Source: Chloranthus sessilifolius (lineage: Eukaryota; Streptophyta; Magnoliopsida; Chloranthales; Chloranthaceae). From it: a DNA stretch of 64,000 nt. Each line of letters opens with the position of its first letter. Position 1 is the first letter of the stretch. The notes below the pieces were generated by a model that ran no database searches, had not been told where the DNA came from, and saw only the letters and a list, made by a program, of their open reading frames with translations. This document shows, in pieces, positions 1 through 64,000 of this stretch. A program made the translations under genes and the position numbers. The DNA is taken from the NCBI GenBank assembly GCA_021018995.1, contig CM037587.1:3412866-3476865 (forward strand). Direction: 5' to 3'.

Positions 1-183
1 ATATGTGCCACGTGGAATCAAGATTTGAGTGTCTGATAGGTGAGTCATGATCTAAAGATCTATTGTATCGAGGATTGGGATGAAAAACATTCTCCATCGT
101 CCGAATCAAGACAATCAACGATTTTTTATGGTGGAAATGCGTGTGTTCTTCACAGGAAAAATGACAGCAAATAGTGACACCCT
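1..183. mobile_element. Fold-back MITE, family I, right half (cut by window edge)
   Basis: This is the right half of the family I fold-back repeat. It reads from the central CACGTGGAATCAA word through an ATCTAAAGATCTATTG word, a GATTGGGATGAAAAA word and a CAATCAACG word to a terminus that ends TAGTGACACCCT. The left half lies outside the window. It has no coding capacity and is a non-autonomous DNA element judged only by resemblance to the complete copies further on. Confidence 0.6.
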
Positions 184-193
184 ATAAGATAAC

Positions 194-592
194 GGTGGCG
201 TTATTTGTACTCATTTTTTCTGTGAAGAACACATTCTCTTTCACAAGAAAAAAACATTAATTGTCTTAAATCAGACGATGGAGATCGTTTTTCATCCCAT
301 TCTTCACGCAATAGATCTTGATATTATGGCATACCTATTGGACGGTCACATGCTGATTCCACATGGCACACATCCAAAAGTGATGGTGTGATAGGTACGC
401 CCACAATCACGATCAGTTTTGGGGAAGTCATGTGCCATGTCAAATCACAATCTGACCATCTGATAGAGTGCCATGATATCAAGATCTACTATGTGGAAGG
501 TTGGGCAAAAAAATGATCTCCATCGTCTAATTCAAGGCAGTCAACTGTATGCATGTTTGTCACAGGTTTAATGAGTGTAAATAATGCTACCC
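194..592. mobile_element. Fold-back MITE, family I, full copy
   Basis: About 400 bp whose left half is the reverse complement of its right half. From the outside inward each arm carries a CATTATTTACACTCATT-like terminus, a CAGACGATGGAGATCG word, TTTTTCATCCCA, AGATCTTGA, and a CACATGGCACACATCC word near the centre. Termini begin GGTRGC. Flanks show only a weak 9-bp resemblance (TAAGATAAC and TAAGAATGT), so the Mutator-like assignment rests on the better copy at 24929-25325. Confidence 0.65.
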
Positions 593-1064
593 TAAGAATG
601 TAATCCTTTAGAATCCTAAAATGGAAGGAGTCTCAATGAAATTATAAGGCTTTTTTATTTATTTATGGTAGCTTTTAAGGTTCTTAAAAAATAGGAGAAG
701 TTATTAGAAGTTCCTTATTTGTTTAACTTAAAGAGTCCTAGTTTAATTAGAGGTCTAGTTATAAAAAGTTATAAAATATAGGAATACATAAGGAAGAACA
801 TGAGGGTAGATAGAGTAGCTTAGGGGTATTTTATTCCTAAACTATGAAAACACTAAAATTGACATAAAGAAGAGGGATTCGTGCTTTTATATAATAGTAA
901 GATAAAAATATCTAACACATTGTCATAGTTGCCTTCATCATCATTATATATTTCAACTCCTCTCATGCCTCTACAAGTTAACTTTTGATGGGCTTCAAAG
1001 ACCTAAAATGGAACCTCATGTAATGCCTTGAACGCCCCCATTACGCTTCCTACGTATTTTTCAT
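593..1064. other. AT-rich intergenic stretch, no gene seen
   Basis: No open reading frame with recognisable content and no clear repeat structure was found here. It is AT-rich sequence between two fold-back MITEs. Confidence 0.5.
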
Positions 1065-1524
1065 GGATACCTTTATTTTTAGCTCGAGATTCTTTTCTCA
1101 TGGATACCTTTATTTTTAGCTCGAGATTCTTTTCAACTCGGGGTTTATATCTTTAAATTTTTTACTGTTTTGACTTAGATGATAAACATAATGTTTTTCT
1201 CTCAATCTTCGACACAGTAGATCTTTAGATCATAGTCTTCCCATCAAACGGTCATATTTTGATTACACGTGGCACACATCTTGAAATGAGATTTGAGAAT
1301 CACGTTTGATGTATGCAATGATTATGTTCATTTTTAGGGATGTGTGCCACGTGGAATCAAAATCTGATTGTCTGATTATAGGCTCATGATCTCATGATAT
1401 ATTGGATCAAAGATTGGGACAACAAAAGATCTCCATTGTTTGATTTAAAATAGTCAATGATTTAAACATGTAAAACTCAGCTTGAGATATGAAAGAATCT
1501 TGAGTTGTGTAAATGAAGGTACCC
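1065..1524. mobile_element. Fold-back MITE, family I, with a duplicated left terminus
   Basis: Complete inverted-repeat copy with termini beginning GGATACCTTTATTT on the left and, read inward on the other strand, GGGTACCTTCATTT on the right. The first 37 bp of the left terminus are present twice in tandem (starting at 1065 and 1102). The central words CACGTGGCACACATC and GTGTGCCACGTGGAATC face each other. Confidence 0.65.
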
Positions 1525-1574
1525 ATTGTTTATTAGATCTATTAATTTAGGAGTACTATTAACTTTCTTAGCAA

Positions 1575-1575
<1 letters not shown>

Positions 1576-1634
<59 letters not shown>
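1576..1634. repeat. (TA)n microsatellite
   Basis: An uninterrupted run of about 29 TA dinucleotides. Confidence 0.95.
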
Positions 1635-1636
<2 letters not shown>

Positions 1637-2242
1637 ATAAAAAATGGACAATATTATATGCTGGCAGGTTTTGTGTAAGCAGCTAACGTGTCACGACATA
1701 ATTAGTTGCAAGTGCAGTGGGGCCCAAGCAATACAGGCTGGGGCACGTCAGCCGCCTACACAAAACTTGTCTGCCACTTGTAAAGAAAAGCCATTACCAG
1801 TTGGTTATACGGGTTGGGAGGGGTGGACATGACACTGACCTAACTTCTGAGGTCTCGAAAGGACATAATTTTTTATAGAAATGTCCGTTTATTAAAGTTA
1901 TCTATCGTTTTGGGGCAACTCGAAATGATGCATTCATTTATGATATTTATATTTTGATCTCTAAATCAAGAATTATAGACCTCTTTAAGGAGTTGTGCAT
2001 ATTCTTAGAAGTAAAATGGCTAATGACCCAATTGAAGAAAGTTTATCATTTGAAAACTTTATATTATGATAAACCAATATTTCACAAAAAACATGCTAAT
2101 GAAACTAATGACCACTTACAAACCAAATTTGTCTTTGCAAGGTATTTGCTCTTAAAAATGATAGAAACTTGAGAGTTTGAATCTTTGATTAATGGCAATT
2201 GTGTACATTGTCAAATAAAGAAATTTTATTAGTGAGCATCGG

Positions 2243-2600
2243 TATGTGGGCCGAGTGCTAGGTGACTTGGTACTCGAGTGACTTTTTTAAATGTGTACCA
2301 TACCAAATCATCATGTGTGAGTGCGCCATATTCTAAAAGATCTTAGATGCAAAAGATTAGCACTAAAAACTATCTCCGTCATATTAGATCACAGTTAAAC
2401 ATGATCTAAAATTAACCGCTATCAAGCAAATCCAACATATTAATATCAGACGATCAATCACATCTTGAATCAAATGTGGAGGTGTAATTCGATCCATTTT
2501 TTTTGCATCAATGTCATGGGCGTCAAATCACGTAGAACACATGATGATTCCAAATGACATATATCCTAAAAAGTGACCCAAGTACTAAGAGCATCAGCAG
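2243..2600. mobile_element. Fold-back MITE, family II (inside-out arrangement)
   Basis: Inverted-repeat element in which the GAGTGACTTTTTTAAATGTG word lies near the outer left end and the mirrored CCTAAAAAGTGACCCAAGT lies near the outer right end. The GATCTAAAATTAACCGCTA word sits in the middle. This is the opposite order to family I. It is old: the two arms match only in blocks. Confidence 0.5.
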
Positions 2601-2848
2601 TACTCTTCATAGTACCAATATGGTCCATGAGTTGATATTGGAGCCGAGCACCATATACCTTAACCTCACTTTTTACGCACAAAGTGACTCCTCTCAGAAC
2701 TCAGAACCCGCGCTTTATCATGACACCAAGCAACAGCCCCTTCTAGCTTCTATAGTAATATAACGCATTAGCCATTCAAGTTATTTTCTTTTGCTTCACT
2801 AAAATGTGGCAAACAGATCAAATCATGTACTACAAATTGTAGATTGTG

Positions 2849-3094
2849 TCACTTGCTGTGACCACCGAGATCCCCCGGAAATCCAACCTCGGTGCAGCCT
2901 TGCCGGCACTGCTTCTGGCAGTCGGCCCACATCGCATCACTCATTCGCATGCATTCGTATATGCATTGGGTAAAGCAGCTGAATTCGTGGGCTTCGCTCG
3001 TCGGTGCAACGGCTTCGCCGGCCATCGGTGCAAATACGAGCACCGCGAGAAATACGTAGATCAAGATCAATGAAGCATTCCTCTTGGTAGCCAT
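2849..3094 (-). CDS. Small secreted six-cysteine peptide, thionin-like
   Basis: Intact 81-residue reading frame. The N-terminus (MATKRNASLILIYVFLAVLV) is a basic stretch followed by a hydrophobic core, which is a clear signal peptide with cleavage likely near Gly/Ala at residues 26-28. The mature part carries exactly six cysteines as C-x3-C-x3-C-x10-C-x3-C-x3-C, a helix-friendly spacing seen in plant thionin-like and related defence or reproductive peptides. The start was set at the ATG giving MATKRN; six codons upstream remain open but begin with TTG. A TATA box lies about 85-95 bp upstream of the ATG. The product should be exported to the apoplast. Family knowledge suggests a defence or signalling peptide, but the spacing alone does not settle the exact family and the cysteine pairing is unknown. 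No introns are needed. Confidence 0.7.
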   Translation of the reverse strand: MATKRNASLILIYVFLAVLVFAPMAGEAVAPTSEAHEFSCFTQCIYECMRMSDAMWADCQKQCRQGCTEVGFPGDLGGHSK

Positions 3095-3177
3095 TTCTCT
3101 AGATCTTTTCAAAGTTCTTGACAGCTGAAACTTGTAGTAGAGAACATCTGAGACAATAGAAAATGAAAAGAGATTAG

Positions 3178-3187
3178 TTATTTATAG
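3178..3187 (-). promoter_or_regulatory. TATA box of the cysteine-rich peptide gene
   Basis: On the minus strand the sequence reads CTATAAATAA about 85-95 bp upstream of the ATG at 3094, which is a normal plant core-promoter spacing once a short 5' untranslated region is allowed for. Confidence 0.5.
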
Positions 3188-3396
3188 GGGTTAAGGGAGT
3201 GCCATGTATTGTTATAGGTGTGAGTTTGGTTGAGTTTTTTGTTACCCAGGAGAAAGAATGGCCCTTTAAATGAACAAATGGTGGGTTGTAAACAGTTACA
3301 AGATGGGCATTTTTTCCTTTCTTTCCCTTTTTTTAACTCTGCTTGGAGGCTTCATCAAAGATTGTGTCACCTCTTGGTAACCAAGATTACATCAAC

Positions 3397-3818
3397 GGTA
3401 GCTCTATTTGCACCTACAAAATCTCTAAGCGCATCAAGCATGAAAACCATTGACTGCTTTGAATTAAATGATGGAGATTATTTTTCCAATCTTCCAATAG
3501 ACCGTGACTGCTTTGAATCAGACGATGGAGATCGTCTTTCATCCCAATCTTCCATATAATGGATCTTGAGATCATACGCATACCATTAAACAGTCAGATT
3601 TTGATTTCACATAGCACACATACTGAAAAGTGATTGCAGAATCACGTTTAATGTATGCAACGATCATGTTCATTGTTTGGGATGTGTGCCATATGAAATA
3701 AAAATATGACCGTCTGATTAGAGGCTCGTGATTTGTGCGGAAGATTGGAACGAAAAATAATCTCTATTGAATGATTCAAAGTAGTCAATGATTTTCAGTA
3801 GCAGCCACTTATTATGCC
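3397..3818. mobile_element. Fold-back MITE, family I, with internal arm duplication
   Basis: Full copy. The left arm contains two tandem versions of the TGACTGCTTTGAAT-to-CAATCTTCCA block (around 3450-3505 and 3508-3556). The right arm has one. The centre has GCAGAATCACGTTTAATGTA facing its partner. Confidence 0.6.
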
Positions 3819-3880
3819 ATGCGTTTACATTTAAACATGCTTAATTAGTATTTTATATTGAATTGAGAAAGACTAGGGCT

Positions 3881-4249
3881 GGTATTACTACCACACCACT
3901 TTTTGTTACAGCCACCTCATTAAAACAAAATAAGGACCGCTGATTGCTTTTAAAATCCATTGACTACATTAAATTTCATTTTTTTTCCGTCTCAATCTTT
4001 CCCACCATAGATCTTGAGATCATGAGTTTACTGTCAAATGATCAAATGTTGATACCCTGTGCCACACTTCCTAAAAAGTGAACAGGAATCAGGTTTGGTT
4101 CATGTTCACTTTTTGGAAAGTATGCCATATGAAATCAGCATATGACACTAGGCTTATGATCTCAGGACATTGCCTGAAAGATTGGAATGAAATATAATTT
4201 CTTTATTTAAGTGTGGTGGTTGTAACATAAAGGGTGTGGCAGTAACATT
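3881..4249. mobile_element. Fold-back MITE, family I variant with different termini
   Basis: The core words (CCATAGATCTTGAGATCATG, CCTAAAAAGTGAAC and their mirrors) are family I, but the ends are different: TTACTACCACACC on the left matches TTACTGCCACACC read inward from the right. It is a subfamily with exchanged terminal sequence. Confidence 0.6.
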
Positions 4250-4309
4250 GGCCAATTAAAACCAAAATTATCAGCCAAGCAAATTATCCGCCCATGATTT
4301 TCTCCGTGG

Positions 4310-4416
4310 ATAATATGAGCGGTTTTTTGGAGATTTCGTTTCGAGCGATGCGTTTTGGCCGAAATCTTGATTTCTACCGAAATTTTGATTTCGGCCCAAA
4401 TTTTGAACCATGGAGA
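4310..4416. repeat. TTTCGGCCGAAA-type self-complementary repeat
   Basis: Short block with repeated TTTCGGCCGAAAT-like words, ending in TTTTGAACCATGG. The same words and the same CATGG-type end recur at 19165-19365, 61948-62125 and 62475-62750. Confidence 0.5.
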
Positions 4417-4667
4417 AAACTGAAAAGTCTTAGCTGAGTTGATCAGGCCTTGGATTTGCTCTCCAATGGTCACCAGCTCGAGTCCCATCAGGGCCACTAG
4501 AGGTTTACCTTGCCGATAACTTTAGGGCCGGTGAGATTAATCCAGGTGCGCACGGATATTTAAAAATTAAAAAAAAAAAAATTGAAAAGTCTTTCTAGAA
4601 GAAGAGCACGGTTCCTTATTCTCATTGTATACACGACTCTCTTTCCCTCTCATATGTCTGCTGCTAT

Positions 4668-4678
4668 TATATATAAAA
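4668..4678 (+). promoter_or_regulatory. TATA box of the first DVL/RTFL gene
   Basis: TATATATAAAA lies about 75-85 bp upstream of the ATG at 4752, a fitting position for a short leader. Confidence 0.45.
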
Positions 4679-4751
4679 TCACCACCAGATACCAAAACCT
4701 CAAAAGCCGCCACCATTTTATTTCTACACTGAAATTCTCTTTGGGAAAGAG

Positions 4752-4949
4752 ATGAACAGTTGGAGAAGGTCTAGTATTTTTTCATCATCATCATCACCAT
4801 CATCATCATCGCGGAGCAGCCACACCGGCGCCTATGGGTTCGGCAAGTGGTGCGTGTTGATAGTGAAACAGCAAAGAACATGCTGCTACATCTTCCGCCA
4901 TTGCATCTCCATCCTAGTCTGCTGGCACGCCCATGCAGTTCGAGATTAA
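4752..4949 (+). CDS. DVL/ROTUNDIFOLIA-like small peptide (divergent copy)
   Basis: Intronless 65-residue frame. Residues 1-27 are a low-complexity Ser-rich stretch encoded by a TCATCA run. The C-terminal part, FGKW...KQQRTCCYIFRHC then ISILVCWHAHAVRD, is the RTF/DVL domain, whose family hallmark is a basic stretch followed by RRC-x4-LLCWH. Family members are plant-specific peptides that localise to the plasma membrane and restrain cell proliferation along organ axes when over-expressed. Compared with the second copy at 18503, several conserved basic or aromatic positions are changed (RQRARFYLF becomes KQQRTCCYIF), so this copy may be diverging in function. A TATA box precedes it, and a truncated copia LTR begins about 40 bp after its stop. 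Confidence 0.75.
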   Translation: MNSWRRSSIFSSSSSPSSSSRSSHTGAYGFGKWCVLIVKQQRTCCYIFRHCISILVCWHAHAVRD

Positions 4950-4984
4950 ACTACCCTTTCTTTTTTTCAATCCCCATAAATCAT

Positions 4985-5252
4985 CCCAGGGCACATGCGC
5001 ATCCCAAGTTAGCATGAGTGAAGATGAAGAGGGGGCGTTACCCTCTTTTATAGCATGCCCTTGAATCTTAACTCATCAAAGATTCAAGGAAGAAATGTAT
5101 CACTAGAAAATAGGGATTGACTTACCACAAATCAATCATACCGAAATCGACTTCTAAAGTCGCGTGGAGTAAGATCCCGTTACCAACGTAAGTTTCAAAG
5201 CCTTTAGTGAATCAAGTTTTAAAGTTAGTGTGTAAATCACAAATATCCAACA
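4985..5252 (-). mobile_element. Copia 3' LTR remnant
   Basis: About 250 bp closely matching 14840-15095, in the same orientation. On the minus strand it starts TGTTGGATATTTGTGA, directly preceded by a purine-rich TCAAGTGAGAGAT tract as expected for the priming site before a copia 3' LTR. It is truncated at its left side, close to the first DVL gene. Confidence 0.65.
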
Positions 5253-5863
5253 ATCTCTCACTTGAAGTACCACACATTAACTTTAATATCTATTTGTATA
5301 AAATAAAATAAAGTAGAAAATAAGGAAAACATAATGATTGACTTAGTTCAAAAATAGATAGTCATCCTTTAAAGTTTTATACAAAAAAATATTGACTTTC
5401 AAGACTTCGATGTAACATACATTTTCTCAAGTTCAGTAACAATCTTAATGTCGAATCGTGAATGCCAATAATATATCATTTCTTCAAATCTCATTATGAC
5501 AATTTCATAGTCAATACACTAATATCATTAATAAACTTGAGAGCTCACTATAGTTTTAGTGATACAAAAAAATATACACTTTAATGCAACTTTTTGTGTA
5601 TATCTCCTCATTCGTTATATTTCATACCCGAATGTATGTTGTCTTGATATATTACGGCATGCGCTATGTGAAAATCATCACCCACCTATCAAGACAAAAG
5701 CTACACTTGGTACCTAATCACGATAGCTCAAGCTACCTTATTTGCGCACTTATGCTCTCAGTTAATAACATCATTGCATATGCTGAATAATGACCATGAG
5801 ATCAAATAAAGATGCATCAAGGTAATATAATATCAATAGTAATAAGTAAGGTACAAAAATAAG

Positions 5864-5992
5864 TACATTGTGAGATAACTCTCACTCAAACAAAATCCTC
5901 AAACGATACGTTGTGAGATAGCTGTCACTCAAACAGAGTCCTCAAAAGATACATTGTAAGATAACTCTCACTCAAACAAAGTCCCCAAAAGA
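5864..5992. repeat. 43-bp tandem repeat, three copies
   Basis: Three head-to-tail units starting at 5864, 5907 and 5950, each with GAGATAACTCTCACTCAAAC-like sequence. They lie inside the copia remnant. Confidence 0.8.
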
Positions 5993-6559
5993 TTCTAGTA
6001 TTCCCAATCTGGTTACACGCGTTTTGAATGAATAATCTGATCATTAGTAAATTTAATTTTGTCCTTCATTTCTGACTCCCGCTGATTGTATCATCCTTTA
6101 AGAAAGTTGATATAACAAGTTTCAACGTTTGTAAGGAGTTTTGAAAATGCTTGAAGTTATAGTAGGTCCAAAATTTCGTTGTTTGATCATTTTCCCTTTC
6201 ACACATTCGACACAGGTATTAAAAAAAAAAACTCTAAAATCTTTTTTGGAAGAATATCATTTATGATCATTGATTTTAGATGTGTCTAAGAGATATGACC
6301 CAGTCGTCTATACTGAGAGCATGAAAATATTTATTAGAGAATCATATCCAACACTAACAGAATCCAGTGTAATAGTCAAACTATCACCTAGAAGAGTAAA
6401 ATTATAAACAACTCTAATCAGTCTAACATTAGCAATAAAACTTCGTATGAAGGATAAAATATAAAAATTAAAAAAAAAAAACATCCTCAATAAATAGAAT
6501 TTGTCCAGAATTTAAGAACTAGGCGAAAAGTTCATATTACTTCAACTTTCAATTCCTCC

Positions 6560-7465
6560 TCATCGCCAAAAAATAGCTTTCATCCAACCTGGGACTCCTG
6601 CTGATTAGTTCCTCCTTGTTGCTTCTTCTTCATAATATTTTTTCATAAGTAACAATCTTTCTTGATATGACATTTCTTCTTGCAGAAGTGGCAACCATCA
6701 TCATTGTCAATCTTTACAACATTCAGCTTAGAGTCTTCATTTATTCTTTTACCATTGTGGTAGTTCTGCTTCTGACCCTTCCTTTTGAAAGTTCTCTTGT
6801 GAGTTAGTTTATAGGCAGGATTATAGGAAAGATTGTAGCCAAAATTAGCAGACTCAACTTTATTTTCTCGAAGCCTCTCTTCTTCAATCACGCACATTGA
6901 AATCAATTGATTCAAATCTCATTTGTCCTTCTGAGCGTTATAATTCACTTTAAAAGTATCAAATTGCTTAGGAAGGAAAGGAATAGCTAAATGCACTATG
7001 ACATTTTATTTAATTGTTACTCCTTGTTCTTTAAGCTTCATAGCCAATATGGACATTTTAAGAATAAATTCTCGTACACTCCCATTGCCATCATATTGCA
7101 TATTGACAAATTGCACTAAATAACCGTACTATAGGGATTTTATTGTTCTAACAAACTGGTCTTGGATGATTTTCAATAATTCTTTGGTTGTTTCTATAGT
7201 TTTAATACCACATCTAATGGGTTCAATAATAGAAGCACATATGATCATCATTGCCATACGATTTGTCTTATCCCATCTAGTGTATTGGGCCTTTTGAGTT
7301 TCAGTGACGTTGGACGGTAAAGTTGGCTTGTTCTCCGTAAGAACAAAGTCTTAGTCCAGACACCCAAGGGTCAAATTATGACCCATCCATCAGGTGTTAT
7401 AATTGGTGTCATTAAGGTTTTCAATACTCGTCATCTGTTGAAGTAAGACTGGTCCGTCCATAGCT
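6560..7465 (-). mobile_element. Copia gag remnant
   Basis: The minus strand encodes a copia-type capsid region followed by a zinc knuckle CHFCKKKCHIKKDC (C-x2-C-x4-H-x4-C). It is the best preserved coding part of the surrounding broken copia element. Confidence 0.7.
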
Positions 7466-7666
7466 GATATAAAAAGAATAACTATCAGCACATTATTCAA
7501 TTAGAACTTTATAAAATAAAATTCATACTCGGGGTCGAGGTTGAATTAATCAGAGTGTAAACAAACATGTGCAAATGAACATTCATTATGAGGGATAGAC
7601 TTCACTCATTGTCTCAGCATCACCTTAGGGCAGAAGCTTTGACTTATCGTAAGTCTCTCTAATCAT

Positions 7667-7955
7667 ATGTGTTTTCGGTTTGATCGAAGTTATCAATTAG
7701 CTTAGGCAAAAAATATCGCTCTTCTCTTACCTAGACACACATGACTATTCTACACATTACCTAGTCGGATGTGTTTTCTGTTTGATCGAAGTTATCAATC
7801 AGCTTAAGCCAAAAATGTCCCTCTTCTTACCTAGACACACATGACTATTCTACGCATTACCTAGTCGGATGTGTTTTCTGTTTGATCGAAGTTATCAATC
7901 AGCTTAAGCAAAAAATGTCCCTCTTCTTACCTAGACACACATGACTATTCTACTC
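7667..7955. repeat. About 100-bp tandem repeat, three copies
   Basis: Units start at 7667, 7769 and 7869 with ATGTGTTTTCNGTTTGATCG. The second and third are almost identical and the first is more diverged. Each ends in an ACACACATGACTATTCTAC word. Confidence 0.85.
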
Positions 7956-8596
7956 ATTCCATCTATATGAATTTTCTAAATCAGCTTTGACCAAAACTAG
8001 TAGTTCACAAAAACGAATGTACATGTAATTAAAATTCAAAATTTAAGGATAATGTGTCCTCCATAGGTCGGTCACCTTTGGGCAGACTACAAACCTACTT
8101 TGGCTACACATCTCGAAACGATTATTTTACCGTTCTACCTAAACCCCTTTATAAATAGAGCTAAAGCTCCTAAGCATTCTATCATGTTAATAATTCATAC
8201 TTTTATTCTAAAAGAAAGTCCACATACTACTTTTGATTAAATTAAATTTAATTTCATGAGGAAAGTTTATGATAATAGACATTGTATATGTTCTGTTTGT
8301 ATATAATAGGTTCATTAATAAGAAAATTGCTCATGATTTTACTATGAACAATGGCATGATAGTACAAGAGCAGCAACTAGAAAATGTTCAACAATTCCTG
8401 TATAATATGAGGAAAAGATGTATAATTGCATAAAATAAATTGAATGAACTTTGACTAGAATTTTCGCGTCTAAACAGTCTCAAACATTCCAAACAAAGAG
8501 TCCAACATGTAGAACTCGTCGAATAGACTAAAAATGATAGGACGTATGTGTAAATCGGAACTATATATCTCCAAATATTGCATTCCAAAGATTGGA

Positions 8597-8748
8597 CCTG
8601 AATTAGGCTAAGTGTGGTGGTGAAAATAGATTTATAGGATTAAACTAATATTTGCAGTAGGCTGCTTTTGGGCCTGAATCAGGCTCAGTGTGGTGGTGAA
8701 AACAGATTTACAGGATTAAACTAATATTTGCAGTCAGTTGCTTTTGGG
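8597..8748. repeat. 76-bp tandem duplication
   Basis: Two units starting at 8597 and 8673, sharing AGTGTGGTGGTGAAAA and AGGATTAAACTAATATTTGC. They lie close to the 5' end of the LINE. Confidence 0.85.
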
Positions 8749-9189
8749 TATATATTGTAATATTATATGTTGATATAATATAAAATTGCCCTATAAATAA
8801 AGTTAAAAGAAAAACTTTAACTAAATAAGGGTACCTCTGTTGGAGCCCACGCTTTCAACTTGACAGCAGCTATATATATATATATAGGGATTCAGTTTTA
8901 AAAACTACCCATAGCTAGCGGCTGAGGCAACAAAACCCTAGGAGAGGGTGACTCACCGGCAGCACCCCTGTCCAACCCGGCGACCCCTTTTAGCTAGGTA
9001 GGGATTCTCTCTCTCTCTACCTCTCCTCCTGTTTGAGCATCTCTTTGAATCTCTAGTGATTATGTTTTCTCTGTTTTTCTTCTCTCTAGAAAGAGAGATA
9101 AATCCCTCATGGATGAATTTGTGATAAATTGGAAAAGAAATCTCCCTCGATAGTGAGGAATCAACTACTATTTCTCAATCTGGGGAACA

Positions 9190-10124
9190 ATGTCTCTTGG
9201 GAAAATCATCACTTGCCGTAATGTGAATAGTGAAGCATTTAAGGAGACCATCATTAAGGCGTGGAACTGCCCTGGAGTATCTGTCATTGACATCGATGAT
9301 AAAATTTCCTCTTTCATTTCCCCACAGTTGAATGGAAAAGATGAATCATGAAATTGAGTCCTTGGTGTTTTGACAACTTGGTTGCCCTGAAGGAACTAGA
9401 CCCAAAACTACCAGCCTCAAAGATGGTGTTTGACCAAGCGTCGTTTTGGGTGAGAGCCATGAATATTCCCCTCCCTGCCATGAATCAAATGATAGGCGAA
9501 AAATAGACAATCATCTTGGATACCTAGAAGGGGTGGATGTCAATGAAGATGGTCGACAATGGGGGAAATTCCTTAGAATTAGAGTGAGCATTGATATGAC
9601 TAAACTGCTCAAAAGAGGGGTGTTGCTTGAATTCTCATAGATCTCCAAGAACTTGCCAAAGTCACCCTCTATTTTACCTCTAATTTCGAGGAACCCATCC
9701 ATATCCTCTAAATCTCGTGCGACAGGCGCTATTGACGTTACGATAACTACTACAGGTAAGGAGAAATCTAACAACATCCCACTATCCATGACCCCACTCC
9801 TCTAATTATGGGTGAGTTGAAAGGTAAAAAAGCAACTACCAACTCCTCCCAAGGAATCAAGCTCCTTATCCAAAAAAGTGGTGACAGATCGTTACGCACC
9901 TGAGAAATTCTGTCAGAACCTCTGGAAACCGTGGACAGTCACCGGAATGCTCGACATACTTTTGAACAGACTGAGGCTATACTTGAAAAGAACAGACGAA
10001 AGAGAGATGCAGATGATTCAGGACTAACTGATGATGGGGGCAGATCCAACAAATCCCCCATAATTATGATACCCGATTCTACTCAAACAATGGCGGCGAT
10101 TGTTTCGCAACCCCGCCGATCAAA
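9190..10124 (+). pseudogene. LINE ORF1 (DUF4283-type nucleic-acid-binding protein), broken
   Basis: Starts at ATG 9190 (MSLGKIITCRNVNSEAF). Plant L1 ORF1 proteins begin with this kind of domain, and a second conserved stretch, GYLEGVDVNEDGRQWGKFLR, follows about 110 codons later in another frame. A stop near 9350 and at least one further frame change interrupt it. The C-terminal zinc knuckle usual in this family is not obvious. The family protein packages the LINE RNA. Confidence 0.7.
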
Positions 10125-13100
10125 ATGAGTATCTCTGCTTGGAATTGTCAGGGGCTTGGGAACCCTGGACAATTTGTGCCCTTCGTCACCTGTTGACCAC
10201 AAAAGCTCCCTCTATCCTTTTCTTAAGCGAAACAATTTTATGCTCTCAAAGGATGGAAAGATTGAAATGACAACTAGGTTTTCAAGGTGGGCTGTTCATG
10301 GATTGTTGTGGCGGATCTGGGGGATTGGCTCTCTTATGGAAGGATGATTTTCTGGTTAATATTCAATCGTTATCGATGTCTCATATCGATGCTACGGTCA
10401 GTGATTCATTAGATGGTATCAAGTGGAGGCTTACCAAAATCTATGGTGAACCAGATGCTAATAAAAAACCAACGGACATGGGACTTGCTCTTCAATCTCC
10501 ACACTAGTACCCTCCTGTGGCCAGTGGTCGGGGATTTAAACGAAATTTTATTTCAGCATGAAAAAAGTGGTGTAAGACAACGAAGCTGGAATCAAATGGA
10601 TAACTTCAAAAGGTGTTTAGATGAATGTGAACTCTTCAACCTAGGCTTTGAAGGGCCAAAGTTCACTTGGAACAATGGCCTCGAAGGAGCGGAGTATGTG
10701 GAAGAACATCTGGACAGGGCTTTAAGCAATACTAGATGGTGTGAGATATTTCCCAATTACAAGGTTAGCAACCATGTCACTTCAAATCAGATCACTATGC
10801 TATTCTCCTCTCACTCTACAATGACTTGGCTATGCAAGTCCAAGGGGTCAAGCCATCCTGTTTTGAAGTTATGTGGTTATGGGAGAACGACATTGAACAT
10901 CTGATTGAAAATCAATGGAGCGACACAACACCAAATACTGAGTCAAGGCTTAACTATCTCACAAAAGCTGAAAAACTAATGCATTATCTACGGGCATGGA
11001 ATAGGAACACATTTGGGAATGTGGATCGCAGGATATCTAAAAAGATAAAGGACCTGCAATCCGTGTTAGCAAAGCCGGGATCACATGTTAAGGAGTTAAA
11101 GATGGATATCAATGAGTTGTTGGAACGTTAAGAAACCATGTGGCGACAGCGATCAAGAGAGGTATGGATGCAATCTGGTGACAGAAATACGGCTTTTTTC
11201 ACTCTAAAGCGTCAGCAAGAAGAAAGAAAAATCATTTCAAAGGTTTGTATGATGCTAATGGGATTTGGAGAACCAAGGGCGAGGAGGTACAGCAAATCGT
11301 TCACCAGCATTATAGCGATTTATTCTCATCAACGGCATCGGACGCTTACCCGGAGGTGTTATCAACGGTTCAACCAAAGGTGACCAACACTCACAATCGA
11401 GCCTTAACTCTTGAATATACTTTTACAAAGGTACTCAAAGCGCTGACCCAAATGCACCGCCTCAAGGCACCAGGTCCCAACAGTATGCCCGCTATTTTCT
11501 TTCAGAAATTTTGAAATATTATTCATGTTGATGCCCTCTCTACTGTTCTCGGTTTCTCAATGGTAGTGCTGACATATCAGCCATAAATCATACCCACATT
11601 GTTCTCATTCTGAAAATTAAAAATCCAAAATGTATGAAAGACTTTCGGCCTATTAGCCTATGTAATGTTATTGATAAAATAATTTCCAAGGTGTTGGCTA
11701 ATAGGCTAAAAGCTATACTCCCTTCCATAATCTCCCCTAACCAGAGTGCGTTCATAGCCGAAAGACTAATCACTGATAATGTTTTAGTGGCCTATGAGAT
11801 TGGCCATTTTCTCAAGATGAAGCGAGTGAGTGCCAACGGATATTACGCTTTGAAGCTGGACGTTAGTAAGGCATATGACCGGGTTGAATGGACCTTCTTG
11901 GAGAAATGTCTTCTAAAAATTGGCTTTAATCTGAATTTTCTAGCCTTGCTTATGAAATGTGTATCGTCAGTCTCTTTCTCATTTCTTATTAACGACACTG
12001 TCACTGGTAATTTAGCCCCCTCTCAGGGACTCAGGCAAGGAGACCCACTATCACCTTATCTTTTCATTTTATATGCAGAAATTTTTTCAGCTATGTGCAC
12101 TAATGCATTGTATGAAAGAAAGATCTTTGGGATTCAAATATGCATAAATGCTCCCAAAGTCGCCCATCTCCTTTTTGCAGATGACAACCTTCTCTACTTT
12201 AAAACTAATCAGAAGGAAGGAAGTGAAATTCTTTGATTACTCCATAAATATGAAGAAGCGTTCGGGCAATTGATAAGTTTAGAGAAATCTTCGATGACCT
12301 TCAGCTCTAATGTCACATCTCAGCGGCGACGAGAACTACAAGAGTTATTCTCCATAAAATATGCTAAATCGCACGAAAAGTATCTTGGACTACCTTCCTT
12401 CTTGGGTAGGTCTAAGAAACAAAGTTTTGGCTACATAAAGGAGCGAATTTTGGGGAAGTTGCAAAGTTGGACGGAAAAGCTTCTTTCTAAAGCGGGTAAG
12501 GAGACACTCATCAAAGCCGTAGCTCAAGCGATACCGACCTATGCTATGAGTTGTTTCCAGCTTCCTACCGGATTAATTAATGATATTAATGCCTACATTT
12601 CACGATTTTTGTGGGGACAATCTCAAAAATTTCAAGATATCCATTGGCTGGCTTGGAAAAAAAATTGTAAATCAAAACAAGAGGGAGGTTTGAGATTCAA
12701 AGGCATGGTGGCTTTTAATAAAACCATGCGATCTAAGCAATTCTGGTGGCTTATTACTAATCTTCTATCTTTGGCAGCCAAAATCCTCAAAGCGAAGTAC
12801 TATAAATCTTCGTCCTTCATGAAATAAAGTCTGGGGACCAATTCCTCTTACACATGGAGAACTATCTGGGGTACCAAAGAGGTCTTGAAGAAAGGCTTAC
12901 TAAAGCGGATTGGCAATGGGAGGAGTACCAAAATATGGGGAGATAAATGGATTCCACGCACCTCAACCTTTGAAGTTCTCACTCCTAAAGAAGGGCTACC
13001 TTTCACTTCTGTCAATGATCTTATTGTTAGCCAACCTCAACGATGGAATGTTGATGTAGTCATATCCCACTTCAGGCCGTAAGATGCTGCCGTCAACCTC

Positions 13101-14210
13101 CAAATACCTCTGCCAGAACAAGAATGCGAAGATAAACTAGCGTGAGCCTTCACACAAAATGGAAATTTCACAGTCAAAAGTGCATACTATGTTGCTCCAA
13201 GTATGAGGCTGCATAACTGAAGTTTTGCGGGTTCAAGCAGTTCTTAACCTAAAGCGCTATGGAAGAGGCTGTGAAAATGTAAGGTGTTGAATAAAGTTAA
13301 ACTTTTTGCCTGGCGTGCTAGCATGGACATTCTCCCAGTCCAATGCAATTTGGCCAAAAAGATAATTGTAGATGATGCTATCTGCAGGTTGTGTGGAATG
13401 CCCCAGAAACAACTATCCACGCTCTTAAATAATGCCCTTCTACGGCTCGGTTTTGGTATGGATCATCTTTGGGGCTCAGATGTGAAGATCATAATGCAAG
13501 TAGTTTCTATGATTGGCTCCCAATGGTTCTCTTGGAGATGGAAGAAGTCCTAGATAGATTTATTATGATAGCGTGGGCTATCTGGAACTATCGTAACAAG
13601 TTGGTGCTTGGTGAAAAGACTGGAGACCCAATCCATTAGATTCAATGGGCGGAGGCCCTTCTAAATAAGTTTATTGGTGCTAACACGAACGCAGTTATAC
13701 CTAACTCTCATAATCCTAATGTTGGGTTATGAACCAAACCGATCCCGAGTCACTACAAGGTTAATGTGGATGGAGCTTTCAAACAGACTTGGTCTCTAGC
13801 TGGTGTTGGAGCCGTTATTAGAGATTATGATGGTAGGGTACAAGCTTCGATGCACTCTGGCCATAAAAATATCATAAGCCCTCTTCACTCGGAATTGCTT
13901 GCCATTTGTTGCAGTGCTCACTTTGCCCACGATGCTGGATATCAAAACATCATTCTAGAAAGTGACTTTCTACAAGCTGTGAATGTAATCCGAACCCCTG
14001 AAGAAGATCGCTCAGCCCTTACAATGCTCATCAAAGAAACAAAGCTGATTCTGGTGAAATTTAATCTTATGTAGTGCACCCATATTTCTAGGGAGGCTAA
14101 CTTAGTGGCCCATTCTCTGGCTCAACTTGGTAAATGTAGTACTGATTTCCTTGTTTGGATGGAGGATGTTCCTCCTTTCATTATCGATTCTGTAAATCAT
14201 GATTTAAATT
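10125..14210 (+). pseudogene. LINE ORF2 (endonuclease, reverse transcriptase, RNase H), broken
   Basis: Begins MSISAWNCQGLGNP, the classic start of the plant LINE apurinic-like endonuclease. GDLNEI near 10540 is the catalytic Asp-Asn motif, while the later SDH motif has decayed to SNQ. The reverse transcriptase covers about 11630-12235 with FRPISLCN, LRQGDPLSPYLF and FADDNLLYF (the catalytic Asp pair is kept, Ser replaced by Asn). A connection/thumb region follows to about 12830. A C-terminal RNase H begins at VDGAF near 13763. Several stops and frame changes break the frame, for example at 11130 and 12235. Confidence 0.8.
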
Positions 14211-14666
14211 AATTGAATCTTTTTCCCTTTCAAATATATATATAGCAGCATGTGTTTCCTTGGTCACGTCGCACAGGATAGGCGCCTTGAGATGACGGTG
14301 AAGTGTAATCTTAACGGAGTAAGCGTCACACAGTGACGGTCTAACATGCCGGCCAACGACCCCCGACGCCAGGAATCAATCGGTACCGTTCTGGTGGCCG
14401 TCCGGTGAGCCGAGAAGGCATACCGGCGACGGTAAGGTAAGGAAAACTCACCGTCATCTTCTCCTACCATTTTTTATTATTATTAATATTATATGTGCTA
14501 CATGATGACCAGCCAGTGGGTATTCGATAGATCATCAACATACAGCAGGAAATCACCATGAAACCACCCACCAGAGCCGCCGGCAAACTCACGGCATCGG
14601 CAAAACAACAGGCTTTTTTTTTTTTTGATTGAAAATAAATTAGCCTTAACCCGCTCTAGTACCAAT

Positions 14667-15095
14667 TGTAGAATAAATATTAAATTAAAGGCAATTAATT
14701 TCAATCATAAATAATTTAATCGTCAGGTTAAAACATACATTGCCGATGCGCCTTAGAATTTCGATGAGCCGCGTGTTTAGAACTTAAGGGCAATGCTACC
14801 TCGCTTCTATCTCCCTCTATATGAAGGGCACGATTACATTGAGTGGAGATGAAGAGGGGACGTTGCCCTCTTTTATAGCATGCCCTTGAATCCTAACCCA
14901 TCAAGGACTCAAGAGAGAGGTGTATCACTAGAAAATAGGGATTGACTTACCACAAATCAATCATGCCGAAATCAACTCTTAAAGTTGCGTCGAGTAATTT
15001 CATTACCAACGTAAATCTCGAAGCCTTTAGTCAATCAAGGTTTAAGTAATCAAGGAAAGAGTAAAAGTTAGTGTGTAAGTCACAAATACCCAACA
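14667..15095 (-). mobile_element. Copia 5' LTR
   Basis: 429 bp. On the minus strand it begins TGTTGGGTATTTGTGACT, has a TATA box GCTATAAAAGAGGG about 215 bp in, and ends TTCTACA. It is followed after two bases by TGGTACTAGAGC, a primer-binding site resembling the initiator-methionine tRNA complement. It matches the 3' LTR remnant at 4985-5252. Confidence 0.65.
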
Positions 15096-15529
15096 ATAAT
15101 TTGATAGAATCTCATTTCTGATTTGATTAATAACACCTCCAAATCCTATCAAAAGCTGGTTTGTAGGTGCCTTGGGATATGAATCCGTCAGCTTTTGGCA
15201 GAATGACTTTCAAAAATTTTTATGACTTCAAAAATTTATAAAAGTCAAATTTTGGTGGGAGAATTTCAAGAAAAATAATAATAATATTGTGTTGTGTGCC
15301 ACAGTGACAACCATAGTTACTTAGTTCCCCGATTCGCTGGATTCGTAATTAGCAATTCGCTATTTTCAAACAAATTCGTGAGTTTTATTATTATTTATTA
15401 ATTACATAAGATTTAAGGTTCAAATTATTTTTTCCGCTTTCAAAACTTTATTATAAGTAAAATATATAGTATTAATTGGACAATTCCCTCGTTATGCCTA
15501 ATTCAATTCGCAATTGGTTAGGTGGTTAG

Positions 15530-16400
15530 GGGAATAAGCTCATAAATTAAGTTAAGCATACTTAAATTAGTTTAAACATATTTATTTAAGCTCACTGAGA
15601 TTAAGTAGGTTGAGTATACATGTTTAATTCACTAAAGCATGCTTAATTAGGCTAAGCTAAGCAAAATTATTCAGGCTAAACATACTTAATTAGTTTAAGC
15701 ATACTTAATTAGACTAAGCAATATTATTCAGGCTAAACAAGATTATTTAGTTTAAGCAGGGTTAATTAATTGGACTTAAGCAACATTAACTACGTTAACG
15801 AGGGTTAATCAGGATTAAATAGAGATAATTAGGTTAAGGGAGTCATTATTTGCACTCGGAAATGAGGCCCTTGCATCGAAGTTAAAGAAAGACTTTGAAT
15901 CTTAGGGATATGTGAAAATGCAAAATACAATATTTATCATATGATCTATTGTTGTCAACCGTTGAATCAAATAATAGCCTTTGACTATATTTAATCACGT
16001 GATGAAGATTATATTTTGTGCTAATCTTTTACAGTTAATATCTTTAAATGACAGGCTCCAAATCAAACGGTTTAGATGGTGTTTTCATATAGCAGAGGTC
16101 GCCAAACTTATAAGTGCTTGTTTTAAACTCGGTGCAATGGCCAAGTTTCCGAGTGCAAGTAGTGGCTCCCTTAGGTTAAGAAGAATTAATTAGGGTTAAT
16201 TAGGATTACTTAGGTTAAGCAAGGTTTATCTAGGATGAACTAGGAGAACTAGGTTTAGCAAGGTTAATCAAGTTTAAATAAGATTAATTAGGTTAAACAT
16301 AATTATTAGGTTAAGCATGAGTAATTACACTAAACAAGACTAATTTAGCCAAAGCAAGATTATTTTATCGTAATCCTTCTTAACTATCTTAATTATATTT
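15530..16400. repeat. Degenerate TTAATTAGGTTAAGCA-type minisatellite
   Basis: Dozens of loosely repeated words such as TTAATTAG, AGGTTAAGCA and GGTTAATTAGG fill 15530-15837 and 16171-16400. A MITE at 15838-16170 splits the array. It resembles a telomere-like repeat in base content but is not the plant TTTAGGG repeat. Confidence 0.6.
15838..16170. mobile_element. MITE family III, Mutator-like, with 9-bp target duplication
   Basis: 333 bp with matching ends: GGGAGTCATTATTTGCACTC on the left and GGGAGCCACTACTTGCACTC read inward from the right. It is flanked by TTAGGTTAA on both sides (15829-15837 and 16171-16179). Because the host array is itself rich in that word, the duplication is supportive rather than decisive. 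No coding capacity. Confidence 0.65.
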
Positions 16401-16439
16401 AATTAGACTAAATAAGACTACGTGATATAAAACTCATCT

Positions 16440-16900
16440 CATTGAGGATGGACCGGACCGCCTCGGTTCGATCGGTTTTTGGATTCAAAACCTCAATTTT
16501 TTTATTTGTAAATTTTTTTTTTAAAAGGAAAATTTATAATTAATCACCTATTTTTGTGATTTCCTTGTTACAAATAATACCTATTATTTGTAAAATTTTC
16601 TTTTTACAAATAACAACTATTATTTGTAAAAATGGGAGAATAATAGCTATTACTTAGGTAAACCTTATTATTTTTTTTTTAAAAAGAAAACCTATTTTTG
16701 TATGCACCTAAGTAATAGCCTATTGTCGGTTTCTTATCGGTTCGGTTTCAAGTTTTTTCCGTCAAAATCGAAACCGAACCGATAACCTGATAAGCCACTT
16801 TTCCAAAATCGAAACCGAACCGATATGCCCTAAAACCGAAATCGAACCGAAATTTCTTTCGGTCGGGTCGGCTCGGTCGATTTTCTACACAACCCTACTG
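16440..16900. repeat. GGTTCGGTTTCGG-type self-complementary repeat
   Basis: Many copies of CGAAACCGAACCGAT and its complement flank a stretch of TATTATTTGTAAA repeats. It is a non-coding dispersed repeat related in style to the TTTCGG and TATCGG blocks elsewhere in the window. Confidence 0.45.
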
Positions 16901-17567
16901 CTTTCTGGTAGATGCCACTATGCAAATATGAGCAATAATAAACAATAATTTTTTTTGCCAAATATTTAAGGTATTACACTTACATGAAGTCCTCTGCTTT
17001 GCTCTCCGTAGCACTAATATTTTAGGATTAACCCTAATTCCTTTTTTGGAGATAATTCTTCACATCCTTCTGTAATAGTAAAAAATATGCTTATTTAGTA
17101 TATATAAAAAAAATCCAAATCCTTTTAGGGATCATGAAACTAAAACTTTGTACTCAAAACATTTGAGTATTAGTCAAAGTACATAAGGTAAAAGAATTAA
17201 TCCAAAACCAAAGCTAAGTTACCAAAGTACATCTTATGGAAAAAAAGGATAAATCTCATTAAAATATTCTGTTCTAGTTCTTTTATATGGCCTAATGAAT
17301 AAGGATTAATGGTGATGTCAACAAATTCAAATCAATCAAAAGCTGACTTCTACATATGTCAGGTTCCTATTGGCTATAAGAAAGGAGAGCCAATTACAAT
17401 AGATAAATATAACCTTAAAAAAATTTAATGAAATAAACATGTGTCTACCTTAATTAAAAAGTCTATATAAAATAATGAAATAGAACCACAAAAGTTCAAG
17501 TGCCAACTTAGCAATGATTCTCAAATCATAAAAAGAATTATAAATTTTTCTTTCAGAATTTAATACT
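16901..17567. other. AT-rich intergenic stretch, no gene seen
   Basis: No supported reading frame, RNA gene or repeat boundary was found. Confidence 0.5.
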
Positions 17568-18033
17568 AGGGCTCTCAATGGACCAAGTTAGGGCTGATTA
17601 GGGTGAAACCCGACCCAGGTAGGATTGGAGTAAAATTCAGCACGACCCTAATCCGAGCCTAGATGTACTCAGCCTAAACCTGGCCTTAAGCAGTCCTGAG
17701 TGGGTTGTAGGTCTTTTTATAATTAGAAACTTTAATAATGGAAGGCTTCGTAAGTCCTAATCATAGCATCAGCTATAAGGTATCAGCCGATCGATCTTAA
17801 AATGAGGCCGATCAGCCTTAGCCTTGAAACAAGCATGGCTGATTGGCCACATTCGAAGATAATTCTCTTTAATTATATATATATATAGTCCAAGCTTGGC
17901 CTGAGTTAACACTAGTCGGATAATAGTGAGCCCGGTCAGGATTTCAAGCCGAACCTATACACCAAAAAACACCCGCATTTTTTGGGTCAGATCTGGGCCG
18001 AAATCCTAGCCAACCCGGTCCATTGAGAGCCCT
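17568..18033. mobile_element. hAT-like MITE
   Basis: About 466 bp with near-perfect terminal inverted repeats TAGGGCTCTCAATGGACC at both ends. The adjacent 8 bp are TTTAATAC and TTTCATAT, a decayed possible 8-bp target duplication as expected for hAT elements. The TAGGGNTNNNAATGG-type end is common among plant hAT MITEs. Confidence 0.65.
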
Positions 18034-18357
18034 ATTTCATATTAGGATGTGTTGGAAATTTGAGCACACCTTCTCAATCTATAAAAAAATTAGAAGAGGC
18101 ACACATGATGAAACTTAATAAAAAATTTGTGAAACTTTTCATCATTTATTATACATACTTCTAGAAAATATTGACAAATAAACTAGTGGGCCCTATAAAA
18201 TATATATTGGCTAATGATGGGAAAAGCATAAAAGACAAGAAATCAGATGGAGCAAAATAGAAATTTGAAAGCCGCCCTTCCAGAAGCCCCCCATCCCCTT
18301 AGCTCCAATCTCTCCCTGAGTCAACAAATCTCAACTGCACCCTTTTATCATCAATAA

Positions 18358-18358
<1 letters not shown>

Positions 18359-18396
<38 letters not shown>
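18359..18396. repeat. (TA)n microsatellite
   Basis: About 19 TA units roughly 105 bp upstream of the second DVL/RTFL start codon, in its promoter region. Confidence 0.95.
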
Positions 18397-18399
<3 letters not shown>

Positions 18400-18483
18400 A
18401 TTCTCTTCTTCTATTAACCACTTCCTCATACAACTACCTTTCTCTCTCTAGACACCCATTTCATATCTTGAGAGCTAAACTTG

Positions 18484-18502
18484 GAGAGAGAGAGAGAGAG
18501 AG
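18484..18502 (+). promoter_or_regulatory. GA-repeat leader of the second DVL/RTFL gene
   Basis: GAGAGAGAGAGAGAGAGAG directly abuts the ATG at 18503, and a TTTCTCTCTCT tract lies about 60 bp upstream. GA/CT tracts are common in plant leaders and can bind BBR/BPC factors. That role here is inference. Confidence 0.4.
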
Positions 18503-18712
18503 ATGGTGAACCATGGTAGTTGGCAACGTAGCAGTTATTCTTCGATCAGAAGAAGCACCAACAGCACCACCAACGGTGCCGACGGCTCCGATAGAGATCG
18601 ATTTGGTAAGCGGTGTTTGGAGATCGCAAGGCGACAGAGAGCCCGCTTTTACCTCTTTCGATGGTGCATCTCCATCCTGCTCTGCTGGCATGCTCATGCC
18701 GTTCGAGATTGA
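18503..18712 (+). CDS. DVL/ROTUNDIFOLIA-like small peptide
   Basis: Intronless 69-residue frame with a Ser/Thr/Asn-rich N-terminal half (residues 1-32) and a canonical RTF domain at the C-terminus: RFGKRCLEIARRQRARFYLF followed by RWCISILLCWHAHAVRD. Family peptides (DVL1, ROT4) are plant-specific, associate with the plasma membrane through this domain and alter cell proliferation and leaf or fruit shape when over-expressed. The last 14 residues match the copy at 4752 almost exactly, so the two are an old duplication. This copy keeps the conserved basic residues and is the better candidate for an active gene. It is preceded by a GA repeat and a TA microsatellite. An overlapping frame starting ten bases later is a shadow. 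Confidence 0.85.
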   Translation: MVNHGSWQRSSYSSIRRSTNSTTNGADGSDRDRFGKRCLEIARRQRARFYLFRWCISILLCWHAHAVRD

Positions 18713-18849
18713 TCACACTCCTCAGTCTTCAATTTTTTGTTTTTATGTTTTCTCTTTCTCTTACATCATTGTATATAGATTTATGAGCAACTTATTTTTC
18801 CAACTGGGCTTCCAATTCTCTCTTCATTTCTATTGTTGTCTGTAATTGG

Positions 18850-19130
18850 TGATCAGTTTTGGCCAAGGTATCAAACTTGGTATCGGCCCATCTTTATCTT
18901 GGACCGGCATGTATCGGGAAGCGGTATGGTCTACGTTGTATCGATGGACTTTTGGGATAAAAAATAAAATTTGTATCAATTAGTGACGGCCGATCTGCCT
19001 CATATCGGCTTGATAACAATATTGATACCAATAACACCCCGATACCTACATCGGGTGGTATCCATATCAATTCTCAGCAAAACCAATACGTATTGGTATC
19101 AGCCGAGTTTTGATACCATGATTTTGGCCC
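18850..19130. repeat. TATCGG-type self-complementary repeat
   Basis: Repeated GATACCGATAC, TATCGGCC and GTATCAGCCGA words, ending GAGTTTTGATACCATGATTT. The same kind of block recurs at 25628-26042, 29410-32050 and 34020-34165. Confidence 0.5.
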
Positions 19131-19164
19131 ATAGGGTCATCACTCACGAACATAGTGAAACAGA

Positions 19165-19365
19165 GGGTATCAAGGATCAAAAAATGGGATTTCATTTCAG
19201 TTTCGGTGGGGACCGAAACTGAAATTTTGAACTGAAATTTCAGTCGGCCGAAATCTTCCCCACAGTACATTAAATACCGAAATTTTGAGTTTTCGTGTCG
19301 GTTTCGGTGGGCACCGAAATCGAAACATTTCGGCCGAAATCAAAAATTTTGACCCATGGAGGGTA
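19165..19365. repeat. TTTCGG-type self-complementary repeat
   Basis: Runs from CAAGGATCAAAAA to TTTTGACCCATGG with GGTTTCGGTGGGNACCGAAA palindromic words inside. The ends match the block at 62475-62750 (CAAGGATCAAAAT to TTTTGATCCATG). Confidence 0.55.
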
Positions 19366-19394
19366 TACCTTCTGAGATCAAACATTTTTCTAAA

Positions 19395-19660
19395 AGAGTC
19401 ATTACTGGGGCACACAAAGTTGGCCCTTCACACAATTTGAAAGAAAGACTTGGTATTTTGGGAATGGGACGCTTTTTTCGCACCCACTTAAAATAAGTGG
19501 GAGTGAACAGACGTTCCCAAATAAGTGAGCGCGAATAAGGGAACCTCTATCATGTGAGAACACAATCTAAGCCATATGATTTGCAAGCCGTGATATAAAA
19601 ATCTTTGCTGCAAAAGATTGACACAAAACACGATATCTATCATATGATTCAATATTATCT
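19395..19660. mobile_element. MITE family III fragment with a tiny fold-back inserted
   Basis: The AGTTGGCCCTTCACACAATTTGAAAGAAAGACTT stretch at 19418-19452 matches the arm of the family III copy at 56950-57272 in blocks. At 19467-19519 a 53-bp palindrome opens GGGACGC and closes ACGTTCCC, with CACCCACTTAAAATAAGTGG at its centre. Confidence 0.45.
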
Positions 19661-19914
19661 AAGGGCATCATTTGATCTTGGAATTCGATTATAGAAAATC
19701 TAATCTAATTTGAAGGCCATTTTAGACAGAAAATTTAACTAAATCAGGTTAATGGTGGTGCCCCTTAAGTAACTATATCAAAAGCACCCTACATTAGAGC
19801 AATTAGAGTAGAAATTGTGGTAGGTTGGAGTCAAATTTCTGTGGTGGTTTTGATTAATGCCTCAACAACTTCCTATAATTTCAATTTAGAAGCCTCATCA
19901 AAATTTAGGCTGCG

Positions 19915-20105
19915 TTTGGGGCTGCTCTTTCCGATGCAAGACCAGCTCTTTTGATTTTTGGCCCCGGCAAGGAGCCACAACTCTATTCGGCCAATGCAAC
20001 TTTCTGCCCTTCCGCTCTGGCAGGGAATTATTTTAAGTGATCAAACAGCTCTCCGCTATTGCAGATAAAACCTGCTCCGGCGGAGAGCAGGCAAAAGGCT
20101 GCTTC
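19915..20105. mobile_element. PIF/Harbinger-like MITE fragment
   Basis: Begins TTAGGCTGCGTTTGGGGCTG, the GGCTGCGTTTGG end typical of Tourist-like elements after a TTA trinucleotide. No matching right end was found, so it is truncated. Confidence 0.35.
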
Positions 20106-20204
20106 TGCTCACAGAAATTTATCCTACTGACTGGTATAAAGTAGCAAGTTTTAGCTCCCTATTTTTATCGTGTATGACAAATATATTATCTATTTTTAAA
20201 GTTT

Positions 20205-20527
20205 AAAAAGAGCTGCTACATGCACACTACTTTTCTCTTCTGCCACACCATTTCTAGTCATACACCAACTTATGATATCTGCACACCAATTAATGAAAAA
20301 AAAATCTCTAATGATGCTAATAAAGATCCAAAACATGTATCACTAGTCAAAAAGCGTATGCATAGCAACTTTTGGGTCCGCAAAACTTTTCCTAATTTTG
20401 TTTTCTTTTGGTTAAATAAAATATTTTTTTTCTAGGCACACACCTACTTTCACTATCCACACATCACTATGTTTCTCTTCAGGTGTGCGGGAACAAAACA
20501 AGCGGTGTCTACATAGCAGCCCTCTTG
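20205..20527. mobile_element. MITE family V
   Basis: Termini AGAGCTGCTACATGCACACTAC on the left (first 20 bp matched in pattern) and, inward from the right, GAGGGCTGCTATGTAGACACC. Internally it shares ACACCAACTTNTGATATC-like and CACCAATTAATGA words with the copy at 51240-51583. Confidence 0.55.
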
Positions 20528-20697
20528 AAAAACCTAGGTTAGTGGCACAGGTTTGACCATTGTTGGTTGACTCACTTATATGGTGGGATATGAGTCATTC
20601 CCTAGTATTTGTTTCTTGTTTTGTTGGGACCGATTTCATTATTCGAGCATCTAGAAGAAAGATTAAATATTCCTGTGTCACATAGGATTTTAGTAAG

Positions 20698-20915
20698 GGA
20701 TACCGGTATTTGCAACTGAAGATTTAGCCTCCGCAGCCCGGAGTTTCTGCTGTGAAATTCGTTGACTGCCTTGACTTAGCCGATGAAATCGTTTTTTGTC
20801 CCAATCTTCGACACAATAGATCTGGAGATCATGGCCCACCTATTAGATGGTCAAATGTTGATTATGCATGGCACACATCCCCAAAAGTGATCGTGATCAT
20901 GGGCGCACCATGAGA
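20698..20915. mobile_element. Fold-back MITE, family I, left half
   Basis: Only the left arm is present: GGGATACCGGTATTTGCAAC terminus, CGTTGACTGCCTTGACTTAG, ACACAATAGATCTGGAGATC and CATGGCACACATCCCC. The right arm is missing. Confidence 0.55.
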
Positions 20916-20943
20916 AGGGCCCAGAGTAAGGTGATCACTACAC

Positions 20944-20946
<3 letters not shown>

Positions 20947-21002
<56 letters not shown>
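20947..21002. repeat. (AT)n microsatellite
   Basis: About 28 AT units, about 230 bp beyond the stop codon of the acyl-activating enzyme gene. Confidence 0.95.
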
Positions 21003-21007
<5 letters not shown>

Positions 21008-21229
21008 GGACATGGATACAACTTACCTAGAAAACAATAATTCAAACATCAAATGAACAGCTAATCCTAAGTCTTAACAATAATTATCTGACATGAGTTA
21101 GATTTCTCAAGCAGTAAATTGAATTACAGATTTTCCACATATTCTTATCTTCTTCATCATTTATCATAATTGCTAAATTACAGCCTTTGATTATAGTCTA
21201 GTAAATCTGAAGATTAACTATAGTCTACT

Positions 21230-24200
21230 TCAAACCGAAAGCTCCTGTTTCATTTGATCTCTCAAAACTCTTCTCAATATCTTATTTGATGCAGTTCGAG
21301 GAAACTCCGGAAGGATTTTGACAAAGCTCACCTGTTTATGGGCAAGAGAAGAAATATCAAACCAAAAACCAACAATCACAGCTGTGATTATTTTATTTTT
21401 TATTTTTTTTATATTTCATTTGGCATAGCAGTGACCAGTGTTACCTAGGCACTTCTACTCTTGGGATTTTTGTCGTGTCGACACTTGGTGGCACTTGGAC
21501 ACTCCTCAACACAACATGATACTTCTAGACATGTATAAAAATATAATATAATATCATTAAAGTGCTCCTCGTCTTGACACGATAAAATGAATCGTCATTT
21601 TATTATAAAAAAAAAAAAACTTTGCGTAAAGTTTAGTAACTTATAAAATAAAAAGTTTGGGTCTTTGAAAACGATTTGTATAATATAGTATACTTTTAGT
21701 TAAGTTCATGGCATACATTTTGTATCTTTTCATTATATATCTCAATAGGCTTTCTAAGATGTCCCTTCAATTTTATTTTTTTCTATATATGTTCTATTTT
21801 TTTTAAAAAATATTATTTCTCCTAACGCCGTGACGCCATAGTGCAATCTTTAGAAATTGGCATGCCAAACATCTATGACACTTTGACACTAGGTACTTGT
21901 GCCACGTGTCTAGGTAACACTAGCAGTGACAAAAGAACTTATTGTATGAGCAAAGGAATAGATGATAAAGTAGCAAATACGATACCTTAAACAGAGGATT
22001 AAGGTTACTCTGGATAACACTCGAAAATTTTTGTTTCAGCAGATCAGGTCCAGGGTTTGTTCCATTCTTTAGTACCACCAATATAACCAATTGCCCGGGT
22101 CCACCGGTTACAGGGGTAATGCTAATTGCAGCCATCTCCAATATGTTATCATCAGCTTTATTGCACACGCGCTCTATCTCAACTGAACTTGTCTGCAAAC
22201 AGGAAAACCCATCGAAACCATAGTGTTGAAAGTTTGGCCAATGAGTGCCTTACTAGAGAAGGAGTTTGTTAGTTATATAACTCCGAAATGAAAAATCTTA
22301 AACCTTATTGACCACCACGATTTCAGTTGAGTTAGTATTAGCTACCTGACTCAAACGCTGGCACTCTCGGCACTAAAGTCACTTTTTAGGATGTGTGCTA
22401 TGTTGAACCATCATGTGTTCCATGCGATGTGATACTGTGGTCTCAAGATTTACTTCGTAAAAGAATAAAATGAAAAAAGGTTTTCGTCAGCTGATTCAAT
22501 GCATTCAAACACCATCCAAAATTAACGGTATGTTTGATTTACATGGTAGCCATTAATTTTAGATGGAGTTTGACGGATTTGAATCTGACAATGGATATCT
22601 TTAGATCATGGCACATCGATTAGAAGATACACATGTTAGTTTCACATGCCACCCATTCCAAAAAGCGACCTGAGTACCAAATCACTTAGAGTTCACGCGG
22701 GTTACCTAATACTACTAACTCATTCTCTATGTCAACCATAACTTGCCCCCCTTAGAAGAAAATCTTTGCTCTGCCACTGACTAAAAGGTATTACATTCAT
22801 TTACATCTAGATTATATATGGGGTGTTTCATGAAAAATCCCTGCTTGTTACCTTAGGGCAGGCACATAGGAAAACATGATACCTTAATACCGCCAAGATT
22901 CATCGTATCGTCAGCCCTACCATGTACTATGATATAGCCACCAACAGTTCTTTGAATTATATCTCCATGTCTCCTTAGTACCTAGCAACAAAAGCAAGTC
23001 ACAATAGATCTTATTTTATAAACCATGCAACTCAAGGTAAATCTTTGCAATAAACCAACTTTTCCGTTATGTATCTCCATCGGGAGGGACATGAAACCTT
23101 CCACTCAATGTTGACAACTCGGTTATTTTTTAAAGGTGTAAGATTAAATTTTCCCCTCTACCAAACCAAAATATTATACTTTCAATATATATAGTTCAAT
23201 ATAAATATATATAGGAAAAGGGTTGCATGCCCCAATGGTCCATGTGGAGCTCGGATGCATTGTTCAAATCAATTATATAATATATATATATCAACTGTGA
23301 AGGGAGAAATTGGTGATGGATTCATTTGCACTTTATGCTACAACTAAACATACGTGAACCAAAGATTTATCCATACGAGATGATATTTCCCTACGTGACT
23401 AAGGAAGAGCGTTAACGAGTCTGCAACTAAGGAAAAGGGGAAAGGATGTTCCTGAAGATTGCAGGTTCTCCGGGTTGGTCGAGGAGACGGTGGAACACCT
23501 ATTCTTGAGATGTTAAGTTTGCATAAAAAAATTTGAACTACTTCTTGAATTGGTTTGGTGTTAGTGGATGTATCGGAGAATCCTATGCAGTGGTTTTCTT
23601 TGGCAATTTTTTAGCAAAAGCTTTCGTAAAATAATGGGAAGAAAGAGAGAATAAGATAAATATGAAAGGTTAACAATTCACATTGGTCTATTTAGATGAA
23701 GGTGATAAGCAAAGATTTCGAATCCCTTAGCAGCAAATTTTTGTATGAGAACAGAGATGTTTGTCGTCTCCTTACACACTTTTCGGAGAACATTGAAAAC
23801 ATAAGGTGGAAAAAAGACGAGATGGTGGCAAACTCAAACCTAACTCGTAATAACACAACATAATCCAACAGGTGGCATTTATTTGATCCATAATTTATTG
23901 AGAAAATTCATACTGCCAGGTAAATAACATAAATTAGGCTCCCTTTTCCAACAGATTTGAGTAATGACTAGGATTAGGGGTGGCAATGGGCTGGGTAGCC
24001 AAGCCCAGCCCACTAGGCCCGGCCCGATTTAAGGAGTGACGCGGGACGGGAACCCTAAAATGCATGAATAATGATTTAATGGAATGTTGCCAAAATTAAA
24101 AAGATTAAATCAACCTTAATCGCAAAATTATCTCAATACCTTAGGGTTCTGAGAAATCTGATAGGCAGATCACGCAAGATCCAGCTAGAGTTCAGTCCGA

Positions 24201-24878
24201 TGTGCAAGTCCCGTTAGCTTTAAGGCGAGATCAAGCCTAGAGATATAACTCTAGCTTTCCAGGTTTGGGCGTTCATCGTTAATCCGATGTAGAGTGGTTA
24301 GATCTCACTAGGGTTGTTAGATTGGGCAGATTTAAGCCTCAAGTGAAAACTAGGGTTTCGAGTTGAATTAGGGTTTCAAAATCGATGAACAAAAATAGAT
24401 TAGGGTTTAGAAAAACAGAACAGAGATAGGCAGATAGAAAAAAGATTAAAAGATAAAGAAGAAAATAAGTGGGAATCACTCCCTTGGCCTCACACCAAAC
24501 CCATCACGAGGAAGAAGACTCTCTCTCCATTCACCATAGCCCGGCCCCCGGCCCATTGACACCCCTAACTACAATAGCATAATATCATGACAACCTTATA
24601 TTTTCTTTCTCCAAGATGGTTTTAAATAACCCATTTGACTCCAAATGGTCATTTTAAGGAGGAAACTTGGTGATGTTTAGAAGTTGATGAAACTTATCTA
24701 AGTACCAACAAATTATCTAACAGACAGAAAAAAGATGAGTATCCTTTCTTACCCTTCCTTTGTACCTTGGCATTCTATTGAAGTAAACCTCTTCGTGATC
24801 AGCATTGAGCAATCGATTAGTTGCTCCCAAATATAAAGGAAATAAACCCACTTCTCCCACACATGGCTGATCATCTGG
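21230..24878 (-). CDS. Acyl-activating enzyme, C-terminal exons 11-14
   Basis: Exon 11 (24878-24753) encodes [20 protein letters not shown], ending at a hinge region. Exon 12 (22981-22883) begins [16 protein letters not shown] and carries the GRADD motif of the swivelling C-terminal lid. Exon 13 (22192-21986) encodes [20 protein letters not shown] and the rest of the lid. Exon 14 (21331-21230) encodes [20 protein letters not shown] and the catalytic lysine, ending ELSV then TGA. All four read cleanly in one frame across their junctions. Confidence 0.88.
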
Positions 24879-27800
24879 CTGTCATATAGGTCATGGAATC
24901 ACATCATCTAACTTAATAATTTTCCTTTGGGTACTTCTGTTTGCACCCACAGGATTGTTGAAAGCATCTACGTCTGCCCTTTGACTTCTTGGAATCAGAC
25001 GATTAAGAACATTTTTCACCCCAATCTTCGACATGAAGGATCTTGAGACCATGATCTTACCATCAGAGAGTCAGTTTTTTATTCCACGTGGGACAAATTC
25101 CAAAGATATGGCCCTAAAATCAAGTTTGAGCGTGATGTGTCATGATTTTAGGATCACTTTTTGGGGATCAGTGCCCCGTGAAATCAAAAAATGGCCCCTC
25201 TGATGGTACGCTCATGGTCTCAAGATCCATTGTATGAAAGATTGGGGTGAAAAATGATCTCAATCATCTGATTCCACACAGTTCAATGGGTTTCAGTAAT
25301 TCTGTAGGCGTGAACAGAGGTACCCTTTTCCGTTTACATGCTAAACATTAATATCCATAATCAGTCAAGATATGTTCTCACATAAGGAACTCCACTCTCA
25401 TCAAGGATGACAAACCCGGCTGACATTGATGGTGTGCTAAATGCTCCAAAAGCCTGTGGTTGCAGCATGCTTCCTTGAATGTAAGAAGATGCAAGTTCTG
25501 TTCCACCACAACACTCAATAATAGGTTTATAAGATGACCGTGAAGAGAGCCACAAATCATCATCAACATTGGACACTTCCCCCGTAGAAGCAAATGCTCT
25601 GGATGGAAAAATATGTAAACTTTTTGTTGAGACCAGGGATTTAAAGACCGATACATCTCGGCATATCAGCTGGGTCCCAGGCCGATATGTATCAGATATA
25701 TCAGATACGTGTCGGCCAAACCAGCCAATATTAAAGTAACTTCCTTTTATTTTTAAAATATTAAACATATGGAAAAAATTTAAAATTGCCCAAAGGGCAT
25801 TTTCGATATTACATCCGATTCATATCTGATATTTATCCGATACATATATCCGGTATGTATCCGATTCATATCCGATATGGACCTGATATTTGACCTTGTT
25901 GACCTGATTTTGCCCCCCTTCACAAAATCAGGGGTGTATATCGAATGGGGCCTAATCCGATACATATCGGCCGATATGTATTCAATAGGGCTGATATTTA
26001 AAATGCCGATATGTATTCAATAGGGCTGATATTTAAAACCATGGCTGAGAATAATATGCAAAAGAAAATCATTAACCGTAGGCAGTTTTTGATAGACAAT
26101 TTTGCAGGCAGCTTATGTGGCGCAACATGACTGGCTTCATTGCTTGGACCCACCTGTGAGTGCAGCCAGTCACGCCGCACTACATAAGCTGCCTGTAAAA
26201 TAGTCTATCAAAAACTTCCTACTGTATAACACTGTCCATATGCAAATGATCACAATGTACATCACAGAGAAAATTACTTTATTTTCGTCCAATCAAGTCC
26301 ATCCATGCAATGAGTATTTTCCCAAGCTTTTACGAGGCTCGGTACAGTACCCAGGACCGTCACACCCGCATCCTGAACATAGATAAGCATACAAATTGGC
26401 TCGAAAACAAAAAATTCAAATAAAATAATAGAACAAAAAATGTTTTAGTAGCTACCACTTGAATAAATTTGCCAAAACCACGATCCAGAGGAGATCCATG
26501 ATAGAGGGCCAAAGTAGCACCAGTAAGAAAGCATGAGTACAGAAAAATTGGTCCCATTACCCAACCTAAATTTGTAGGCCAGCAGTAAACATCTCCAGGT
26601 TGGAGATCAATATGTGCCCATCTGTCGGCAGCACTTCTAATCGGAGAAAGCTGTGTCCATGGAATAGCCTTTGGATCTCCTGCGTGAAGGTGAAGAGAGA
26701 GAAGCAGTTGATGGATGAAAATTCATGAAATAGATAGAAGTTATGTGAAAATGAAAATTTTGTTTACCTGTGGTTCCTGATGAAAAGAGTATATTGGTCA
26801 CAGACTCTACTGGTTGATAAACTGGGGAATAACTATTTGGTCTGCAAATAGATTGTTTTTGAATAGTGAACTACATATAGAACTTAAACAAAAATACTGG
26901 GGCCAAAGCTACTTAGTATGTTTCATATTATGACCATGGTTCAAACCCTCGTCCGAAACTGGTACGTGCCCGGACGATACGTACCGGTTTCAGAGATCAC
27001 CCGTATGATACTTTGAATGTGATACCTCGAAAGATGATCAACTCCTAACAGAAAATCTTTCCATGATAAGTCATGTTCCCTTAGTTCAACTTCCACGTCT
27101 TTTCCAATTGCTGGAATAACAATAGCTTTGCAAGCATTGGCTTCTACGACACGACTACAAGAAGAAGAAAAAATATGAGTACATACTGATACACAAAATT
27201 TTAGCCAATATATGCATACTGAAACAAAATGTATACATCCGTCTTTGACATAGTGAAATTGATTATCCATCACATTTCGATCATGATAACATTCTAATGG
27301 GTTGTTGAACCCATAGGTAAAAATCTCGGAAATCTGATACATATCGTCCAGGCCTCCTGGACAACATGTTTATCGTCTTACCGGCAGATACATCAATGTA
27401 TCACTAATACATTGAATCCAATTTCTTTAAAATATCGGATGATACTTTGAATGTATCATCTGAGATTTTGAAAAAACCAAAATATCAGATGATACAAACA
27501 ATACCATCATTGTATCGTCCGAGATTTTGGACAATACACTGTCACTTAAGTGGCACCCCTTTTTCAAAATCTAGGACGATACTTTGAATGTATCAGCTGA
27601 GATTTTGAAAAAATCAAAATCTCGGATGATACAAATGAGTCAAAGTTTGTATCGTCCGAGATTTTGGACGATTCTTACATGGTACAATACAATGGGTATG
27701 TATTGTCCCGGAATTGTCCGAGATTTTGACCCATGGTTGAACCCACTATATTTTATCAACAAATACCTAGTCCCTCACCACCCATCATCAAATCAGGACC

Positions 27801-30800
27801 AAACAATGATAGATTTCCCAATTACTGGTTATTTGGTTTTCTTGTTAGACACTAGAACTAGATTATATCCTATTTATATAAGCTATAACTACAAAAAATT
27901 CTACCCCATGATGTTGCTATGTGCCGAGAAAGGGAATTATTAATACAGAAATAGTCTAACATATACAATGCAAATGCATTATAATAATATTGACCCATAA
28001 ATATTATAATAGTTAAAATAAATTTAAATTACATGACTTATTTTATCATCAAATAAGTATTTTTTACTTACTAGTATAAACAAATTACTTATTAGTATAA
28101 ACGAATTAACTTGCTTTTCTATTATTCCTCCTTTCTCAAGAAAATGTCACTCTCATCATATCGTACTTTTGACACACTTTCTTTCGCATCAATCTCATAC
28201 GTCTCCCTCTCATATTCTTGTCTCCGAGAGTTCTTTCTTAAAAGACAGGGTATCGTCTTCTCTCCTTATCTCCTCTACTTATTGCTTATTTCTCTTTGAG
28301 TTGGTATTAGTAAGCCATCCCAGCGCCAGGTTCATGGTTCACGGGTTAAGCCATCCCAGCGCCAGGTTCATGGTTCACGGGTCACTTTTTGGGACACATT
28401 CCCAGCTATGTCATGTGACTTGAGATCATGATCAAGAGATCTAGTGAGTAGAAGATTGGGATGAAAAAACATCTCCATCATGGAGTCAAAGCAGTCAAAA
28501 TCCTTTAAAATTAACGGCTACCATGTAAATCTCAAAATGGTCTTAACCAATTATTTTTAAAGGCGTTGACTGCTTTGAAACCATGGTAGAAGTTTTTTCT
28601 TCCCAATCTTCTGAAACATAGATCTCTTGACCATGATCTTCGAATCACATGGCATAGTTGGTGAAACCAAGCGGCATGTGTTCCAAGAAGTGACCTGTGA
28701 ACTAAGGACCAGGCGCTCGGGTCGCTTACCTAATACCAACTCTTTTTCTTTCAACTTTGTACTTTTAAAGACCTATTGAGAGGTTCATTCCAGTAAGTCT
28801 TAAACACTTAAAACCTTTTCTCAGCCTTGTTAGTGCCCTGTTTTGGGCTTATAAACAAGCCCCTAACAGCACTTCTTATGGCCTAATTTTGTGGCTCATT
28901 GAGCCCATAATCGATCCCCTTCTCTCTCTTTTCCCTCTATTCTTCCTCCCCATTGCTCTTTTCTCTATTTCTCTACTCCTCAATCTCAAAGCCTCTTTGA
29001 TTTCATATTCGCTTCATATCTATCATCATCTGATTGAAAAGGTTTATGATCTATGCATCATGTGGCCTAAAAACCAAACTTATTAAAAGATGCTATTCAC
29101 TAGGACAAACACCACTCTCTCCCTTCTTAATTATAAAAAATACCTAGCATACGCTATTCATAACATACAAATATAGCATTCATGATATGAGTATCAAAAA
29201 TAACATTTGGGCCATGTTTTTCTAATGTACACGATTTCTGATTCCATTAATATCAATTTGTTAATCGGTAAAGGACCGGTTTGAAGAGCGACTGAATGCC
29301 AATCAGTAAACCAAATGGTAGAGCATACTGTAGTTTTAAGGATCTAGATTTCAAGATAAATAATAAGCACGATACCCCTTTGTGTATACAATTTAGAGGC
29401 TATTAGAAGCAAGGTATCAGGATTGGTACCAGTATCAGTATCGGGTATCGGGTATCGGTCCATCTTGGACCGATACGTATCGGCACTATGGATATGGTAT
29501 GGCGGATACCGTATCAGTCGATAATTATCATTTTTTAGAAAAAAAAGTATTAAAAATAGAAAAAAGATTTGTATCGGTCAAGACTGAGATAGTATCAACC
29601 GATACGGACCCGTATCGGTCCGATGTCGATAATGTTGAAGTTTAGTTCCACGTTGGGTAAATTATAGCCTTGTCTCCCCTTATAATATCCTGGACCCCTC
29701 CACTCATGGCCAACTGGTTTTGAGACGGATGCCCAAATTTATCATGGTATCAGAGCAGGTTTTTCTCCACTCCACGTCACCCAATTCAATTTTCCACGTG
29801 ATTTGGCTCAGTCCTGCCAACACGTGCGGGCATGTTGAAGTTTAGTCTCACATTGGGTAAATTATAGCCTTGTCTCTCCCCTTATAATATCTCAGGCCTA
29901 ATACGGACGATTCACACGCTAACCCTAAAATAGCATAATCTCGCACGATAGGGGTTAGGGTTCTCAATCTTCAATTAAAACAAGAAAAATAAAATAAGAA
30001 TAACATAGAATATCTTCGGATTCGCTCCAAAGAGACTTGTCGGCTTCGCACCAACGATAACTTTAAATAATCACTCCTCAAAGTCGAAAACTCTTCGCAA
30101 GTTTTCTACGAAAGATTCACTCTTTCACAAGATGAACAAAAGCAACTTAATTTTTTTTATTCATCATCAATTATTTAAAAGTGTTTTTACAAGCCTTTAA
30201 ATAGGCAAAGCAAACCCTAACTCAAAATTAAAGAGTCCTAAAAACTTACAACACTAAAATAGCAAGTTTTGATAGATAAACCCGAAAATCCGTCGTTTGG
30301 CGGACTTGTTTCACGGACGCCCCTCATGTTGTCACAGACCTCCGTCCTCCTTTCACGGATGTCCGTTCTGAAGCCACGGACGTCCGTCATATAATGACGA
30401 ACTTTGCTGCATGGTCCGTTTGAAAGCCCATTTATGTGTCCACTTCTTCCTTATTGATTTTCTTCATTCGACTTGGCCACGACCCAACCATGCGAATCCA
30501 AATTCCTCATCAATCCCCTCTACTTTGAAAAAGTTCGACCTCGAACTTTGGCTGACATCGATGGATGTTATCAGGTATACTTGCTCTTTATCGATCTCGA
30601 ATTTTTCAATGGTCTCGGGCTCGGTAGGGCCTATCACGGATGCTTGTGCTTCAACGATCTCAGGCTCTTCAACGGTTTCGGGACCTGCAACGGTCTCACC
30701 AACCGGTATGGACTCTTCAATCGGACGTTGTTCAGACACAAGATTAATACGAATAACTGGATCTACTTGAGCAACAGGCTCCATCGGTTCTTCTATAGGC

Positions 30801-33800
30801 ATGGAGGTACTCAGATTCACCGTGGGTTCGGTATCTTCCACCGGTATAGGTACTACCATGGGCGTGGGTAGAGGAATTTTAACCTACAGAGGTCTTCTCA
30901 TGGGTACAGCTATGGGGATGAAGCTTGTAACCTTCGGTCTCAAATCTTGAGTCACTGCCAATATGTCTTCGGATAAATCGTGTATAAAAGCTTTGATACG
31001 TATCATACTGATATCCTCATGCCATGCAACCACCCGACCTTAGCAACTCGCAGTAAACATTGTTAAGAAGCGTCATATGCTTGAATATGGAACCATATTG
31101 ATCGGATGATCTACCTTTCTCCTCGCACCACAATTTTTCCACCTTCGCCATCTTTTGACACACGATCGGAATGTTCCACCATTTCACGAATGTTCCCGTG
31201 GAGACCATATAATAGTTCAAATCACGAAGGGCTTCAAGACTTTGATCTTTACTCATGATTTCACCAATCCACTTGACGAGGGTTTAAACTTGCTTTGATA
31301 CCAATTTGATGCGGGACGATGCATACGCTAACCCTAAAATAGCATAAATCCCGCACGATAGGGGTAGGGTTCTCAATCTTCAATTAAAACAAGAAGAATA
31401 AGATAGAAGATCTTCAGATTAGCTCCAAAGAGGCTTGTCAGCTTCACACCAATGATAACTTTGAAGAATCACTCCTCAGGCGAAAACTCTTCGCAAGTTT
31501 TCTACAAAAGATTCACTCTTTCCCATGATGCACAAAAGTAAATTTTTTTCATTCATCATCAATTATTTAAGTGTTTTTACAAGCCTTTAAATAGGCAAAG
31601 CAAACCCTAACTCGAAATTAAAAAGTCTTATAATTTTAAAACACTAAAATGACAAGTTTTGCCAAAGAAAACCGAAGATCCGTCGTTTGACGGACTTGTT
31701 TCACGGACGTCCGTCCTGTTGTCACGGACCTCCGTCCTCCTTTCACAAACGTCTGTTTTGAAGCCACGGACGTTCGTTGTATAACAACGAACTTTGCTTC
31801 ACGGGCCGTTTGAAAGCCCATTTATGGGTCCACTTCTTCCTTATTGATTTTCTTCGTTTGACTCGGCCACAACCCAACCATGCGGATCTAAATTCCTCAT
31901 CAAGGCCCCTCCACTAATGGCCAATTGGTTTTGAGATAGATACCCAAATTTATCAAATAATGCTACCGATACCTATATCAAGTGGAATCAGTATCGGTTC
32001 TCAACGAAACCGATACATATCAGTATCGGTCGAGTTTTGATACCATCATAATGACTCTAAAATCATCATATACAAGGTTGCATATGCTAGACTGACATGA
32101 ACGATAGCTGGGTCCAGTCAAGCAGGTAATTTTTCCAACCAACATTTAGAATTTCGCCCAAAACAAAACGTCTGATACAAGGCATTCTATTAACCAAGCA
32201 TAGACGAAACCAGTGTTACTTAGACGCGTGACAAGAGTGCCAAGTGTCAAGGTGTCATAGATGTTTGGCACGTCATAGATGTTTGGCACGCCAATTTCTA
32301 AAGATTCCAATACGGCAGCACGGCCTTATAACATATAAAATTAAAAAAATAAAACGTATATAGAAAAAATTGAAGGAAAATCTTAGAGAACCAATTGAGA
32401 TATGTAATGAGATACATAATGTATGTCATGAACCTAACTATAGTATTTTATATTATCCAAATTGTTTTCAATGATCCACACTTTTATTTTGTAAGTTACT
32501 AAACATTACACAATTTTTTTTATTATAAAATGACAGTTCATTTTATCGTGTCAAAATGAGGAACATTGTGATAGATGTGGTGTTTTCATACACATCTAGA
32601 AGCATTGTGTTGTGTTGAGTGTTCAAGTACCATCAAGTGTTGGCACGTTTCCAAGTGCCACCAAGTGTCGGCACGAAAAAAATCCCAAAGTAGAAGTGCC
32701 TAAGTAACATTGGATGAAACGGTTAAAAAAAATCATATTTTAGGCAAGACAAGTCTATTTCGGCAAAAAAATACACCCATCTCGCCCAATACAGGCTTAT
32801 CTCTCCCAAAACGAGACGTCTTGCCTCAATTTCGGGAATGACGGAAACAAGATGAGATGCCGAGACTTTAAACCATGCTCCGCTACCATCCGCTTTCCGA
32901 ATGAAAAATAAGATGTATTAGAAATTTCTTAGTTGAACTTAGATAGTGTTTGTTAGCATATGGAGAAAGTGTCTTCTGCAATAATCACACTTTACCTGTA
33001 TAGAGGAAGTTTTCTCTCTCCTCTAACTAAAAAATCCTGAAAATACAGAATGTGGATATCATTTTTAGAAACTCCAAAATATGCACAATAAAACTGCTGA
33101 TCAGAATGAATAATTATATCTACTATAAATTGAAAAAAGTGCAACAACATGGCATTTAGTATTATAAAGGTGACTATAATTTCCCATCAAAATTCAACCA
33201 TGCTTGAAAGCAATCTGCAATCTCTGTGAAAGGGAGCATTCAAGGAAATAATAAGCTGTTACACTTAAACCTCAATAGTTGCTTTGATATAAAGGCGTAA
33301 CAGAATAACTATCAATTTGAGTAATCAGTGTCTTCACTAGCTGGTGTCTGATAGCCTGGAAATCATGAAAATCAGGATGAAGGATCCAAGGAGAAATCCT
33401 TTTGAAAATGGACCTTCTACTATTAAAGTTGTAAATCTCTCCAAAACAATTCTGGAGATATAAGATTTGTTCCGATTTGAGGTCAATTCTTTACCTTGCT
33501 GATATCAGTGTGACGTCATACTAATGTCAACACAGGCTTGCGTGACATCAGCAATAGCACTATTACAGATCATGGCTTTGATACCAACTTGACTTTCTGA
33601 AAAAGATTAGGGTCAGGATAGAGATGGAAGAAGAGAGCGCCAAAGATGACTTAGTTAGGGTTAGAGAAACCCTACTAGCCCTTTATATTAAACCGAAAGA
33701 AGCAACTACCCTTACAATGTACACACACCCATTATTACCTACACACCACTATAGTATTAATTACATCACACACACACACACACACACACACATGTCCCAA

Positions 33801-36800
33801 TATGGACAGCCCTCTTTAGGCCTGTCATAATCAGTTAAATATTGAGAATTTGGGGACTGTTTGACTGTATTTTGATATAGTGACGACAAAATTAAAGAGG
33901 TTTTAATCTCTTTAATTATTGTGGGTGAGGTCTACCTCAAGAGGCATAGAGTTACATTAACTAGGCCCTGATTTTCATTAAATGGTATCCAGTTTGCACT
34001 ATTTGGTATCAGAGCTGAGCAAATCGGGTTCCGATACATTGGTATATATCGTCCGATCCATCACCACTGTATATGTAATGCACTGGTACGACACATTCAA
34101 AGTATCGTACCAGTGATGTCCGAAACCGGTACGTGCTAGTTTCGGACGAGATTTTGAACCATGATTGCCGCACTAGGCAAAACTGTTACCCAATGACTAG
34201 TCTGCACTCAACTTCGAGAAAAGCATAACACATCAAGAGAATTAGGGAAATGCATCCGGACCTTAGTTACCGGAAGCGTGTGGTGGTTGGGAGCGGGAGC
34301 ATCATTAAAGGCTTAAAAATACACTATTTTACAGTCGGAAGCGAGTGCGAGAGCAAGATTCCGAAGCGGGAGCTGCTACTAGGATCGGGACAGCCTTGGA
34401 CGGCTACACCCGGATGCCAAATCACATGTCAGGTGGCATGATCAACCCAAAACAACATCCGTTTTTGGTTTATCAGCCATGGGATGTGATTTTTTTTTTT
34501 TAAATTGACTTTTTTGTCCTCCGTTTGATGGGTCAAAGATAAGGTAACGCCCAACCAACTTGGTGCATTGATTTTAGGCATCTTTGACCACATTTTCAAC
34601 GGTGGTTATGCATTGGATCATGCCCAAATTTTTTGGGTGGAACCTGATCAATTTTGTCTAAGTTGTCATAGCGCCTGAACCTCTTGATGGGTGCCACATG
34701 GTACCTAGCTGACGTGGACGCAGCCCTCAGGGCTACGTCTGGACATATAGTCCCGGGCCTCACACATCAATATCTCTTCTAAATTCATTACGAATTGCGA
34801 TGGATTAAGCATAATTTTACAACATGATCACCTGAGTAAAGATTCCCTTTGCTTTGGAAACACGCAACCGGGTTGCAATTTCCTTGGCTGCAAAGCTATC
34901 AGCTATTGATACAACAACGAAACCTGCGAGAATGATCGATAGGTATAAGATAACTGCCGTAACTGTCATTGGCATATCTATTGCAATTGCATCGCCATTC
35001 AAGAACATTTGATCCAGTGCATTTGCCACCATCCTGCCAAGAATGATGCGAACACATTAATGCACAAGCTTAACCCTAAGAGTTAGAAGGCAGAAATATA
35101 AATTATGTTACGAGAAATCTAGCATTAAGAGGTAGCATAATGATTAGAGTCCAGATCGATGAGCTAGATGAGGTGCATCACCAACTTTGGTGGTGCTAAG
35201 AATCACAATATCATTCCTCTTATTCTATTAAACATGTTAGAATCCTTCATTAGCTGTCATATGATGGTGGTGAGCATCATTGAGCTGTGCTCACCTTTGC
35301 TCTTGCGAAGGGGTCCGCCCCACTACCACAAAAGGCAATAATTGCATCACCAGTTAGCATAGTCACAAAGTAGGGAGTTGGCAATAAATCGGTAAGGGTC
35401 TAGGTCGGAAAAATTCGGTCAACATCAGAGAAAATCGGGGAAATTTAAAATTTCAAAAAAATGCAAAAAATATATCATAATATATTTCAAGTTTAAAAAA
35501 ATGGTTTTAATACACAAAATAATGCAAAACAAGTAAAACCTAAAGATTTTTTATGAAAAAAATAGTATAAAACCTAAAGATTTTTTTCCTTTAAGTATAA
35601 CTAAAAAACGAGAAAGAAAAAAAAAATGACAACATCACAAACATCGCCAATTAATCGGCCGAATTGCGACTTGGCCGATTAATAGGTGATAAAGTCAGTA
35701 TGACTGCAAGTCACCAACTTCTTCCGATTGTTTGAAAAAGTCGGAGACTTTTGTGACTATGTTGGCTAGTGGACCACTTCCCAACCCCCACTTTTGTGCT
35801 GCTAATATAATTCCTCTTGTACTACTAAATGACAGTGAAATATTAGAATCCTTCATGAGCTTTGATATGATGGTGGTGAGCATCATTGTGTTGTGCATAC
35901 CGTTGCTCTTGGAAACGGGTAACCACCCCCCCCCACATACACACACACCAAAAAAAAAATTGAAACTGGTATCACCATGTTGGTTAATTACCAAATTATA
36001 TAATTTACCAAATAATTTTTCACTAGTTTGAAAACAAAATTGCATCTCCTTCTATAAGATTTGAAGTGCTAAAAGAAATGGATTGCTAATTAGAATCATA
36101 CATCACTTGATCTCGTAGTTCTCGCAACAACAAATGATTAATCGAAGAATCACCATGACCTTCAACCCTCCATATAACAGCTACACTGTCATCTTCCTTT
36201 TTCGGTAAACATGTCGGTAACAGACAACATTCAGCAATATTTAAAACTGAACCCGGCAACCAATTTCCCCCATGCTTCGACTTCTCCTCCGTATCTAGAA
36301 TACGCATTGGGCCTTTACGGAAGATAACTGAAAGCTCTCTCAAAATCATTGACCAATAAACCTGAAATTTGTTAACAATTATTGATCATAACAAAAATAT
36401 TCCATTCCATCGAACGAATTTGCTTAATTATAAAGAAGAAAGGTTTAACTTTTCAAAATTTGATGATGGCCTCCAAAAATTTTACCTCTTGTTGATGAAC
36501 TGAGAACTTTTGAAAGAGACTAAAACTTGAGATTGGATCCTTATATGACGGTTTATTGCACCATGGATTTCCATCAATTGCCTAGGTTTGTACGCTTAGA
36601 AAGTTTCCTGTCAAACTGCAGACATTTAAGCACTGCAAAAGGAGTTCATTTAATGCGCTTTTGTTTAGAAACAATATTCCATATGTTCTTCTACACGGCA
36701 GTTTAATTACTATGAAGATTGCTAAAACCGCATAAATTAATCCCAAGATTGAACATAACAGAATGGAAGGATGAATTCGTTAGATATAAATTAACCTAAG

Positions 36801-39800
36801 GCTGTGTTTGGATAGGAGGAAAGAAAAAGAAATGTGCAGAAAGAGAATTGAATTCTGCCCATTTCCCGTGTTTGGATAAAACTTAGGCATCAGAAAACGG
36901 GCCGCTTTCCATGCCTGGGGAAATGATAAAATCCTACTTTTTAGGTTGGATCTTATCATTTCCAGCAGAAATGAGCGTTACCCTACTCCGTGTTGGAGAA
37001 GATAATATGTTGTTGGTTTGGTGTGTGTCATGTACACCAGCAATTGTGCTCCCATTCTATTTATGTATTATTACACAATCCAAACACCAAAAAACAATGA
37101 ATTCCTATTGATTCCAAAAGGGCTGGAATCCATGGGATCTTTAAATCCATTTCCACCTTTTCCTCAAAAACATTCAAACAAAGCCTAAAGGTTAAAATTC
37201 AAAAATCCCTTGGAAAACTCAAAAGAAATGGCTTGCAATATCAATCATCTAAAAATATAGCTAATTAAATAAATTTGTAAACAATCCCTTAGAAGAAAAA
37301 ATATGAACAAGGTATCCATTAAATGCTTACCTTCGTTTGTGGATAGAGGTGCCTACTACAAATTTGTAAAGTCACATTAGCATACATAGAGTACAAGAAT
37401 CAGTATTGGAGAAATGATCTTCCCTGAAATCAATCAAGCAGGATAACTATTCTTGGGGGAAAAAGGCAACATCAAAATTTATTAGTTTGTTTAATTGGTT
37501 TAAATTGAGGGTAATGAAAAGGTTACGAGTTATGGAGCATGGATGGGCGTGCATGAGAAAAGGAGAGTGTTTATTGTTAGAAATTTTAAAGTTTTCTCTT
37601 GCATTTTGTGGATAGGCCTGTAAACTAATTTTGGGACTTAGGTTCAAGTAAAGGGGTGTTGGGGCAAAGACTTGGATTGGAGCCTTCACCCAGGGGGCAC
37701 CCAATTTTGGGTGTTCCACCCCATTGTGACGGGTCCAATACTCAAGCTTGCGGCGTGGTGCGTGTGGCATGACATGTGGTGCCAGGAGGGCACGCGACAT
37801 GGGGCCATGTTGGCCTTGCGACGTGGTCGCGCTGCGAGGACGCGACACGGTCGCATGAGGGTACGACGCGGAGCGTCACGGTCGCGACACGGACGCAACA
37901 TAGCCAAGGTGGGCTAGCGATGCACGAGGCATTGCGGTATGTCAAACCAATAGGTTTGAGGTTATCCTGCCATTCTGGCTGAATGACTGTTTTACCCTTA
38001 TATAGGGGAAGGAAGCTTGAGAGCTATTCCCCCGCACACGGGGCCTTGCGTTGCCAGAGGGGGCGGCCTGAAAGGGTGGGCCTAGGACGTCGACGCAGCG
38101 ATGCCGTGTGGAACCCGAGGGAGGTTGATGTATGGCCCCGGACTACGCATCGCGGTGCATACGGCTGGGCAACCTCACGAGACAACACCAAGGCGCCGTG
38201 GGACCTGGGGCTTGAGCACGAAAGATGTGGGCTAAGGACGACGTGTGCTAGTAATTGAACGCACACGAAGGCAAGTCGCTGGGACTCGCCATAGCACGCG
38301 AGCGAGGCACAAGGTCAGGCTTGGTTCAGAAGGGCGAGGTACTAGTGCGGCATGTGGTGAAGCTTAAGAGCAAGTTAGCGCATGGCAGTCTTGATTGGCG
38401 CGTCGTAAGGGACACGATGAGCCGAGTGGTAAGCCGTGAAACAGAGGCAACCATGTTGGGAGGAGTTCCCCGCCCCAGGCGGGTGGTATCGATGTGCGAT
38501 GGGTTGGTTTCGCTGCACGCAGTAGGCTAAGCACCGCTGGGTTGAAAGCGCGTCGAAGGACGCCCTCGCGACGATTGTTATCAGAAGTAGGCTGACCTAG
38601 CGAAGCGTGCGTTAGGTGCCGCACGGGACTGAGGTTGCGGAAGTGCGACCCCGTGACACCATGCTCTTTGACACACAAGTGCACGCCGAGCCTAGCCAAA
38701 CTGGACTAGGCCGACGGAGGACGGCCACGAGCACATGTACGTGGCGTGGTGTGGTGAATTTAAAATTTGGCGAAAATTTATTTTAAATTTTGACTGTTTT
38801 ATTTTTACCATTTTGACTTTTTGACTGTTTAAATTTTAACTGACTCGAATGGTTGTTTGGGAAACCTTTAACGAATATTTATTTATCTGAAGTGGTGCAT
38901 TATGCAACCTTTCTTATGGCACTTAGATCTATTAGCGTTGCGCAAACGATGGTAGATTTGTCACCTTAGATTACCATAAAGGTGTTTTAACACCTCTTGG
39001 TTATCTATTTAAGGCGCCAATTTCTCACAGATTTACTCACTTCAAAATCTTTTCTTCTGTCTTTATTTCTAATTTTTCAAGGTCTTTGACCAAAGCACTC
39101 TTGCAATATATTGGTGTTCGGATTAGCTTGAACGGATTCACCAAGTCCTTCACAAGAATACAAAGCCGGTTCGTTGTATCCTAGAACCAGTTTGTCGGTA
39201 ACCTCATGCATTAAGTGGTGGGGGGCAATACGGGTTCAAAGACAGCGATATTTCTCGCGTCTCGGACCGGTGAGTAAGTACATAGATGACTCCACCAAGT
39301 TCAGTGAGGTGGGGAACAGAATGCAGGGGCTAGATGAAGCGAATTAAATTTGTTAGTTTGTTTAATTGGTTAAAATTGATGGTAATGGAAAAGTTTCGAG
39401 TTATAAAGCATGGATGGGAGTGCATGAGATGAGGAGTGTTTATGTTGTTAGTGATAAGTTATTAAGTACAGAGATGACCTCAACAAGATCAGTGAGGTGG
39501 GCGGAATGAATTCAAGGGATAGATGAGGTGAATTTTGGTGTTCATTGTCTAGTTGTCGATAAAAGTTTAGGTCTTCTTGGTATAAGTGTCGTAATCTCTA
39601 AGGAAATGAAGAGAAAAGAGACTAAGAGAAATTAGAGTTAGGTCCAAGTTCGTCAACAACCCCTTACGATAATAGAGCTGATTTATGCAATAAATCTATA
39701 TGGGCAACCGCATTACCTAATCACAACACATCGGCATCAAAGATCGACCTTAACCTTATGACAGTCAACAGTAAACAAGTAAGCACATAAGTCATATGAG

Positions 39801-42800
39801 CCATTACCATATACTTCAATCTAGGACAGAACCTAGCAACCACTACTTGTATGTAGGATCTTATAATAACCCATTGAGCTACTATTCTTACCAAAACCAA
39901 TTGGTGATGGAAGAGGCACAGCTCAATGTTTTAAGATGTTGGGAGAGCATTTAAAGCGCCCCCCCAAGTAGTACCACCCGAGCGGGACTCGAACCCCTAA
40001 CCTAGCTTTGATACCACTTGTAGGATCTTATACCCTATTGAGCTACCATTCCGACCAAAACCAATTGGTGATGGAAGAGACACAACTCAATGTTTTAAGG
40101 TGTTGGGAAAGCGTTTCGAGTGCCCCCCCCCCCCCCCCCCGGCCCACCCCAACTAGTACCACCCGAGTGGGACTTGAACCCCTAAACTGGCTTCGAGACC
40201 ACTTGTAGGATCTTCTTATACCCCATTGAGCTACCATTCTGATCAAAACCACTTTGCAACACTACTTGTTTCTTACACCCATTCATATGAGAAAGTCAAT
40301 CAACGAAGTAGGAAGATACCAACACGTAGTCTGACTAATAGAACATACCACTACCGACTGAAGTTTTTATATACCTCAATTCTTCCACATAACTAATATA
40401 TAGAAGTACAAGGAGTGAGCATCAAGTGACCTATGGCTCCAACTGCATGTAACAAGTTCAGGGTCATACCTAGCTAATCTTTGATATGCTTAATGATCCT
40501 TTAGAGGATTTCCACCATTGGTTTTCCGATGATTTTGTTCCATCAGTGATTCCAACAACTCAACCCTTATTTACCTGTCTCTAAAGCAGATAAAACAAAT
40601 AGTTGGCAGATATAAAGATGCCAATTTTGTCAGTAAGTTCTATCCTGCAAAAACTATGTTATGCTAAGTCCTTAATATCAAAGTTCAGCACAAATGATTT
40701 CAGTTTCCCAACTTCTTTTTTTGATAAATAAAGTAGCCAGCATTACTTCTTTGGAACTCAGTGTCTTCTAATGCACTAATGAATCTTTCCTACAAGGCCA
40801 ACGTGACTGTTTGAGCTCATAAATTGCCACATGGACCTATTTTCCTCTCCATAAGTTGAGAAGGCAAGGAGTATAACCATGTAAACATATAGATCATCCT
40901 GAAGAAAGTAATTTTTAACCTATGTTACTTAATTCGTAACTCGCTTGATTCGTTTTCAAGCTCATAATTCAAAATTTGCTACTCTCATGCGAACCCAATT
41001 CGCTAGGGGTAGGATGGGCTTTTATTTATTTATTTATTATTATTATTAAGCAAACAATTATTTGAAATATATTAATTAATATTAACTTTATAAACCAAAA
41101 CAGTTCTCAGCTTAGTTGGTTAGGAAAGTTGTTACTTTGGATGTAGATAGTGTAGGTCGTGGGGTTCGTTTCTCCCCAATTCGCCCAGTTCTCTCAATTG
41201 GGCCGAATTGGACCGAATAAAACTGCGAATTGGTTCACTCCAAACCAATTCGCAGTTCGCTCGGTGGAGTGACGAATTAAGTAACATAGTTTTTAACCTT
41301 TGTTGCAGAGCAACGTTGTTTATGACAACAGAAAGCATCGCCAAGATGGGATTTGGCCAATACCTAACCATCAGAATGGAAAGTACATGGGCGAGAAGAA
41401 TAACCAATTTGGTCAGTATGAGCAGTTATTTGGGTCATCTAGATTATCACAGTCAATGGAGGAGATGATGATTAAACTTGGAGCCACAGTCCATCTACGA
41501 TTCTACGTGGATTTGAGGATTGAATCGAGATAAATAGCTAATGTCTTATATTTTAATGAAGCTTTATGCTAGAGTTTATTTGTGAGCTGTATATGTTTTT
41601 AGTGATTCAATTCGTACTTCACCGTTCATCATTGATGCAAAATTACTCGTTGTTCATAGTTTGTGACTTCACTTGCATTTGTTCTTAAGCATTTAAATGC
41701 ATTAAGTAATATTACACTCTATTAGGCCAATTACTTATTAACTAATTATTAATTAAACCTCATTCTAGTGAGTTTTTATGCATAAAAGTCATAATTATAT
41801 TAAGCAATATATTTACTGTTTTTTTAGATTTTTCTACATTCTTCACAAAGAATTTAAAAAAAATAATCTAGATGACCTGCTTATTTTGACTTCGACATGA
41901 CTCGTTAGTAAATGGGTCCAAAATCTAGACTCGATTATAAAATGGATCATGTCTGGATCTACTCCAAGCGGGGCCCAGCCTAGCCCATTTGCATGATGCA
42001 TATGCATCCTAAAAGACTATTGACAACCTAAAAATAATTTTAATTTTTTTCAATATAAGCTGAAAGTGAACCTAATATTACAAATGTTAAACATAAAAAT
42101 GAGAATCAGTTTCCTACATATAATTAAAAACTAAGTATAAACCTTGAGTAGAACACGAATGAGAAGACAGAAATATGTTTGAATAGTTTCTTTTTTGTCG
42201 TCTTTATCAGTGCAATGCAATATTTTTACCAAAAAAAAAATACAGCAGTTCAAAAAGAGCATAGCGGAGCTGCTATGTTGCACATGAAAGAGAAAAGGAA
42301 AAAATAAGAAATAAAAGCCAAACAACAAAGAAAGCTAACACAATAAGAAATCCTAAGGCAGCCTCAAATACTCCCATTCCTTTAGCACTTTGTGACGGGG
42401 TCAATACTCTGGGTACTAGCAGGAAGGCGTGTGGGCCTTGGAGCTAGGTGTGTGATGCTTGAGCGTGGAGATGTCCAAGCCTTGCATTGCGTGCGTGCTC
42501 CCTTATGCGTGGCGAACATGGCTAATCGAGCTAGATAGTATGTTAGTGTGGCGACTAGGTCTGCGTGTGGACGTGGATAGCTGACTTGCATGTATTGGTG
42601 TTGCATGGTTCGTGTCCCATGACAAGGATCGTGTGCCATGGGCAGTATGTCAAACCAAAACGATTGAGGTATTCCTGCTATTTGGCTAGAGGTGACATTT
42701 AAACCATATATATGGGAGGGGAGCTGCGAAATTACTCCCATACACATGGGGCCTTGTGGCACTGAAGGGTGCACAGTGGTCTCCTAGGTCTATAAGGGTG

Positions 42801-45800
42801 GGCCTAGGACATTGCTTCGGCAATGCCGTGTGTCACCCGAGTGAGGTTGCTATATCGCGAGCTATTCGTCACGGTGCACATAGGTTGGCCATGAGGGAAG
42901 CACTCGTGGGCTACGTGGGACACTATGGAGCACGTTGGCATGAGGGTCGGATGCTTATGATGTGTGCTTGGTTCAGTATGTTGGATGCTTATGAGAGCCG
43001 CACACGAAGGTGGGCTTGGTTCAGTATGACAGCAAGACGTTGGAATGGGACGGCATGAGTTATATGCTACTGTTGCACGCTAGGTACTAGTGCATGGCAC
43101 AGAATGAAGGTTGAGCAGGCCAAGTGAGACACGGAGGTGAGGGCATGCGTGTCGCAAGGGGCATGATGCGTTGGTATGGTTGGCCTTAGTAGATGAGGTA
43201 GCCATGTAGGAGAGTTCCCGTCCGCTAGGCGGGTGGTATCAAAGTTGATGGAGGGTTAGGTTGGCCTCGTTGTTGTGGCATCAAGGAGCCGCACAGGGAG
43301 AACCAAGCAACCAAGAGATGTCAGGCACCAACAAGATACCTCTTCACGAATGGAGCACTCAATGTGACCACACAATTTGGGGGAATCTACTTTTAAACCC
43401 CTCCTCACCTCACCATCAGCCCTTCAAAATCTAACCCTATTAACTTTTCTCACCCTATTAACTTTTCTCACCCTAAAGCCGATACCCTCATTAGAATTGG
43501 ATCTAGTCTTTTGCACTCCTTTCCGTGAACCATCCCCTAAGACCCATGACACCCCAGCCTGAGTCCTCGCTATCGTATTTCTCCATGATGCCTTGAGCCT
43601 AGAAAGCATCTTCCTCTTCATTACACCACCAAAGCCACTTACGTAGTAGGCTAAATTGATTGTCAAAATACCTTGAATGCCTAAATCCCCCTGAGTCATT
43701 GAATTTTTCCACATCCCATTTGATAACATGAATCTTCTCCTTGGAGTCCCCCCCACTGCACACACACACACTCCAAAAAAAAACAAAGCTAGGTCGGAGG
43801 TTCTAGTCCTGCTTGGGTGGTACTAGTGAGGGGGTAATTGTTGGGTCCCTGTGCAACCCTCGAGGGCCCAGGGGGGAGGGGTGAGGGGGGTCTAGAAACA
43901 CTCTCCCAACTCCTTAAAATGTTAAATTGTACCTCTTCCATCACCAGCTGATTTTGGGCGGAATGGTAGCTCAATGGGGTATAAGATCCTACAAAACCGT
44001 TCAATGATCAGTTTTCACATAGACAAAATAAGTCCTACCTAAAAACAACGGCAACCCCAAATACGCAGTCAGGAGACTACTCTATTTGCATCCCATAGAA
44101 CTAACCAAGTTAGCGAGACTCCGATCCTCCAATTTTACTCTGAAAATCGTCTTTCTGATGGTCATTTGTTGCCCGGACACACCTTCGTAGCATCAAATAA
44201 CAACCTTTACATTTCTAGTTTCACCATCCTCCAAACCAGAGAAAACAATTGTATCATCTGCGTATTGTAGATGCGTAAGAAAGGTTCCTCCCCTCATCAA
44301 CTCAAACCCCCTACGTAACCCCGACCTAGTGGCTTGACTCATTAACGTCAAGAAGACTTCCCCAACCATGTCAAACAAAAAAAGCGATAAAGGGACCCCT
44401 TATCTCAACCCCCTAGTGCTCCTACAAAAAACTCTTTGGGCCCCATTTATCATAACCAAGGAACGGACTGAGGAGATACAATTCCTAATCCCCTTCCTCT
44501 ATTTTTGGCCAAAGCCAAGTTTCCTTATGATGTACTTCAAGAATTCCCAAGTAACCCTATCGTAAGCTTTTTCCCTATCCAACTTGCATATCACCCCAGC
44601 TAAGCCTGACTTATGCCTAAAGTCTATGCATTCATGAGCCAAAAACACCCCCATACAAAATCTATCTCCAATCCACAAATGTGCTCTGATTTGGGGATAT
44701 AATTAGTTCATAAGGGAGCAAAGTCTATTTGCCAATACCTTTGCCACTGTTGCCCAAGCCTTTAGAAAAAGTGCCACATGGCATCCAAAACCATATTTTG
44801 GTACCACGTGGAGCAAGGGAACGTGTATAGATCAATTGAAAATAATAATAATAATAATAATAATAATGATAATAAATAAAAAACCTAGGCTGCGTATGGC
44901 ATAGCTCCCTGTTAGCCCCTGCCACTGGAGAGTTCACCTGCTTTAGTTGGTTCCCATTCTCTTTTCTAACTCCCTACAAAGGAGGATTTACCTGCTCTAG
45001 CAGCAACCTCCCTGCTCTCTACTAACTCCCTACCAGAGCAAATAAAATCTGCTCTGGCAAAGAGTGAGTAGAGAGGAGGGTAGAATTGCTGAACAGGTAA
45101 ATCCTGCATAAAATTTTGCTATGCAAGGAGTTATAAAGGATAAGGGGTACCTACTAAAGCAGGTATCAGGATGTTAGCAAAGAGGATAGGAACCTGTTAA
45201 AGCAGGTGAACTCTACTATGGCAAGGGCTAGCAAAGAGCTATGCCATACGCAGCCCTAATCTCCAGCATGTGATTTGTCCCGTTGGAAAATTAGACCCTT
45301 GAATGTAATCACTTTTTATTTTTGCCATAAAATGAATTTTCAATTTTCCGTTTTTTGTTGATGATCTATGCAATGTTCGGGTTATGCATACATCCTCAGA
45401 TATATGAATTTTGGCAGTCATGGGCAGCAACTAGCATTATCGATTAGTTTGAAAATTAGACTGTTGAATGTAGTCATTTTTTTACATTTTCCGTAGATTT
45501 GCTTCTTGCTTTTACTAATCCATTTTATGTCCCTTTGGTCCACGTGACGCTAAGACGGGGTTTTGGACTTTTGAGTGCCACAAGGCACCTTTTTTAGAGA
45601 CTTGGACTATGGTGAAGTTAGTGTCCTTTGTGGTGGTTAAGGTTTAATCCCGACGCGTATTTTGAGACATTCTGAGGAGTGGTCTCGGGTCCCAATCGAT
45701 CAATCGAACTTGTGGAGCAATCAATCGATTCTGGGTGAAATAAACAGACTGCTCTCGGGTTGAATTCAATCGATCAAGCTGGGAAATCGATCGATCGAGT

Positions 45801-48800
45801 CTTAGCAGAAATTTGTTTAGTATCTCTCAAGTTGAAATCAATCGATCGAGTTGTGAAATCGATCGATCAATTTTAGATAGATTAGTTCCGCGGATTTGGA
45901 CTGCTTGGCTATTATAGAAGATTTTGTTCAAAGTTTCCTTATGCATGTTAGAGCCTATTCACAGAAGGTTATTCTAGAGTTCCAAGAGAGAGTTTTCTAC
46001 TAAGTGAAAACTGGTGAATACTTTGAGAGGCAAGGTATTGAAGAAAAGTTTGGGGATCGAAGCATCCGATTGAAGCCGTTTTTGTGTTGGAATCGTTACT
46101 ATATTCCAGCAGATCTCTTCTCTATTATTGAAGGACTACGTCCTTGTTTATTCAGCGTGTTGGCTGTTGAAGATCGTGTCAGATCTTGAGTGAGAGTGCA
46201 ACAGAGAGAAGAGAGTGTTTGCGTTGTAAACGTTCATAAATATAGTAAATATAATCCGTAGATGTAGCCCTAGATTGGGTGAACCACGTAAATCCTTTTG
46301 TGGGGTATGTGATTGCTTTTGTGTCTTCTTATTTTTTTTCGTATTCATCGAGATAGAGAGTTAAACAGTATCTTGTTGAATTCCCAACAAGTTGAATCAA
46401 AGCGAGGTTTACAATACAATGGCGATAAAGGTCTCGAATGCACGATTCGAGGTAGAGAAGTTTTCAAGGAAAAATAACTTCGCTTTGTGGCAAATCCAAG
46501 GTCAAAAATCTCCTTATCCAACAAGGCATTAATGATGCTCTAATTGGGAAGGAGATAGGGAAGAAGGCATATACATTTGATGAAGAGTGGATCTCTCTTG
46601 ATAAGAGAGTCATAAGCACTATTCGATTGTGCTTGTCCGATGAAGCTCTATAAAACGTTCTTCTCAAGAAGACGACCGTGGATTTGTGGAAGAAGATGGA
46701 ATCTCTCTACATGACAAAGTCACTGTCAAACAGGCTCTTCATGAAGAAACAACTCTACACACTTCGTATGAAGGTTGGTACGCGTATTCATGAATTCGTT
46801 TAATAAAATGGTTAGTGAACTATTGAGCATTGAGGTGAAACTTGAAGAAGAAGATCTTGCACTTCTCCTGCTCACCTCATTGTCTGCATCTTATGAGCAC
46901 CTTGTTACCACATTAATTTATGATAAAGATACTATTGTCGTTGAAGAAGTGACTATTGCACTTCTTTCTGAAGAACTGAGAAAGCAGCTCGAATCTAACT
47001 CCGAATGAATTAGTCTCTTTAGCGAAAGGGGTCGAAACCATGATCGCAAAAGAGAAGTCCAGAGGGATAATAAATCAACGAGAGGAAACATCAGGTCCAA
47101 ATCTAGAGGTGACAGAAAAGATATTATATGTTACCTCTATACACAATCTAGACATATTGGCAAATATTGCAAGCAGAGATTGAATAAAGATAACAGTGAT
47201 TAAGGGACTTCGCAAAACAAGCTAGCGTTGCTAAGTCAAATTCCGGTGAAGATCTACTGTGTGCACTATTAGGCTCCAGTCAGGTTGATGGTAGGTGGAT
47301 CCTAAATTCAGGAGCATCGTATCACATGTGCCCGTACAGGGATTGGTTTGACCAGTACAAAGTAGCCAATGGGGGGACGATTTTGATGGGGAATGACAGT
47401 GTATATAAAGCAGTGGGTATCGGTTCTATCAGAATAAAGATGTCTGATGGTTGTGTTCATACTCTTACTGAAGTTAGGCATATGTCTGATCTGAAAAAAA
47501 AATCTAATCTCGTTGGGGGCATTAGATGAGATAGGATGTCGAGTCATCCTAGAATCCAGAAAAGTGAAGGTCACACAAGGTGCTATGACCTTGATGAAAG
47601 GTGTAAAGATGGGGAATCTTTACATTCTAATAGGCGACACAATCAGCGGCAATGGCGGTACAGCTACGAAAGATTTCAAAGATCTCTCATATTTGTGGCA
47701 CAAGATGCTTGATCACATGAGTGAACGTGAGCTAACAGAGCTCATAAAGAATAAGGCGATTTATGACATTCAAACTTGTAAACTGAAATTTTGTGAAGAT
47801 TACATCTTCGGGAAGCAAAAGAAAGCTTCTCCATAGGAAAACATACTTCGAAGGGGTTTATTGATTACATACATTTAGATGTATGGGGACCGACTAAAGT
47901 CAATTCAATAGGTAGAGTCAACTACTTTGTGTCATTCATAGATGACTATTCCAGAAAAGTTTAGGTGTATCCGATTAAGAATAAGTCAGATGTGTTTCAG
48001 AAATTCAAGCAGTGGCAGAGTATGCTTAAAAAGCAAACAGACAGAAAGGTAAAGATTCTCAGATCAGATAATGGTGGGGAATACTTGTCATCGGATTTCA
48101 AAGCTTACTGTGAAAATCAGGAGATTGTTAGGCACTTACCAGTTCCTGGAAATCCTCAACAAAACGGCGTAGTCGAGAGGATGAATAGAATACTATTAGA
48201 AAAAGCGCAGTGTATGTTGAATCATTTCAGCTTGAGTCTTGGGTTCTGAGCATAAGCAATGAGCACAGCATGTGACTTGGTAACCGATTGCCATCAGCAG
48301 CATTGAACTCAAAGACTGGAGATGAGGTTTGATATGGAAGACACGGAAGCTACTCTCACTTGAGGGTATTTGGATGTGCCACGTATGCATTACTACAGCG
48401 AAGTGAACGATCCAAGTTGGATCCAAAATCCAAAAAATGTGTCCCAATTGGTTATGGCGATGGAATAAAAGGTTATCGTTTGTGGGATACACAATCTCAC
48501 AAAGTGAAAGTTGAAAGAGATGTTACTTTCAATGAAGATGAGTTTTCAATGAAAATGGCAGAAGATAAACCTCAGTCATCTTGTGAACCACAGGTACAAG
48601 TTGTAGTTGAAAGACACGAGCAAGATGAGAAAATAATGAAGACTCTGAGATAGAGCATGATGGCACAATTTCTCAAAACTTGCAGTCCCATGTACCAGTT
48701 CTGGTTCAAGCTACCTTGAGAAGGTCAGAAAGGACGAAAAAATGTCCTAAAAAGCTTAAAGATATAGTTTCTTTAGCACTTGCACTTATCACAGAGAATG

Positions 48801-51800
48801 GAGAACCAAGCACATTTCCAGAAGCTCGGGTGGATACAGATGCAGTAAAGTGGCAGTTAGCTATAGAAGAAGAATGGCAGAACTTTTGAAAAATGAGACT
48901 TGGGATCTCATGGAACTTCCTAAGGGGAGGAGGGTCATCGGTTGTAAATGGGTCTTTCGAAAGAAAGAAAGTGATAAGAGACAAACTCCAAAGTTCAAAG
49001 CAAAGTTAGTTACAAAGGGGTTCTCTCGGAAAGAAGGCATCGATTACAATGAGATATTCTCTCTGGTTGTGAAGCACACATCGATTCGCACGTTGGTGGT
49101 CATCGTTGCTCAGAAAGATTTGAAACTAAAACAAATGGATGTGAAAACAGTTTTCCTCCATGGAGATCGTCAGGAAGAGAAGGATTTGAAGCAAAAGGGT
49201 CAGAATTGCTCATTTGCATACTAAAGAAATCCTTATACGGTCTCAAACTAGCACCCAGGCAGTGGTACGTAAAGTTTGATTCATATATGCTTAGCGTAGA
49301 GTATCACAGGGGTAGTATGATTGTTGTATCTACTGAAAAGAGTATTGTGAAGGGAAGATGATATGTTGATATCAGTAGAAAGCAAGGTTGAAATCAACAA
49401 GCTGAAGCGATCATTGAGCCAGAAATTTGAGATGAAGGATCTTGGTTTCGCAAATAAGATCCTAGGTATGAAAATCACGAGAGATCGTGAGAATAAGAGG
49501 CTTTGGCTAATTTAAAGAACTTTTATCCAAAAGCTCCTCGAAAAGTACAATATGAGTGATGCTAAGCCGGTATCAACTCCTCTAGCAGAGCATTTCAAAC
49601 TCACAAAGAAGATGAGTCCGTCCACACATGCAGAAAGGAAATACATGAAGAATATTCCGTATGCAAATGCTATTGGGAGCTTGATGTATGTCATAGAGAG
49701 TACACGACTAGATTTAGCACTTGCCTTGAGTGTGGTTTGCAAGTATATGTCTAATCCGAGAAGAGAGTATTGGCTTGCGGTTAAATGGATATTAAAGTAT
49801 CTAAAAGGTATAGCTGAAAATGGGTTGATGTTTGAAGGTGGAGATACATGCGAGTTGGATCTCTACGGTTACGTTGATTCTTATTATGCCGGTGACCTTG
49901 ACAGAAGGTCTACCACGAGGTACGTGTTCGTATTGGCAGGTGGAGCGATTAGTTGGAAGCCTATGCTTCAAGGGATAGTCACGTTGTCAACTACAAAGGC
50001 AGAGTATATAGCAGCTACAGAAGCAGCTAAGGAAGCTTCATGGCTTAAGGGTTTGGTCAGTGAATTTGGTAAGGTTGATGAGAGCACCGATATCTTCTGC
50101 GACGCTTAGAGTGTCATTCACCTAGCAAAGAACCAAGTCTTCCATGCTAGAATAAATCATATAGATGTCTCGTATCATTTTATCAGAGATATGATAGAAG
50201 ATGGAGAAGTATTGATTGAAAAGATTGATACTAAAGAAAATGCAACAGACATGTTGACCAAGCCGGTTACACATAATAAGTTTAGGCGTTGCCTAAACTT
50301 GATCAACACTTGTCGCAGATGTTGATGTTCGTTAGGGCGATAACACGGTTGAGGATGAAACTAGGTGGAGATTGTTGGTTAAGGTTTAATCCCAACGCGT
50401 ATTTTGAGAGATTCTGAGGAGTGGTCTCGGGTCCCAATCGATCGATCGAGCTTGTGGAGCAATCAATCGATTATGGGCGAAATAAACAGACTGCTCTCGG
50501 GTTGAATTCGATCGATCAAGCTGGGAAATCGATCGATCGAGTCTGAGCAGAAATTTATTTAGTATCTCTCAAGTTGAAATCGATCGATCAAGTTGTGAAA
50601 TCGATCGATCGATTCTGGACGGATTAGTTTCGCGGATTTGGACTGCTTGGCTATTATAGAAGATTTTGGTCAAAGTTTCCTTATGCATGTTGGAGCCTAT
50701 TAACAGGAGGTTATTCTAGGGTTCCAAGAGAGTTTTCTACTGAGTGAAAACTGGTGAATACTTTGAGAGGCAAGGTATTGAAGAAAAGGTTGGGGATCGA
50801 AGCATCCGATTGAAGCCGTTCTTGTGCTGGAATCGTTACTATATTCCAGCAGATCTCTTCTCTGTTATCGAAGGACTACGTCCTTGTTTATTCAGCGTGT
50901 TAGTTGTTGAAGATTGTGTCAGATCTTGAGTGAGAGTGCACTAGAGAGAAGAGAGTGTGTGCATTGTAAATGTTCATAAATATAGTGCATATACTCCGTG
51001 GATGTAGCCCTAGATTGGGTGAACCACGTAAATCCTTTTGTGTTGTGTGTGACTGCTTTTGTGTCTTCTTATTTTTTTCCGTATTCATCGCGATAGGGAA
51101 TTTGACAGTATCTTGTTGAATTCCTAACACTTTGGACTACCTAACCAAGTGAGTTTCCTAGTAGTGTAAACTAGGAGAGTTAGTAAACCATGACTAATTT
51201 ATTTTTAGTGGTTGAAGAATATAATTGGCCTTTAATAAGAGGACTTTAGGCGCACACATACATCTCTTTTCTTCCCACACACTATTTCTAGTCACACACC
51301 AACTTTTGCTACCCACGCACCAATTAATGAGGAAAAAAATATTGATGACAAATTTCGCTTTTCAGTCGCTAATAAAGAACAAAAACATTTACCACTTATC
51401 AAAAAGTCTGTTCAAAGCAGCGTTTAGGTGAACACAAACTTTCCCTGATTTTCTACTTCCTTCTATGAAATAAAATAATTTTTGCTAAGCATACACCAAG
51501 TTTTGCTATCCGCACACTGCTCTATTTTCTTTTTATGTGTCCACGAAGAAAAAAGTGGTGTGCCCGTAGCAGCCCTCTTTATTATTATTTTTAATAGGAC
51601 TGTTGTACATCAATCTAAGAACATCAAATCCACGAGGTAGGCCATAGTGCAATCAGAGAATCCTAACCATCCAATTCAACTTGACAAAGAAATATCAGAG
51701 AATCCTAACCATCCAATTCAACTTGACAAAGAAAAATTAACTAGAACATAAACAAGTTCCAAGTGGACAACCAGGACCCATGTATCATCATATCATATGG

Positions 51801-54800
51801 GCATCTTATAGATTCAAAAGAGAGTATCTCACTTTCCAAAAAGTGTGTTCATAGCAGCTTTTGGGTGCACACCAACATTTTATATCCGCACACCACTTTG
51901 TTTTTGGGTGTGCGGGAAGAAAAAAGTGGTGTGCGCGTAGCAACCTTCTTTAATAGCACTAATTCAGACTGAAAGCGACATCTTAGACCCTTGGAAACCA
52001 TTGATTCGTTCTAATCAGATGATGGAGATCGTTTTTCACCCCCATCTTCCACACAAAAGATCTTGAGAACATGGAGCACCTATCACACGGTCGGTGTTTG
52101 ATTCAATGTGTCACAGATCCACAAAAAACGCCCCTAAAATCACGTTTGAGTGTGACGTGTGCCATATGATTCAAGTGCCATTTTATAAATTCCAAAGAGA
52201 GTAAAGTAGTGGTAAACTTGTTGATAAAAAAAATTGTATTTATAATTGCTCTGAGGCACGTAGTTCACTACGTTGTCTTAAAGACAATAGACACCCTCAC
52301 TCAGTCGGATAAACGAAGATGCAATAGGGTTCCCAGCGAATCTGCCTTTAGATTACAACAGAGCCCGGTCTTGCCAAGAACCATATGTTCTTTTCTAGAT
52401 TGCACTCTCTAGAGAAAGAACCTGTCATACAGATTTTCTGACACACAAAAAGATTCTTACAAAATAAGAACGTAAGAAAAGAGGAGAATATATGTTATTA
52501 TAGTTTGTGTTGTGTCTTGTTAACCCGGATCTAATCTCTATTTATAGAGAAAATCTTGAAAGATTGTGTTTTTTCAGATAACCGTGAAGAGATTTGTGTC
52601 TTTTCATATAACAATAAAGAGATAAAATTGATTCATTTGTGTCTTTTCATATTTACGGTGAAGAGATGCAAGACTTGTGAAAAAGACAACAGTAAAGAGA
52701 TAAAATCGATTCACTTGTGTCTTTTCAGATTTTCGGTGAAAAGATGCCTGTGTCTTTTCAACTAACGGTAAAAAGATAAATCAAAATTTGAAAAGGCACT
52801 TTGGAGAGAAAATATTTATAAGTTTGTCATTGAATTATTATCAATATATAATGAAAACTATAAATTTAATTTTGAAATAATAAAATATATATATATATAT
52901 ATTACAAAACTAATATATAAACCCACTTGTTTCAAAATAAAATAAAATAAAATGTGTATCAAAGCGATCACACTAAGCATCATCAGAGGAACCGATCGGT
53001 TGGAACCTTTGACTAGTACATACAACTCAAAGTTTGTAAGGACTTTAAGTAGCTTATAGCTTTGAACTCAAAAACTGGCTAACAAACTGGAATTAAATAT
53101 ACACTTACTATGACCTAAATCATTAGTGACATAAGGCTTGCGATTTACAGTCATGTGCTAAAATTCTGATTTCATGAGTATCTCAGAGAGAGGACTGAAT
53201 CTATGTTGAAGCGACTTCACTTCCATACTCATATAGGTGAATCTATCATGGGTGCTCTTGTAACTACTTTATCACCCCAGCAAATGAATGCCTACAGAAT
53301 CATTAAAAGTTAAACTCACCCTCTCACGTTACAAGAGATGTGCACAAAATTTAGCACCATAAGAATGGTCAATAGGTAACATACCTTTGTGCACTTCCAA
53401 GGGTCACAGAGTAGTTTCTTATCTCGTTGAACTTAGGATTTGAGATCTCCAACTCTACTAAGTTGAGGTTCAACTACTGTGCCTTTAAAGATATCGGTCT
53501 TAGGCCCATCCCCCTCAATATTTTCAACATTATATTTTTGGATAGTGCTTTTGTAAGCTTCAAAACCACTCTGCATCTTTTGTTTCAGTAAACAATGTTA
53601 TATACTATGATTTCGTACTTGAATCAGAAAGACATGTTTGTTTCTAGACCCCCCACGATACTGCTCTTCCTACCAAAGTAAAAATTCATCCGCTTATGGA
53701 TTTTGAATCAGAGGAGTCAGAAATCCAAGTAGCATCAGTAAACCCCTCCAAGAGTTCAAGTTTGCCACTATATTGTAAACTATAATGTATAATTCCTTTC
53801 AAATATCTTAATGCCCTATGAATAGCTTCCCAATGTTCCAACCCTGGGTTGCTAATTTACTCAATACCCCAACTATAAATGTTATATTGGGTCTAGTACA
53901 CTTCATTAAATAGATAAAACTTCTATCTCAGTGACAATAAACTGTAATTTTTTAACTTGTTCAAGAATCAGTTTATCTCCAACCATTTTGAAATCAAAAT
54001 ATTAGAGACAAGAAAAGCCTTTGTAGCTATATCCTCAATTAGATACTTCCTCGCTAATGAATCTCAAAATCTTTAGTAATAGTAAACTTACAAAATGTGT
54101 TGAATAACCTATCATTCAATGCATTGAGGATGTGATCCCGAAAATTTTGATCATCTTCCAGTCATTTGAGTCGAGCATCCGATTCTCCACTAATCGTACT
54201 TTCCGCTATTCCGCTACAGAAATTGGTGGACATGGTGTAATGAGGATGTGAGCAATCTTGAATTGTCGCAAGATAAATTACACATTTTGCGGCCATCTTT
54301 TAAAATTTGACCCGCCAAATCGGTCAAGTTTGATGAGATATTTTTTCATAAACTTTATGCTCTGAGCCATTAGAACAATCTATTGTCTTTAAATTGTTGA
54401 TAAAAAAAATTGATATTGATAATGGCTCCAAGGTACGTAGTCCACTACGCTGTCTTAAAGACAATAGATACCCCCACTCCGTCGAATAAACGAAGATGCA
54501 ATAGGGTTCTCAGCGAATCTGCCTTTAGGATACAACAGAGTCCGGTCTTGCCAAGAACCATATGTTCTTTTCTAGATTGCACTTTCTCCTTCAGGATACA
54601 ACAGAGCCCGGTCTTGCAAAGAACCATATGTTTTTTTCTAGATTGCACTTTCTAGAGAAAGAACCTGACACAGATTTTCTGATACACAAAAAGATTCTTA
54701 AAAAATAAGAACGTAAGAGAAGAGGAGAAATAGATGTTATTATAATTTGTGTTATCTTTTTAACCCTGATCTAATCTCTATTTATAGAGAAAATCTTGAA

Positions 54801-56575
54801 AGATTGTGTCTTTTCAGATAACCGTGAAGAGATTTGTGTCTTTTCAGATAACATTAAAGAGATAAAATCGATTCACTTATGTCTTTTCATATTTACGGTG
54901 AAGAGATGCAAGACTTGTGAAAAAGACAACAGTAAAGAGATAAAATCGATTCACTTGTATTTTTTAGATTTACGGTGAAGAAATGCCAGACTTGTCGATT
55001 CACTTGTGTCTTTTCAGATTTCTGGTGAAGAGATGGGATGGGGACATCATATTCAAGCAGCCGCCAGTGGCATTTCAAAGGCGAAAGAAGAATGTGAAAA
55101 ATATTTTAGTTGATTAAGATTCTTTTAAAAAGTGGTTTGTTTTAGGATTAGTTTCCTTATTTGAACCAATTAGGGGTCAGGCACATATATGTGATATGTG
55201 ACTGTTAATCCCGTCACTTTCTGCGTGACCATCGGAAAAGTCGCCTTAAGTCTACCAATATGTGTCGGAATTGTGTGATTCTTGTCTTGTTGGAAAGCTA
55301 CTTCGATAAGCTTTCAAACAAGACCAATTTCACGTCAATCGGACATCCTTTTCCCTTCAAAAGTAGTCGCGTAATAAAAAATGGGATTAATGGTAAAATT
55401 AATTGTGACTGGTAGATTATAAAGTTTTAATGATTGATTAAGAGTTTTATTTTAAGTAGTATTCTTAGGGTTTTGGTTTGCCTATTTAAAGGCTTGTAAA
55501 CAACTTTATTACAGTTTTTTATTAATGAAAATTTGAGAGTTGTTTTTGTGCAAACCCTAGAGAACTTGTGAAGAGTTTTCAATTAAAGGAGTGAATCTTT
55601 CGAAGCTTGAGTGTTTATGCATTTCTCATGCAACTTGGTATGAAGCCGACGTGCAGCCTTGGTGTGAAGCCTTGAAAATTCTTGGTGTGAAGCTTTGGAC
55701 CTCTATCCACTTATTCCATCTTTTCTCTATTTATCATATGGTAAATATTTTTCCTTGCTTTGATAAATTCCAAAACCCCCAAAATATTATTAGTTTCAAT
55801 CTTTTGATCTACCCTTTTATTTGTTTTAATCCTTCAAGCCTTCTTTATTCACCCGAGAGGAATCAAGAGACGATACCGTGATTATCGCTTGGTACCCTAA
55901 ATTAGAGCGAAACTCGAATCCTTCATCAGATCCGTTTTTCTAGATCGGAAAATTTAAATACATGCAAACGCTAAATTGAGTTATTCTAATTATTTAATTA
56001 AATTCTTTGAACTTCTTTATGTGTTTGGGCGATTTCCAATACTTTCATTATTCAATTTAATTTGTGATTAATCCCAAACTTGCATAATTAGGGTTTTAGC
56101 GTTTTGTCCCGCATCAAGGCGCCTGTGTCTTTTCAACTAACTATAAAACGATAAATTAAAATTTGAAAAGACACTTTGGATAAAAAATATTTACAAGTTT
56201 GCCATTGAATTATTATCAATATATAATGAAAACTATAAACTTAATTTTGAAACAATAAAATATATATTACAAAACTAATATATATATATATAACAGAACT
56301 TACATAGATGGGAACCAATAGCAAGGAGGGCCTCTAGTGGAGAGATCCCAGTGAGCATAGACTGAATAATAAAGGAGCTGGTGGAGCGCGGGGGGGTGGT
56401 GTGGCCGTAGCAATTTGACCGAGAGCTCGCGCCATGTGGCTTCCTCTGATCCACCTCCCCCGCAGGCGTAGCTTTTGAGTGCCTTGTGGAACTCTCTAGC
56501 CTCGCTAGTGCCCAACCCGGCTGCCACTATGTCCTCCACATTAACTTCGCTTATGCTCTTCAGTTTTGCAGCCAT
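21230..56575 (-). CDS. Acyl-activating enzyme, AAE17/AAE18 type, 14 exons over 35 kb
   Basis: Exons on the minus strand: 56575-56304, 36607-36486, 36361-36102, 35033-34832, 33036-32996, 27154-27026, 26841-26768, 26679-26459, 26372-26278, 25598-25382, 24878-24753, 22981-22883, 22192-21986, 21331-21230. Every intron is GT-AG and, apart from a problem inside exon 2, codon phases agree. The product would be about 720 residues, the usual size for this plant family. These ANL-superfamily enzymes use ATP and CoA to activate carboxylic acids. Arabidopsis AAE18 is peroxisomal and acts on auxin-like acids such as 2,4-DB. Motifs seen: [14 protein letters not shown] (ATP loop), [26 protein letters not shown] and [11 protein letters not shown] with the catalytic Lys. 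The C-terminus ELSV is not a canonical peroxisomal signal. Exon 2 does not read in one frame, so this may be a damaged allele or an assembly error. Confidence 0.85.
21436..21922. mobile_element. hAT-type MITE with perfect 8-bp target duplication
   Basis: 487 bp with ends CAGTGTTACCTAGGCAC and, inward from the right, TAGTGTTACCTAGACAC. It is flanked on both sides by GCAGTGAC (21428-21435 and 21923-21930). The CAGTG start and 8-bp duplication are hAT hallmarks. It fills most of the last intron of the acyl-activating enzyme gene. A second copy lies inverted at 32211-32712. Confidence 0.85.
22327..22728. mobile_element. Fold-back MITE, family II, in intron 12
   Basis: Ends GTTAGTATTAGCTACC and, inward from the right, GTTAGTAGTATTAGGTAACC. 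Outer arms carry AAGTCACTTTTTAGGATGTG and its mirror CATTCCAAAAAGCGACCTGA. The centre has AAAATTAACGGTATG facing ATGGTAGCCATTAATTTT. This is the inside-out order relative to family I. Confidence 0.65.
23395..23860 (+). mobile_element. LINE 3' fragment (zf-RVT region)
   Basis: Conceptual translation gives [14 protein letters not shown] followed by a [12 protein letters not shown] stretch, the zinc-binding connection found after the reverse transcriptase in plant L1 LINEs. It is a fragment in intron 11 of the acyl-activating enzyme gene, broken by stops downstream. Confidence 0.6.
23970..24566. mobile_element. hAT-like MITE in intron 11
   Basis: Ends TAGGGGTGGCAATGGGC and, inward from the right, TAGGGGTGTCAATGGGC, a very common plant hAT terminus. 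Adjacent octamers are ACTAGGAT and ACTACAAT, a probable decayed 8-bp duplication. The interior includes an unrelated TTAGGGTTT-rich stretch near 24300-24420 that may be captured sequence. Confidence 0.65.
24929..25325. mobile_element. Fold-back MITE, family I, best copy, in intron 10
   Basis: 397 bp. Termini GGGTACTTCTGTTTGCACC and, inward from the right, GGGTACCTCTGTTCACGCC. Flanks are TTTTCCTTT (24920-24928) and TTTTCCGTT (25326-25334), 8 of 9 matching. A 9-bp duplication with long terminal repeats points to Mutator-like origin. The arms pair over nearly the whole length. It sits 50-57 bp from the exons on each side. Confidence 0.75.
25382..27154 (-). CDS. Acyl-activating enzyme, central exons 6-10
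   Basis: Exon 6 (27154-27026) starts in the codon before [15 protein letters not shown]. Exon 7 (26841-26768) encodes [20 protein letters not shown] up to the ATP-loop glycine, which is completed by exon 8 (26679-26459; [20 protein letters not shown]). Exon 9 (26372-26278) encodes [20 protein letters not shown]. Exon 10 (25598-25382) encodes [20 protein letters not shown], then the ECCGGTE adenine-binding motif and [20 protein letters not shown]. Phases 2-2-1-0-2-0 all agree across junctions. Confidence 0.88.
25628..26042. repeat. TATCGG/TATCCGATA-type repeat in intron 9
   Basis: Begins CCAGGGATTTAAAGACCG and ends GATATTTAAAACCATGG, with many GATACATATCGGCCGATATG words. The ends are loosely inverted (CCAGGGATTTAAA and CCATGGTTTTAAA). 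Possible flanking TGAGA on both sides. Thirty bases separate it from exon 10. Confidence 0.5.
26078..26222. mobile_element. 145-bp hairpin MITE in intron 9
   Basis: Two arms of about 58 bp are inverted: GTAGGCAGTTTTTGATAGAC at the left matches GTAGGAAGTTTTTGATAGAC read inward from the right. The pairing continues through a GCAGGCAGCTTATGT word to ACTGGC. The loop is about 30 bp. The transcript of the host intron would form a long hairpin. Confidence 0.75.
26936..27740. repeat. TCGTCCGA / GTATC-type repeats around exon 6
   Basis: Two blocks (26936-27025 and about 27330-27740) made of CATGGTTCAAA, GTCCGAAACTGGTACG and GATACTTTGAATGTATCA words. The first block abuts the exon 6 splice donor; the second ends in GATTTTGACCCATGG. 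A related single copy lies at 34020-34165. Confidence 0.55.
28300..28740. mobile_element. Fold-back MITE, family II, in intron 5
   Basis: Ends GTTGGTATTAGTAAGC and, inward from the right, GTTGGTATTAGGTAAGCGAC. A 36-bp TAAGCCATCCCAGCGCCAGG segment is tandemly duplicated in the left arm (28311 and 28347). The centre has AAAATTAACGGCTACC, the outer arms GGTCACTTTTTGGGACACA. This is the clearest inside-out copy. Confidence 0.7.
29633..31955 (+). mobile_element. TRIM (miniature LTR element), structurally whole but interrupted
   Basis: LTRs of 112 bp (29633-29744) and 114 bp (29833-29898 plus 31908-31955) start TGTTGAAGTTTAGT and end AAATTTATCA. A TGGTATCAGAGC primer site follows the first LTR directly. 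The interior is only 88 bp with no coding capacity. Flanking GATAA and AATAA are a probable 5-bp duplication. Another LTR element sits within its second LTR. It is a non-coding fossil that otherwise looks whole. Confidence 0.8.
29899..31902 (-). mobile_element. 2-kb non-autonomous LTR element nested in the TRIM
   Basis: LTRs at 29899-30512 and 31307-31902 (about 600 bp each) and a 794-bp interior. A perfect 5-bp duplication AGGCC flanks it (29894-29898 and 31903-31907). On the minus strand the LTR starts TGATGAGGAATTT and ends CGCATCA, followed by a TGGTATCAAAGC primer site. The interior encodes no recognisable capsid, protease or polymerase, only two short frames of unknown nature on the minus strand. 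The LTRs contain repeated GGACGTCCGT palindromes. It is non-autonomous; the structure is whole though coding parts are absent. Confidence 0.8.
32211..32712. mobile_element. hAT-type MITE, second copy (inverted), in intron 5
   Basis: 502 bp with ends CAGTGTTACTTAGACGCG and, inward from the right, CAATGTTACTTAGGCAC. Flanks GACGAAAC (32203-32210) and GATGAAAC (32713-32720) match 7 of 8. Interior matches the copy at 21436-21922 in reverse orientation. A 21-bp CATAGATGTTTGGCACG segment is duplicated near its left end. Confidence 0.8.
32996..36361 (-). CDS. Acyl-activating enzyme, N-terminal exons 3-5
   Basis: Exon 3 (36361-36102) encodes [20 protein letters not shown] through [20 protein letters not shown]. 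Exon 4 (35033-34832) encodes [20 protein letters not shown] through [17 protein letters not shown], part of the AMP-binding N-domain with a hydrophobic [20 protein letters not shown] segment. Exon 5 (33036-32996) is a 41-nt micro-exon for [13 protein letters not shown]. Frames agree across junctions. Confidence 0.87.
33591..33829 (-). mobile_element. Possible short LTR remnant with adjacent primer site
   Basis: A TG...CA block containing a CA microsatellite (about 33768-33792) and, on the minus strand, a TATA-like word before GGGCTAGTAGGG. Immediately after it on the minus strand is TTGGTATCAAAGCC, a methionine-tRNA-type primer site. A related TTGGTATCAATC sequence occurs near 62312 on the plus strand. 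No second LTR was identified, so this is a fragment or a misreading. Confidence 0.3.
34020..34165. repeat. TCGTCCGA-type repeat in intron 4
   Basis: Carries ATATCGTCCGATCC, CACATTCAAAGTATCGTACC and GTCCGAAACCGGTACGTGC, ending GATTTTGAACCATGATT. It is the same family as 26936-27740. Confidence 0.5.
35140..36070. repeat. Repeats in intron 3
   Basis: Two diverged copies of a GAATCCTTCATTAGCTGTCA to GAGCATCATTGAG segment (about 35231-35310 and 35848-35930) flank a block (35380-35690) rich in AATCGGCCGAATTGCGACTT-like self-complementary words. The second copy ends in a C-run and a CACACA run. No coding content. Confidence 0.4.
36486..36607 (-). pseudogene. Acyl-activating enzyme exon 2, frame disrupted
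   Basis: The acceptor TTTGACAG precedes GAAACTTTC, which joins exon 1 in phase to read [12 protein letters not shown], as the family expects. The continuation is in a second frame (QLMEIHG), and the part that joins exon 3 is in a third ([21 protein letters not shown]). Compared with the family pattern one base is missing after the NLG codons and about seven are missing before SYKDP. No intron can explain so short a gap. The rest of the gene is clean, so this is either a recent lesion or a local sequence error. Confidence 0.7.
36800..37185. mobile_element. Tourist-like (PIF/Harbinger) MITE in intron 1
   Basis: 386 bp with ends GGCTGTGTTTGGATAG and, inward from the right, GGCTTTGTTTGAATG. TAA flanks both sides (36797-36799 and 37186-37188), the 3-bp duplication of PIF/Harbinger elements. 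It contains internal repeats of the CCGTGTTTGGAT word. Confidence 0.7.
37475..39530. repeat. Direct repeats flanking a GC-rich block
   Basis: A segment of about 105 bp (TTAGTTTGTTTAATTGGTT through GTGTTTATTGTTAG) occurs at 37475-37581 and again at 39343-39451. Next to the second copy a GATGACTCCACCAAGTTCAG-like stretch is also duplicated (about 39280 and 39460). The layout suggests duplication around an inserted element. Confidence 0.55.
37733..39345. mobile_element. GC-rich LTR-like block, copy 1
   Basis: Starts TGTGACGGGTCCAATACTC and is far richer in G+C (37.7-38.75 kb) than its surroundings. It shares TATGTCAAACCAA, CACACGGGGCCTTG and GGGTGGGCCTAGGAC words in order with 42390-43330 and has a TATATAGGGGAAGG promoter-like word near 37999. 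The 3' part (38.75-39.3 kb) is AT-rich. I read it as a solo or truncated LTR of an unclassified LTR element. It has no believable coding frame. Confidence 0.45.
39856..40252 (-). mobile_element. tRNA-derived SINE, tandem pair
   Basis: Two head-to-tail units on the minus strand. Each has ATGGTAGCTCAATGGGG (A-box-like), a GGGGTTCAAGTCCC or GGGGTTCGAGTCCC B box about 55-60 bp later, then GGGTGGTACTA, a C/G run, and a tail TTGGTTTTGGTCGGAATGG that leads into the next unit. RNA polymerase III promoters of tRNA type define this SINE class. Confidence 0.7.
40253..40919. other. Intron 1 stretch without recognised content
   Basis: AT-rich intronic sequence with no supported frame or repeat edge. Confidence 0.5.
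40920..41289. mobile_element. hAT-like element with perfect 8-bp target duplication
   Basis: 370 bp with ends CTATGTTACTTAATTCGT and, inward from the right, CTATGTTACTTAATTCGTC. Flanked by TTTTTAAC on both sides (40912-40919 and 41290-41297). Interior words such as AATTCGCAGTTCGC also occur near 15310-15360, where a fragment of the same family seems to lie. Confidence 0.8.
41300..41533 (+). other. Unrecognised 77-codon frame in intron 1
   Basis: A polar frame ([17 protein letters not shown] at the start, YVDLRIESR at the end), preceded by a TTTGTTGCAG acceptor-like word. I do not recognise it. It could be a captured gene fragment, part of an old retroelement, or chance. It is antisense to the surrounding gene. 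Confidence 0.2.
42390..43330. mobile_element. GC-rich LTR-like block, copy 2 (truncated)
   Basis: Begins TGTGACGGGGTCAATACTC like copy 1 and shares its ordered words (CAGTATGTCAAACCAAA, CACATGGGGCCTTG, GGGTGGGCCTAGGAC, AGGCGGGTGGTATC). It ends about 43300, lacking the AT-rich 3' part. Fossil fragment of the same unclassified LTR-type family. Confidence 0.45.
43410..44740 (-). mobile_element. L1-type LINE fragment with a SINE inside
   Basis: The minus strand encodes a reverse transcriptase piece with [16 protein letters not shown] and [12 protein letters not shown], then VSSMGC, and, beyond a [17 protein letters not shown] and a WLWW motif from the region after the polymerase. It is a plant L1 relative distinct from the LINE at 8888. 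Several frame breaks are present. Confidence 0.7.
43785..44005 (+). mobile_element. tRNA-derived SINE inserted in the LINE fragment
   Basis: GGAGGTTCTAGTCCTGC (decayed B box), GGGTGGTACTAG, a G/C-rich spacer, then CCATCACCAGCTGATTTTGG and GAATGGTAGCTCAATGGGG. This is the same family as 39856-40252 in the opposite orientation. The order B box, tail, A box shows that it is a slice of a tandem pair. Confidence 0.6.
44838..44877. repeat. (AAT)n microsatellite
   Basis: About 13 AAT units with one interruption. Confidence 0.9.
44888..45255. mobile_element. PIF/Harbinger-like MITE in intron 1
   Basis: 368 bp with 20-bp ends GGCTGCGTATGGCATAGCTC, identical at both sides apart from the last bases, flanked by CTA trinucleotides (44885-44887 and 45256-45258). 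The interior has repeated CTGCTCTAGCAG and AAAGCAGGT words. Confidence 0.75.
45631..51129 (+). mobile_element. Ty1/copia element, complete layout, broken
   Basis: LTRs at 45631-46389 and 50373-51129 (about 758 bp) and a perfect 5-bp duplication CTTTG (45626-45630 and 51130-51134). Parts in order: gag (from about 46420), protease (near 47280-47500), integrase (about 47850-48250), reverse transcriptase (about 48870-49250) and RNase H (about 49550-50290). Integrase before reverse transcriptase marks copia, probably Tnt1-like. A purine tract AGGTGGAGAT precedes the 3' LTR. Coding parts are interrupted in roughly ten or more places, so it is a fossil. By eye the LTRs differ at about 5-6% of positions in their first 275 bp, so it is not very recent. 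It lies antisense in intron 1 of the acyl-activating enzyme gene. Confidence 0.9.
51240..51583. mobile_element. MITE family V, second copy
   Basis: Shares CACACACTATTTCTAGTCAC, CACCAATTAATGAGG and, at the right, GTGGTGTGCCCGTAGCAGCC with the copy at 20205-20527. A further partial piece lies at about 51838-51955 (GTGGTGTGCGCGTAGCAACC). Confidence 0.55.
51990..52190. mobile_element. Fold-back MITE, family I, left half
   Basis: Left arm only: CAGATGATGGAGATCGTTTT, ACAAAAGATCTTGAGAACATG, then CACGTTTGAGTGTGACGTG near the former centre. It is followed by the LTR element starting at 52219. Confidence 0.5.
52219..56295 (+). mobile_element. Truncated LTR element at the intron 1 donor
   Basis: LTRs of about 700 bp at 52219-52925 and 54396-56295 (the second carries a 1.1-kb insertion). 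They begin TGTTGATAAAAAAAATTG and contain five or so GTGTCTTTTCAGAT-type units. A GTATCAAAGCGATC primer-site-like word follows the first LTR. The interior, only about 1.5 kb, holds a copia-type RNase H piece in the opposite orientation (near 53640-53930). AAACT (52214-52218) and GAACT (56296-56300) look like a 5-bp duplication with one change. Broken fossil with major loss of its coding region. Confidence 0.65.
55036..56116 (+). mobile_element. Solo-LTR-like insert inside the second LTR
   Basis: About 1.08 kb interrupting the second LTR of 52219-56295 between AGATG and GCCTGTGTC words. It ends TTTTGTCCCGCATCA, like the LTRs of the 2-kb element at 29899, and shares CCTATTTAAAGGCTTGTAAA-like promoter sequence with them. 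Flanks AGATG and AGGCG differ by two transitions. No coding capacity; fossil. Confidence 0.55.
56304..56575 (-). CDS. Acyl-activating enzyme exon 1 (start codon)
   Basis: The frame begins [20 protein letters not shown] and runs through [20 protein letters not shown] and [20 protein letters not shown] to WFPS, then a split codon before GTAAGTTC. The [31 protein letters not shown] pattern is the conserved N-terminus of plant AAE17/AAE18 enzymes and places it in this gene despite the 19.7-kb gap to exon 2. The donor phase (two bases) matches exon 2's acceptor. Confidence 0.85.
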
Positions 56576-56627
56576 TTTTTGTGCCTCTCTTTTAATCTCT
56601 CATGCTCTCTACTTTAAATGAGAATAA

Positions 56628-56631
56628 TAAA

Positions 56632-56643
<12 letters not shown>
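56628..56643 (-). promoter_or_regulatory. TATA-like core promoter of the acyl-activating enzyme gene
   Basis: On the minus strand CTATATATATATTTTA lies about 55-70 bp upstream of the ATG, directly downstream of a long CT run. The position is short for a TATA box with leader, so one of several AT words may be used. Confidence 0.35.

Positions 56644-56702
<59 letters not shown>
56642..56702. repeat. (GA)n microsatellite
   Basis: About 60 bp of GA with one AAGAG interruption. On the minus strand it is a CT tract immediately upstream of the acyl-activating enzyme start region. Confidence 0.95.
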
Positions 56703-56707
<5 letters not shown>

Positions 56708-56840
56708 CTTTCGTTATTGGCGTTTGGACTGGCTGGTAATGATAAATGACGTTTGGACTGGTTGGATACTTGGATGATAAGTAGTAGTTTGTTTGTTACT
56801 CATATAGGTGGGTCCCACCACCAAGTGGTCTTCCATCTGT

Positions 56841-56865
56841 CGGGTCGGGTCAGGTCGGGTCGGGT
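56841..56865. repeat. CGGGT pentamer repeat
   Basis: Five CGGGT-like units in tandem; the complementary GACCCGACC words follow within 60-100 bp. Confidence 0.7.
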
Positions 56866-56949
56866 GAGTAAATGGCAGACATCTGACCCGACCTTACACT
56901 CAGACTCGAAAACCTGACCCGATTTAGTTTAAAAGTCCCTACTTTCCAT

Positions 56950-57272
56950 GAGTAGGAGCTATTACTTGCACACAAGAAGTTGGCCCTTCCACATGATTCA
57001 AAAGAAGACTTTGCTAATTTGGAGACTTATGTCAAGTGACAACGTCATTTAGCCGTCTGATTCGAAGGCTATGATCTAAAGATTTATGGCACAAAAATTG
57101 GCACATTTCTCGATTGATTATTAAGTCAGTCTTTTGTGTCATAGATCTTTAGATCATGGCCTTCAATAAAATTTAGATATTGCTTTCACGTGTTTGTATC
57201 CCAAAAATATCAAGTATTTCTTTTAAATTATGTGAAGGGTCAACTTCTCGTGTGCAAGTAATGGCTTCCTTC
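56950..57272. mobile_element. MITE family III
   Basis: Ends GGAGCTATTACTTGCACAC and, inward from the right, GGAAGCCATTACTTGCACAC. The arms continue with AAGTTGNCCCTTC and AAAAGAAGACTTTG-like sequence, and TCTAAAGAT words face each other internally. Confidence 0.65.
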
Positions 57273-57509
57273 ATAAACTTATATCAAAAATATTGGGCCA
57301 GAATATTTTTTCCCAACCCGACTCGGTAAAACACCCGAGTCAGGCTGATTGGGTTTCGGTCAGATCAATCGGGCCATTGTCTTTGATAGTTTAAAAAGAA
57401 AAAAATTGAACTCTTTTGCCCTTCATTTCAAGGGTCAAAGACACTGATTTTTTACTCCCAAAAGTTTTGCCCTTATAATAAAAAGTACCTTTAAAACTAA
57501 TTACCAAAT

Positions 57510-57864
57510 CTTTGAATTCACCCCATTGAAACACATTGATTATATTGAATCGGAGGATGGAGATTGTTTATCGCCCCAATCTTTCACACGATAGATCTTG
57601 AGAACATGATCGTACCATCAGACGGACGATTTTTTATTTCATATGGTACACACCCAAAAAAGTGACCTTAAAATCAATTTTGAGCCTACATATGATGTTA
57701 AGGTTATTTTTCTGAGATGTGTCACGAGAAATAAAACACTAACCATCTGATGAGTGGCCCATGATCTCAAGATCTATCGTGTGAAAGATTGGGAGAATAA
57801 ATGATCTCCATCATCTTATTCTACCAAGTCAATGTGTTTCAACGTGGGTGAACTCAAAGATTCG
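57510..57864. mobile_element. Fold-back MITE, family I, full copy
   Basis: Ends ATCTTTGAATTCACC and, inward from the right, ATCTTTGAGTTCACCC. Arms carry GATGGAGATTGTTTATCGCC, CGATAGATCTTGAGAACATG and ACACACCCAAAAAAGTGACC with their mirrors. Confidence 0.65.
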
Positions 57865-58249
57865 GTGGGCCGATTTAAAAGTACTCAAAAAAAAAAAAAA
57901 AACCATGGTATTTGATAGCGTTAACCACCGTATCAAACTAAAAATAATTAATTAGTTTATGATCATGTGCATCGACATAGCTCTTTGAGGATTGGAAGCT
58001 GTTGAACCATTTGATTGATCATCTAATACCGCTTTGAAACATCTGATCAATGACCCAAGAAGTGACCAAAGAGACAATTTTATTTGCATCCGAATGGCTC
58101 CCTAAGAATAAATGAGGGAAAGGGTAATTTTATACATAGTATGAATGAACATCTCAAATAATGTAATGGACGGTGCTAGATTCACTTATATCAAGCTTCG
58201 ATAAATGTACGTTATAAAACAAACCCACGATGATCGATCGGCCAAAATT
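57865..58249. other. Intergenic stretch, 3' side of the small acidic protein gene
   Basis: Contains an A-run at about 57887-57901 and otherwise unremarkable AT-rich sequence. Likely includes the 3' untranslated region of the minus-strand gene that ends at 58250. Confidence 0.4.
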
Positions 58250-58639
58250 CTAAGTAGTAGATAACCGGATAATATCTCTTTTACGGGAACCACGACGAGA
58301 GTCCCGCTTGATCTTGATCAAATGGTTCAAGACCTTAATGTAATGACTCACCATTCCACTAAGCTTAGCACCTTCCACAAACTCACCTTGCTTCACCAAT
58401 GGGAGATGCTTCTCTTCTTCCAAGAAATGGTGGCCAAGTGAGTTGCTCCCTTGGCCACCTTTACTCCCATCATCAATCTTCTCTTCCCCATCGCTCTCAA
58501 TTAGTTTTTTAAGTGTCCTCCGATCGATGATATCGTCCTCGTTCTCGTCCTCGTCCTCATCCTCCTTTTTGGCGATCACCTTACTTTGATTAGGTGACGG
58601 TGGAGTTATAACCGTTGATTTCCTCGTTCGCCGCGACAT
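58250..58639 (-). CDS. Small charged protein of unknown function
   Basis: Intronless frame of 129 residues from MSRRTRKSTVITPPSPNQSK; an in-frame ATG 15 codons upstream (58684) is an alternative start. Residues 1-25 are basic and Ser/Pro-rich, residues 26-40 an acidic run (KKEDEDEDENEDDIID), the middle is Gly-rich, and the C-terminal 40 residues are strongly basic: LSGMVSHYIKVLNHLIKIKR then DSRRGSRKRDIIRLSTT. The last block looks conserved in style and amphipathic. The composition suggests a nuclear or nucleic-acid-associated protein, but I do not recognise the family. It is a single-exon gene about 1.7 kb upstream of the acyl-activating enzyme gene on the same strand. It is not explained by any nearby repeat, which supports its being a real gene. 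Confidence 0.55.
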   Translation of the reverse strand: MSRRTRKSTVITPPSPNQSKVIAKKEDEDEDENEDDIIDRRTLKKLIESDGEEKIDDGSKGGQGSNSLGHHFLEEEKHLPLVKQGEFVEGAKLSGMVSHYIKVLNHLIKIKRDSRRGSRKRDIIRLSTT

Positions 58640-58961
58640 CTTGAGATCAAAATGACGTTTGATATGAGTGAAATCACTTCCCATTAGAATTGAGCAAAGG
58701 GTCAAATTTTCAGCTAGAATCAAGGGTGGGAAGAAGGAACAGCTTCTAAGAAATGTGGTGGTGTGTTAGATTTAGCAAGGGTGAAGGATTTGATTGTTTA
58801 CAAAGGAAAGGTGGCTTCCCAATTAGCCAATTTGGTTTTTGCTTTGCGATAAATTAATGTTGAAAAGATGGCACCTCTCTTTTGGTTGCAATAGATAGAA
58901 TGTGCCATCCAATAATGACACTTGGCCATATCCGTGTTATTTATTATTCCTACTACCATTA

Positions 58962-59383
58962 GGATACCTTTATTTGGTGCGAGTGATTCTTTCTTTGCAA
59001 TCGGGGTTTGTAAATGAGAAAATCGTTCACTGCTTTCAATCTGACACTTGGGATCTTTTTCATCCCAATCTTCCACATAATAGATCTTAAGATCATGGGC
59101 TACCATCAGATGGCCATCCATTGATTCCACGTGGCACGCATCTAAAAAGTGACTCGATAACCGCATTTGATGGTACACGCATGATCATGTTCACTTTTTG
59201 AGATGTGTACCATATAAAATCAAAACTTTACTGTCTGATGGTATGCCCATGATCTAAGATCCCTTGTATGAAAGATTGGAATGAAAAAAGATGTCCAACG
59301 TATGATTCAAAGCAATCAACAATTTCAGCACATGCGAACCCCAATTTCAAAGAAAGAAAGTCTAGTTGCAAATGATAATAATC

Positions 59384-59385
<2 letters not shown>
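58962..59385. mobile_element. Fold-back MITE, family I, full copy
   Basis: Left end GGATACCTTTATTTGGTGCG; the right end is blurred by a TTA microsatellite. Arms pair through AATCTTCCACATAATAGATC, CACGTGGCACGCATCTAAAA and mirrors. A minus-strand frame of 126 codons across it is a by-product of the repeat. Confidence 0.65.

Positions 59386-59435
<50 letters not shown>
59386..59435. repeat. (TTA)n microsatellite
   Basis: About 17 TTA units directly at the right end of a MITE. Confidence 0.95.
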
Positions 59436-59439
59436 CAGT

Positions 59440-60085
59440 TGGATTTGTGACCTAAAGGTTGCAATAGTATCAACTTTCCAAATTGGCCCCATGCATTGAT
59501 CTTATTCATAGTATTGCATTAATCAACTTCAAATTTGCCGTTTGGGTGATCCTAATCATTGCTTTGATGTTTAGTATTAGAGGATTGGTCGAAATGCATC
59601 CTGAATTTATATATTGAGTTTATCCAAGGCATATATGAAAGGACATTAATTAGTGTAAGGATAACATATGGAGAAAAGAGTGAGTATTTTGTTAGAGTTA
59701 AGTTACATTAAAGATTTGCTTTGAGTCTTTATTTCTTTGCTTTCCCTAATTATGGATGTGTTGGTCATACACATAAGAAGAAATTTTATGGTGTATATTA
59801 TTTATGTGGTACTAATTACCCAAACAAGAAAAGAAATAAATGATAAGTCGGAATCATGGGGCAAGAGACTTAAAATTAGCGAAATAACAATGGAGTATAC
59901 AGAGTACTAATTTAGTGAACACGATAGTTTGGAGGAGTTAGTATTGCTTGGCTCTAACTTTTAGAGTTTGAATTGTAGTTTGACTCTAACTTGGAGAGTT
60001 TGAACTGTAGTTTAACTCTAACTTATGATGGCTCAGTTATGTTCAAGTTCTATATAAGGTTAATTTTTTGGGCTACGAAAAAATG
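59440..60085. other. Intergenic stretch, no gene seen
   Basis: No supported gene. A TTGGAGAGTTTGAACTGTAG-like phrase is repeated two or three times near 59950-60015. Confidence 0.45.
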
Positions 60086-60089
60086 ATAG

Positions 60090-60460
60090 GAAGATAGAGT
60101 GCATGTGGCTTAGATTCAATGCTAAGATGGATATGTGGAGTATAAAGAAAATATAAAATGCGAAAGAGTATAGAAAAGAAAATTTGAAAGTGACACCTAT
60201 AAAAAATCATTATGGAATGTCACTTAAGGTGGCTTGGATATACCTAACAAAAGTCGGAAGCAAACCTTATACGAAGGGTTAAGACGCTACAAGCAAGGAA
60301 GTCGGAGAAAGGAAAGCCCAACAAAGACAAGAAGGGAAGCAATGAGAAGGGCCATGAACGACTACAAAGTTGCGGAGAGTTTAGCATTGATTATAAATGA
60401 GTCAAGAAATAAGACTCGCAAAATCGACCATAAATGGATGAGATAAGGTTGTGATAATGA
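60090..60460 (+). mobile_element. RTE-type LINE 3' fragment
   Basis: In shifting frames the translation resembles the end of RTE-clade ORFs: KENLKVTPIKNH, then LRWLGYTQ and a following basic region, corresponding to the usual VAPI...LRWFGHVQRRP pattern. It is a badly broken fragment, identified by pattern only. Confidence 0.45.
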
Positions 60461-60505
60461 TAAATGGTTGAGAATTTAATTCCAACTTACCTACAACTTA
60501 GCTAC

Positions 60506-60507
<2 letters not shown>

Positions 60508-60550
<43 letters not shown>
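60508..60550. repeat. (AT)n microsatellite
   Basis: About 21 AT units, just downstream of the RTE-like fragment; RTE elements often end in short microsatellites. Confidence 0.9.
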
Positions 60551-60554
<4 letters not shown>

Positions 60555-61246
60555 ATTGATCATATGACTCAAGTCATGGAAAGTAATCCTATGACTAGAA
60601 CTCTGCATGTTACGTCAAGTGACTTAAGAAGTCAACCTGATGTGATATGCAACCAATGATAGATCGAGTTATGGGGTAAATATATATATATATAAGAAAA
60701 TGATATTTAAGTGTAACAAGTAGCTTTATAAAATAAACTATTAAAATAATTGAAAGGTCAATCCTAACAACAAAAGCACCTGATCGATTGAACTTGATAA
60801 TCTACCAAACAAATATATTTATAAAGCCACCCTCAATCATGGAAATGATATTCAACTGATAAGCCATCTTGGTTTGTGCATCTTCAAACATTAAACTCAT
60901 ATATCTGACTAGCCGTAGAATCTTAGTATATTTTATTGGACAATGCAATGCTTTGCATCTAATAAAGAATCCTAAAAATGCAGGCTTAAAACATATGGAT
61001 GTCAAATGGTGAGGCAAATCAGTTAAAGGTTATGAGTCAGTGGGCCAAGATAAGGCCTAAAATTTAAGCCCAATTCATAATTAGGGTTTATCTTTTTTTG
61101 GTTGTAATGTGGGTATTAGAGTTTAATTTAAATTAGGGCTCCTAGTTTGAATTTGATTTTAAAATTGAGTGCTTATATATAGAGATCAGTATGTGTTTTA
61201 CAAAGAATCTTAAATCAGTGTTTTTCGTAGATGTTCTGTCTAGTAA
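60551..61246. other. Intergenic stretch, no gene seen
   Basis: A short TA run near 60680-60695 and otherwise featureless AT-rich sequence. Confidence 0.45.
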
Positions 61247-61660
61247 GGTACCTTTATTTACAACCCAAGATTCCTTTTTCTCAATCTAGCTTTTAACTAG
61301 TGAATACCGTTAGCTGCTTCTAATTACACAATGGAAACCTCTTTCCGCCCTAATATATCTTGAAATCATGAACCTACCGTCAAACGGTTAGATGTTGATT
61401 CCATGTGACAAGCATCCTAAAAATTAAACGCGACTGTGGGCGTATATCAAACGTGATTATCATCACTTTTTGGGATGCGTACGGCACCACATGGAATCAG
61501 AATCTTACCCTCTGAATGGTAAGCCCATGATCTCAAGATCCGTTGTGTAGCAGATTTGGACGAAAACTAATCTCTATCATCTTCACTTAAAGCAGTCAAC
61601 GATTTTAGCACGTGAAACCTGATTTGAGAAGAAAGAATCTAAGGTTTAGAATAAAGGTAC
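61247..61660. mobile_element. Fold-back MITE, family I, full copy
   Basis: Ends GGTACCTTTATTTACAACCC and, inward from the right, GTACCTTTATTCTAAACC. Arms carry CCTACCGTCAAACGGTTAGA, CATCCTAAAAATTAAACGCG and mirrors. No convincing target duplication. Confidence 0.65.
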
Positions 61661-61947
61661 ACTTGTCCTAATGTTTAATGATTTCCAAGTGTGTTTATGT
61701 GTTGGGCATAAATACATAAAGAGAACCTGTAAGCTCCTATACAATTGTATTCTATGTTATATCATTTTGAGCTAGGCCCAAGCCTCTTTTCACCCTTTAA
61801 TACATGGGATGTGCTTTAGGCCCAATTAAAACTAAATGGCCCATTGATATCCCTATTCACCTGTCTCATCTCATCAATCTTTAGCAACAAAAAGAAATCA
61901 CCTGCGCCAAAATGCGTTGAGTAAACGAAAATTCAGTGACCCCAATC

Positions 61948-62750
61948 ATGGTTCAAAATTTCGGAAATGCATCGGTTTCGGTATTATAATTTCAAATTAT
62001 CGGCCGATATTTTGCTACTTCGAAAATTTAAATTAAAAAGAAAAAAGAAAATTAGCTTGGCCCTCAAAATTTTGGTTTTAAGCAAAGACCGAAACTAAAA
62101 TAAAAACCGAAATTTTGATCCTTGACCCCAACTTTCCCAAATGGTAAAAAGGCATACATTTAAAAAGCCTCTCCAAGTAGTGTGTTCTTGGTGTGTGTGT
62201 TTAGATAGGACATGGGTATCAATGATAATTTGTAAATGATATGTGAGTAAGAGTGTAACACTCGACCCTAATTCTCTCTATCTCAGAGCTAATCTCAAAA
62301 GTAATAATAAACTTGGTATCAATCTATGATTAGTGACATATCAGTGAAGTGCTGATGTTAGGGATGATGTCATGCTGATGTCAGTAGCCACCAGAGTGTG
62401 TTGCATAGTCAGGCCAAAATCTAAGTCGACCGATCTTTTGAAGTCTTGACCTAACCCGATCGGCCCACATTATATCAAGGATCAAAATATTGATTCCATT
62501 TTCGATCTTGGGCATGACCGAAACTGAAATTTTGACCGAAATTTCAAATTTTCGACCGAAAATTTGGAGGCCAGGCGAAATTTTCAGTTTCCAATTTTTT
62601 TTATTTTTCTTTTTTAAACCCAAATTATCAAGGTAACAAATTATCGGCCGGTAATTTGCTACCTCAATAATTTGGCCGATTTTTTTGGAATTTCATTTCA
62701 TGTGGCACCAAAACCAATGCGTTTCAGATTTCAGCCGAAATTTTGATCCA
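61948..62750. repeat. Two TTTCGG/AATTATCGGCCG-type repeats
   Basis: 61948-62125 runs from CATGGTTCAAAATTTCGG to GAAATTTTGATCCTTGA, and 62475-62750 from CAAGGATCAAAATATTG to TTTTGATCCATG. Both contain AATTATCGGCCGATATTTTG-like words. Between them near 62312 is a primer-site-like TTGGTATCAATC phrase. Confidence 0.5.
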
Positions 62751-64000
62751 TGCATTATATGCCTAACCAAAACAATGTTGGGTCAGGCCAATCCAGTTCA
62801 AGTCTAAGTCTTAAGTCTCTGTCTCTCTCATATATAAACCTATTATAACTGTTTATTTTAAAAGTATTTAACCACTTTGAATCACATAATAGAGATTATA
62901 TTTTGGCTTAAACTATCACCCATGAGATCTCCAGATTGGGGTACATCAAGCGTTAGCACTTGACAAAACATAGTGTCACACTTCAAAATCACCATTTCGA
63001 ACAGGTCTGCTACCATACACAAATTCTTAACTAATCTCCAAACCCAAAAACAATGGAAGTTTGAGTATATTTTCTTGTCTCCTCTATATGCCTAAGTGTC
63101 CAGCAGCTTTACACAAATCAATCTTACAGCAACTCAAGATTGACTTGACGTACTCCACTAGTCAACCATTTCAAATGATTGTTACTAAATGAAGAAAGTT
63201 AGCTACCCACAATGGTGGCAGTTATTACACTAGATAACAGTGGGTTAGGAAAAATAACAGATCAAATGCCCAAAATAATTTTAGAAAAGAGAAATAATTG
63301 GGTTAAAAAAATACAGATAAACGCCTTTTTCGAGCAAAGTGGACTGCTGTTACAGAATAAAGGTCAGAATACGTTGGCGAGAAGAAAATTCGACAAAAAT
63401 CAGAAATATCAGGAAAAAGATGGGAAAAAATTGGGGAAATTTAAATAAAAAAAAAATTTAGATTAAAAAGAATGAAACAATATAAAAATATTGAAAAGTC
63501 CTGATTTATTGAAAAAGTAACGAATTAATCAGGATATAATCGCAGAATTCGTGACTTTTTTCAAAATAATGCAATTTTCTGAAAAAGTAGGGATTAAAAC
63601 GGGATTTATTCGTTTTACGAATAAGTCGCATTTTTCGCAACTTTTTCAAAAAGTCAAAGAATTTGGTGACTAAGATTGCTTCTAACAAAACCAGCTAGTT
63701 GGCTCTATTATTTAAACCATTAATGTCAATACAGATGCTCAAAATAATGTTTTTACAGATTGTAAAAATGTCTATCGATGTTCAGCAACTCAAAAAAAAA
63801 AAATGCTAAATAATTTGCCTGTGTGTCCATTACAAGTGAAATGACCCATTTGAAGACAAAACCCAAGCTGAAATAGAATAAAAGAAAACAAATAATTCAT
63901 GGTAAATAATTAAAAATAAAAGAAAAGAAAAGACCATCAAACCACGTTTTAGTGGTCGATTATGCACATCTCTGTAACTCTTTACCAGCCCACAAGCCAC
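62751..64000. other. Intergenic stretch to window end
   Basis: No supported gene. Around 63290-63680 there is a block of GGGGAAATTTAAAT, GTGACTTTTTNNAAAA and TTTTTCAAAAAGTC words similar in style to intron 3 at 35380-35760, probably another dispersed repeat. Confidence 0.45.

Follow-up and report, generated by a model that had tools for sequence, protein, structure and literature searches.

One half-unit in two opposite orders in families of fold-back MITEs from Chloranthus sessilifolius

In the genome of Chloranthus sessilifolius, one half-unit of about 131 bp occurs in opposite orders in families of short fold-back elements with differing ends. The half-unit has a D end, TTGACTGC, and an A end, AAAAAGTGA; its pairs lie with the D end outside (D-out) in family I and with the A end outside (A-out) in family II as well as in a third family (III) found here, and this pattern is genome-wide. 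Both layouts are inherited and widespread, and new families of mobile elements may therefore have been made here when an old family was turned inside out and received new ends.

Results

Occurrence of the Half-Unit and Its Two Layouts

A total of 64 D-out and 24 A-out pairs were counted in the window (the whole analyzed stretch of 64,000 nucleotides) together with 70 loci of its own genome (71 sources). Four A-out calls (L037 at 145, L038 at 810, L041 at 503, and L058 at 618) were excluded as junctions of neighboring elements or as ambiguous. Twenty loci chosen blind to their sequence yielded 12 D-out and 4 A-out pairs. The exact 16-mer TTGACTGCTTTGAATC is found at 3,861 places in 2.17 Gb, versus none for its reversed control, which is the high copy number expected of a MITE. 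The window has no match in Rfam at the gathering threshold. The half-unit was also considered as a pseudo-palindrome and rejected, since it scores 16-22 against its own reverse complement and 262 against itself.

A profile (model length 150), for which eight family I copies supplied 16 arms, matches both arms of all three previously named family II copies, the (-) arm first and the (+) arm second, i.e., in reversed pair order: 28371-28500 (-, 52.9 bits, model 6-147) and 28561-28697 (+, 49.9 bits, model 3-141); 22374-22508 (-, 56.2 bits, model 8-142) and 22588-22678 (+, 35.2 bits, model 60-146); 2268-2387 (-, 35.2 bits, model 21-147) and 2514-2581 (+, 22.5 bits, model 76-142). Twenty first-order Markov windows gave a top score of 9.6. 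Three of these six arms are matched over almost the full length, one from model position 21, and two in the A-side half only. The refined profile detects eight D-out and four A-out pairs in the window, the latter being the three family II copies and a pair at 57018-57207.

The claim of the first-pass annotation that one half-unit is joined in opposite ways in families I and II is thus borne out, and its list of three family II copies stands, with the limits of the third moved to 28298-28742 and the fourth A-out pair added. The alignment of family consensus sequences, which it had set as a check, gives the same answer: the half-units agree at 115 of 131 positions between families I and II, at 98 between I and III, and at 105 between II and III. 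Chance or low-complexity similarity has nothing in its favor except that the words first quoted were short; refuted by the consensus identities, the profile scores, and the 3,861 versus 0 copies of the 16-mer, it is hardly conceivable.

Copies in the Window

The family I copy at 24929-25325 has the ends GGGTACTTCTGTTTGCACCC and GGGTACCTCTGTTCACGCC and the flanks TTTTCCTTT and TTTTCCGTT (8/9 match); its half-units, both with the D end outside, lie at 24979-25110 (+, nhmmer 106 bits) and 25154-25286 (-, nhmmer 112 bits). Other family I copies are located at 193-592 (flanks 3/9; a further copy has the end of its right half near 181), 1064-1524 (left end tandemly duplicated; flanks 4/9 in the register used), 3397-3800 (part of the D end directly repeated once more at 3447-3496; right end uncertain), 3885-4245 (a differing end type, TTACTACCACACCACTTTTTGTTACAGCCACC), 57483-57886 (end type GAGTACTTTTAAA; flanks 6/9), 58962-59320 (the right end having been lost close to a TTA repeat), and 61246-61662 (flanks 2/9). 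A left half is present at 20698-20891 (+), and a lone half-unit, the right half being mostly lost, at 51999-52126 (+). Judged by eye, family I carries several terminal sequences, not one.

The family II copy at 28298-28742, whose inverted repeat starts with GAGTTGGTATTAG, has the T-rich flanks TTTCTCTTT and TTTTTCTTT (8/9) and half-units with the A end outside at 28380-28498 (-, nhmmer 65 bits) and 28564-28695 (+, nhmmer 71 bits). The copy at 22329-22721 (ends GAGTTAGTATTAG, flanks 4/9) has half-units at 22378-22508 (-) and 22589-22670 (+, model 55-135 only), and the diverged copy at 2233-2605, with uncertain ends, has them at 2278-2385 (-) and 2464-2578 (+). Family III is represented by a copy at 15838-16170 with the ends GGGAGTCATTATTTGCACTC and a 9/9 target duplication, TTAGGTTAA, by a copy at 56954-57269 (half-units 57018-57104 (-) and 57112-57207 (+), flanks 5/9), and by a left half at 19395-19655 (half-unit 19540-19655 (-)), which by eye is interrupted by another insertion and lacks its right half. 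The left half-unit of the 15838-16170 copy appears by eye to carry an internal deletion.

Ends, Target Duplications, and Classification

Plant Mutator-type MITEs (e.g., MuTAnT) are short elements with inverted repeats and 9-bp target duplications. The 22 elements with both ends recognizable, taken from 40 profile pairs plus the copy at 15838, span 316-461 bp and each consist of a half-unit of about 131 bp and its inverted partner; they have the long terminal inverted repeats (TIRs) and the short length of MULE MITEs. Target duplications of 9 bp matching at 8/9 or better were observed for 7 of the 22 elements (5/16 in family I, 1/4 in family III, and 1/2 in family II), versus 0.43% in cross-element controls, with element ends that were picked by hand, not always blind to the flanks, several of which had been seen beforehand. 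The remaining 15 elements lack such a duplication. Two of the 22 (1064-1524 and one in L020) would gain from a shift of register, which was not applied in the count. Mean flank identity over all 22 elements peaks at 9 bp (0.556 vs. 0.358 in the control). Families I and III appear to be Mutator-type MITEs, whereas this assignment is unproven for family II, with its single target duplication (1/2) lying in T-rich flanks and with none seen by eye at L030 or the first L046 copy.

The arms make up most of the element, and a partial direct repeat is seen at 3447-3633. The usual copy contains one half-unit pair, and L030 contains four half-units that alternate and are not in tandem; the elements do not fall into the class of MULEs with multiple (tandem) TIRs, whose external and internal TIRs are similar over 100 bp or more. 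The ends of family III (GGGAGCC...) resemble those of family I, and those of family II (GAGTTGGTATTAG) are dissimilar. End type and arrangement are accordingly not in one-to-one correspondence, since families I and III combine similar ends with opposite layouts. The notion that each family has its own terminal sequence survives for the difference between families I and II, but not for family I, with its several ends.

Descent of the Layouts

Layout follows descent. In a tree of 163 half-units, with family labels assigned by hand as in all trees, the D label needs 4 changes, compared with 41.7 when labels are shuffled; family III forms one branch (support 100/83), and the data do not reject a single A-out clade (p-AU 0.49). 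When each copy is represented by one arm (87 rows), the likelihood is higher for the tree that unites A-out half-units (p-AU 0.64). Well-supported (starred) branches force at least two changes for the D label and two for the family II label in the 163-row tree, and one and two changes, respectively, in the 87-row tree. In the first tree, with 91 rows, the A/D label required three changes, and family II rows from L001 and L014 fell among those of family I. None of the trees recovers family II as a clade, and such a clade is not rejected where tested (p-AU 0.12 and 0.13). The trees allow one layout switch rather than demonstrate it, because starred branches force two changes in the 163-row tree and the 91-row label needs three.

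The two forced changes also suit independent capture, in which different Mutator-type ends would have acquired the half-unit separately and in opposite orientation, so that it joined their long inverted repeats. Families I and II have no demonstrated common flanks, many end types surround one module (by eye), and acquired sequence can enter extended MULE TIRs, as described in a study of MULEs (PMC3310237). The similar ends of families I and III around oppositely placed modules speak against such a history, as do the single split of the half-unit tree, which is not rejected, and the need for each event to explain capture into both arms; we consider it possible but doubtful.

The pairing itself is old, as the arms of one copy are barely closer to each other than to arms of other loci (identity 0.748 vs. 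0.697 in family I, 0.683 vs. 0.646 in family II, and 0.699 vs. 0.674 in family III), and these identities reject a fresh inverted duplication at each site. The mate is the nearest arm for 10 of 106, 3 of 18, and 2 of 20 arms in families I, II, and III, respectively.

Both junction types occur together in mixed arrays. L030 comprises four half-units in alternating order bounded by family II ends, and L005 and L071 share an arrangement of seven half-units that includes both D-out and A-out junctions (84% identity over 1,562 aligned columns). Nine lone half-units were read by eye; several retain part of the partner arm, most appear truncated, and no intact one-half-unit parent was seen among them, L006 being ambiguous. 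Such a parent is what another scheme calls for, namely an asymmetric element with a single half-unit flanked by two ends, in which inverted duplication of one end would give the D-out and of the other end the A-out layout. It would cover the opposite order and the related ends of families I and III at once, and Galileo products of the form TIR1-F1-F1-TIR2 are attributed to the copying of one end onto the other (PMC3573991); with the parent missing from the nine lone half-units, we regard the scheme as decidedly unlikely.

Centers, Loops, and Flanks

The motif GGTAGCC...TTAATTTT in family II centers was tried as a family I end and rejected, since it is never the outer end of a D-out pair in 346 kb. 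Its seven matches there with up to five mismatches are five family II centers, the family II-like L001 copy, and an unrelated site in L028. Likewise, reading the family III center as a family I end was rejected: some loops instead match the D end of the module. Some family III centers are a third partial D end: none of 300 shuffles scored as high for the loops of L005, L008, and L029, and W15 gave 0.013, whereas the remaining 7 of the 11 loops fell short (0.06 to 0.78).

With L030 and L046 removed from the family I set, family II center arms score 12.65 against family I outer segments, versus 11.94 for random genomic segments (0/60 as high), and 12.57 when reverse-complemented. The excess is nearly the same in both orientations and therefore looks like a matter of composition, not homology; earlier scores (z 9.8 forward, 5.9 reversed) had L030 in both sets. 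This equality lends no support to the first-pass suggestion that a transposase may have used ends of two adjacent copies, which would make family II a product of facing family I ends. The other reading raised there, in which a family II or III copy is a pair of neighboring family I copies seen from center to center, is highly improbable. Neighboring, partly fused family I copies do exist (at L037 2-630, for example, a single end sequence separates them), and family I outer parts score z 3.1 against family II centers, but with L030 in both sets. Against it stand the equal forward and reverse-complement scores, the family II center motif that is never an outer end, the partial D ends in family III centers, and A-out outer parts that do not match family I loops (z -0.3 and 0.6, a comparison that is weak for short, old flanks and has one L030 center misplaced in the family III set). 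Searches of A-out centers, equally weak for such flanks, revealed no oriented family I end sequence.

Weak scores were seen between families II and III for outer parts (z 2.8) and centers (z 2.1), with the same misplaced L030 center. Among the flanks adjoining the module, none was shown to be common to D-out and A-out families, except for the ends of families I and III.

Discussion

Rearrangement of a fold-back is the preferred class of explanation, since both junction types meet within arrays such as L030 and that of L005 and L071. As a best and still tentative explanation, we propose a rearrangement in an alternating mixed array followed by the gain of new ends. Most likely, these short fold-back MITEs would be moved in trans by a putative Mutator-type transposase that recognizes the outer ends, the conserved half-unit of about 131 bp serving as an arm cassette common to the families. 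An old unequal exchange or template switch between arms of an alternating inverted cassette array may have produced a unit with the A ends, and no longer the D ends, outside. This unit would have gained or kept mobilizable ends, family I-like GGGAGCC... in family III and GAGTTGGTATTAG in family II, and would then have been amplified into families of its own. We infer the transposase, the single switch and its direction, and the array step, which has no direct scar because no flank beyond the ends of families I and III was shown to be common; the arrays may also be later fusions or nested insertions.

A bolder version, which we hold to be rather unlikely, posits a single ancient circular permutation or half-period shift, within an array of alternating arms, that left a fold-back MITE inside out. 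The product would be viable since mobility would need only a short, exchangeable outer end, and the arms would be portable cassettes that found families upon a swap of ends.

It is an open question how MITE families originate that combine long inverted repeats with ends that differ from those of their relatives, and here a conserved arm ties together families of opposite layout and different ends, with thousands of copies that could date and order the steps. Repeat annotation probably calls for caution, as clustering may wrongly merge or split families that have about 130 bp in common.

We know of no plant Mutator-type MITE in which one half-unit is found in both of two opposite orders, and a literature search, limited in its terms and collection, returned no recognized description of such a case. 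Galileo of Drosophila (PMC3573991, PMC4168063) is similarly fold-back-like, with TIR exchange, chimeras, and inner sequence recruited into inverted repeats, but it belongs to the P superfamily of flies, and the portions of these reports compared contain no inside-out pair of families. Tetris and DAIBAM of Drosophila virilis (PMC4079207) involve a modular fold-back element whose final TIR portion is common to a different MITE; there, however, the common part is the end and not the arm, and the portions compared describe no mirror order. Plant MULEs with multiple long TIRs, known from tomato, Arabidopsis, rice, and maize (Ferguson and Jiang, 2012, PMC3310237), likewise have TIR-sized repeats that were duplicated, amplified, and rearranged in Mutator-type elements, and aberrant transposition via one external and one internal TIR is discussed for them. 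In the portions of that study compared, the extra TIRs are mostly in tandem, whereas the elements described here carry an arm cassette in mirror order with differing ends.

Opposite pairing of one half-unit

The first-pass annotation held that a single fold-back MITE half-unit is joined head-to-head in one family and tail-to-tail in another. This observation holds and is broader than first stated. A half-unit profile was trained on 16 arms from eight family I copies and the window was then searched with it. The profile matched the three named family II copies in both arms, with the pair in the order opposite to that of family I and the minus-strand arm first each time: 28371-28500 (-) and 28561-28697 (+), 22374-22508 (-) and 22588-22678 (+), and 2268-2387 (-) and 2514-2581 (+). 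These matches scored 22 to 56 bits, whereas no match in 20 first-order Markov windows exceeded 9.6 bits. Of the six arms, three are covered over nearly their whole length, a fourth from position 21, and the other two in the A-side half only. With the TTGACTGC end of the half-unit termed D and the AAAAAGTGA end termed A, D lies outside in family I and A outside in family II.

The same search yielded a third family, family III, with A outside and other ends (56954-57269, 15838-16170, and a partial copy at 19395-19655). Locus L002, outside the window, has an A-out element related to family III but longer (546-1136; half-units 546-643 minus and 1027-1136 plus, spacer about 380 bp). Over 131 positions, the half-unit consensuses share 115 (I-II), 98 (I-III), and 105 (II-III) identities, and in none of the three families does the consensus match its own reverse complement.

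An apparently unrelated compact inverted repeat (26075-26225; 65-bp arms, 85% complementary) sits between the two MITE copies named in the original finding, and degenerate ATCGGATGATACTTTGAATGTATCA-type repeats in both orientations (27421-27667), apparently a separate family, adjoin what is presumably, by its appearance, an acyl-activating-enzyme gene. By eye, open reading frames are LINE-like at 10413-14074 (reverse transcriptase, RNase H) and Copia-type polyprotein-like at 47495-50109.

Ends and flanks

The family III end consensus GGGAGCCATTACTTGCACAC is similar to that of family I, GGGTACCTTTATTTGCAACC: across 30 family I and 8 family III ends, the mean forward score was 10.01, vs 8.87 for the reverse-complement control and 9.21 for shuffled ends (0/60 as high). 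The four family II ends (GAGTTGGTATTAG) are unlike those of family I (forward 9.22, reversed 9.88, 16/60 shuffles as high). Thus, end type and arrangement do not correspond one-to-one. As judged by eye, the outer 60-80 bp fall into at least five kinds in family I alone.

Outside the module, similarity between D-out and A-out families was found for the I/III ends only, in tests that are weak for short, old flanks. Independent capture of the module by different elements is a possible origin of the two layouts, as is fold-back of opposite ends of one asymmetric parent. No support was obtained for the first-pass alternative, in which a family II copy is simply a pair of neighbouring family I copies: family II centre arms resemble family I outer parts more than random genomic segments do (0/60 as high), and they match these parts no better than their own reverse complements do, a comparison of low power on short, old flanks.

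Genome-wide occurrence

In the 2.17-Gb genome, whose 32 contigs include 15 of 96-199 Mb, the 16-mer TTGACTGCTTTGAATC occurs at 3,861 places and its reversed control at none. Including the window, 71 sources (346 kb) were surveyed, giving 64 D-out and 24 A-out pairs (28 A-out called, 4 dropped). Twenty blind 10-kb loci near contig starts, at positions fixed without viewing the sequence, contributed 12 D-out and 4 A-out pairs, with any half-unit in 8 loci. The window contributed 8 and 4, respectively; 48 16-mer loci (8 initial places and 40 among the further C1 places listed) 43 and 13; and two loci taken from the A-out junction pattern 1 and 3. The exact pattern, which requires two perfect 13-mers 10-40 bases apart, has two sites in the whole genome.

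Inheritance of the layout

The tree built from 163 half-units requires 4 changes of the D-out label, compared with 41.7 when labels are shuffled; family III forms a single branch (100/83), and the well-supported branches require at least 2 changes of that label. Constraining all 48 A-out rows together was not rejected (p-AU 0.49). When each copy is represented by a single arm (87 rows), the free tree has 5 changes, of which well-supported branches require 1, and the likelihood is higher for the tree that keeps the A-out rows together (p-AU 0.64). The first tree (91 rows) gave 3 A/D changes (p-AU 0.23) and placed family II rows of loci L001 and L014 among family I. Family II forms no resolved clade in the half-unit trees, in which 131 columns leave many forks open. 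The two arms of a copy resemble each other only slightly more than arms from different loci do. Taken together, the trees and arm identities indicate that layout is an old family trait and did not arise through recent recombination at the individual sites. One switch is a possible history.

Mixed arrays and origin of the layouts

Half-units are gained and fused, as mixed arrays show. Locus L030 carries four half-units in alternating order with family II ends, so that a D-out pair without A ends sits between two A-out junctions. Two copies of a seven-half-unit array with both D-out and A-out junctions lie on the same contig at a distance of 9.4 Mb (L005 1150-2682 and L071 806-2333; 1,562 aligned columns, 84% identity); the array may have moved as a single element or through segmental duplication. 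By eye, two family I pairs at L037 have just one end sequence between them. Some family III copies have a third, partial D end at their centre, clearly so in 3/11 (one more at 0.013). Separately, L046 (1-1301) holds three family II pairs in 1.3 kb, the third of which, with its flank, resembles the first (ATTAAGAAGAGAAAAGCAAA).

Such arrays are possible, not proven, intermediates between layouts. The opposite layouts are best explained by an old rearrangement within an alternating arm array, after which the rearranged unit would have acquired new ends.

Target duplications

Family I moved after the family III copy at locus L012 was already present, since a family I copy is nested within it (5285-5676), flanked by GTCCCCAAA/GTCACCAAA. 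Two additional family II copies read by eye had no 9-bp duplication. Among 22 elements with both ends recognised, flanking 9-mers agree at 8 or 9 positions in seven (5/16 in family I, 1/4 in III, 1/2 in II), vs 0.43% of control pairs drawn from different elements. The family III duplication (TTAGGTTAA) is perfect, and the family II case has T-rich flanks. Mutator-type elements are characterised by a 9-bp duplication combined with long inverted repeats.
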